Shown: positions 1 through 34,627, numbered from the stretch's first letter. The stretch is DNA of 34,627 bases from Deltaproteobacteria bacterium (GCA_016875095.1 VGSG01000044.1:1-34627); one strand, 5' to 3'. Notes: generated by a model from the letters alone, not told the origin. Translations and numbers: made by a program.

Positions 1-2
1 AC

Positions 3-1010
3 CTGCGACGAATCTTCAGCTTTGTGCGTGGGGATCGGAGGGACGAGCATACGCGCGCTGAGGAGGCCCGCTTACTCAACAACCTGGGAAACATGCTGAG
101 CGATCTGGGCCGCCGCGAGGAAGCGCTGAAGGCTACCGAGGAGGCCACGGAGATCTATCAAGGGCTTGCCAAGGCCCGTCCGGACGCGTTCCTGCCCGAC
201 CTGGCCGGGAGCCTCAACAACCTGGGGGGCAGGCTGAGCGATCTGGGCCGCCGCGAGGAAGCGTTGAAGGCTGCCCAGGAGGCCACGGAGATCTATCAAG
301 GGCTTGCCAAGTCCCGTCCGGACGCATTCCTGCCCGACCTGGCAATGAGCCTCAACAACCTGGGGGGCAGGCTGAGCGATCTGGGCCGCCGCGAGGAAGC
401 GTTGAAGGCTGCCCAGGAGGCCACGGAGATCTATCGCGAGCTTGCCAAGTCCCGTCCGGACGCGTTCCTGCCCGACCTGGCAATGAGCCTCAACAACCTG
501 GGGGGCAGGCTGAGCGATCTGGGCCGCCGCGAGGAAGCGTTGAAGGCTGCCCAGGAGGCCACGGAGATCTATCGCGATCTTGCCAAGGCCCGCCCGGACG
601 CCTTCCTGCCCAACTTGGCCGTGGCCCTGAACAACCTCGGGGCGATGCTGAGCGAACTGGGTCGACACGAGGATGCGCTGAAAGCTGCTCAGGAGGCAGT
701 GGCTATTCGCCGCAAGCTTGCCAAGGACCGTCCGGACGCGTTCCTGCCTGACCTGTCACGGTCTCTCGGCACGCTGGGCTTTTGTCTGCGAGCGGACTCC
801 AGGCTACAAGACGCGGCTGAAGCGTTTCGCGAGGGCATCCGGATCCTTGAACCGTTTTTTGCTTCGCTCCCCAAAGCGCACCGCGGGCTGATGGCCTGGT
901 TGGTGGAGCAGTACGAGGACGTCTTGGACGAGGCGGGCAAGGAGCCGGATTACGAACGGCTCGGACCCATCAAGGCCACGTTCGAAGCCATGAAAGAGGA
1001 TGATGCGTGA
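3..1010 (+). CDS. TPR-repeat protein, C-terminal part (5' end outside window)
   Basis: The frame is open to the left edge of the window, so this is the C-terminal end of a longer protein; a GTG at 24 could be a start but lacks a convincing ribosome binding site. It holds five consecutive 46-residue tetratricopeptide-like units, each beginning with a NNLG motif and containing LGRREEAL and RPDAFLPDL, followed by a degenerate sixth unit and an unrelated acidic tail of about 60 residues. Tandem TPRs of this RPDAFLP type are a protein-interaction scaffold, often found as the C-terminal sensor or adaptor half of large multidomain signalling or STAND-type proteins; the catalytic half, if any, lies upstream and is not visible. 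No partner can be named. The repeat units are almost identical at DNA level, pointing to recent internal duplication. Confidence 0.75.
   Translation: MRRIFSFVRGDRRDEHTRAEEARLLNNLGNMLSDLGRREEALKATEEATEIYQGLAKARPDAFLPDLAGSLNNLGGRLSDLGRREEALKAAQEATEIYQGLAKSRPDAFLPDLAMSLNNLGGRLSDLGRREEALKAAQEATEIYRELAKSRPDAFLPDLAMSLNNLGGRLSDLGRREEALKAAQEATEIYRDLAKARPDAFLPNLAVALNNLGAMLSELGRHEDALKAAQEAVAIRRKLAKDRPDAFLPDLSRSLGTLGFCLRADSRLQDAAEAFREGIRILEPFFASLPKAHRGLMAWLVEQYEDVLDEAGKEPDYERLGPIKATFEAMKEDDA
78..767 (+). repeat. 138-bp in-frame tandem repeat, five units
   Basis: Five units of exactly 138 bp (46 codons) at 78-215, 216-353, 354-491, 492-629 and 630-767. Units 2 to 4 differ by only a few bases; units 1 and 5 are more diverged. 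For example CCTGGGGGGCAGG recurs at 221, 359 and 497. The period keeps the reading frame, so gain or loss of units would change the TPR number without breaking the gene. Confidence 0.9.
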
Positions 1011-1152
1011 TTGGGGTCGCGAAGCCACAGGGGACCGCGGCCGTAATTTGCTCAGAGAAAGAAATCTCCTGTGGCTTCGGGGCCGGGACGTATGACGCCA
1101 CCCATTTGAGTACGACCGTGCGAGGATTTGTAGGGGCACGCTTCATGAGGTT

Positions 1153-1303
1153 GTCTCAAAACTACGATCCCAACTGTGATCGGGCCATGATCGGTGTGCC
1201 GGGGTCCGACTGGGTGGCCCCGACGTGTGACGTCGTGGCCACCCAGGTGAAACCCACTTCACTAATTATGGCACGATCTGGATTGGGATCGTAGTTCTGA
1301 AAC
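1153..1303. repeat. 151-bp nested palindromic element (MITE-like or mobile hairpin)
   Basis: The left arm 1153-1191 and the right arm 1265-1303 are inverted copies matching at about 31 of 39 positions, including a perfect 14-bp block (AACTACGATCCCAA). In the centre, 1210-1226 and 1230-1246 form a second inverted repeat matching at 16 of 17 positions around a 3-base loop. The whole 151 bp could fold into one long hairpin. It lies in the 528-bp gap between the TPR gene and the ATPase gene; no coding function is apparent in that gap. It could be a non-autonomous mobile element or a structured intergenic repeat. I see no clear target-site duplication. Confidence 0.75.
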
Positions 1304-1492
1304 AGTTCCTGAATTGCCGGGCTACTATCGGAATGTCCCTCCGGGACAACCAGGCTGTCAGCAACCGCTTAATTCTCTTGTACGGTCCGTGCGATAAGAG
1401 GGGATTTTCAAAGCAAGCGATCCCATCACAAATCAACGGGGTCACTCTTTCGACCCACGTGCTCAACACACGCCACAAAACCTTTTCTGTAC

Positions 1493-1521
1493 TTGACCGT
1501 AAAACCGAGCAGGCTTACTCT
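1493..1521 (+). promoter_or_regulatory. Possible sigma-70 promoter for the MoxR ATPase gene
   Basis: TTGACC (1493-1498), a 17-base spacer and TACTCT (1516-1521), with a likely transcription start near 1528 and a purine-rich ribosome binding site (GGAAACAGAG, 1522-1531) before the ATG at 1539. The -10 box is a weak match. Confidence 0.3.
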
Positions 1522-1538
1522 GGAAACAGAGATGCAAC

Positions 1539-2447
1539 ATGTTCGATTCCATTGAATCTGTCGAAAAAAGCCTCCTGGACGAAAAGTACATCCCCGAGCG
1601 ATCTCTCGCCACCGTTATCTATTTGGCCGCGCGGCTCAAAAAGCCGCTCTTCCTGGAAGGCGAACCCGGAGTAGGAAAGACCGAAGTTGCCGCGGTCCTC
1701 GCGAGAGCGCTGAAAACCGACCTTATCCGCTTGCAGTGCTACGAAGGGCTTGACGCGAACCACGCGCTCTATGAGTGGAACTATCCACGGCAGCTCCTGG
1801 AAATCAAACTCGGCGAACAATGCGGCGCGGATCCGAGACAGGTCAGCAAGACCATATTCGCCGAAGAATTCCTCATTAAACGGCCTCTCCTCGAGGCCAT
1901 TCTGTCGCCTCGCGAGCAGGGACCGGTTTTGCTCATTGATGAAATAGACCGTTCCGACGAAGAATTTGAAGCATTACTGCTGGAAGTGCTCTCGGACTTC
2001 CAGATATCCATCCCTGAAATCGGCACCATAAAAGCACGCCGCCGGCCGGTGGTGATTCTGACGTCCAACCGCACCCGCGACATCCATGACGCGCTCAAAC
2101 GGCGCTGCCTGTACCACTGGATCGATTACCCGGATGAAGAGAAGGAATGCCGCATCATCATGGCCCGCGTGCCGGGAATAGCTTTGGAACTGGCCGGGCA
2201 GGTTGCCGCGTTCATGAAGCGTATTCGGGAAGAAGACCTGGTCAAGCGACCGGGCCTCGCGGAAACCCTGGATTGGGCCGCGGCGCTCCTCGCGCTGGAC
2301 CGGTCCGCGTTGGATGAAGAGACCGTGGCCGAGACCCTGGGTTGCATCCTCAAGCACCGCGAAGACCTGGTCAGCTTCAAAGAGTTGTGGGATCGGCCTG
2401 AATTCAGGGAACCGCTCCTCACGCAGATCCGCCGGAGCATGTGCTGA
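1539..2447 (+). CDS. MoxR-type AAA+ ATPase
   Basis: A 302-residue single-domain AAA+ protein. Walker A is GEPGVGKT at residues 41-48; Walker B is LLIDEID near residues 131-137; a sensor-1 type TSN motif and an arginine-rich DALKRRC segment near residue 185 follow, with a C-terminal lid helix region. MoxR ATPases use ATP hydrolysis to remodel or insert cofactors into partner enzymes, typically together with a VWA-domain protein encoded next to them (as in the CoxD-CoxE and NorQ-NorD pairs). The CoxD-like subgroup fits best by length and the RRC...YHWIDYP stretch. Here no VWA gene follows: the next gene is convergent and encodes a membrane protein, so the partner is unknown. Start ATG at 1539 is preceded by GGAAACAGAG. 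Confidence 0.85.
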   Translation: MFDSIESVEKSLLDEKYIPERSLATVIYLAARLKKPLFLEGEPGVGKTEVAAVLARALKTDLIRLQCYEGLDANHALYEWNYPRQLLEIKLGEQCGADPRQVSKTIFAEEFLIKRPLLEAILSPREQGPVLLIDEIDRSDEEFEALLLEVLSDFQISIPEIGTIKARRRPVVILTSNRTRDIHDALKRRCLYHWIDYPDEEKECRIIMARVPGIALELAGQVAAFMKRIREEDLVKRPGLAETLDWAAALLALDRSALDEETVAETLGCILKHREDLVSFKELWDRPEFREPLLTQIRRSMC

Positions 2448-2540
2448 CGGAAAGGCCCTCGTATGCCCATAGGCGCAGAATTATAGGATCGTCTCAGCGA
2501 TTTCAGTTAGCCAACCCAAGCAGCGCCACGTCACCCCGAC

Positions 2541-2653
2541 GAACCCCGGATCGGAGTCCGGGGCAGGCATTGATCCGGGGTCCGGTCCCGCGCGGAACGC
2601 GGGATTGAATCACGCCTTTGGCGTGACCGGATTCCTGCTTCCGCGGGAATGAC
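2541..2653. repeat. Cluster of intergenic palindromes
   Basis: The 326-bp gap between two convergent genes carries a row of perfect hairpins: CCCCGGA/TCCGGGG (2544-2550 with 2557-2563), CCCGCG/CGCGGG (2587-2592 with 2598-2603) and CACGCC/GGCGTG (2611-2616 with 2620-2625), ending in a GGGAATGAC segment of the kind common in dispersed intergenic repeats. They may also act as a bidirectional terminator, but none is followed by a T-run. No gene is seen in this gap. Confidence 0.6.
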
Positions 2654-2773
2654 GCATGAAAAGACAGGGCTGCTTAACTGAACGCCTCCGCGCGATACGC
2701 GGGGTCACAGCATCCTACGCGACTGCTCACACGCTTTGGGGCCGGCCTCACCGCATCTGTGAAGCTAAGCCCC

Positions 2774-3448
2774 CTAGGATCGGTCTCTTAGGTTGCGTCG
2801 AATTACGAGAAGAAAGGTGATGGAAGATAGCGCCAAGCCTGCCCCAAAGAGGGGCCAGTTGAACGGGTTGGGGAATCCGCCCTCCATGATGTTGCTGTAG
2901 TCCCAACAGAACGCGGTGATCACAACGGCGCCGCCGGCTATCATAAGCGCCCAATCCGCCCATTCGCTGGAGAGCGGGCGTCCCTTGAATTCAAAATAGA
3001 GCACAATCAAGCCCGACAGGATCAAAGCTACCGAGATAATCAAGGGCGTTATCACCGGTCCCACCCACGGAACGGGAAGGAGAAAGAGAAGGTCCCAGGT
3101 CATCAAACCGGCGGGCCAGTTGAGAAAGAGCTTGAGCCAAAGATAAAAGAATATGTCCCAGACCCCGAAGGCGATCATGAAATGGGCCAGGGCTTCCCGC
3201 CGGTTCCTGCCGGCCATGAATCCCACTGCGGCAAGCATAACCAGGGTGGCCAATTCCCTCGCGAGTTCTATAAAGAGGCGCTGAACGTGCTCCCGGCCCA
3301 GCCCCTGGAGTTGGGCCAAAGTGAGGATCGGGAAATCAAAGCCATCCTTTGCAAGCGGGTAGTACAGAGCGCGCAAGTATTCGACAACCGCGGCTTCCAC
3401 GTACGCGAAAGCAATTGACCAAGCTATGACGATGGGGACTCTTTTCAC
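2774..3448 (-). CDS. Polytopic membrane protein of unknown function
   Basis: With the GTG at 3448 as start this is 224 residues containing about six or seven hydrophobic segments, beginning almost at once with a segment starting VPIVIAWSIAF and ending with one near SSITFLLVIRR followed by a basic tail (inside-positive). I do not recognise the family; there is no enzyme motif I can name. The reading frame stays open upstream to 3613, but that extension is hydrophilic, low in plausibility and overlaps the small Cys-protein gene at 3477-3674, so the shorter start was chosen. It begins 28 bp after that small gene and on the same strand, so the two may be co-transcribed. Its stop faces the MoxR ATPase gene. 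Confidence 0.65.
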   Translation of the reverse strand: MKRVPIVIAWSIAFAYVEAAVVEYLRALYYPLAKDGFDFPILTLAQLQGLGREHVQRLFIELARELATLVMLAAVGFMAGRNRREALAHFMIAFGVWDIFFYLWLKLFLNWPAGLMTWDLLFLLPVPWVGPVITPLIISVALILSGLIVLYFEFKGRPLSSEWADWALMIAGGAVVITAFCWDYSNIMEGGFPNPFNWPLFGAGLALSSITFLLVIRRNLRDRS

Positions 3449-3476
3449 GGATTGTTGAAGGGGAAGGGCGCCAATC

Positions 3477-3674
3477 CTACCAGTAATCGTCCGAACCCGA
3501 AGCCTGCTCGATGAATCGGGTCCTGCTGTAAGCGCCGCATTGTGCGCAAGAGAAGTCCGACCAACGGCTCTTGAGCGCAACATCGAGACACTTGCCGTAA
3601 TGGTCGCAATCAACCTTTCGGTAGGGCCTATCAGTCTCTCGGTTTCCCTTCATCATGATGGGGCTGGGTTCCAT
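3477..3674 (-). CDS. Small cysteine-motif protein (65 aa)
   Basis: This short protein carries CDHYGKCLDVA followed by a W-x-x-F-x-C-x-x-C segment, a Cys4 arrangement (CX5C...CX2C) that suggests a zinc or Fe-S binding knuckle. I associate similar small orphan proteins with Desulfobacterota, but cannot give a function. The start is taken as the ATG at 3674; ATGs at 3656 and 3653 would give 59 or 58 residues and keep the motif. A GGAGG lies about 14 bases before the 3674 ATG, further than usual. It lies just upstream of the membrane protein gene. Confidence 0.55.
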   Translation of the reverse strand: MEPSPIMMKGNRETDRPYRKVDCDHYGKCLDVALKSRWSDFSCAQCGAYSRTRFIEQASGSDDYW

Positions 3675-4374
3675 CTTCTTGGAAACGACCTCCCGGTCAC
3701 TCTGAAGCCGATTCTTCTGCCCCGTGAGACCTCCAGTCCGGTGACTGCTCACTACTTCCACGTGGCTACCCTCCAATGGCGCCATTACGCGCCGAAATGT
3801 TGGCCATAGCGTTGAAGCGGGCCGACATCCGATCTGAACGAACTGCGCAACCGGTAGATTGGCTGCCTCTCATGGTTCTGTGTGCGCACGGATCAGGTCT
3901 GATTCTCAGAAATCGAGTGAGGATTCAAAAGCCCTTTTGCTTACAGGGCGTCATGGGAAGCAATCTTTAAACGAGGAGCAGGCCTTTGTCAAGGGCCCGG
4001 AAGTTGCCTAACATAACAATGGGTTACGGGGCGGGTACGAACGCTCTTCGAGCCTCGGGAAGCGGTTTCTCAGGTAAATTGGGCCCAAGGGGGGCCTCAC
4101 AGGACTTGTTTTCTTGTTTTGACGCGCTCGTCAAAATTCTTGGACGCCGGATTGGTTGCGGACGCTATCATATTGATATCGGACGGTTAGTCGGATCGAA
4201 AAGGGGGGGAACGCTCGGTTCCTCCAATGTGATCGCCCGCTGTCCGCCGAGCCCGGCTTCCCTTGACACGAATAGAGAATAAGCTAGTCTGTTCGCAAAA
4301 GAATCGCGATAAGACCGCATTTCTTTATTCTTGAAGCGTGGCCTGCCTTCGTAAGAGACGGCTGAGGACGCGAG
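3675..4374. other. 700-bp stretch without a recognisable gene
   Basis: Open frames here (for example 3776-3970 and 3986-4282, plus strand) are short, lack ribosome binding sites and show no family resemblance. Apart from a possible promoter at 4263-4290 I see no repeat, RNA gene or conserved motif. It may hold divergent promoter regions for the small Cys-protein gene and the desaturase-family gene. Confidence 0.5.
4263..4290 (+). promoter_or_regulatory. Possible sigma-70 promoter for the desaturase-LysR pair
   Basis: A perfect -35 TTGACA (4263-4268), a 16-base spacer and a weak -10 TAGTCT (4285-4290), about 85 bases before the ATG at 4375. Confidence 0.3.
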
Positions 4375-5238
4375 ATGACCGTGACGGAACTTGTGCTTGC
4401 CAACGAGCCTCTTATCCGATTCGCATTCTTCATTGGCATTTTCGCGGCGGTCGCCGCGGCTGAACTGCTTGCCCCGCGGCGTTCACTGACCACGTCGAAG
4501 GCCTCACGTTGGTTCGCCAATATCGGTATTGTAACGATAGACACGATCGTTCTGCGGCTCATATTTTCTGGGGCCGCGGTGGGGATTGCCGCGGCAGCGC
4601 AGCAAGAAGGGTGGGGGTTACTCAATAATACGGCTGCGCCGCATTGGTTCGCGGTGGTCGCGTCCGTGGTGTTCCTGGATTTTGTGATTTATTTGCAGCA
4701 TGTGATGTTTCATGCCGTGCCGGCCTTGTGGCGGCTGCACATGATGCACCACGCGGACATGGATATTGACGTGACCACCGGCACGCGCTTCCATCCGATC
4801 GAGATCCTTCTTTCCATGGTAATAAAGTACGCAGCGGTAGTGGTGTCGGGCGCGCCTCCTGTGGGGGTGATCTTATTCGAGATCCTCCTGAACGGCACAG
4901 CCATGTTTAATCATGGCAATGTTCGTATCCCGCTGGGCATCGATCGGGTTGTGAGACTTTTTGTAGTGACTCCGGACATGCACCGGGTCCACCATTCGGT
5001 CTTTCCGTTCGAAACCAACAGCAACTTCGGGTTCAATCACCCCTGGTGGGATCGCCTTATGGGCACGTATCGGGCGCAGCCGACGCGAGGCCACATGGGA
5101 ATGACCATTGGTCTGAATCAGTTCCGCGATCCGAGGGAGCTCACCTTGCCCAAGCTGCTCATTATGCCCTTTGTGGGGCCGCAAGGGAGCTATGCGATCA
5201 ACCGTAGGGGCGGGCGCCCTGAGTCGGAACAGGCTTGA
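4375..5238 (+). CDS. Sterol desaturase / fatty acid hydroxylase family protein
   Basis: A 287-residue membrane protein with the eight-histidine signature of the fatty acid hydroxylase superfamily: H109-x3-H113, LHMMHH (H122, H125, H126), H140, H180 and HRVHH (H203, H206, H207). These residues bind a di-iron centre facing the cytoplasm; hydrophobic segments at roughly 12-32, 50-72 and 90-108 lie before the first His box and another at about 145-175. Characterised members hydroxylate or desaturate lipids using O2, so the role in an apparent anaerobe is unclear: it may act under micro-oxic exposure or have a different reaction. The ATG at 4375 is preceded by GAGG. The LysR gene begins 27 bp downstream on the same strand, so the two may share a transcript. 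Confidence 0.85.
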   Translation: MTVTELVLANEPLIRFAFFIGIFAAVAAAELLAPRRSLTTSKASRWFANIGIVTIDTIVLRLIFSGAAVGIAAAAQQEGWGLLNNTAAPHWFAVVASVVFLDFVIYLQHVMFHAVPALWRLHMMHHADMDIDVTTGTRFHPIEILLSMVIKYAAVVVSGAPPVGVILFEILLNGTAMFNHGNVRIPLGIDRVVRLFVVTPDMHRVHHSVFPFETNSNFGFNHPWWDRLMGTYRAQPTRGHMGMTIGLNQFRDPRELTLPKLLIMPFVGPQGSYAINRRGGRPESEQA

Positions 5239-5265
5239 GCATCTGTGCGGCAGAGGATCGGAAGC

Positions 5266-6192
5266 ATGGACATAAGGCGGCTTGAGGTCTTCTGCAAGGT
5301 GGTGGAGTTCAAGAGTTTCACGCGAGCCGCCGAATCGCTGGCTCTGTCACAACCTACGGTGAGCGAGCACATCCATACGCTGGAAAAGGCTCTTGGCGAA
5401 AAGATGATTGACCGTCTCGGACGCGAAGCGCTGCCCACCCCCGCGGGCAGGATCTTTTATCAATACGCTTTGGCTATTCTCAGAATGAGGGAGGAAGCGG
5501 TCCAAGCGTTGCGGCAATTCAAGGGGGAGCTTGCAGGGAATTTAGCACTGGGCGCGAGCACCATTCCCGGGACCTATCTCCTGCCGCGGCTCATCGGCTC
5601 GTTCAAGGCCCTGCATCCAGCGATTCAGATCACATTGAGGATCTCCGACAGCGCGGAAGTCGCTGAAGAAGTGGCGGAAGGCGCGGTGGAAGCCGGCCTC
5701 ATCGGAACCCGGTGGACCGATAAGAGACTACTCCTCGAAGAAGTGTTTTCAGACGAACTGATCCTCGTGGCGCATCCGGAACATCCCTGGGCCAAGCGAG
5801 GCGCCATCAAGCCGGATGAATTGGCTCAAGAGCCCTTCATACTGCGAGAGCGGGGGTCGGGCACACGCTCGGTGATGGAACGAATCCTGGAGGAGCACGG
5901 ATTCGATCGGCGCCAACTCGCTCCCGTAGCCGAGATGGGGAGCACGGAAGCGGTTCGCCAGGGCGTCAAAGCGAAAATCGGGGTCTCCATACTTTCGCGC
6001 CACGCTGTTGAGGATGACCTGGCGCACGGGACTATCGCCGCGATTGAAATTGCGGGTGTCCGCTTTTCACGTCCATTTTATCTGGCGCGGCGAAAGAGTC
6101 GCGAGCCGTCGCCGCTGTGCGCGGCTTTTCTGGAATACTTGCGACGCTCTCCGGAAGCCGGGCAAGGAAAAACAGAACCCACGAGGCCCTGA
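5266..6192 (+). CDS. LysR-type regulator, selenium-metabolism-associated type
   Basis: A 308-residue LysR-family regulator: an N-terminal winged helix-turn-helix (residues 1-60, with SFTRAAESLALSQPTVSEHI) and a C-terminal effector-binding domain beginning near 90 (GASTIPGTYLLPRLIG). The sequence closely follows the LysR subgroup annotated as selenium-metabolism-associated in anaerobes (recognisable MDIRRLEVFCKVVE start and AEMGSTEAVRQGVKA segment). That assignment rests on resemblance to the family, not on experiment. It is supported by context, because this window encodes three probable selenoproteins, though they are 14 kb away. ATG 5266 was chosen over an upstream in-frame ATG (5245) because AGAGGATCGGA precedes it at the right distance and the protein start then matches the family. 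It is followed by the ferritin-like and AOR genes. Confidence 0.85.
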   Translation: MDIRRLEVFCKVVEFKSFTRAAESLALSQPTVSEHIHTLEKALGEKMIDRLGREALPTPAGRIFYQYALAILRMREEAVQALRQFKGELAGNLALGASTIPGTYLLPRLIGSFKALHPAIQITLRISDSAEVAEEVAEGAVEAGLIGTRWTDKRLLLEEVFSDELILVAHPEHPWAKRGAIKPDELAQEPFILRERGSGTRSVMERILEEHGFDRRQLAPVAEMGSTEAVRQGVKAKIGVSILSRHAVEDDLAHGTIAAIEIAGVRFSRPFYLARRKSREPSPLCAAFLEYLRRSPEAGQGKTEPTRP

Positions 6193-6273
6193 TGGAGATT
6201 GCAGAGAGGCGAGAACAGGACTCTTCTCTTTTGCAGCCTTGTGTTACGAATTGTAAACGAAGGGAGGTCTCGT

Positions 6274-6579
6274 ATGCCGGAGTTTTCTAATCCTTTCGCA
6301 GGGCTTGCGAACGACCGAAAAATAACCCATGAGGAACTCGTCCGCGCAATTCGGTATACTATTGCCGCGGAATATGAAGCGGTCCAACTTTACCAGCAAC
6401 TGGCGGAATCCACTGACAACGAATTGGCAAAGAAGGTGTTGTGCGACATAGCCGAGGAAGAGATCGTGCACGCGGGTGAATTCCTCCGGTTGCTCAAAGA
6501 GCTTCACCCCGCGGAAGAGAGATTTTACTCGGAAGGTTACGAAGAAGTTGAGGAGATGATCCGGGAGCTTAAGAAGTAG
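6274..6579 (+). CDS. Short ferritin-like di-iron protein (rubrerythrin/EncFtn-like)
   Basis: A 101-residue all-helical protein with two metal-binding helices: AAEYEAVQLYQQ (Glu around residue 32) and AEEEIVHAGEF (E-x-x-H near residues 65-68). It is about half a ferritin bundle, so two copies would have to pair to make a four-helix di-iron site, as in encapsulated ferritin-like proteins; no encapsulin gene or cargo tag is evident here. Likely roles are iron oxidation, storage or peroxide/oxygen protection. The start ATG at 6274 follows a strong GGGAGG (6262-6267); longer in-frame extensions are implausible. It lies 81 bp after the LysR gene and 81 bp before the AOR-family gene, which suggests co-expression with that oxygen-sensitive oxidoreductase. 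Confidence 0.85.
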   Translation: MPEFSNPFAGLANDRKITHEELVRAIRYTIAAEYEAVQLYQQLAESTDNELAKKVLCDIAEEEIVHAGEFLRLLKELHPAEERFYSEGYEEVEEMIRELKK

Positions 6580-6660
6580 CGAGGCCGCGAGGACCTGTAT
6601 TTCAAGCCAATCGGTTTCAAGCGCCCTACCGAAGTCCTCGGAGGGAGAAGGGGGTTGTGT

Positions 6661-8667
6661 ATGCCAAAGGGAGAAACGAGTTCAGGTGGCCGGGGCTTTT
6701 GCGACAAAATCTGCACGGTGGATCTGACCGCGCGGAAGATCGAGTACGAGCAGCTTGGCGAAGATTTCTACCGGAAGTTCCTAGGCGGTGTAGGACTTGG
6801 CGCCAAGATTCTGTGGGATCGCATGAAGCCGGGCGCCGATCCTCTGGGACCTGAGAATATCCTGGGCTTTACCACGGGACTGCTCACCGATACAGGGTCG
6901 CTCTTCACAGGACGTTTCACTGTGGTCGGCAAATCCCCCGCTTCCGGAGGCTGGGGTGACGCCAACTGCGGCGGATATTTTTCTCCGTTTCTCAAACGCT
7001 GCGGCATCGACGCGCTCTTTTTCACAGGCGCGTCCGAGCAACCCATCTATTTGCTCATCGACGAGAACAACGCAGAGATCAAAGACGCGTCCGACTTGTG
7101 GGGCAAGGACACGATCGAGACTGAACGCGTCCTGCGCGACCGACACGGTCAGGGGGCCCAAGTGGCTTGTATCGGTCCGGCGGGGGAGCGACTCAGCCGG
7201 ATTGCGGGCATATGCAACGACTATGGCAGAATGGCCGCGCGGAGCGGTCTGGGCGCGGTCATGGGCTCGAAGAAGCTCAAAGCGGTGGTGGCCGTGGGCC
7301 GGCGGAAGGTGGGCGTTGCGAATGCGGCAAACATGAAGGAGCTGACCGCCAAGTATCGCCGTCGAATTAAAGACCCTGCCTTTACCGCCAAGCTGTTCAA
7401 CGACCGGGTCATGGCCCTCTTTGGGTGGCTGGCCGCAAAGGGGCTCTTTAACAAGCAGCTTGCATTTGTGTGGCGCTGGCTGTTGCGTGGGTTCGGAACA
7501 CCCTCTCTCGTGGCCATGTGCGCGCAGAACGGGGACAGCCCGACCAAGAACTGGGGCGGCGCGGCGCATCCCGACTTCCCGTTCGCGAAACACAGCAAGG
7601 TCGGCATGGACCGCATCAGAGCCTATGAGACCCGGAAATACGGATGTTACTCATGCCCAATCCGCTGCGGCGGGCATGTGACGGTGACCGACGGCCCGCA
7701 CAAGATCGAAAAGATGCACAAGCCCGAATATGAAACCATCTGCGCGTTCGCCAACATGACGGTCAATGACGATCTCCACTCCATATTCCATATCAACGAC
7801 CTGGTGAATCGGGGAGGCATCGATTCAATTTCGTGTGGGGCCGTAGTTTCGTTCGCGATTGAGTGCTTCGAGAACGGCGTCCTGACCAAGGCCGACACGG
7901 GCGGATTGGAACTCAAGTGGGGCGACTCTCAGGCGGTCATTGAACTCACCCGCACGATCATCAACCGGGAAGGGATCGGAGACGTGCTCGCGGACGGGGT
8001 TAAGCTCGCTGCCGAAAAGATCGGTAGAGGGGCCGGGCGGTTCGCGGTCCATTGCGGAGGCATCGAAGCGCCCATGCACGATCCCAAGTTCGATCCGGGG
8101 TGGGGTTTCACGTACTACCTTGAGCCTACACCGGGGCGCCACACAATATCATGCAATCAATATCTGGCCATGCAGCCGGTCAAGAAGCAATTCAAGAGCG
8201 CAATCAAGCGAGTTCCTGCAGTTGCCGAGAAGACGAAACACGTCAAACACGCGCGCCAGGTCTCGGTCGGCTCGCACTACAAGATGCTCGTGGATTGCGC
8301 CGGCGTCTGCCTCTTCGGAACTCAGGCGGGCGGAAATATGCCGCTTTGCGAGTGGCTCAACGCGGCGACAGGCTGGAACCTGTCTCACGAAGATTACCTC
8401 GAAATCGGCGAGCGGGTCGGACAGCTCAGACACGCGTTCAACGTGCGGGAAGGTCTCAATCCCATGCGGGATTTTCGGCCTCACGGGAGAATCTTCGGCG
8501 ATCCGCCGCTCGCTTCCGGGCCTTTGAAGAACAGGTCTCTGCCGATCGATGATATGGCCAAAGCGTATTACGCGGTGAATGGCTGGAGGCTCGAAGACGC
8601 GATGCCCGATCCCGAACGGCTGCGCAGGTTGGGGCTCGCGGACGTGGTCGAATCATTAGGCGGGTGA
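6661..8667 (+). CDS. Aldehyde:ferredoxin oxidoreductase family protein (tungsten/Mo-bis-pyranopterin)
   Basis: A 668-residue protein with the full AOR fold: N-terminal domain with GRFTVVGKSP and GGYFSPFLKRCG, central and C-terminal domains ending in the family's AFNVREG segment. The [4Fe-4S] ligands are visible as C-x2-C-x3-C (C329, C332, C336 within YGCYSCPIRC) and a later DCAGVC near residue 550. The family oxidises aldehydes to acids with ferredoxin, or in the case of the class II benzoyl-CoA reductase subunit BamB reduces aromatic CoA esters. The substrate cannot be deduced; the HDPKFDPGWGF segment differs from classical archaeal AOR. No BamC-like or other subunit gene is adjacent, so a stand-alone or homodimeric AOR is favoured. 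ATG 6661 follows AAGGGGG; a TTG two codons earlier is less likely. Confidence 0.9.
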   Translation: MPKGETSSGGRGFCDKICTVDLTARKIEYEQLGEDFYRKFLGGVGLGAKILWDRMKPGADPLGPENILGFTTGLLTDTGSLFTGRFTVVGKSPASGGWGDANCGGYFSPFLKRCGIDALFFTGASEQPIYLLIDENNAEIKDASDLWGKDTIETERVLRDRHGQGAQVACIGPAGERLSRIAGICNDYGRMAARSGLGAVMGSKKLKAVVAVGRRKVGVANAANMKELTAKYRRRIKDPAFTAKLFNDRVMALFGWLAAKGLFNKQLAFVWRWLLRGFGTPSLVAMCAQNGDSPTKNWGGAAHPDFPFAKHSKVGMDRIRAYETRKYGCYSCPIRCGGHVTVTDGPHKIEKMHKPEYETICAFANMTVNDDLHSIFHINDLVNRGGIDSISCGAVVSFAIECFENGVLTKADTGGLELKWGDSQAVIELTRTIINREGIGDVLADGVKLAAEKIGRGAGRFAVHCGGIEAPMHDPKFDPGWGFTYYLEPTPGRHTISCNQYLAMQPVKKQFKSAIKRVPAVAEKTKHVKHARQVSVGSHYKMLVDCAGVCLFGTQAGGNMPLCEWLNAATGWNLSHEDYLEIGERVGQLRHAFNVREGLNPMRDFRPHGRIFGDPPLASGPLKNRSLPIDDMAKAYYAVNGWRLEDAMPDPERLRRLGLADVVESLGG

Positions 8668-8868
8668 TCTCGATTTGAGTAGCCCAACGGGTATTTACGC
8701 GGAACCATGATTACCCAAGTGACGGCGGGGGTGTGTATGTAATAGGGAAGCCTCTGTCCTCGGCCCCAATCATGCCGCTCTTCTGTCGCTGGATGTCACG
8801 TCACGGCGTTGTGAAAGGAATAATTCACTGTATGGCGGTAGGGCGGGCATCGGCCCGTCATCTCCGCA

Positions 8869-8892
8869 CAGGCGGGACGCCCGTCCCACCAT
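8869..8892. repeat. Short palindromic repeat, copy 1
   Basis: CAGGCGGGACGCCCGTCC followed by CACCAT; the core GGGACG pairs with CGTCCC. A second copy with compensating changes lies at 11915-11938. It sits in the 300-bp gap between two convergent genes, which otherwise shows no gene or clear terminator. Confidence 0.65.
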
Positions 8893-8967
8893 GCTCGCAT
8901 CCGAATGTTGCCTGCTTGATGGCGAATTAGTCTGATTGCATCCTTGATTCGTCGCCCGCGACGCCGC

Positions 8968-9609
8968 TCAGTATCCCAAATCTTCGTCGAGTATCACCAC
9001 GGAAATTTTCGTGAACAAGGGATTCCTGTGGAGAATGGTCGTAATACGGCAAATTCGATCCGGCGAATCGCAATCCATACAGACACCGGTTTTTACGCAA
9101 GGTGTCTTGCGCCCCATACCCATCGCGCGCACAGGGGCTGCGACGCGCTCGATCCGATCCAAAGCCGCTGCGATATCAGGAACGATCTTGTTCCGGCCCA
9201 CGACGATGATCACATGCTGAGGCCCAAAGGTCATGGAATTGGTTCGGTTACCCGACGCTTCCTTGTTGACGATTTCTCCGGTCACGGTCACCGCGTTTGC
9301 CGAAGAGAGAAACAGATCGGTGGTCATCTGCGCCTTACGGCACTGGAGTTCCTCGGGGGTTCCGGGCTTGAGCTTCCAGTTGTCGTAGACCGTCTTTCCC
9401 GCAGCATCGAGAAGGTCCACAATCCCGAGCGCACGAACCGTCTTGGTCCCACCCACGCCCACTGTCTTGCATTCAGCGGCCTGAGCCATGATGAAGGACA
9501 CGGCTTCGTCTCTTGTCTCGAAGAACCGAGCGTCGAAGCCGTGCTCTTGCAATGCCTTCACCGCTTCGTCCACCTGTAGCTTGTAATGAGCTTTCACGAA
9601 CTCGTCCAT
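8968..9609 (-). CDS. LUD-domain protein (LutC/YkgG-like)
   Basis: A 213-residue single-domain member of the LUD family (lactate utilisation proteins, formerly DUF162). Typical elements are VGVGGTKTV near residue 50, a SANAVTVTGEIVN segment and GPQHVIIVVGRNK, followed by a C-terminal Cys-containing stretch (PCVKTGVCMDC) seen in YkgG-like members. In LutABC the LUD protein acts with Fe-S proteins in lactate oxidation; stand-alone members of this length are common in anaerobes and have no firm biochemical role. It starts 23 bp after the stop of the dehydrogenase/hydratase gene on the same strand, so the two are probably one operon. Catalysis cannot be predicted from the sequence. Confidence 0.85.
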   Translation of the reverse strand: MDEFVKAHYKLQVDEAVKALQEHGFDARFFETRDEAVSFIMAQAAECKTVGVGGTKTVRALGIVDLLDAAGKTVYDNWKLKPGTPEELQCRKAQMTTDLFLSSANAVTVTGEIVNKEASGNRTNSMTFGPQHVIIVVGRNKIVPDIAAALDRIERVAAPVRAMGMGRKTPCVKTGVCMDCDSPDRICRITTILHRNPLFTKISVVILDEDLGY

Positions 9610-9632
9610 GACTTCCTCTTGGACGCTGTGTC

Positions 9633-11657
9633 CTACCTGTGAATGAATTCGGCCTTGGCTTTAGCGCCTTTCTCGACAAAGGTCTTCAAGCCTATACGAT
9701 TGTCTTCGGTCGTCCAGCACTGGCCGAACCATTTTGCCTCGTTCTTGAGGCCGTCCTCCAGCGTCATCTTTGCGCCTTCCAAAATGGCCGCGACTGCGAA
9801 TTTGTCGAGCGCTTTTGAATGATGGCCGATGTCCACATCCGGCAGCGTCGCGGGAACCTCCGGCAGCGGCCCCAGCGGCATCTCCTTTACCTTGGCCGTG
9901 CCGTTCGCAATGTCCCGAGCGAGCTGGACAGCCCTTTCCAGAACGTCGCCGTCCGTGAGTTCGTCCACCAAGCCGTATTCGAGGGCTTTTCCAGAAGAAA
10001 TGGGATTGGCTGTTCGGATCATCTCCGAGGCCTTTTCAAACCCGATGAGCCGCGGCAATCGCTGAGTGCCGCCCATCCCGGGAATCAGTCCCAGGTTCAC
10101 TTCGGGCTGACCCGTGAAGAAAGCCACGCCCTTGGGCGCGACCCTGGCCGTGCAGCACATGGCGATCTCGATTCCGCCGCCCAGCGCGAGTCCGTTCATC
10201 GCTGCGACCAGTGGCTTGCCCAACATCTGAAGATCCATGGAAATAAGCTGTCCTTTGCGGGCAAACTGCTCTCCTTCCGCTGGAGTGGTGAATCCGGCCA
10301 TTTCCTTCACATCCGCGCCCGCCACAAACGCGGTCTTGCCAAAGCCCGTGATGACCGCAGCCCTCACCTCAGGGTCGCTCTTTATTTGGGCGATATACCT
10401 CGTGAGTTCCGCAAAGACCTTGCTGTTGAGCGCGTTGAGCGCGCGTGGCCGCCGAATGGTAATGACCCCGACATCTCCCTTCTTCTCGTACAGCACGTCC
10501 AGGATTTCCCAGGGCTTGCCGGACGCCGCCTGCTCTTTGAGCTTCTTTGAGACCGGCATACCAGGATACTTGGATGCAAAGGCTTCCACGAGCTGCAGGG
10601 ACTTGTCCACACCGAGCTTGTTCATGTACGTAAATGGCGGCTTCATATCCAGCGCGGTCGCGATGATCATATCGAAATCGCTGGTGGTGATGATTCCCGC
10701 ATCGAGAATATCGCAGACGATCGCGAAGTAAGCTCCGACCAGTTCATCGGTAATGGCCTTTTCCTTGTCCGGCGGCACGTCGACGGTCTCGCCTCGCGCG
10801 GGTGTTTCCCAATTGGCATTGGTTTCAACCATCTTCCGGAGCCGTTCCGGTACTCTGAACCACGGGTTCAGGCGCTCGTGCATTTCCGAAAGCCCGTGCG
10901 CGGTGATCGGGTTACCACCGGTGAGGTTGTGCGCGGTAAAGGGTCCGACTCGCAGACCGAGACACTTGGACGCAACGGTGTCAATCTGCTTGGCGTCGCC
11001 CAAGCCCGCGTCCAGGCATTGCACGCACGCGAGGAGCAAGCCTTCGAATACCGGATCCACCGCGTACCCGTACCGGGAACCCACTTTAACCGGGGACTTG
11101 CCAATGAATTCATAGAACCGGAGCGCAAACTCGGTTACCGCAGCGTCGGTATCCTTGCCGGGGATGACCTCCAGCGCAGGATTGCGTTCAGCCGGGAAGA
11201 AATAATGGGCGCAGAGCGATCGACCTTTGACCTTCAACTCTTCGAAGATCCGTTCGGGCTCCAAATGCGAGGAGTTACTTGCCAGAATCGCGTCAGGAGC
11301 TGTCAGTTCTTCCACCTGCTTGAAAATCCGGCGCTTCAAGCCAAGATCTTCCGTCGCCGCTTCAACCACCAGATCGGCCCCGTTAAGCTCACCGTAGTCG
11401 GTCGTGAAGGTCACGTGGCTCTTCATGGCTTCGGCCTGCGGAGCTTTGAACGCGCCTGTCTCCACGCCCTTATCCACTTTCTTGAAAAGCTTGGTTTTCC
11501 CTTTCTCCAGGGCTTCCGGAGCAACATCGACCACGATAACCCGAGCGTCAAAGGGGCTCAGCGCCTTGGAAAAGTGCAAGGCTATATCGGGTCCGATCTG
11601 GCCGGATCCGATCACTCCCACTTTGCTAATGGCACGTCCACGGAAGCTAAACGCCAT
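9633..11657 (-). CDS. 3-hydroxyacyl-CoA dehydrogenase / enoyl-CoA hydratase fusion
   Basis: A 674-residue bifunctional protein for two successive steps of beta-oxidation: hydration of an enoyl-CoA and NAD-dependent oxidation of the 3-hydroxyacyl-CoA. The dehydrogenase half comes first, with the NAD motif GSGQIG at residues 17-22 and AHYFFPAERNPALEVI carrying the expected His and Glu; the crotonase half begins near residue 395 with AGADVKEM (oxyanion region), ALGGGIEIAMCC and GQPEVNLGLIPGMGG, whose two Glu are the hydratase acids. This order is the reverse of FadB and matches fusions in archaea and anaerobic deltaproteobacteria. ATG 11657 is preceded by AAGGAGG; an upstream in-frame start is rejected. 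The LUD gene follows 23 bp downstream. Substrate (fatty, dicarboxylic or aromatic-derived acyl-CoA) is unknown. Confidence 0.92.
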   Translation of the reverse strand: MAFSFRGRAISKVGVIGSGQIGPDIALHFSKALSPFDARVIVVDVAPEALEKGKTKLFKKVDKGVETGAFKAPQAEAMKSHVTFTTDYGELNGADLVVEAATEDLGLKRRIFKQVEELTAPDAILASNSSHLEPERIFEELKVKGRSLCAHYFFPAERNPALEVIPGKDTDAAVTEFALRFYEFIGKSPVKVGSRYGYAVDPVFEGLLLACVQCLDAGLGDAKQIDTVASKCLGLRVGPFTAHNLTGGNPITAHGLSEMHERLNPWFRVPERLRKMVETNANWETPARGETVDVPPDKEKAITDELVGAYFAIVCDILDAGIITTSDFDMIIATALDMKPPFTYMNKLGVDKSLQLVEAFASKYPGMPVSKKLKEQAASGKPWEILDVLYEKKGDVGVITIRRPRALNALNSKVFAELTRYIAQIKSDPEVRAAVITGFGKTAFVAGADVKEMAGFTTPAEGEQFARKGQLISMDLQMLGKPLVAAMNGLALGGGIEIAMCCTARVAPKGVAFFTGQPEVNLGLIPGMGGTQRLPRLIGFEKASEMIRTANPISSGKALEYGLVDELTDGDVLERAVQLARDIANGTAKVKEMPLGPLPEVPATLPDVDIGHHSKALDKFAVAAILEGAKMTLEDGLKNEAKWFGQCWTTEDNRIGLKTFVEKGAKAKAEFIHR

Positions 11658-11914
11658 TTTCCATCCTCCTTGGAAATTATCTTTAATGAAGAGGAAACAA
11701 AGGAACAGCACGGGAAATTATCAACCAGCCCGGAACAATTGTAAAGCAAAACAGACCGCGTGTTCCCGCCTGATTCCGAAGAGGGTAAGTCGGGTTGAGG
11801 CTCGCGAAACGCGACATGACGCTCGATCCGGGGGACGAAGCAATCTCACACACGGCGCCGCGGGAGGCTGCGGCGGCGAGGCGCCGGGCGGAACGCGCGG
11901 TTGCCCGTCGTTGA

Positions 11915-11938
11915 CAGACGGGACACCTGTCCCACCAT
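11915..11938. repeat. Short palindromic repeat, copy 2
   Basis: CAGACGGGACACCTGTCC followed by CACCAT, differing from the copy at 8869-8892 at three positions. It lies in the 436-bp gap between the divergent dehydrogenase/hydratase and nitroreductase genes; nothing else recognisable is in this gap except a possible promoter near 12040. Confidence 0.6.
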
Positions 11939-12035
11939 TCACTCCTCGCAATGACATGGTTGGGTCGATTGCCTGCGGCGCAAGCGAATTGGCGCAGGCG
12001 CGGCACAGATGTTCTTCTTCCGAGCGCCGGAATCG

Positions 12036-12044
12036 TGGTATGAT
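12036..12044 (+). promoter_or_regulatory. Possible extended -10 promoter for the nitroreductase gene
   Basis: TGGTATGAT is an extended -10 (TGn-TATGAT) about 50 bases before the ATG; no good -35 is present at the usual spacing. Confidence 0.3.
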
Positions 12045-12093
12045 TTTTGTTTCTTCTGAATAAGTATACACGGCAGCGTTGAGGAGGCTAAGT

Positions 12094-12756
12094 ATGGAAC
12101 TGAACGAGGCTGTTCGCGGCCGACGCAGCATCAGGGCGTTCCTTCCCGACTCGGTCCCGCGCGAACTGATCATCAAAATAGTAGACGTGGCCCGCTGGGT
12201 CCCTTCGTGGGGAAATACCCAGCCCTGGGAAATTGTAGTGGCTGACGGCGGAAAAGCCAAGCAGTTAACGGAGGAATTCGTGGCGGAGGTCCAGAAGGGC
12301 AATCCACCCAGACCTGACATCACCATGCCTCTTGACTACCCTGAGGCGCACAAGAAACGGTACATGGACCTGGGCAGGTCTCTTTTCAGCCTCATGGGTG
12401 TTGAACGAGGCGACAACGCTGCGCGCATGAAGCACTACCTGAGCATGTATCAGTTCTTCGGCGCGCCCGCATGTATGTATTTCACCATAGATGGAGGGCT
12501 CAACGAACCGTACGCATGTCTGGATATCGGATCCATAGGGACCACGATCTGTCACGCGGCGTGGCAGGAAGGTCTGGGAACCGTTTACTTGGCTTGCTCC
12601 ATGCACTACCCGGATATCATCAAGCAAGCGCTCAGCATCCCTGAGAACAAGAAAGTGGTTATCGGCATCGCAATAGGGTATCCGCATCCTGATGCGCCTG
12701 CGAGCCTCTTCAGGAGCGCGCGGGAACCGGTGGAGGCGATACTTCGGTTTGCGTGA
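12094..12756 (+). CDS. Nitroreductase-family flavoprotein
   Basis: A 220-residue FMN-dependent oxidoreductase of the nitroreductase superfamily. The N-terminal RGRRSIRAF and ARWVPSWGNTQPWE motifs form the FMN phosphate and isoalloxazine sites, and the C-terminal GIAIGYPHPDAP is also typical. Members reduce nitro compounds, quinones or flavins with NAD(P)H; the physiological substrate is unknown. ATG 12094 follows a strong GAGGAGG (12081-12087). The gene stands alone between a divergent and a convergent neighbour. Confidence 0.88.
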   Translation: MELNEAVRGRRSIRAFLPDSVPRELIIKIVDVARWVPSWGNTQPWEIVVADGGKAKQLTEEFVAEVQKGNPPRPDITMPLDYPEAHKKRYMDLGRSLFSLMGVERGDNAARMKHYLSMYQFFGAPACMYFTIDGGLNEPYACLDIGSIGTTICHAAWQEGLGTVYLACSMHYPDIIKQALSIPENKKVVIGIAIGYPHPDAPASLFRSAREPVEAILRFA

Positions 12757-12829
12757 ACGCCAGCCCGGGGCCAAATAGGGCAACGCAGCGTAGACGCTAA
12801 AATATGGCTCGCTCTTGGCACTGGCTGTT

Positions 12830-12897
12830 CCCCCTCACCCTCCCCTCTCCCGCCAGGGGAGCGGGTTTTCAGACCCCCCTCCCTTGATGGGAGGGGG
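12830..12897. repeat. C-rich intergenic repeat with hairpin
   Basis: A pyrimidine-rich stretch (CCCCTCACCCTCCCCTCTCC) followed by a perfect 9-bp hairpin, CCCCCTCCC (12875-12883) with GGGAGGGGG (12889-12897). It lies between two convergent genes and could end transcription, although no T-run follows; it resembles widespread intergenic repeats. Confidence 0.5.
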
Positions 12898-12911
12898 ATA
12901 CGCGCTTGTTA

Positions 12912-14354
12912 TCACGGAAGGCTTTTCTTATTTGAACGCCTACGGGCGAACGGTCGGATTCCCCAATTGCTTTCGGGCCGCGTCCATTCCCACACGATCA
13001 GAACCCAGACCGGGACATATTCGAACCACACGATCAGGTGGTCGAACGTCTCGGCCTGTCCGTGGGCGAGGAAATAAAAGCGGAGATAGTACAGGGGTAG
13101 CAGCGCATTGAGAACGAGCAACGATAACCGCGGAGAGATCGTCATAAAAGGGATGACCCAAAGGTAGTACCACGGGAATTGGGCGGGACTCAGAAGAAAA
13201 AGCGCAGCCACGATGAGCAGGCAACTGTCCCACTGCAAGGCCTCGTCAGTATCCTGCTCGCGCAGAACCCACCCAATCCAGCCTGCGAGCACACAGACCA
13301 CCACGACACGAGCCGCGATGTGCGCATGGCTGCTCGGAACTGAGCCGAACTCAAGCAGCTTCCTTATCATCCACAGGATCAGCATGTACAGAGCGTCATT
13401 CATTTCCCAATCGCGGCCGTAAGCCACGAATCCCGAAGCCATGTCCAGCCCCGCGGCGCACACGGGCGCGAAGAACGCTATTGTCGCGCCGGCCAAGAGC
13501 CCCACCGAGGCAAGCAATCTGGAAGGTTGCCGCAAGAGAGGTCGAAACAGAACAGGCGCCAGGACGAGCGGCCAGACCTTTGCGCCCACCGCCAAAGCGA
13601 GCATTCCGGACGCGCGGAGGGGCATGCCGCGGAAGCTTAGCATAAGAGCCCCAAGGACCAGCGGCAGCGCGATCACATCCATGTGCGCGGAATTGTAGAT
13701 TTCCTTGATCAGCAGCGGGTTCCACCAGTAGATCAGCGCCCACGTTGGGGATCGCCCGAGGCCGCGGAGAATGAGCCACAGCAGCGCCACGGTTGCAAGG
13801 TCGAAGAGCAGCAGGAGGGCCTTCAGGGCTAGGACAGACCACGGACCGACGAAATATGCGGCCGCGAACACAACTTGAGCCACCGGCGGATAAATAGTCT
13901 TCAGATGCGGGTGATTGATTCGGTTGATGGAGTCCTGCCCTTCTTTGGCGATTTGCTGAAGAGGTCCGGGAAGCTGCTCTGCCCGGGACTCGAACTGGTC
14001 AGGCTCATAGCGATACGGGCTGAATCCGTTGGCCACAACCGCGCCGTCGAGCAGGTACCGGTAAAAGTCGTCTTCGAGTATAGGTGTAGAGCCGATCATC
14101 AACCCTCGGAGAGCAAGGCCCACGAGGAGCGCCCACGCCACCAAACCCCGCCTCGAAGCGCCGCGAATGGCATAGACCGAGACTAGAAAGAAAGCCCCGG
14201 CTGCCAACTCCAGCGCCACCAGCCACGGAACCGGTTTATCCATCAGGGGCCGATCATAATCAAATTGCGAGGATAGGCACGCAAGGGCTACATGGAGACC
14301 GATCAGCGCGATCCCGGTCAACACGATTATGTGGATACGAGGCCGGGCTTTCAT
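12912..14354 (-). CDS. GT87-like polyprenol-phosphate-dependent mannosyl/glycosyltransferase
   Basis: A 480-residue integral membrane protein with about ten to twelve hydrophobic segments. Between the early segments lies EDDFYRYLLDGAVVANG followed by SPY, the acidic catalytic loop typical of GT-C fold enzymes of the GT87/DUF2029 and related mannosyltransferase groups, and later YWWNPLLIKE and HMDVIALPLVL, also typical. Such enzymes move a sugar from a polyprenyl-phosphate donor to a lipid or glycan on the outer face of the membrane. The acceptor is unknown. ATG 14354 (MKARPRIH) was chosen because the first membrane segment starts right after it; the open frame reaches 14555 but would overlap the divergent sigma-factor promoter region. 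Confidence 0.8.
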   Translation of the reverse strand: MKARPRIHIIVLTGIALIGLHVALACLSSQFDYDRPLMDKPVPWLVALELAAGAFFLVSVYAIRGASRRGLVAWALLVGLALRGLMIGSTPILEDDFYRYLLDGAVVANGFSPYRYEPDQFESRAEQLPGPLQQIAKEGQDSINRINHPHLKTIYPPVAQVVFAAAYFVGPWSVLALKALLLLFDLATVALLWLILRGLGRSPTWALIYWWNPLLIKEIYNSAHMDVIALPLVLGALMLSFRGMPLRASGMLALAVGAKVWPLVLAPVLFRPLLRQPSRLLASVGLLAGATIAFFAPVCAAGLDMASGFVAYGRDWEMNDALYMLILWMIRKLLEFGSVPSSHAHIAARVVVVCVLAGWIGWVLREQDTDEALQWDSCLLIVAALFLLSPAQFPWYYLWVIPFMTISPRLSLLVLNALLPLYYLRFYFLAHGQAETFDHLIVWFEYVPVWVLIVWEWTRPESNWGIRPFARRRSNKKSLP

Positions 14355-14379
14355 CGTTCGTGAGCCTTCAAGTCTGCGA

Positions 14380-14407
14380 GGAACAGAGTTTTGCCAGGAA
14401 AGTCTAC
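14380..14407 (+). promoter_or_regulatory. Possible ECF-sigma autoregulatory promoter
   Basis: GGAACAG (14380-14386), 16 bases, then TCTAC (14403-14407), close to the GGAACTT-N16-TCTGA form of RpoE-type promoters, about 140 bases before the sigma gene it would control. Confidence 0.4.
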
Positions 14408-14545
14408 AGTTCTTTTCCGGCGGAACGCCATACTCTCTTGTCAAGCCTTTCGGTCTACGCCGAAAACTCGGTTCATGCCCCCCATGTGATTTTTGCGTTT
14501 CGATGGTGTACAGAGATATTGTTGTTGAGGAGGTAATCCGGCTGC

Positions 14546-15133
14546 ATGAGTTCACGTATGGGGCTCACGGATGAAGAGCTGGTCGGGCGAGCAAGAGAGG
14601 GCTCCGACGAGGCGTTTACGGAACTGGTGGAGCGCTACACTTCGCTCGTGTATCGGGTTGCGATCGGCATCACCGCTTCCGCTCCCGAAGCCGAAGAGGT
14701 CGTCCAAGAGACCTTCTTGAGAGTCTTCCGGAGTCTGGATCAATACCAGCCTACACGGGCAAGCTTCAAGACTTGGGTCCTGGCCATCGCTCGTAACCAG
14801 AGCATCAACGTGTACAGCTATCTCAAGAGGCGGGCGACCAGAGCATTCAGCGAAGTCTTCGGACACGAAACCGATTCAATGGAAGAGAATGTCGCTGCGG
14901 CCGAGAATTCGCACGACGCGGAATACTTGATGGCGAACAAGCAGGAGATGGCGAGGGTCCAGGCGGCGCTCAACGAGCTTCCGGAACGGCAACGCACCGC
15001 GCTTATGCTCAAAACGCAGGAGGAGCTGAGCTATGCGGAAATCGGCGTAATTATGGGAGCTTCAGCGTCTTCGGTGGAATCCCTGATCTTTCGGGCCAGG
15101 AAGAGGCTGCTGGAGATCATGGAAAGTGAATAA
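14546..15133 (+). CDS. RpoE-type ECF sigma factor
   Basis: A 195-residue ECF sigma factor. Region 2 (about residues 20-95) has EAEEVVQETFLRVFRSL and FKTWVLAIARNQ, which bind the -10 element; region 4 (about 130-190) has LNELPERQRTALMLK and an HTH with SYAEIGVIMGASASSVESLIFRARK, which binds the -35 element. ATG 14546 has GGAGG 12 bases upstream; an internal ATG at 14558 is possible. The gene for a zinc-binding anti-sigma factor follows after 132 bp, then two Spy/ZraP-like periplasmic genes, so the regulon probably responds to envelope or metal stress. An ECF-like promoter at 14380 would allow autoregulation. Confidence 0.92.
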   Translation: MSSRMGLTDEELVGRAREGSDEAFTELVERYTSLVYRVAIGITASAPEAEEVVQETFLRVFRSLDQYQPTRASFKTWVLAIARNQSINVYSYLKRRATRAFSEVFGHETDSMEENVAAAENSHDAEYLMANKQEMARVQAALNELPERQRTALMLKTQEELSYAEIGVIMGASASSVESLIFRARKRLLEIMESE

Positions 15134-15265
15134 GAGTCGGCGCGGAAGCTGTAAGACCGGACAAGGACGTGCGGGAGGATTTGTGAGGTCGGACACGCAG
15201 GTTTCTTGATTACGGCGCGCGGGATTCTCGCTTCCGCGAGGTATGCATATGTGGAGGAAGAGGTC

Positions 15266-15709
15266 ATGAGGTGCGGTGACTGTCAAAAGATCATCGTCAG
15301 GCTCGTGGATGGAGAGCTGGACGCCGGCGGCATGACAACCGTCCGGGAACACTTGTCGAGCTGCGCCGAATGCAGCGCTTTCCTGGAGAGAATGACGTTG
15401 CTTGACCGGAGCCTGAAGTCCATGCCACGCCATGAGCCCGGGATGTCTCTCGCGCGGATGGTGAAGGCTCGCATCGCTGAAGAAAAGCGGGGATCTCAGA
15501 CCTCAATCTTTGTGCCACGCTGGATCCAAGTTCCGGTTGCAGTGGCCTTGATCATGGTCGCTGTGGGCCTGGGGAACCTTGCGGGCCGGTCACTCACCGA
15601 GATTCTTGAAGGCCCCCCGCCGGACGCTAGTTTGGAGCTACTCGTATCTCCGCCGGGCATGTCCTTTGGAGAGGCCCTGGCTGAAATACAGGACCAGGGG
15701 AACAAGTGA
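15266..15709 (+). CDS. Zinc-binding anti-sigma factor with one transmembrane segment
   Basis: A 147-residue protein with an N-terminal zinc-finger anti-sigma domain (C-x2-C at the start, then H-x3-C-x2-C in HLSSCAEC), a linker, one membrane span near VPVAVALIMVAVGLG (residues about 90-108) and a short outer segment. It would hold the ECF sigma factor at the membrane until an envelope signal, possibly metal or redox state, releases it. ATG 15266 follows GGAGGAAGAGG. Its TGA overlaps the ATG of the next gene by one base, which indicates translational coupling to a periplasmic sensor-like protein. Confidence 0.88.
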   Translation: MRCGDCQKIIVRLVDGELDAGGMTTVREHLSSCAECSAFLERMTLLDRSLKSMPRHEPGMSLARMVKARIAEEKRGSQTSIFVPRWIQVPVAVALIMVAVGLGNLAGRSLTEILEGPPPDASLELLVSPPGMSFGEALAEIQDQGNK

Positions 15710-16245
15710 TGAAAAGGGGACTCTTCATAGCGCTGTTCGCCTTCTCCGTGGCTCTGAACATAGCAGTGGCCGGCACCTTAGCGTGGCATTTGTGGCTGTC
15801 CGACCGAAGCCCGGCCGCGGCAGCGGCGGTTCAGGGGCCGCTCACCGAAAGTGATTTCAGGACGATTCGCGGCATGTGGAAGAGCGACGGGCCACGTCAA
15901 CTCATGGAAAAGCGGCAGGTAGTCCTCCAGAAAAAGGCCGACCTGCTGGACCTTATCGCCGAAAAGCCCCAGGACCCCAAAGCCGCCGACAAGGCTCTCG
16001 ACGAACTGAACGCGCTCAAGGCCGAGGAAGAGCGAATGGCCGCAGAAAGAATCCGCCAGATCATGCAAGGTCTTCCTGAAGAGAAGAGGGCCGCTTTTCT
16101 CACTTTCCTCAAAGACCGAGCCTGCCCCATGATGGGCCCCGGCATGGGATGGAAAAGACAGATGATGGGACAGGGTCCCGGGTGGCGCGGCGGGCAGTGC
16201 ATTTGCCCCGTGCATCCCGCAGGGGTTCCCAAGCCCGCTGAATAG
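15709..16245 (+). CDS. Spy/CnrX-like periplasmic metal-resistance protein, membrane anchored
   Basis: A 178-residue protein with an N-terminal signal anchor (LFIALFAFSVALNIAVAG), then helical segments rich in charged residues (KADLLDLIAEKPQDPKAA and following) of the heavy-metal-resistance/Spy-CpxP family, and a Met-, Gly- and Cys-rich tail (CPMMGPGMG, GQCICPVHP) that could bind copper or another soft metal. CnrX-like proteins with this layout work with an anti-sigma factor to sense periplasmic metal. The position directly after the anti-sigma gene, overlapping it, supports that role. ATG 15709 is preferred over GTG 15706 (AGGGGA upstream). Confidence 0.82.
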   Translation: MKRGLFIALFAFSVALNIAVAGTLAWHLWLSDRSPAAAAAVQGPLTESDFRTIRGMWKSDGPRQLMEKRQVVLQKKADLLDLIAEKPQDPKAADKALDELNALKAEEERMAAERIRQIMQGLPEEKRAAFLTFLKDRACPMMGPGMGWKRQMMGQGPGWRGGQCICPVHPAGVPKPAE

Positions 16246-16462
16246 CAAGTCTGTAATTCTTCCCCGCACTTATACCAGTTGCCACAATTCTAGGTCTTTT
16301 GCGCGGCCGGCGCCAGCCAATGTCGGAGCAGCAATCGGACACTATTTTTGACACTCGCTGCTGAGGAATCCGAAAAAAGCTGAAAGTCAGCGCGGGATTC
16401 TCAGCTTCCTGCGGTATTGAGCGATAGAAACGCATTGAGCATGATTCAAAAGGAGATTCACG

Positions 16463-17002
16463 ATGAAAGTTGGCAAGGTGGTGGTTGTCTTGGCTGCTCT
16501 GGCATTGGTCGCATCTGCCGTGGTTGCTTACGCGGCTCCCCCATGCTGCGGTGGACCGGGTGGTTTTGGCCCCGGGTCTCAGGCATGGTCTAATTTGACT
16601 CCCGAGCAGCAGCAGAAGATGCAGTCTCTGAGACTGGAGTTCCTCAAGAAGACCGAGCCGTTGAGGGCTGAAATGAGCAAGAAGCGCCTGGAATTGATGG
16701 AACTCAATTCCTCGGCCAAGACGGACGAGGGGGCCATCGACAAGAAGAAGGAAGAGATCTGGGCTCTACAAGATAAGATGCGCAATGAGCAGCGGGCTAT
16801 GGACAAGTCCTTCCGGGAAGTGCTCACCCCTGAACAGCGGCGGCAGTACGGCTCATTCGGCCCTGGGATGGGCCCTGGATTCGGCCGCGGTTCCTGTGAA
16901 GGCGGATGCATGGGCCGCGGTCCGGGAGGATGCTGCGGCGGCTTAGGATTCGGTCGCGAGGCGGGCGGCAACCTCTCCATGCGAGCGCTCCGCACCCTTT
17001 AA
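16463..17002 (+). CDS. ZraP/Spy-like secreted metal-binding chaperone
   Basis: A 179-residue periplasmic protein: Sec signal peptide ending at VVAYA-A (about residue 24), then a Cys/Gly stretch (PPCCGGPGG), two LTPEQ motifs (LTPEQQQKM and LTPEQRRQYG) flanking a long helical hairpin, and a Gly/Cys-rich tail. This is the arrangement of zinc-resistance-associated ZraP and related Spy/CpxP proteins, which bind metals and act as ATP-independent chaperones. Start ATG 16463 follows AAAAGGAGATTCACG. It comes 217 bp after the CnrX-like gene, so it may have its own promoter; a weak GGAAT-N16-GTCAG at 16365-16390 resembles the ECF motif at 14380. A strong terminator follows the gene. Confidence 0.85.
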   Translation: MKVGKVVVVLAALALVASAVVAYAAPPCCGGPGGFGPGSQAWSNLTPEQQQKMQSLRLEFLKKTEPLRAEMSKKRLELMELNSSAKTDEGAIDKKKEEIWALQDKMRNEQRAMDKSFREVLTPEQRRQYGSFGPGMGPGFGRGSCEGGCMGRGPGGCCGGLGFGREAGGNLSMRALRTL

Positions 17003-17028
17003 TTGCTCACCCGGCGCCCCCCTGACGG

Positions 17029-17056
17029 AAAAGGCCCCTGAACAAGGGGCCTTTTC
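17029..17056 (+). terminator. Rho-independent terminator
   Basis: An 11-bp perfect stem, AAAAGGCCCCT (17029-17039) with AGGGGCCTTTT (17045-17055), a 5-base loop and a following CTTTG, 27 bp after the ZraP-like gene. The symmetry with flanking A and T runs would let it work in both directions. Confidence 0.9.
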
Positions 17057-17162
17057 TTTGTGGGTGATGAATTCTCACTTGCTTTTTTCGCGGAGTTCTG
17101 CTTAAAGACCAAGCGGCTGACTAATTGTGCAAGATTAATCTGTTATAAATGGGAGCTAATCT

Positions 17163-17342
17163 ATGACATTAAGAAAAATCCGAGAGATAGCCCGCTCCAT
17201 GAACATAAGCAACTACTCGCGCCGCCGAAAGGCGGATCTCATCAGGATCATTCAGCAAACAGAGGGCAACGCCCCGTGCTTCCAACGCATAAGCGGTTGT
17301 ATGGAATACGGCTGTCTGTGGCGGGACGACTGCCAGGAATGA
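17163..17342 (+). CDS. Small Rho_N/SAP-domain protein (59 aa)
   Basis: The protein starts MTLRKIREIARSMNI, then a basic SRRRKADLIRIIQQTEG: the helix-extended-helix pattern of the Rho N-terminal or SAP domain, which binds nucleic acid. A Cys-containing tail follows (PCFQRISGC, then YGCLWRDDC), giving four cysteines that could hold zinc. I associate small stand-alone proteins of this layout with Desulfobacterota; no function is established that I know of. The ribosome binding site GGGAG lies at 17151-17155, seven bases from the ATG. The gene is flanked by a terminator and a convergent hydrolase gene, so it is a single-gene unit. Confidence 0.8.
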   Translation: MTLRKIREIARSMNISNYSRRRKADLIRIIQQTEGNAPCFQRISGCMEYGCLWRDDCQE

Positions 17343-17428
17343 CCTATTGAGCGAGGGCTCGTGGCGGAGCAGCGCCTGCTGACTACCCGTCGTTCATGAC
17401 GGCACGCCGCATGTCAGCGTCGTGGAGG

Positions 17429-17968
17429 CTATTTCACAATCTTCAGGATCTGTTTGAATTCCTCTCCCTCTGCCACTCCCAGCAGCTCGAAGAGCACGGT
17501 CTCCACGCTCGTGACGAAGGCTCCTTCCTGGAGGCATCGATCAAGGCCGATCTGCTTGTTGAGTTGTGTGCGGGAGGAGACGGCGTCCGCGACCACGTGA
17601 ACCTCAGAAACCATCTCCAACAGGTCCAGGACGGACTGATACACGCACACGTGGGATTCCAGGCCCGCGATGATCACCTGTTCGGGTTCCAGCTCTTCCA
17701 GCTTCTTTAGGAAAGCTTGTTCTCCGCAGCAACTGAAACTGAGTTTCGTGACTGGGGCGGAACCTTGCAGCAGTTGTTTGAGCTCGGGAATCGTCGGCCC
17801 AAGGCCCTCGGGGTTTTGTTCGGTGCGCAGAATGGGGAGTCCAAGCGCCTGAGCCCCTTTGACGAGTTTCACCGCTTCCTGGACGACTGTTTCCCGGTCG
17901 AACATGGCCCGAACGAGTTTCTCTTGAAAGTCCACAAGAATAAGCACGGCCGATTCTACGCCCAACAT
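17429..17968 (-). CDS. Isochorismatase-like cysteine hydrolase
   Basis: A 179-residue alpha/beta hydrolase of the isochorismatase superfamily. The Asp-Lys-Cys triad is visible: D13 in LILVDFQEKL, K75 in PVTKLSFSCC and C108 in GLESHVCVYQS. Length and motifs fit the YcaC/ISOC1-like subgroup whose substrates are mostly unknown; nothing here points to siderophore or nicotinamide metabolism. ATG 17968 is preceded by GGGAGG. It lies 37 bp after the stop of the UbiA-family gene on the same strand and could be co-transcribed with it. Confidence 0.88.
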   Translation of the reverse strand: MLGVESAVLILVDFQEKLVRAMFDRETVVQEAVKLVKGAQALGLPILRTEQNPEGLGPTIPELKQLLQGSAPVTKLSFSCCGEQAFLKKLEELEPEQVIIAGLESHVCVYQSVLDLLEMVSEVHVVADAVSSRTQLNKQIGLDRCLQEGAFVTSVETVLFELLGVAEGEEFKQILKIVK

Positions 17969-18005
17969 CTCTTTGGCCTCCCAGCGCTGCGGTGATAAAT
18001 GCGTA

Positions 18006-18902
18006 TCACAGGAACATGGAGAGGATGAACCCTATCCCTAACAGAGAACCTGTCGCCAGGTTGGTGATGACATTGGCGCCCAGGACGGGAAGCATCTCTT
18101 CGTTCTCATGAACGTGGCGCCAAGCCCACTTCATGGGTTTCAGGGCCACGGGTAGCGTGAGCAGGCCGAGCAGACACGGTACGGGCATCAGCCCGAGGGC
18201 CACTGCGACGAGAATCCAAATGTACATGATCACCAGCAGCAGCGTGTACAGCTTTCCCCCTCTTTCCACACCGAAGACAAGCAGGAGGTTCCTGCGGCCA
18301 CCTTTGCGATCCGGTTCCACGTCGGGAAACTCGTTGATGAGCAACAGATTGAACGTAAGGATGCCCGCGGGTATGCCGGCCGCGACCGCGGAGGAGGAGT
18401 ATGCTCCTGAATGCACGAACGCTGCGCCCATCACGGGGAGTAGCCCGAGCCCCAGGCCGGCGAAGATCTCCCCGAGCGTCAGCCTCGCCATATAATCGGT
18501 ATAAAAGAGCACCGAGACCGCGCCGGCCAACAACAAAGGCAGGAGCCACCAATTGGTCACCCAGACGAAGACGGCCCCGATGACGATCCCGATTCCGAAA
18601 AAGATCAGCCCAAAGGTCCGCGCGGCCGCAGGCTCGATGATCCCCGCCACGAGTAAGCCGCTCCCACCACTGAACGGGGTGGGGATCGTGTCAAAATCAA
18701 TGCCGGAGCGGTAGTCTGAATAGTCGTTGAGGACGTTCACGCTGATATGCACGGACAACAACCCGATCAGCGCCACAATCGCGCGCCACAAGTAAAAGGG
18801 GCCTTCGGTAGCCGCCACCGCGGATCCGAGAAAGACCAGCACAACAGGAAGCGCAAGGTACTGCGGTCGTGTCTCCCGGAACCAGTCGCTCAGCTTGGTC
18901 AT
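18006..18902 (-). CDS. UbiA/MenA-family membrane prenyltransferase
   Basis: A 298-residue protein with about eight or nine membrane spans and the two aspartate-rich motifs of UbiA enzymes: NDYSDYRSGID (first motif, Mg-prenyl diphosphate binding) and NEFPDVEPDRKGGRRNL (second motif). The second motif with GRRNL and the overall layout resemble MenA (1,4-dihydroxy-2-naphthoate prenyltransferase) more than UbiA, and menaquinone is the usual quinone in this phylum; no other men gene is adjacent, so a relative acting on another aromatic acceptor is possible. ATG 18902 (MTKLSDWF) follows CGAGG; an extension to 18962 lacks support. The gap to the upstream zinc-ribbon gene is 174 bp, without a recognisable gene. 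Confidence 0.85.
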   Translation of the reverse strand: MTKLSDWFRETRPQYLALPVVLVFLGSAVAATEGPFYLWRAIVALIGLLSVHISVNVLNDYSDYRSGIDFDTIPTPFSGGSGLLVAGIIEPAAARTFGLIFFGIGIVIGAVFVWVTNWWLLPLLLAGAVSVLFYTDYMARLTLGEIFAGLGLGLLPVMGAAFVHSGAYSSSAVAAGIPAGILTFNLLLINEFPDVEPDRKGGRRNLLLVFGVERGGKLYTLLLVIMYIWILVAVALGLMPVPCLLGLLTLPVALKPMKWAWRHVHENEEMLPVLGANVITNLATGSLLGIGFILSMFL

Positions 18903-19076
18903 GAACACCTCGGTAAATGCACGGATTGCGGCATTATCCCCAGGCCGCCACCGGCTCGTCAAGCTCTTCCTTCATTCTGTAGGAATGCAAAAGAGACGGC
19001 AGGCATTCGTGTGAAGCCTAAGAGGGTGGAGAGTGTTAAGATGAACTCGTCCAATGAGCGCAGCCGGCCGTCCAGC

Positions 19077-19316
19077 TCACCACTCAGCCTCATCGAGCTT
19101 TGCCTCGATCTTTTTCCTGGCCTCCTCGTTGATTTTGAGCACTACTGTTCCACCGCACTTTTCGCAGATCTTCCCTCGCGGGTCGCCCGTATCCTCCAAC
19201 AATTTCCTTACCTTCAAGTAAGTGGTCTTGATCAGGGTCATCCCGCAAAACGGGCATTCGAAGAGCAGCATGTCCTCAAGGAGCACTATACGGGCAGCCT
19301 TTGCCTTTGCCGTCAT
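19077..19316 (-). CDS. Small zinc-ribbon protein (79 aa)
   Basis: Two Cys pairs, CPFC (C21, C24) and CEKC (C51, C54), frame a short helical segment; a charged helical tail follows (NEEARKKIEAKLDEAEW). This is a four-cysteine zinc ribbon of unknown role. ATG 19316 follows CGAGGG. A longer frame starting at a TTG at 19376 would overlap the upstream stop codon but lacks a good ribosome binding site. It is the last gene of the Hdr cluster on this strand, 56 bp after the FrhB-like gene, so it may help assemble or regulate that system; this is only context. Confidence 0.7.
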   Translation of the reverse strand: MTAKAKAARIVLLEDMLLFECPFCGMTLIKTTYLKVRKLLEDTGDPRGKICEKCGGTVVLKINEEARKKIEAKLDEAEW

Positions 19317-19372
19317 CGTGGACCCTCGGATGTTTGTGGCGGACTCCCTCTCCCAAAAAGGCAATCCGCCGG

Positions 19373-20206
19373 TCAATCATGCGCCGAGGTATGGCCGGGA
19401 TCAGGCCCAAGGAAGTTGAGAGGTGATTTGGCGTCTCCCGGCTCCCCCGTTACGTATCCGAAATCCTCTTGCACGATCTCCGCTACTTTCTTATACAACG
19501 TCCGCAAAGGAATTTCCGCTGGACAAACTTCAGTGCAGAGGTTGCAGTCGATGCATCTGCCGGCCATGTGAGCAGCTCGCGTGAGATGGAAAATGGGGTT
19601 CTCCGGTGGCAAGTCGCCCGTTCGAATCAGCGCGTTCTCTTCGAGTGTGCACACATTGCAAAAGCAGACCGGGCAGATATCGCGACAGCCGTAGCACTTG
19701 ACACATCGGTCGAACACACGCGACCAGTATTCAAGTCTCTCAGGAAGGGCCTTCGCGTCAATCTCTTTCACCGAGGCGTTCATCACCGGTTGCGCCTTTT
19801 CGCCTGCCACGCATTCATCAGGGAAGGGTTTGCGGCACTCATGCTCGTCAGCCAGTTCCTGCGGGCACGCGAAGCCGACTTTTACGAATCGGTACGCCGC
19901 GCCGGGGAGTTGGTTCCAGCGCACGAGTTCGTAGAGCGCACGTTCATCACAGCCTCTGACCAGGATGCCGAACTTCTTGTCCGGATCGGCGCTCACAATG
20001 GTCATGAGGAGCTTTGCTAGGGGATAGCGCGCCGGCGGCCTTCCTTCCACGTCTCCGAGAGTGAAGCCTTCATCGAGATCTTCCGGCTTTTCAAAGATGT
20101 GCGGCGCGATGTTGCCGTCCTGATTCCTCAGCCCGAGGAACGCGCTTATCTGCCCGTCAGTCAATAATTTTCGGACGTGTTCTCGCACTTGTTCGATCAT
20201 GTTCAT
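19373..20206 (-). CDS. FrhB/FdhB-like iron-sulfur electron-transfer protein
   Basis: A 277-residue protein. The N-terminal half contains KKFGILVRGCDERAL and resembles the beta-subunit family of F420-reducing hydrogenase and formate dehydrogenase. The C-terminal half is cysteine-rich: C168-x2-C171-x2-C174-x3-C178, three more Cys (181, 183, 186), then C218-x2-C221-x2-C224-x3-C228, enough for two [4Fe-4S] clusters and extra ligands. In other Hdr systems such beta subunits bind a flavin and pass electrons between an outside partner and HdrA/MvhD. It follows the second MvhD gene by 20 bp, so it is probably part of the same complex. Start may be the ATG at 20206 or 20200. The electron donor is not known; no formate dehydrogenase or hydrogenase catalytic subunit is encoded here. 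Confidence 0.8.
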   Translation of the reverse strand: MNMIEQVREHVRKLLTDGQISAFLGLRNQDGNIAPHIFEKPEDLDEGFTLGDVEGRPPARYPLAKLLMTIVSADPDKKFGILVRGCDERALYELVRWNQLPGAAYRFVKVGFACPQELADEHECRKPFPDECVAGEKAQPVMNASVKEIDAKALPERLEYWSRVFDRCVKCYGCRDICPVCFCNVCTLEENALIRTGDLPPENPIFHLTRAAHMAGRCIDCNLCTEVCPAEIPLRTLYKKVAEIVQEDFGYVTGEPGDAKSPLNFLGPDPGHTSAHD

Positions 20207-20226
20207 GTCCTGATGGATTCACGCGA

Positions 20227-20691
20227 CTATGACGCTTCCGATGCCATGCCTGCCGTGGGTTGCTTGGCTGTGCGGGAGTCAGCCAGAGGAGAGGGTCCCA
20301 GGATGCGGATCTTTTCCGTAAATTCAGTGACCACCTGGGCAAAACGAGGACCTTCCGCGGACGACACCCACTTGAGGAGCAGACGTTCCGGATCGACGCC
20401 TGAGAACGCCAGCAGTTTCCGCATGAACCCGATTCTCTTTACCGTCATGTAATTACCGTACAGGTAATGGCAATCTCCGATGTGTCACCCACCCACGAAG
20501 ACCCCATCAGCGCCTTTTTGAAAAGCCTTGAGGATCTGATGAGACCCCACGGTCGCAGAGCACAAGCTCCTGATCGTGCGTAAGTTAGGCGGATACTGGA
20601 GACGGCTCACGCCCGCTAGGTCGGCTCCCGCATACGCGCACCAGTTGCACAGGAACCCTACGATGGTCGGTTCAAACTGTTCCTCGGACAT
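20227..20691 (-). CDS. mvhD: MvhD-like [2Fe-2S] subunit, selenocysteine-containing (copy 1)
   Basis: A 154-residue protein once the in-frame TGA at 20485-20487 is read as selenocysteine (residue 69). MvhD links an electron-donating enzyme to HdrA through a [2Fe-2S] cluster. Visible ligand candidates are C15 and C18 ([21 protein letters not shown]), C44, Sec69 and C74 (GG-U-HIGDCHYLYGNY). Standard MvhD has Cys at position 69, and Methanococcus VhuD is a known selenoprotein there. Translation continues in frame after the TGA with conserved MvhD sequence (LLLKWVSSAEGPRFAQVV), so this is not a pseudogene. A hairpin 16 nt past the TGA fits a bacterial SECIS. ATG 20691 follows GGAG; the gene lies between the HdrA C-terminal gene and the FrhB-like gene. 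Confidence 0.93.
20452..20468 (-). promoter_or_regulatory. Putative SECIS hairpin, MvhD copy 1
   Basis: On the minus strand ATTACC-TGTAC-GGTAAT forms a perfect 6-bp stem with a 5-base loop, beginning 16 nt after the TGA. Position, size and a loop G fit the bacterial SECIS that recruits SelB. Confidence 0.7.
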
Positions 20692-20766
20692 CTCATCTCC
20701 TGCCAAGCCCTCACTGTCTGTTGCCGGGCCCACAAGTGAGGGCGTCATATTCAATCGGCGACGGCT

Positions 20767-22443
20767 TCAGCTCGCGAAGGCTTGCTCGATCTGAGCGTAG
20801 ATCTGTTCACTGGAAAAGCCGTCCAGCTTCGCGCTTTCCGAAGGGCAGGTAGCGGCGCAGCCGCCACAACCCTTGCAGAGCACCTTGTTTACCTGGCAGA
20901 TTTCCTTTTCCTCTACAAAACGAATAGCGCCGTACGGGCAGACATCCACGCATCCCAGGCATCCGCAGCAGGTCTCGGTATTTATGTCCGCCACTATTCC
21001 ACTGGTGAAGAGCGCTTCCTTTGACAAGACGATCGCGGCCCTGGACGCGGCCCCGAGACCCTGGGAGACAGCCTCCCTGATAGTAGCCGGAAAACGGGCG
21101 CTGCCGCAGAGGTAAACTCCGTCCGTGGCAAAATCAAGGGGCTTGAGTTTTACATGCCCCTCGAGGAAGAAGCCGTTTTCGTTCAGGGGGACCTTCAGCA
21201 TGGAGGACACATTCGCCGCGTCTTCTTGCGCTACCAAAGGCGTGGAGAGAACCACCAGTTCCGCAGGAATCGAAATCTCTTTGCCCATGCGCTGATGATA
21301 AACCTTGACGAAGTCCTCTCCTACCTGGGGAAGCTTGGCCGGGTCGTACGCCACGTAACGCACCCCAAGCTCCTTGGATTTGCGGAACATGTCTTCATTC
21401 TCAACGCCGTACATCATCATGTCCCGATAGAGGATCGTCACTTTGTTCCGGGAGTCGGCTTCCTTGAGCAGGATCGAGTTCTTAACCGCGGTCATGCAGC
21501 AGATGCGTGAACAATAGGTTCGTTCTGCGCAGCGAGAGCCGACGCATTGGACAATAACCACGTTCTTGGCCGCAGGCGCCCCCTGTTTGAGCAAAGCTTC
21601 AAGCTCCAGGTGGGTGATCACGCTCTTGCCGTTGTATCCAAACAGACCCTCGGGCTTGAGCGCCCGTGCGCCGATCGCTACGATTATCACTCCGGCCTTC
21701 ACTCGGTTTTCGGCGCTTTTTTCGCGAATGGTGACTACATAATTGCCCACGTAACCCTCGGCTTTGGTCACTTCCGACGACGTGTGGACTATGATCTTAT
21801 CGTTCGCGGAAATCCTAGCAGCGAGATCGTGCAGCAGACGTGAAGAAGGCTCGTTCGCGGGAAGGACGATGTTGAGGCTGTTCAAGAGGCCGCCAAGCTT
21901 TTCCTGCTTTTCCACCAGGTCTACCTCGTAGCCCATGTTGCCCAGGGCCATGGCCGCGGACATGCCGGATATGCCGCCGCCGATCACGACAGCCCGGTGG
22001 GAAATGCCCAGCTCGATTCGACTCAGCTCTCTGAGCCTGGCAGCTTTGGCCACTGCCATAGCGATCTGGTGCTTGGCTCTCTCCGTGCCTTTCTCACGCT
22101 CCCTCATATGGACCCACGAGCACTGGTCCCTGATGTTGGCCATCTCAAAAAGGTAGGGATTCAAGGCCGCTTCTTCGCACGCGCTCTGGAAGAGTGGCTC
22201 ATGGGTCCTGGGCGTGCAGGACGCTACCACAACTCGGTTAAGGTTATGCGTGGGAATCGCCTGTTTGATCTCGTTAATGCCGCTCTCGGAACAGGTGTAC
22301 AGATTTTCCTGCACAAAAACTACATTGGGTAAGGTCCGCGCGTAGTCTACCAGTTCCTGCATGGTCAGGTATCCCGCGATATTGGAACCGCAATCGCAGA
22401 TAAAAACGCCGATGCGAATTTCCTCTTTCTGGTTCCCTGTCAA
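20767..22443 (-). CDS. hdrA: HdrA, C-terminal half as a separate gene
   Basis: A 558-residue protein equal to the C-terminal half of the full-length HdrA at 25759-28791. It begins with the IGVFICDCGSNIAG domain, continues with a YTCSE and VVVASCTPRTHEPLF region, an FAD-binding Rossmann motif VVIGGGISGMSAA near residue 150, the VQCVGSRCAERTYCSRICC Cys cluster, and ends with two [4Fe-4S] ferredoxin motifs (CCGCLGCVDVCP and CKGCGGCAATCP). HdrA carries the FAD that bifurcates electrons. Start TTG 22443 follows GGGAGAG at good distance; longer frames to 22569 are not similar to HdrA. Its partner half, with selenocysteine, is encoded 223 bp upstream, so the two polypeptides probably assemble into one HdrA. 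Confidence 0.88.
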   Translation of the reverse strand: MTGNQKEEIRIGVFICDCGSNIAGYLTMQELVDYARTLPNVVFVQENLYTCSESGINEIKQAIPTHNLNRVVVASCTPRTHEPLFQSACEEAALNPYLFEMANIRDQCSWVHMREREKGTERAKHQIAMAVAKAARLRELSRIELGISHRAVVIGGGISGMSAAMALGNMGYEVDLVEKQEKLGGLLNSLNIVLPANEPSSRLLHDLAARISANDKIIVHTSSEVTKAEGYVGNYVVTIREKSAENRVKAGVIIVAIGARALKPEGLFGYNGKSVITHLELEALLKQGAPAAKNVVIVQCVGSRCAERTYCSRICCMTAVKNSILLKEADSRNKVTILYRDMMMYGVENEDMFRKSKELGVRYVAYDPAKLPQVGEDFVKVYHQRMGKEISIPAELVVLSTPLVAQEDAANVSSMLKVPLNENGFFLEGHVKLKPLDFATDGVYLCGSARFPATIREAVSQGLGAASRAAIVLSKEALFTSGIVADINTETCCGCLGCVDVCPYGAIRFVEEKEICQVNKVLCKGCGGCAATCPSESAKLDGFSSEQIYAQIEQAFAS

Positions 22444-22545
22444 TTGTGTCTCTCCCTGAGAGCTTATCCCGAAAATCGCTCTTCCAGTGGAATCGCGAGT
22501 CCTTTCCTGGAGGAGCAGCGCCGCAGCTATCAGCGACAAAGCATT

Positions 22546-22644
22546 GCAAGCGCTGGAAGCGCTTGCCAAGAATAGAAGTTCTTGGGGAGGGGTCCGAGGA
22601 GGCCCTTCTTACAAAAAGGGCCTCCCCGGCAATGTCCCAAGAAC
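22546..22644. repeat. Nested hairpins between the two HdrA half-genes
   Basis: Three perfect stems lie in the 223-bp gap: GCAAGCGC/GCGCTTGC (22546-22553 with 22559-22566); an outer GTTCTTGGG/CCCAAGAAC (22578-22586 with 22636-22644); and inside it GGAGGCCCTT/AAGGGCCTCC (22598-22607 with 22616-22625). On the minus strand the inner hairpin could terminate or attenuate transcription, or protect the mRNA end. It also looks like a dispersed intergenic repeat. Confidence 0.65.
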
Positions 22645-22666
22645 CTTCTGTCCTTAGCAATTGCTG

Positions 22667-24100
22667 TTACATCGCCAGCGCCAGGCCTCCGGTCATAACG
22701 ACTTCGGCCGCTCTGGCCGCCGCGCTGCTCGCCTGAGCCACGGATTCGGGGATGTCGAGCGGTCCTTGCGCGCATCCGCACGAGAAGATCCCGGGCACGC
22801 TGGTGTCTAGCGGCCTGTTGGGATGAGTCTTGATGAAGTTATTCTCATCCAGCTCAACCCCGAGCATCTCAGCCAGCGGATTAACGCCTTTGGGCGCGGA
22901 GCACGCGGTGGCCAGGATCACCATGTCCAGCGTCATGCTCTTGACTCGTCGCTCTTCGGTATCCTCGTAATAGACGATCGGGTTGTGCTCGTCGTCCTCC
23001 AGGATCTCCGCGACCCGGCCTCGGACGTACTTCAAGCCCGAAACCTTTTCCCCACGGACCTTGTATTCCTCAAAGCCTTTTCCCACGGTCCGCAAGTCCA
23101 TGTAGAAGATGTACGACTCGGTCTGCGGCTCGTGCTCCTTGGCGATGATCGCTTCCTTGATGGAATGCATGCAGCAGAAGCTGGAGCAATACTTGTGGAA
23201 GCGGAAATCCCTTGAGCCCACACATTGGATGAACCCGAGTTTCGTGGCGGTGTGATGCTTGTGAATCTGGGCTTCCAGCCACTTCAATTCAGCCTGAAAC
23301 CGGCCGAGATTTTCCATATCCTGATCCGTCTCGGCCTTCTTGATCCGCTTGGCAAGCTCTCTCACGCGGGCTTCCGCACGGATCGTGGAAGGCCGAGTCA
23401 GATGCCCTTTCGTGGGGCCGCCTGCGCTGAGCAAGCGCTCCATCTCAAGCGCGGAAATGACGTTCGGCAGTCGCCCATATCCGTATTCGGAAATCCGCGT
23501 GGCATCGAAGAGTTCGTACCCGGTCGATATGATTACCGCGGCCACATTGAGATCGACGAATTTCTCCTTTTGTTCGTAGTCGATCGCCTTTGCCTGGCAA
23601 GTTTTCGCGCAAACGCCGCACTTCTTGCCCTGAAAGATCCGGCAATGTGTCGGATCTATCGTGTATACGGACGGGATGCCCTGGGCATAATCCTTATAGA
23701 TGGCTTTGTGTTCGTCCAGGCCGAAGTTGAATTCGTTCGGGACTTTGGTGGGGCACTTTTCCGCGCACGCGCCGCACGCTGTGCAGCGGGAAGCTTCCAC
23801 GTACCGGGGCTTTTGTCGCACGCGGGCTCGGAAATCGCCTACTTGACCGGAGAACTCGATCAGTTCGCTGTAAGCCAGGAGATTTATCTTGGGATGTCGA
23901 CCGACATCCAGCAGCTTAGGCGACAGAATTCATATGGTGCAGTCATTGGTCGGAAAGGTCTTGTCCAGTTGGGCCATCTTGCCGCCAATACTCGGGTTCT
24001 TTTCCACCAGATGCGCTTGCAGGCCCATGTCTCCCAGGTCGAGAGCTGCCTGCATTCCGGCGATGCCGCCGCCGATGATCAATACGTCCTTTGAAGCCAT
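22667..24100 (-). CDS. hdrA: HdrA, N-terminal half, selenocysteine-containing
   Basis: A 477-residue protein when the TGA at 23930-23932 is decoded as selenocysteine (residue 57). The order is an FAD-binding motif [11 protein letters not shown] (7-16), [16 protein letters not shown] where C54 and Sec57 replace the CxxC of the paralogues, a [4Fe-4S] motif [11 protein letters not shown] (106-116), a second Cys group CGVCAKTC, then FIQCVGSRD and a C-terminal [11 protein letters not shown] segment. Residues about 240-285 form a charged, probably coiled-coil insertion missing from the other HdrA copies. Methanococcus HdrA is a known selenoprotein. Sequence on both sides of the TGA matches HdrA without any frame change. 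ATG 24100 follows GGAAGG. The C-terminal half is the next gene. Confidence 0.92.
23892..23909 (-). promoter_or_regulatory. Putative SECIS hairpin, HdrA N-terminal gene
   Basis: On the minus strand GGATGTC-GGTC-GACATCC makes a perfect 7-bp stem with a 4-base loop containing G, starting 20 nt after the TGA, as expected of a bacterial SECIS. Confidence 0.7.
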
Positions 24101-24157
24101 CTCCTTACCTTCCGCACGGCGCCGCTCCAAGTAAAGGCGCCGATTCAGTCGCTTTCA

Positions 24158-25288
24158 TCACACTTTGAGCGAACGGGCCAGAAGATCGTTTAGGTCCACG
24201 ATCTTCAGGTCCATCTCTACGTCCCGCAGAGCGCAATTCAGATGGAGCCTGCACTTGGAGCACGCGGTCACCAGATGACCCGCGCCTGAGGCGATTGCTT
24301 CTCGAAGTCGGGATTTCTGGATCTCTTTCGAGCAACTGGAGCAGCTCATCCACGCGCTCGTGCCGCAACAGATACCGTTCTCTCGATTGTGTTCCATCTC
24401 GATGAGCTTCAGCCCGGGCACGCCCTGCAAGAGAGCGCGAGGCGCATCCATGATGCCGGCCTGTCTTCCCAGACGACAGGGATCGTGGAAGGTGTAAACG
24501 CCGTCCAAGGGCTCGAAACCGAAGCGTCCCCGCTCGAACTCCTTTGCCAACAGCTCGTAGAAATGGACCACTTCAAAGTCCACTTCACCGATCACTTCCG
24601 GATAATACTTCTTAAAGGTTTGGTACCCTTCGGGGCACTGGAAGACCACCCGCTTGCATCCCAGGCTTTTGATCAGATCCACATTGAGTCGCGCGAGCTT
24701 CGCGAAATTCTCGTAGTCGCCGTTCCACATCAAATCGTGTCCGCAGCAGCGCTCGTCGTCATGGACCACCGGTTCGATTCCGATGGCGTTGAGCGCCTTG
24801 AGCACGCCGCGGGGGCCTTCCATCACGTCAATCGCCCAGTCTTCACGGAATTCCACATCGAAGTAGGGCGCGCATCCCACAAAGTAATAGGTGTCACCCG
24901 ATTCTGCGATCTTGCCCGCTTCTCTTGCCCAGTCGGTCTTGTTCTGCTTTACGTCGAGGGTCTGGAGCCGCATGACGCCCTGGAACAGGCCACGGTGGGC
25001 CGGAACGCCGCTGTGACCCTCGGTGACGGCCGCTTTTCGGACCTGGCGGACGAATTCGGGGTAATCGATCTTGGATGGGCAGCGTGCGCTGCACTGACCG
25101 CACGAAAGGCAGGACCATATATTAACGTCGTCATATGGGTTTTCCGCCTCTTCGATAAGGACTTTTTCCACCATCAAACGAGGCGAGAAATCCTGGGTCA
25201 CTCGGGAAACAGGGCAACTCCCGGTGCAAATACCGCAGTCAAGGCAATAGTAGGCTTGGGTCCTGTTGACGATTTCCGAGATGGTCAT
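24158..25288 (-). CDS. HdrC-HdrB fusion (HdrD-like) with a degenerate first CCG domain
   Basis: A 376-residue fusion. The HdrC part has two [4Fe-4S] motifs, C15-x2-C18-x2-C21-x3-C25 and C60-x2-C63-x2-C66-x3-C70. The HdrB part has two CCG domains, which in HdrB hold noncubane clusters that cleave disulfides. The second is complete (C271, C307-C308, C343-x2-C346). The first has C139 and C181-C182 but ends CPEG instead of CPxC, so one ligand is missing. The ATG at 25288 overlaps the TGA of the MvhD gene (ATGA), so translation is coupled. It is a paralogue of the separate HdrB and HdrC encoded further upstream, suggesting a second, different catalytic module in the same cluster. Substrate is unknown. 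Confidence 0.88.
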   Translation of the reverse strand: MTISEIVNRTQAYYCLDCGICTGSCPVSRVTQDFSPRLMVEKVLIEEAENPYDDVNIWSCLSCGQCSARCPSKIDYPEFVRQVRKAAVTEGHSGVPAHRGLFQGVMRLQTLDVKQNKTDWAREAGKIAESGDTYYFVGCAPYFDVEFREDWAIDVMEGPRGVLKALNAIGIEPVVHDDERCCGHDLMWNGDYENFAKLARLNVDLIKSLGCKRVVFQCPEGYQTFKKYYPEVIGEVDFEVVHFYELLAKEFERGRFGFEPLDGVYTFHDPCRLGRQAGIMDAPRALLQGVPGLKLIEMEHNRENGICCGTSAWMSCSSCSKEIQKSRLREAIASGAGHLVTACSKCRLHLNCALRDVEMDLKIVDLNDLLARSLKV

Positions 25289-25713
25289 GCCGCGGTCTCC
25301 CTCCGAGCCAGGGGACTCTGTCCGAGCTTCCGGATATCCTCGGTAAACTCGCGAATCACTTCTGCAAAGCGCTGCCCTTCTGAGGCGGATATCCATTCCC
25401 GTCGAAGTCGGTCGTCTTCAATCCCAAGCAGCTTCATGACCTCTCGGGTCTTATCGATCACTTTCTGCGCTTTCACATTACCTTCCAGGTAATGGCATTC
25501 TCCGATGTGTCAACCGGTTACCAAGACGCCGTCCGCGCCCTTCTCGAAAGCTTTGAGGATAAATCCCGGGGTCAACATTCCCGAACACATCAGCCGTATC
25601 AGGCGGATGCTGGGGGGATACTGTAAGCGGCTCACCCCTGCCAGGTCCGCTCCGGCGTACGAACACCAGTTGCACGCGAAGGCAATGATCTTCGGATTGA
25701 AGTCTGTAACCAT
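25285..25713 (-). CDS. mvhD: MvhD-like [2Fe-2S] subunit, selenocysteine-containing (copy 2)
   Basis: A 142-residue protein with the in-frame TGA at 25510-25512 read as selenocysteine (residue 68). Ligand candidates are C14 and C17 ([21 protein letters not shown]), C43, Sec68 and C73 ([14 protein letters not shown]). The sequence past the TGA is a normal MvhD C-terminus ([18 protein letters not shown]). It shares every key residue with copy 1 at 20227 but differs along its length, so the two are old paralogues, not a recent duplication. A 7-bp hairpin begins 15 nt after the TGA. It lies 45 bp after the full-length HdrA gene and overlaps the HdrC-HdrB fusion gene by four bases, so these three proteins probably form one unit. 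Confidence 0.93.
25476..25494 (-). promoter_or_regulatory. Putative SECIS hairpin, MvhD copy 2
   Basis: On the minus strand CATTACC-TGGAA-GGTAATG is a perfect 7-bp stem starting 15 nt after the TGA. Stem bases are shared with the copy 1 hairpin; the loop differs. Confidence 0.7.
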
Positions 25714-25758
25714 CTCGGCTCCGGAAAAAAAACGTTACTTTCAGGTCATCAAATGGCG

Positions 25759-28700
25759 CTACGCGAGCGCGGCGTCGATCATGTCCGAAAGCTGCTCTTC
25801 CTTAAAGTGCCGAACAGCCGCCGCGCCAGTGGGGCACGCGACTGCGCACGCGCCGCAACCCTTGCACAGCGCGGGATTCACCGCGGATTTCATAGCGCCC
25901 GCGATCGCTTCCACCAGTTCCGGCGCATGGAAGGGGCACACCTCGACACAGCGGCCGCACCCTCGGCAGAGGAACTCATCCACCACTGAAATCATGCCGG
26001 GCGCGTCCACATACCCGCGGGCGAGAACTTGAGACGCATGAGAGCCGGCTGCTTCAGCCTGGGCGATGGTTTCATCCAGGGGTTTGGGATAATGAGCCAA
26101 CCCCGCCAGGAATACGCCGTCCGTGGCAAAATCCACCGGCCGAAGCTTCATATGCGCTTCCAGGAAGTATCCGTCTTCGTTCGTGGAAAGCTTGTACAGA
26201 CGGGCCAGTTCCTTGTTGTACTCGTCCGGTATGATCGCGGCCGCGAGCGCCACGCTGTCGGCTTCCAGTGTGACCGGCTCGTCGAGCACAGGGTCCTTGA
26301 CCTTGATCGCGATCTTGCGCCCAAGTTCCAGCAAGGGAGGATCTTCCGGCTCGTACCGGATAAAGACCACGCCCAGTTTCCTTGCCTTCTCGTAATAAGG
26401 CTCATTGAGGCCGTACGTGCGGATGTCTCGATACAGAACGAACACCTTCGCGTCAAGATTAGCTTGCTTCAGGGCCACCGCGTCCTTGACCGTGTGCGCG
26501 CAACAGACCTTACTGCACCACGGCCGCTCTGCGCACCGCGAACCCACGCACTGGATGAAGACCGTGGTACCTGCCTTCATCACCGCAGGATCGTGCGATC
26601 TCATGGCTTCGCTCATCTCCAGATGGGTCCTGATCCGAGTATCCTGTCCGTAAGCGTACACATCCGGCTTCCATTCGTGCGCGCCCGTGGCTACCACCAC
26701 AACGCCGTGTTCGATGGTCTCCGGCGCGGCCGCGCCCGAAGAGACAGTGGTCCTGAATTTGCCGATGAAGCCCTCCACATTCTGAATGGTCGCGTTGAAA
26801 CGCACGGAGATCTTCTCGTGAGCCGTCACCCGCTGAATCAGGCTTTGCAGGAAAGGCTGCACCTCCTCGCCTTTGATGGTATGGGCCAGCCTCAGCGCGT
26901 TACCTCCCAGAGCGTCCGTCTTCTCGAGAAGGTGAACCGGGAAGCCCTGGTCAGCCAGATTAACGGCCGCGGTCATGCCCGCGACGCCACCGCCGATGAC
27001 CAGACCCGCCTGGATCATCGGGAGACGCTGATCGTCAACCTTTTCGAGCTGAGTTGACCGGGCAATGGCCATGCGGATGAGGTCCACGGACTTATCGGTG
27101 GCCTTGGCCTTTTCAGTCATATGAACCCACGAGCAATGCTCACGGATATTGGCCATTTCCACTAGGTACTTGTTGAGCCCTGCTTCTCGCGCGGTCTCCT
27201 GGAAGAGGGGTAGGTGAGTTCGAGGCGTGCACGAGGCAATGACCACGCGGTTGAGGTTGTGCTCCTCAATAAGCTGCTTGATCTGAACCTGGGTGTCCTG
27301 AGAACAGGTAAAGAGGTTCTCGGTCGCGTACACCACGCCGGGGAGTTCCTTAATGCGTTCCACCACGCCGGGCACGTCCACGGTGGCTGCGATATTAATG
27401 CCGCACCTGCACACGAAGACGCCGATCCGCGGCCCTTGACCCTGGACGTCCTTCTCAGGCGGCAGCTCTTTCTCGGTGGTGAGTGTGTTTCGGGCTTCTG
27501 ATAGCATCCGGGTGGCGACTCCCGCGGCCGCGGCGGCCTCCATCACGGTCTGCGGAATATCTTTAGGCGCCTGGAATGCGCCGGCCACCATGATTCCGGG
27601 TCGGGACGCGCTGACCGGTTCAAAGGTTACCGTGTCACAGAAGTTCATCTCGTCGAGGTCGATGTTCAGGAGTCGGGCCGCCTTCACCGTCGATTCGGAA
27701 GGTTTGATCCCCACGGCCAGGACCACCATGTCGAATGTCTCGGAGATGAGCTGATTGTTCTCATTGACGTAGGTGATTTTCAGGTCGCGGCTGAGCGGAT
27801 TCTCCTCCACGCGACTCACCATCGAGCGAATGAAGCGCACGCCGCCCAGGCTCTTGGCGCGTTCGTAGTACTTGTCGAAGTCTTTCCCGTATGCGCGGAT
27901 ATCCATGTAGAAGATAGTGGGTTCAATGCGCGCGTCGTGTTCCCGCGCAATGACCGCTTCTTTGATCGAGGCCATGCAGCATACCGAGCTGCAATGCGGC
28001 ATCCCTTTTCTTCGATCCCGCGAGCCCACGCACTGTATCCAAGCCATCTTGCCGGGGTGTTTGCCGTCCGACGGTCGCTTGATCTCGCCCTGAAACGGTC
28101 CGGATGCGCTCAAGATGCGTTCCATCTCCAAGTTGGTGACCACGTTGGGCATTCTTCCGTGGCCGTATTCAGAGATGTTCGCGGTATTGAACAGTTCGTA
28201 GCCTGGAGCAAGAATCACCGCTCCCACATTGATTTCGGTGACCTTGTCTTGCTGCTCGTAATCAACCGCGCCTGCGGGGCAGACCTTCTTGCATACGCCG
28301 CACTTCTTTCCCTGGAAGGTTCGGCAGCGGTCCGTATCGATGGTGTAAACGGACGGGATGCCCTGGGCATAGTCCTTAAATATGGCTTTGCGCACGTCAT
28401 GGCCCCAGTTGTATTCATTGGGGACCTTGATGGGGCACTTCTCCGCGCAGGTTCCGCAGGACGTGCACTTGACCGGGTCCACATGCCGGGCTCTTTCGCG
28501 GACGGTCACGGAGAAGTTTCCCGGCTCGCCGGTGATGCCTTCGAGCACGCTGTAAGCCATTATTTCGATATTCGGATTCTGGGCCAAGGTCTGCAGCTTT
28601 GGTGAAAAGATGCACGCGGAACAGTCATTCGTGGGGAATGTCTTGTCCAGCATGGCCATCACCCCGCCAATGCAGGGTCGTTCCTCCACCAGATAGACCT

Positions 28701-28791
28701 TGAAGCCGGATTCGGCAAGATCCAGCGACGCCTGAACACCGCCGATTCCCCCTCCCAGCGTCAGGACCGCTCCTATCTTCTTGTGGTCCAC
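25759..28791 (-). CDS. hdrA: Full-length bacterial HdrA (1010 aa), bifurcating flavoprotein
   Basis: Contains both HdrA halves in one chain: an N-terminal FAD motif (LGGGIGGVQA, 12-21), NDC-SAC-IFSPKL with C57 and C60 (the position that is Sec in the half-size copy), a ferredoxin motif CTSCGTCAEKC (109-119), a second Cys group CGVCKKVC (164-171), [10 protein letters not shown], then from about residue 455 the IGVFVCRCGINIA domain, a second FAD motif [27 protein letters not shown] and two C-terminal [4Fe-4S] motifs (CRGCGRCVEVCP, CKGCGACAVACP). HdrA is the flavin site where electrons of different potential are split or joined with ferredoxin as partner. Start is GTG 28791, eight bases after GGAG. 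It sits between HdrB and MvhD genes, as expected for a core complex. Confidence 0.93.
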   Translation of the reverse strand: MDHKKIGAVLTLGGGIGGVQASLDLAESGFKVYLVEERPCIGGVMAMLDKTFPTNDCSACIFSPKLQTLAQNPNIEIMAYSVLEGITGEPGNFSVTVRERARHVDPVKCTSCGTCAEKCPIKVPNEYNWGHDVRKAIFKDYAQGIPSVYTIDTDRCRTFQGKKCGVCKKVCPAGAVDYEQQDKVTEINVGAVILAPGYELFNTANISEYGHGRMPNVVTNLEMERILSASGPFQGEIKRPSDGKHPGKMAWIQCVGSRDRRKGMPHCSSVCCMASIKEAVIAREHDARIEPTIFYMDIRAYGKDFDKYYERAKSLGGVRFIRSMVSRVEENPLSRDLKITYVNENNQLISETFDMVVLAVGIKPSESTVKAARLLNIDLDEMNFCDTVTFEPVSASRPGIMVAGAFQAPKDIPQTVMEAAAAAGVATRMLSEARNTLTTEKELPPEKDVQGQGPRIGVFVCRCGINIAATVDVPGVVERIKELPGVVYATENLFTCSQDTQVQIKQLIEEHNLNRVVIASCTPRTHLPLFQETAREAGLNKYLVEMANIREHCSWVHMTEKAKATDKSVDLIRMAIARSTQLEKVDDQRLPMIQAGLVIGGGVAGMTAAVNLADQGFPVHLLEKTDALGGNALRLAHTIKGEEVQPFLQSLIQRVTAHEKISVRFNATIQNVEGFIGKFRTTVSSGAAAPETIEHGVVVVATGAHEWKPDVYAYGQDTRIRTHLEMSEAMRSHDPAVMKAGTTVFIQCVGSRCAERPWCSKVCCAHTVKDAVALKQANLDAKVFVLYRDIRTYGLNEPYYEKARKLGVVFIRYEPEDPPLLELGRKIAIKVKDPVLDEPVTLEADSVALAAAIIPDEYNKELARLYKLSTNEDGYFLEAHMKLRPVDFATDGVFLAGLAHYPKPLDETIAQAEAAGSHASQVLARGYVDAPGMISVVDEFLCRGCGRCVEVCPFHAPELVEAIAGAMKSAVNPALCKGCGACAVACPTGAAAVRHFKEEQLSDMIDAALA

Positions 28792-28847
28792 GGCGAGTCT
28801 CCGTCTACACTATTCAAAATCACCAGCCTCCGTAGCTTCGGCTGAAC

Positions 28848-29699
28848 TCAGATGAGCCCTTTGGACGCCAGTATTCTCTCAGGAGAGACCAGGTGCTTGC
28901 CAAACCAGCTCCGGGCCTGGGGATTCCCAAGGGCGACACCCATAAGCTCCGTCAGGTACACGATCGGTATCTGATACGCGTGCCCTGTTTCCCTGGAGAT
29001 GTCTTCTTGTCGGGTATCCAGGTTCGCCTGGCACATGGGGCAGAAAGTAACCATCACGTCCGCATCTACCATGAGCGCCATGTCCAGGAGCTTGCGAGAA
29101 AGCTTGAGCACCAGGTCCGTCCGCGTCAAGGCTAAAGAGCCCCCGCAGCAGTCCGTCTTGTACGGCCAGTCGAGAACCTCGGCGCCGAGGGCTTCCAGCA
29201 GACGGTCCATCTCCATCGGGTTCTCCGGGTCGGCAGGCTGGAGGATCTCCGGCGGTCGCACGGCAAGACAGCCGTAATACGGGACCACCCGCAACCCTTC
29301 CAACGGCTTGACGACCTTGGACTTCAGCGCGGCTCGCAGCTCGTCGCGGTGGAAGAGCTCCAGACCGGAGAGCACCTTGATCTCGCCCTTGAAGGGAAAA
29401 TCCCGCCTGAGGGCTTCGTCTTCACCGATACGATGCGCGGCGGCTTTGAGCCGCAGATGGCACGCGGCGCAGGGCGCGACCACATCCCGGGCCAACTCCT
29501 CGGCCAACAGAAGATCGCGGGCCGGGAGAGCGCTCTCCAGGTACGCATCCACCATGTGTGCGGACGATGCGCCACAACAGGTCCAATCAGGCAGTTCTTT
29601 CAGCGTTATTCCCAGCGCAGACGCCGCATTGGTAAACGACTCGTTCAGCTCCTGCGCAGATCCTGTCAACGTGCATCCCGGATAATAACTGAGCTCCAT
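28848..29699 (-). CDS. hdrB: HdrB-like subunit
   Basis: A 283-residue HdrB with two complete CCG domains: C9, C41-C42, C77-x2-C80 and C144, C184-C185, C220-x2-C223. In methanogens these hold two noncubane [4Fe-4S] clusters that reduce the CoM-S-S-CoB heterodisulfide. Bacteria lack these thiols, so the true acceptor is unknown; proposed partners in sulfate reducers include DsrC-type disulfides, and none is encoded here. ATG 29699 follows GGAAGGAA. It lies 16 bp after hdrC and 56 bp before the full-length hdrA. Confidence 0.93.
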   Translation of the reverse strand: MELSYYPGCTLTGSAQELNESFTNAASALGITLKELPDWTCCGASSAHMVDAYLESALPARDLLLAEELARDVVAPCAACHLRLKAAAHRIGEDEALRRDFPFKGEIKVLSGLELFHRDELRAALKSKVVKPLEGLRVVPYYGCLAVRPPEILQPADPENPMEMDRLLEALGAEVLDWPYKTDCCGGSLALTRTDLVLKLSRKLLDMALMVDADVMVTFCPMCQANLDTRQEDISRETGHAYQIPIVYLTELMGVALGNPQARSWFGKHLVSPERILASKGLI

Positions 29700-29715
29700 G
29701 TCGGTTCCTTCCCGG

Positions 29716-30264
29716 CTACTTGAGCGAAGATTTCTTGAAGATCTCTTTCACGGCGTTGTTCCCGAAGGGAAATTTGGGCATGATATGCATCTTCCCCTTG
29801 CGGAACATTTCCAAGCCCAGCTTCATATCGGCGAACCAGGTCTTGGTCTTCATCTTGTACATCCCTACCAAGGAGAGTTCATGCACTCGGCCGAACCGGC
29901 GAACATTCTGCATAAACGTGGTGTGGAACGCGGGCACCTGGGGCTGCTGGGTCTCAATCTTGCCTGCCACCACTTGGTGTCGGATATGATCCAGAAGCGC
30001 GGGCACGTCGATCCCGTTCGGGCATCTCGCGCCGCACGTATGACACGTGAGGCACAGCCAGATGCTCTGGGAAGAGACAATCCGCTCCACATCACCCAGA
30101 ACCCCCAGCCTCACCATCTGATGCGGCAGGAGATCCATTTCCGACGCCACGGGGCATCCCGCGGAACATTTCCCGCACTGGTAACACCCGTTGATAACCG
30201 ATGCCAGCTCACCCGCGGGAGCTGTCACCTTGCCACTGGAAGCACGCATGTTTGACTGTTCCAT
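29716..30264 (-). CDS. hdrC: HdrC-like subunit
   Basis: A 182-residue protein with two [4Fe-4S] motifs, C27-x2-C30-x2-C33-x3-C37 and C71-x2-C74-x2-C77-x3-C81, in the usual HdrC arrangement, then a basic helical C-terminus. It passes electrons from HdrA to HdrB. There is no membrane segment, so the complex is predicted to be cytoplasmic. Start is uncertain between ATG 30264 (GGAG immediately adjacent) and ATG 30249. It begins 92 bp after the HdrA-GltD fusion gene and is followed closely by hdrB. Confidence 0.92.
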   Translation of the reverse strand: MEQSNMRASSGKVTAPAGELASVINGCYQCGKCSAGCPVASEMDLLPHQMVRLGVLGDVERIVSSQSIWLCLTCHTCGARCPNGIDVPALLDHIRHQVVAGKIETQQPQVPAFHTTFMQNVRRFGRVHELSLVGMYKMKTKTWFADMKLGLEMFRKGKMHIMPKFPFGNNAVKEIFKKSSLK

Positions 30265-30356
30265 CTCCTTCTCCCTGACGACCGAGCGCCTTTGAAGCGC
30301 GCCGGTGGATCATCATCTTCTCAGGTCGTTTCGAGGATGCCTTGACATAAGCCTCG

Positions 30357-33300
30357 CTACGACGCGGCCCCGAGAAGCGTGTCGATTTCCTCAAAGACCT
30401 GCTCGTCCGTAAAGTGCTGCAATTGGATCGCCTTCCCGGGACAGACCGATGAGCAGATGCCGCAGCCCTGACAGAGCGCGGGCACTATCTCGGCCTTGTG
30501 CTGCTCGTTGATGAACGGAGCGCCGTAAGGGCACAGCCGCACACACGTGAGGCAGACTGCGCATTTTTCCGGCTCCACCTTTGAAATAACGCCTGCGAAC
30601 GTCATCTCTTTCTTGCTGAGCAGGAGGGATGCTCTCTGGGCTGCGGCGGTTGCTTGCGCGATCGACTCATCGATCGGTTTGGGGTAGTGCGCCATTCCGG
30701 CCAGGAATACCCCTTCCGTGGTGAAGTCCACAGGTCGCAGCTTCATGTGGGCTTCCACGAAATAGCCGTACGAATTGGTGGTCACCTTGAAGAGCTGGCT
30801 GATTTCCTTGTTTCCTTCCTCGGGATCAATGGCCGCGGCCAGAGTCAGCACATCCGCGGGGATCGTGATATCCTGGTCAAGCGCCGGATCTCGCACAATC
30901 ACGTTGACCTTATCGCCAACCGCTTCAACCCTCGGTTTGGCTTCCGGGTCGTACTTGATAAAGACCGTGCCCGCTTTACGGGCTTCCTGGTAGTACTTTT
31001 CCAGGAGGCCGTAGGTGCGCAGGTCTCGGTAGATGACGTAGCTCTTCATGTTGGGGTTGATTTCACGCAGCCGCAGAGCAAGTCGGACCGAACCGGAACA
31101 GCAGATCTTCGAACAATAAGGCCGCTCGTCGCAACGTGACCCCACGCACTGAATGAAGACCGCATTCTTAAGCTCTTTGAGCTTGGGATCGCCCGCTTGA
31201 ATCCGCTCTTCAAGCGAGTGCTGCGTCTCCACCGCCTTGTGCTCGCCGTAAAGGTACTCGGTCGGCTGAGATTCCCTCGCGCCCGTCGCGACGATAGCCG
31301 CGCCGAACTCCACCTGTCGGGATCTGCCGTCAAGCTGATAGATCGTGCCCTTGAAGTGGCCCACATGGCCGGAAAGATCGCCGAAGAAGGCTTCCTTGTA
31401 AAGGTCGATCTTCGGATGACCCTCCACTCTTGCGATCAAGTCACTCACAAAGGGCTTGATCTCTTCTCCGTGAATGGTCTTCTCGATGTACAGGGCATTT
31501 CCGCCCAGCTTGTCCGACTTCTCCACCAGGTACACCTGGAAGCCTTGATCGGCCAAGTTCAGGGCCGAAACCATCCCGCTTGCTCCACCCCCCAAAACCA
31601 GAGCGTTGGAGACCACTTCCATCTTGGATTTCTGCAATGGAGCCAGCAACGCGGCCCGCGCCACTGCCATCCTGGCCAAGTCCATCGCCTTGAGCGTGGC
31701 TCGTTCTTTGTCGTACCCGTGCACCCAGGAGCACTGATCCCGAATATTGGTCATGGTGAAGAGGTACGGGTTCAGCCCGGCCTTCTCCATAGTCAGTTGA
31801 AACATGGGCTCATGAGTCCGGGGGCTGCACGCGGAGACCACCACTCGGTTGAGATTGTGCTCCCGGATAATCTTAAGGAACTCCTCCTGCGTATCCTGCG
31901 AGCAGGAGAAGAGTTTCTCCGCGGCGTACACCACGTGAGGCAGGTCCTTTACGTGCTCCACCACTCGGGGCACATCCACCACATTGGCGATATTGATCCC
32001 GCAACGACAAATGAAGACGCCTATTCGAGGCTCTTCACCGACAACGTCTCTCTGGGGTGGGAATTGCTCCTTGGTGGTCAATGTATTGCGCGCGGAAGCG
32101 AGGAGCCGAGACGATGCGCCTGCGGCCGCGGAAGCTTCCATGACCGTCTGTGGGATATCCTTGGGACCCTGGAGCATCCCGGCCACAAACACGCCCGGGC
32201 GGCTGGTTTCCACCGGCCTGAAGCTGTCTGTTGACGCAAAGAACGATTCATTGAGGTCTATGCCAAGCTTTTCCGAAAGCTCTCGCGACTCGCTCGACGT
32301 GGTCAAGCCGGCCGCGAGCACTACGAGATCGAAAGGCTCGGTCGTAAGCTGCTGGTTATCATCCACGTAGGTGATGTTCAGGTTGTGGGTCTTTGGGTCT
32401 TCCACCACTCGGCTCACCATGGACCTGATGAATCGCACGCCGCCTTGGTTCTTGGCTCGCTCGTAGTATGCGTCAAAGTCCTTCCCGTACGCGCGCATGT
32501 CCATGTAGAAGATGGTGGGTTCCACATTGGGGTCATGCTCTTTTGCAATGACCGCTTCCTTGATGGAAGCCATGCAGCAGACCGCGCTGCAATGCGGCAT
32601 TCCATGCTGCGGGTCCCTCGATCCCACGCACTGAATCCATGCGATCTTTTTCGGGTGATGCCCGTCTGAAAGACGCTTCACCTCACCCGCGTACGGACCC
32701 GATGCGCTCAACATGCGCTCGAATTCCATGTTCGTGATCACGTTCGCAGCCGCGCCGTATGAGAATTCGCCCCGAATTTTTGACGGATCGATCAGCTCAT
32801 ACCCGGTAGAGAGGATGATGGTCCCCACATCCACCTCCCGATAGTCATCCTCGATGGAATGATCGATGGCGCCGGCGGGGCAAGCCTTCACGCACTCCAT
32901 ACACTCGGAGCAGACACCGCAGTTGAGGCAGCGGTTGGCTTCTCTGAGCGCCTCTTCTTCGGAAAAGGCCAGCTCAACCTCATCGAAGTTCTTCATCCGC
33001 TCCGAGATCGAAAGCTCGGGATTGACCGCCCTGGCCTCGGCTTTCATCTCCGGAATGGGCGGATATTCACGGTGTTCAGGCGTCTTAACGGGACGTCCCG
33101 CGGCCACGTCTTCGCCACGGAGATATCGGGTGATTGATACAGCCGCTTCGTGGCCCGCGCCCACAGCTTCCACGACCGTTGCCGGCCCTGTTCCTGCGTC
33201 ACCTCCTGCGAAAACCCCATCGATTGCAGTTGCGGCGGTGACCGGATCGACTTGGATCGTGTTCCACGGGCTCCTTGCCAGACCGGGCGCGCCTTCCCAC

Positions 33301-34627
33301 AGATCAGGATCGATCACCTGTCCGATCGCCGGTATCACCGCGTCGGTCTCTATCACAAACTCAGAGCCTTCAACCGGCACGGGTCGCCGACGACCGGTCT
33401 GGTCGGCGGGACCAAGCTCCATCCTGATGCACTGAATTCCCCGAACCGCGGCGCCGCCGTCGGTCATCACTTCCACAGGCGCCGCCAGGAACTGGATCTT
33501 GACGCCTTCCTCCAGCGCGGCCGAAACCTCCTCAACGTATGCGGGCATCTCGTCACGAGACCGCCTGTACAGGATCGTCACCTCGTCAGCGCCAAGCCGA
33601 ACCAGTGTGCGGGCCGCGTCGATAGCGACATTTCCACCGCCGATGACCACAGGCTTCTTGATATTGTTGGGGGAAGCGCCCAGCGCGGCCTGTCTCAGGA
33701 AGTCCACGCCTTGGATCACACCTTGGGCTTCTTCGCCCTTTATGTTCAGCGTGGCGCCCTTCTGACAGCCGACGCCAAGATAGATTGCTTTGTAGCCCTG
33801 AGCCTTGAGGTCGGTGATGGTCAGATTGGGCCCGAGCTGCATATTCGTCCGCGCGTCCACTCCGAGGTTTAGGATGTGTTGGATCTCTTTGTCGAGCAAC
33901 TCTCTCGGTAGGCGGTATTCCGGAATGCCCACCCGAAGCCAGCCGCCCAGGACCGGCCCGGCTTCGAAGATGGTAACCTTGTATCCTTCCAGGGCCAGAT
34001 AGTAAGCGCACGAAAGGCCCGCGGGACCGGAGCCTATAACGGCCACTTTTTCAGGTTTCGGCTGTATTTCCGGAAGCGTAAGCGTTGAATAGTCGATCTG
34101 ATCCGCCGCGAAGCGTTTCAGCTTGCAGATTGAGACCGGCTGATCTTTGAGACCTCTGCGGCAGACCTTTTCGCACGGGTGCGGACAGACACGGCCCAAG
34201 ACCCCCGGCAAAGGCAGATTCCTGTAAATAAGCTCGACGGCTTCTTTGTATTTGCCCTTGCTGATCAGCGCCACATAGCCTTGCACATTGATGTGGGCCG
34301 GGCACGCGATCACGCAGGGCGCCCGATCGGCCTTATCGATGACGAACGATTGCGGTATGGTTTGCGGAAATAGCCTGTAGGTCGCAGCTCGGTCGCTGAT
34401 ATTCTGGTCGAACTGGTTAGGAACCGCGACAGGGCACGCGGTGGCGCAGTCGCCGCACGCCTTGCACTTGTCCTTGTATATGTATCGGGACTTCTGACGG
34501 ATCCTGACCTTGAAGTGTCCCTCGTCGCCCGCGACATCGTCCACTTCGCTGTATGAGAGCAGTTCGATGTTGGGATTTTGTCCGACACTGACCAACTTGG
34601 GAGAGAAAATGCACGTCGAGCAGTCAT
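30357..34627 (-). CDS. hdrA: HdrA with an inserted GltD/NfnB-like NAD(P)H oxidoreductase module (5' end outside window)
   Basis: At least 1422 residues are visible; the frame is open at the window edge, beginning DCSTCIFSPKL, so the N-terminal FAD motif lies outside. Counting from the leucine codon at 34595: a ferredoxin motif CKACGDCATAC (44-54); then, at the place where other HdrA proteins have their second Cys group, an insertion of about 470 residues (95-565) with CPHPCEKVC, an FAD motif VIGSGPAGLS (187-196), a nucleotide-binding VIGGGNVAID (317-326) and GGDAGTGPATVVEA, the signature of glutamate synthase small subunit and NfnB. HdrA then resumes with [22 protein letters not shown], a second half with IGVFICRCG, LVLGGGASGM and two terminal ferredoxins. 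The insertion probably gives this HdrA direct NAD(P)H access. It is the first visible gene of the cluster. Confidence 0.92.
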   Translation of the reverse strand, partial: DCSTCIFSPKLVSVGQNPNIELLSYSEVDDVAGDEGHFKVRIRQKSRYIYKDKCKACGDCATACPVAVPNQFDQNISDRAATYRLFPQTIPQSFVIDKADRAPCVIACPAHINVQGYVALISKGKYKEAVELIYRNLPLPGVLGRVCPHPCEKVCRRGLKDQPVSICKLKRFAADQIDYSTLTLPEIQPKPEKVAVIGSGPAGLSCAYYLALEGYKVTIFEAGPVLGGWLRVGIPEYRLPRELLDKEIQHILNLGVDARTNMQLGPNLTITDLKAQGYKAIYLGVGCQKGATLNIKGEEAQGVIQGVDFLRQAALGASPNNIKKPVVIGGGNVAIDAARTLVRLGADEVTILYRRSRDEMPAYVEEVSAALEEGVKIQFLAAPVEVMTDGGAAVRGIQCIRMELGPADQTGRRRPVPVEGSEFVIETDAVIPAIGQVIDPDLWEGAPGLARSPWNTIQVDPVTAATAIDGVFAGGDAGTGPATVVEAVGAGHEAAVSITRYLRGEDVAAGRPVKTPEHREYPPIPEMKAEARAVNPELSISERMKNFDEVELAFSEEEALREANRCLNCGVCSECMECVKACPAGAIDHSIEDDYREVDVGTIILSTGYELIDPSKIRGEFSYGAAANVITNMEFERMLSASGPYAGEVKRLSDGHHPKKIAWIQCVGSRDPQHGMPHCSAVCCMASIKEAVIAKEHDPNVEPTIFYMDMRAYGKDFDAYYERAKNQGGVRFIRSMVSRVVEDPKTHNLNITYVDDNQQLTTEPFDLVVLAAGLTTSSESRELSEKLGIDLNESFFASTDSFRPVETSRPGVFVAGMLQGPKDIPQTVMEASAAAGASSRLLASARNTLTTKEQFPPQRDVVGEEPRIGVFICRCGINIANVVDVPRVVEHVKDLPHVVYAAEKLFSCSQDTQEEFLKIIREHNLNRVVVSACSPRTHEPMFQLTMEKAGLNPYLFTMTNIRDQCSWVHGYDKERATLKAMDLARMAVARAALLAPLQKSKMEVVSNALVLGGGASGMVSALNLADQGFQVYLVEKSDKLGGNALYIEKTIHGEEIKPFVSDLIARVEGHPKIDLYKEAFFGDLSGHVGHFKGTIYQLDGRSRQVEFGAAIVATGARESQPTEYLYGEHKAVETQHSLEERIQAGDPKLKELKNAVFIQCVGSRCDERPYCSKICCSGSVRLALRLREINPNMKSYVIYRDLRTYGLLEKYYQEARKAGTVFIKYDPEAKPRVEAVGDKVNVIVRDPALDQDITIPADVLTLAAAIDPEEGNKEISQLFKVTTNSYGYFVEAHMKLRPVDFTTEGVFLAGMAHYPKPIDESIAQATAAAQRASLLLSKKEMTFAGVISKVEPEKCAVCLTCVRLCPYGAPFINEQHKAEIVPALCQGCGICSSVCPGKAIQLQHFTDEQVFEEIDTLLGAAS

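Follow-up and report, generated by a model that had tools for sequence, protein, structure and literature searches.

An HdrL-type double-core HdrA with a GltD/NfnB-type module inserted in its ferredoxin domain

Results

The hdrL locus

The window, meaning the whole stretch of DNA analysed here (34,627 nucleotides), is one entire contig (C44) of a 4.7 Mb deltaproteobacterial genome. On its minus strand, the ORF at 30357-34625 remains open at the contig edge. The last 127 bases of C44 are identical to the end of contig C21 from the same genome, and joining the two contigs completed the gene, hdrL, whose full-length product of 1479 aa begins MAQPKDVVGAALVVGGGIAGVQ; a protein of more than 1420 residues had been announced in the preliminary description. 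The splitting of hdrL across two contigs could suggest an assembly chimera, a reading that we rejected as having practically no chance of being correct because relatives with 76-79% identity hold the gene unbroken on single contigs; moreover, the C21 overlap is exact over its 127 bases and an insert-bearing paralogue (52% identity, same architecture) lies intact on contig C86. Residue numbers refer to the window ORF (P0001), residue r corresponding to window base 34625-3(r-1). The features are as follows.

30357..34625 (-) hdrL, HdrA(core 1)-GltD insert-HdrA(core 2); N-terminal 57 aa on contig C21, 1479 aa in full
34329..34625 (-) HdrA core 1, first part (P0001 1-99), matching 5odc_A 193-291; C5 is the Cys197 equivalent
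32913..34328 (-) GltD/NfnB-type inserted module (P0001 100-571), circularly permuted; profile matches, and VIA-align to 9bov_A on a homologue model
34116..34316 (-) Fer4_20 part of the insert, with C104, C108, C147, C151, C155 and K170; profile match, alignment, conservation (PMC10482914)
34017..34034 (-) insert FAD Rossmann motif GSGPAG; motif and conservation
33561..33641 (-) insert NAD(P) Rossmann motif GGGNVA (329-334) and YRR (353-355); motif and conservation
32877..32930 (-) junction motif RC566LNC569GVC572SEC575MEC578VKAC582P; alignment, invariant in 88 homologues
32076..32912 (-) HdrA core 1, second part (P0001 572-850); 5odc_A 293-512 and conservation
31626..32036 (-) HdrA N-terminal cluster domain of core 2 (P0001 864-1000); 5odc_A 2-189
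30591..31625 (-) HdrA core 2, thioredoxin-reductase-like FAD domain without ferredoxin insert; alignment and conservation
30372..30590 (-) C-terminal two-cluster ferredoxin domain; all eight cysteines kept
29716..30264 (-) hdrC; profile match
28848..29699 (-) hdrB, two CCG domains; both CCG cysteine sets present
25759..28791 (-) double HdrA of 1010 aa without the insert; placed as sister to hdrL by the tree
25288..25713 (-) mvhD/flpD with an in-frame TGA (Sec) at 25510-25512; sequence reading

Downstream, hdrL is followed by hdrC, hdrB, the insert-less double HdrA, the selenocysteine mvhD and an hdrD-like gene, beyond which come an HdrA core 1 with selenocysteine, a core 2 encoded separately and another selenocysteine mvhD. 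Both tRNA-Sec and DsrC are present in the genome. An mvhD therefore belongs to the cluster of hdrL (25288-25713) but is not adjacent to it. Among relatives, genome G312 conserves the cluster, with hdrC and hdrB directly after hdrL, and genome G386, which is among those with the 76-79% identical gene, keeps hdrL and hdrB, its hdrC match extending over two frames, possibly because of a frameshift; no mvhD was found near the G386 hdrL in the stretch searched. Of the 66 named related loci whose downstream sequence is long enough, 60 have mvhD immediately after the gene, which makes hdrL-hdrC-hdrB the rarer order. Distinctive here are this order without an adjacent mvhD and the presence of an insert-less sister paralogue in the same cluster.

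A chain with two HdrA cores

We aligned the product with the solved HdrA of Methanothermococcus thermolithotrophicus (5odc_A) using HMMER. Residues 1-99 corresponded to 5odc_A 193-291, 572-791 to 293-512, 864-1051 to 2-189 and 1276-1417 to 505-649. By these alignments, the hdrL product joins two HdrA cores in a single polypeptide. Core 1 is without the N-terminal cluster domain and keeps the Cys197 equivalent (C5) together with the inserted ferredoxin domain, the first cluster of which, C54-C57-C60-C64, is retained in all 87 homologues having these positions. Its second part carries the cluster cysteines C666, C679, C683 and C684, giving the thioredoxin-reductase-like core with its Fe-S cluster found in GltD-inserted HdrA, as well as E636 and K689, equivalent to E356 and K409 of the solved HdrA, the Lys/Glu pair of bifurcating HdrABC.

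Core 2 shows the type II HdrA arrangement, a second thioredoxin-reductase-like core with an N-terminal cluster domain complementary to the Cys197 of the other core: C5 of core 1 complements C873, C875, C908 and C933. At the position of Lys409, core 2 has Arg1181, the residue being Lys in 60 of 88 homologues. The complementary core pattern resembles that of the fused HdrA of ANME and Moorella, although the two halves follow each other in a different order in the ANME fusions (PMC9012536). The codon at the C5 position is TGA in many homologues, read as selenocysteine, and C5 is Cys here.

Overall, three FAD/Rossmann modules were found (GltD, HdrA core 1 and HdrA core 2), and the cysteine sets would suffice for about nine [4Fe-4S] clusters: two per ferredoxin domain, two in the insert, one per core and one shared via C5. 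The first figure agrees with the three flavin domains expected beforehand, and the second exceeds the five Fe-S motifs given there as a minimum.

A GltD/NfnB-type module with intact cofactor residues

The insert comprises 472 aa (100-571) and separates one cluster motif of the core 1 ferredoxin domain from the other. HMMER placed its flanks at residues 291 and 293 of the solved HdrA, with essentially no HdrA residue lost. The preliminary description had correctly located some 470 internal residues between the N-terminal Fe-S motifs; its wording that they replace HdrA sequence is not tenable, the flanks being contiguous in the solved HdrA, and the event is better described as a clean insertion.

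The insert matches GltD/NfnB-type families (PRK12771, GltD and NfnB; E 1e-92 to 1e-166) and the solved chains of StnC, NfnABC, NfnB, GltD and DPD. A GltD domain inside the HdrA ferredoxin domain and FAD plus NAD(P) motifs within it, both features of HdrL and type III HdrA, are thus present. In a set of 88 full-length homologues, the cluster cysteines of the insert and core 1 were invariant or nearly so, and the FAD and NAD(P) motifs of the insert were retained in 82-88 (GxGxxA plus YRR in 82). Lysine occupies position 170 in 80 sequences and histidine in the other 8, while R238 (R201 of NfnB), E636 and K689 occur in every one of the 88. The suggestion of a GltD/NfnB-like module within HdrA is therefore upheld, its FAD, NAD(P) and Fe-S residues being intact; inspection for lost FAD or NAD(P) contacts found both predicted motifs in place. 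NADP(H) appears likelier than NADH as the nucleotide, because GxGxxA and YRR resemble the NADPH-binding StnC and Nfn sequences; for relatives, NADH has been proposed by published authors (PMC2702500, PMC12054007).

An AlphaFold2 model was obtained for the first 1055 aa of a homologue (L067, 64% identical) from a 38-row alignment, with a mean pLDDT of 87.8 and a pTM of 0.81. VIA-align superposed this model on HdrA 5odc_A over 421 residues spanning model 1-898 (Z 49.6, rmsd 1.6 Å) and on the NfnABC subunit 9bov_A over 472 residues, model 154-640 (Z 50.9, 1.8 Å). The top Foldseek families agreed with VIA-align. As modelled in this 64%-identical homologue, the HdrA and GltD modules each keep their fold.

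Circular permutation and the predicted Fe-S wire

The body of the NfnB chains 4ylf_B and 5jca_L aligned with insert residues ~102-505, and the NfnB N-terminus with the last stretch of the insert, ELSISERMKNFDEVELAFSEEEALREANRCLNCG (HMMER). Because this C-terminal stretch aligns to the NfnB N-terminus, the insert is, on alignment evidence, an NfnB in circularly permuted order, with the cut falling between RCLxC and APC: the RCLxC segment, which is N-terminal in unpermuted NfnB, lies at the C-terminus of the insert. Because the insert also aligns collinearly with StnC and with the large subunit of NfnABC, all three have the permuted order. No published account of a circular permutation of the module was found in a literature search that lacked most subscription papers.

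As a result of the permuted order, the [4Fe-4S] motif of the insert runs straight into the motif of the second HdrA ferredoxin cluster. Within the junction motif, C566 and C569 are predicted GltD cluster ligands and C572-C575-C578-C582 the predicted second HdrA ferredoxin cluster. In both NfnB and DPD, a single cluster draws its ligands from the RCLxC cysteines and that of APC (C79, C82, C87 and C140 of DPD). By homology, C104, C155, C566 and C569 would form one cluster here, and C108, C147, C151 and K170 would be the ligands of the FAD-proximal cluster. Since C569 and C572 are only three residues apart, the GltD cluster and the second HdrA ferredoxin cluster should by geometry be neighbours, and the motifs of insert and HdrA are predicted to form a continuous electron wire. 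The combination of a permuted GltD with Lys170 is that of StnC, in which cryo-EM and mutation showed K170 to matter for the FAD-proximal cluster; NfnB has Glu at this position, where the present module has Lys170, and the StnC FAD is non-bifurcating (PMC10482914).

Distribution and history of the insert

The same architecture, sought in other genomes, gave near-full-length matches in at least about 115 of the 395 sampled genomes of the phylum (counted by hand among the matches listed, all 150 of which were near-full-length), which rules out a rare architecture. Named loci include Desulfobacterota, Bacillota (Pelotomaculum, Formimonas), Chloroflexi, Aminicenantes, Cloacimonadota and a Euryarchaeota MAG; the nearest named record is a Desulfomonile tiedjei MAG. 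Single-core HdrA versions with the insert also occur.

In trees of core 1, the HdrL proteins of the family and the cluster's insert-less HdrA fell into sister clades with 100/99 support. Gain or loss of the cassette must therefore postdate a duplication at the family level, unless gene conversion exchanged it. Insert-bearing and insert-less genes were intermixed, well supported branches forcing at least 4 to 6 changes. A single clean origin of the insert is consequently unsupported, and gain and loss are not separable in these trees.

Discussion

Relation to known systems

Any novelty that the preliminary description might imply is unsupported: the architecture has already been described as HdrL (2009), as HdrA9-11/NfnB fusions (ANME-1, 2022) and as type III HdrA (2025). 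The HdrL of Desulfobacterium autotrophicum HRM2, a similarly large protein, was described as joining heterodisulfide reductase to glutamate synthase and as having an NADH site (PMC2702500); HRM2 likewise has a locus with tandem hdrL/hdrA, hdrB and hdrC. In HRM2, however, mvhD comes after each hdrL and two of the products are selenoproteins, whereas here C5 is Cys and hdrC-hdrB follow. In ANME-1 HdrA9-11, NfnB insertions interrupt the ferredoxin domain (PMC9012536), and in type III HdrA a GltD is inserted, through which NADH electrons were proposed to enter (PMC12054007); the interruption and the functional proposal are shared with the present protein. Archaeal type III HdrA as described has single-core patterns, while the hdrL product, with its two cores, combines type II with type III. 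We found no biochemical characterisation of the GltD-inserted HdrA type in the literature.

In StnC and the NfnABC large subunit (8oh5, 9bov, 9n5u), a permuted GltD module also lies within a host Fe-S protein and feeds a separate bifurcating flavin, and Lys170 is a demonstrated cluster ligand in StnC. Their host is NuoG/FdhF-like, with bifurcation on a HydB-type FMN; here the host is HdrA, with its FAD. NfnB/NfnL (4ylf, 5jca) share the FAD, NADP(H) and two-cluster fold (1.4-2.1 Å over ~400 residues of the L067 model) but are unpermuted, have a Glu cluster ligand, form a separate subunit with NfnA and bifurcate by themselves.

Proposed electron path and alternatives

We consider it probable that the product is an HdrL-type double-core HdrA acting with the HdrC and HdrB encoded downstream, with NADP(H) wired in via the insert, in a bifurcating or confurcating complex. 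Onto the observed architecture, fold (in the 64%-identical homologue), conserved ligands and gene order we place a putative path, conditional as to cluster cysteine assignments, nucleotide, flow direction, partners, bifurcation and disulfide. NADP(H), less likely NADH, would exchange hydride with the FAD of the insert, which, like that of StnC, would be a non-bifurcating converter of hydride to single electrons. These would pass from the FAD-proximal cluster (C108, C147, C151, K170) to the second cluster (C104, C155, C566, C569), then to the HdrA ferredoxin-domain clusters (C572-C582, C54-C64) and the FAD of core 1, where the Lys/Glu pair associated with bifurcation is retained. One branch would lead through HdrC and HdrB to a disulfide, perhaps a DsrC trisulfide. 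The preliminary description had NAD(P)H coupled directly to HdrA bifurcation: coupling in one chain is very plausible, the residues being intact and the terminal [4Fe-4S] motif of the insert abutting the HdrA ferredoxin motif, while bifurcation is indicated by sequence marks only.

Counted against this main reading were the Arg of core 2 in place of the bifurcation Lys, the NADH proposed by others for relatives, and the capping of the ferredoxin domain, which may no longer reduce ferredoxin, so that a plain NADPH:disulfide reductase is possible. Such a linear, non-bifurcating NAD(P)H:disulfide oxidoreductase, running from insert to HdrA to HdrC-HdrB without ferredoxin, is unlikely in our judgement yet deserves serious consideration. 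It would fit the interruption of the ferredoxin exit domain, the hdrL-hdrC-hdrB order without mvhD in G386 and without an adjacent mvhD here, and the Arg replacing Lys in core 2. It would leave unaccounted for the bifurcating-site Lys/Glu of core 1 in 88 of 88 homologues, the eight out of eight cysteines of the C-terminal ferredoxin domain and the mvhD directly downstream at 60 of 66 related loci. A double bifurcator, in which the GltD flavin would also bifurcate in the manner of NfnB, is improbable: the fold of the L067 model is NfnB-like and the N5-contacting Arg (NfnB R201) is R238 in 88 of 88, but StnC has the same Arg without bifurcating (PMC10482914), and at the proximal cluster a Lys of the StnC type (or a His) stands in place of the NfnB Glu. 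A structural or vestigial insert without redox role, which the insert-less sister paralogue in the same cluster might suggest, is very improbable given cofactor residues kept across 88 sequences.

Returning to the NADP(H)-wired bifurcating complex, we advance a narrower proposal only tentatively. The HdrL-HdrC-HdrB of Desulfomonilaceae-like bacteria may be a bifurcating disulfide reductase that is driven by NADPH and needs neither hydrogenase nor MvhD. NADPH would enter at the ferredoxin exit port of methanogen HdrA, and the NADPH module would be a removable cassette by which sister genes within a cluster differ. Close to the thermodynamic limit, sulfate reducers and syntrophs have to keep their pools of NADPH, NADH, ferredoxin and thiols in balance, and one chain linking NADPH oxidation to HdrA would join these pools directly. 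K170, C566, C569 and K689 make the electron path testable. In StnC and NfnABC, NADPH is wired in by the same permuted GltD module, which points to one reusable cassette.

HdrA genes and in-frame TGA codons

The following genes lie in the window:

25759-28791, minus strand, double HdrA without the GltD insert
25288-25713, minus strand, mvhD/flpD no. 1, in-frame TGA at 25510-25512
22667-24100, minus strand, HdrA core 1 without the GltD insert
20767-22440, minus strand, HdrA core 2 as its own gene
20229-20691, minus strand, mvhD/flpD no. 2, in-frame TGA at 20485-20487

Trees placed hdrL and the insert-less double HdrA as sisters; in the latter, the second ferredoxin cluster motif was oddly spaced (17 residues, not shown). 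The separate core 1 and core 2 genes are a double HdrA in split form, and TGA 23930-23932 of the core 1 gene, which falls on the position equivalent to Cys197 of 5odc_A, is read as selenocysteine. Both mvhD/flpD genes carry their TGA in the context G-UGA-HIG-[ED]-CHYL, where it likely encodes selenocysteine, and gene callers would cut both short. The source genome contains tRNA-Sec.

Additional genes

Elsewhere in this genome, a second double HdrA with a GltD insert (stretch L007, 1294-5748) is flanked by hdrB and mvhD. In the relative G386, the hdrC match (stretch L148, 14778-15300) is split over two reading frames and hdrC therefore looks frameshifted, either genuinely or by sequence error. 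The contig of hdrL also carries:

6655-8667, plus strand, aldehyde ferredoxin oxidoreductase
14546-17002, plus strand, consecutive genes for an ECF-type sigma factor, a candidate anti-sigma factor of the zinc-finger type and two proteins that resemble metal-resistance proteins
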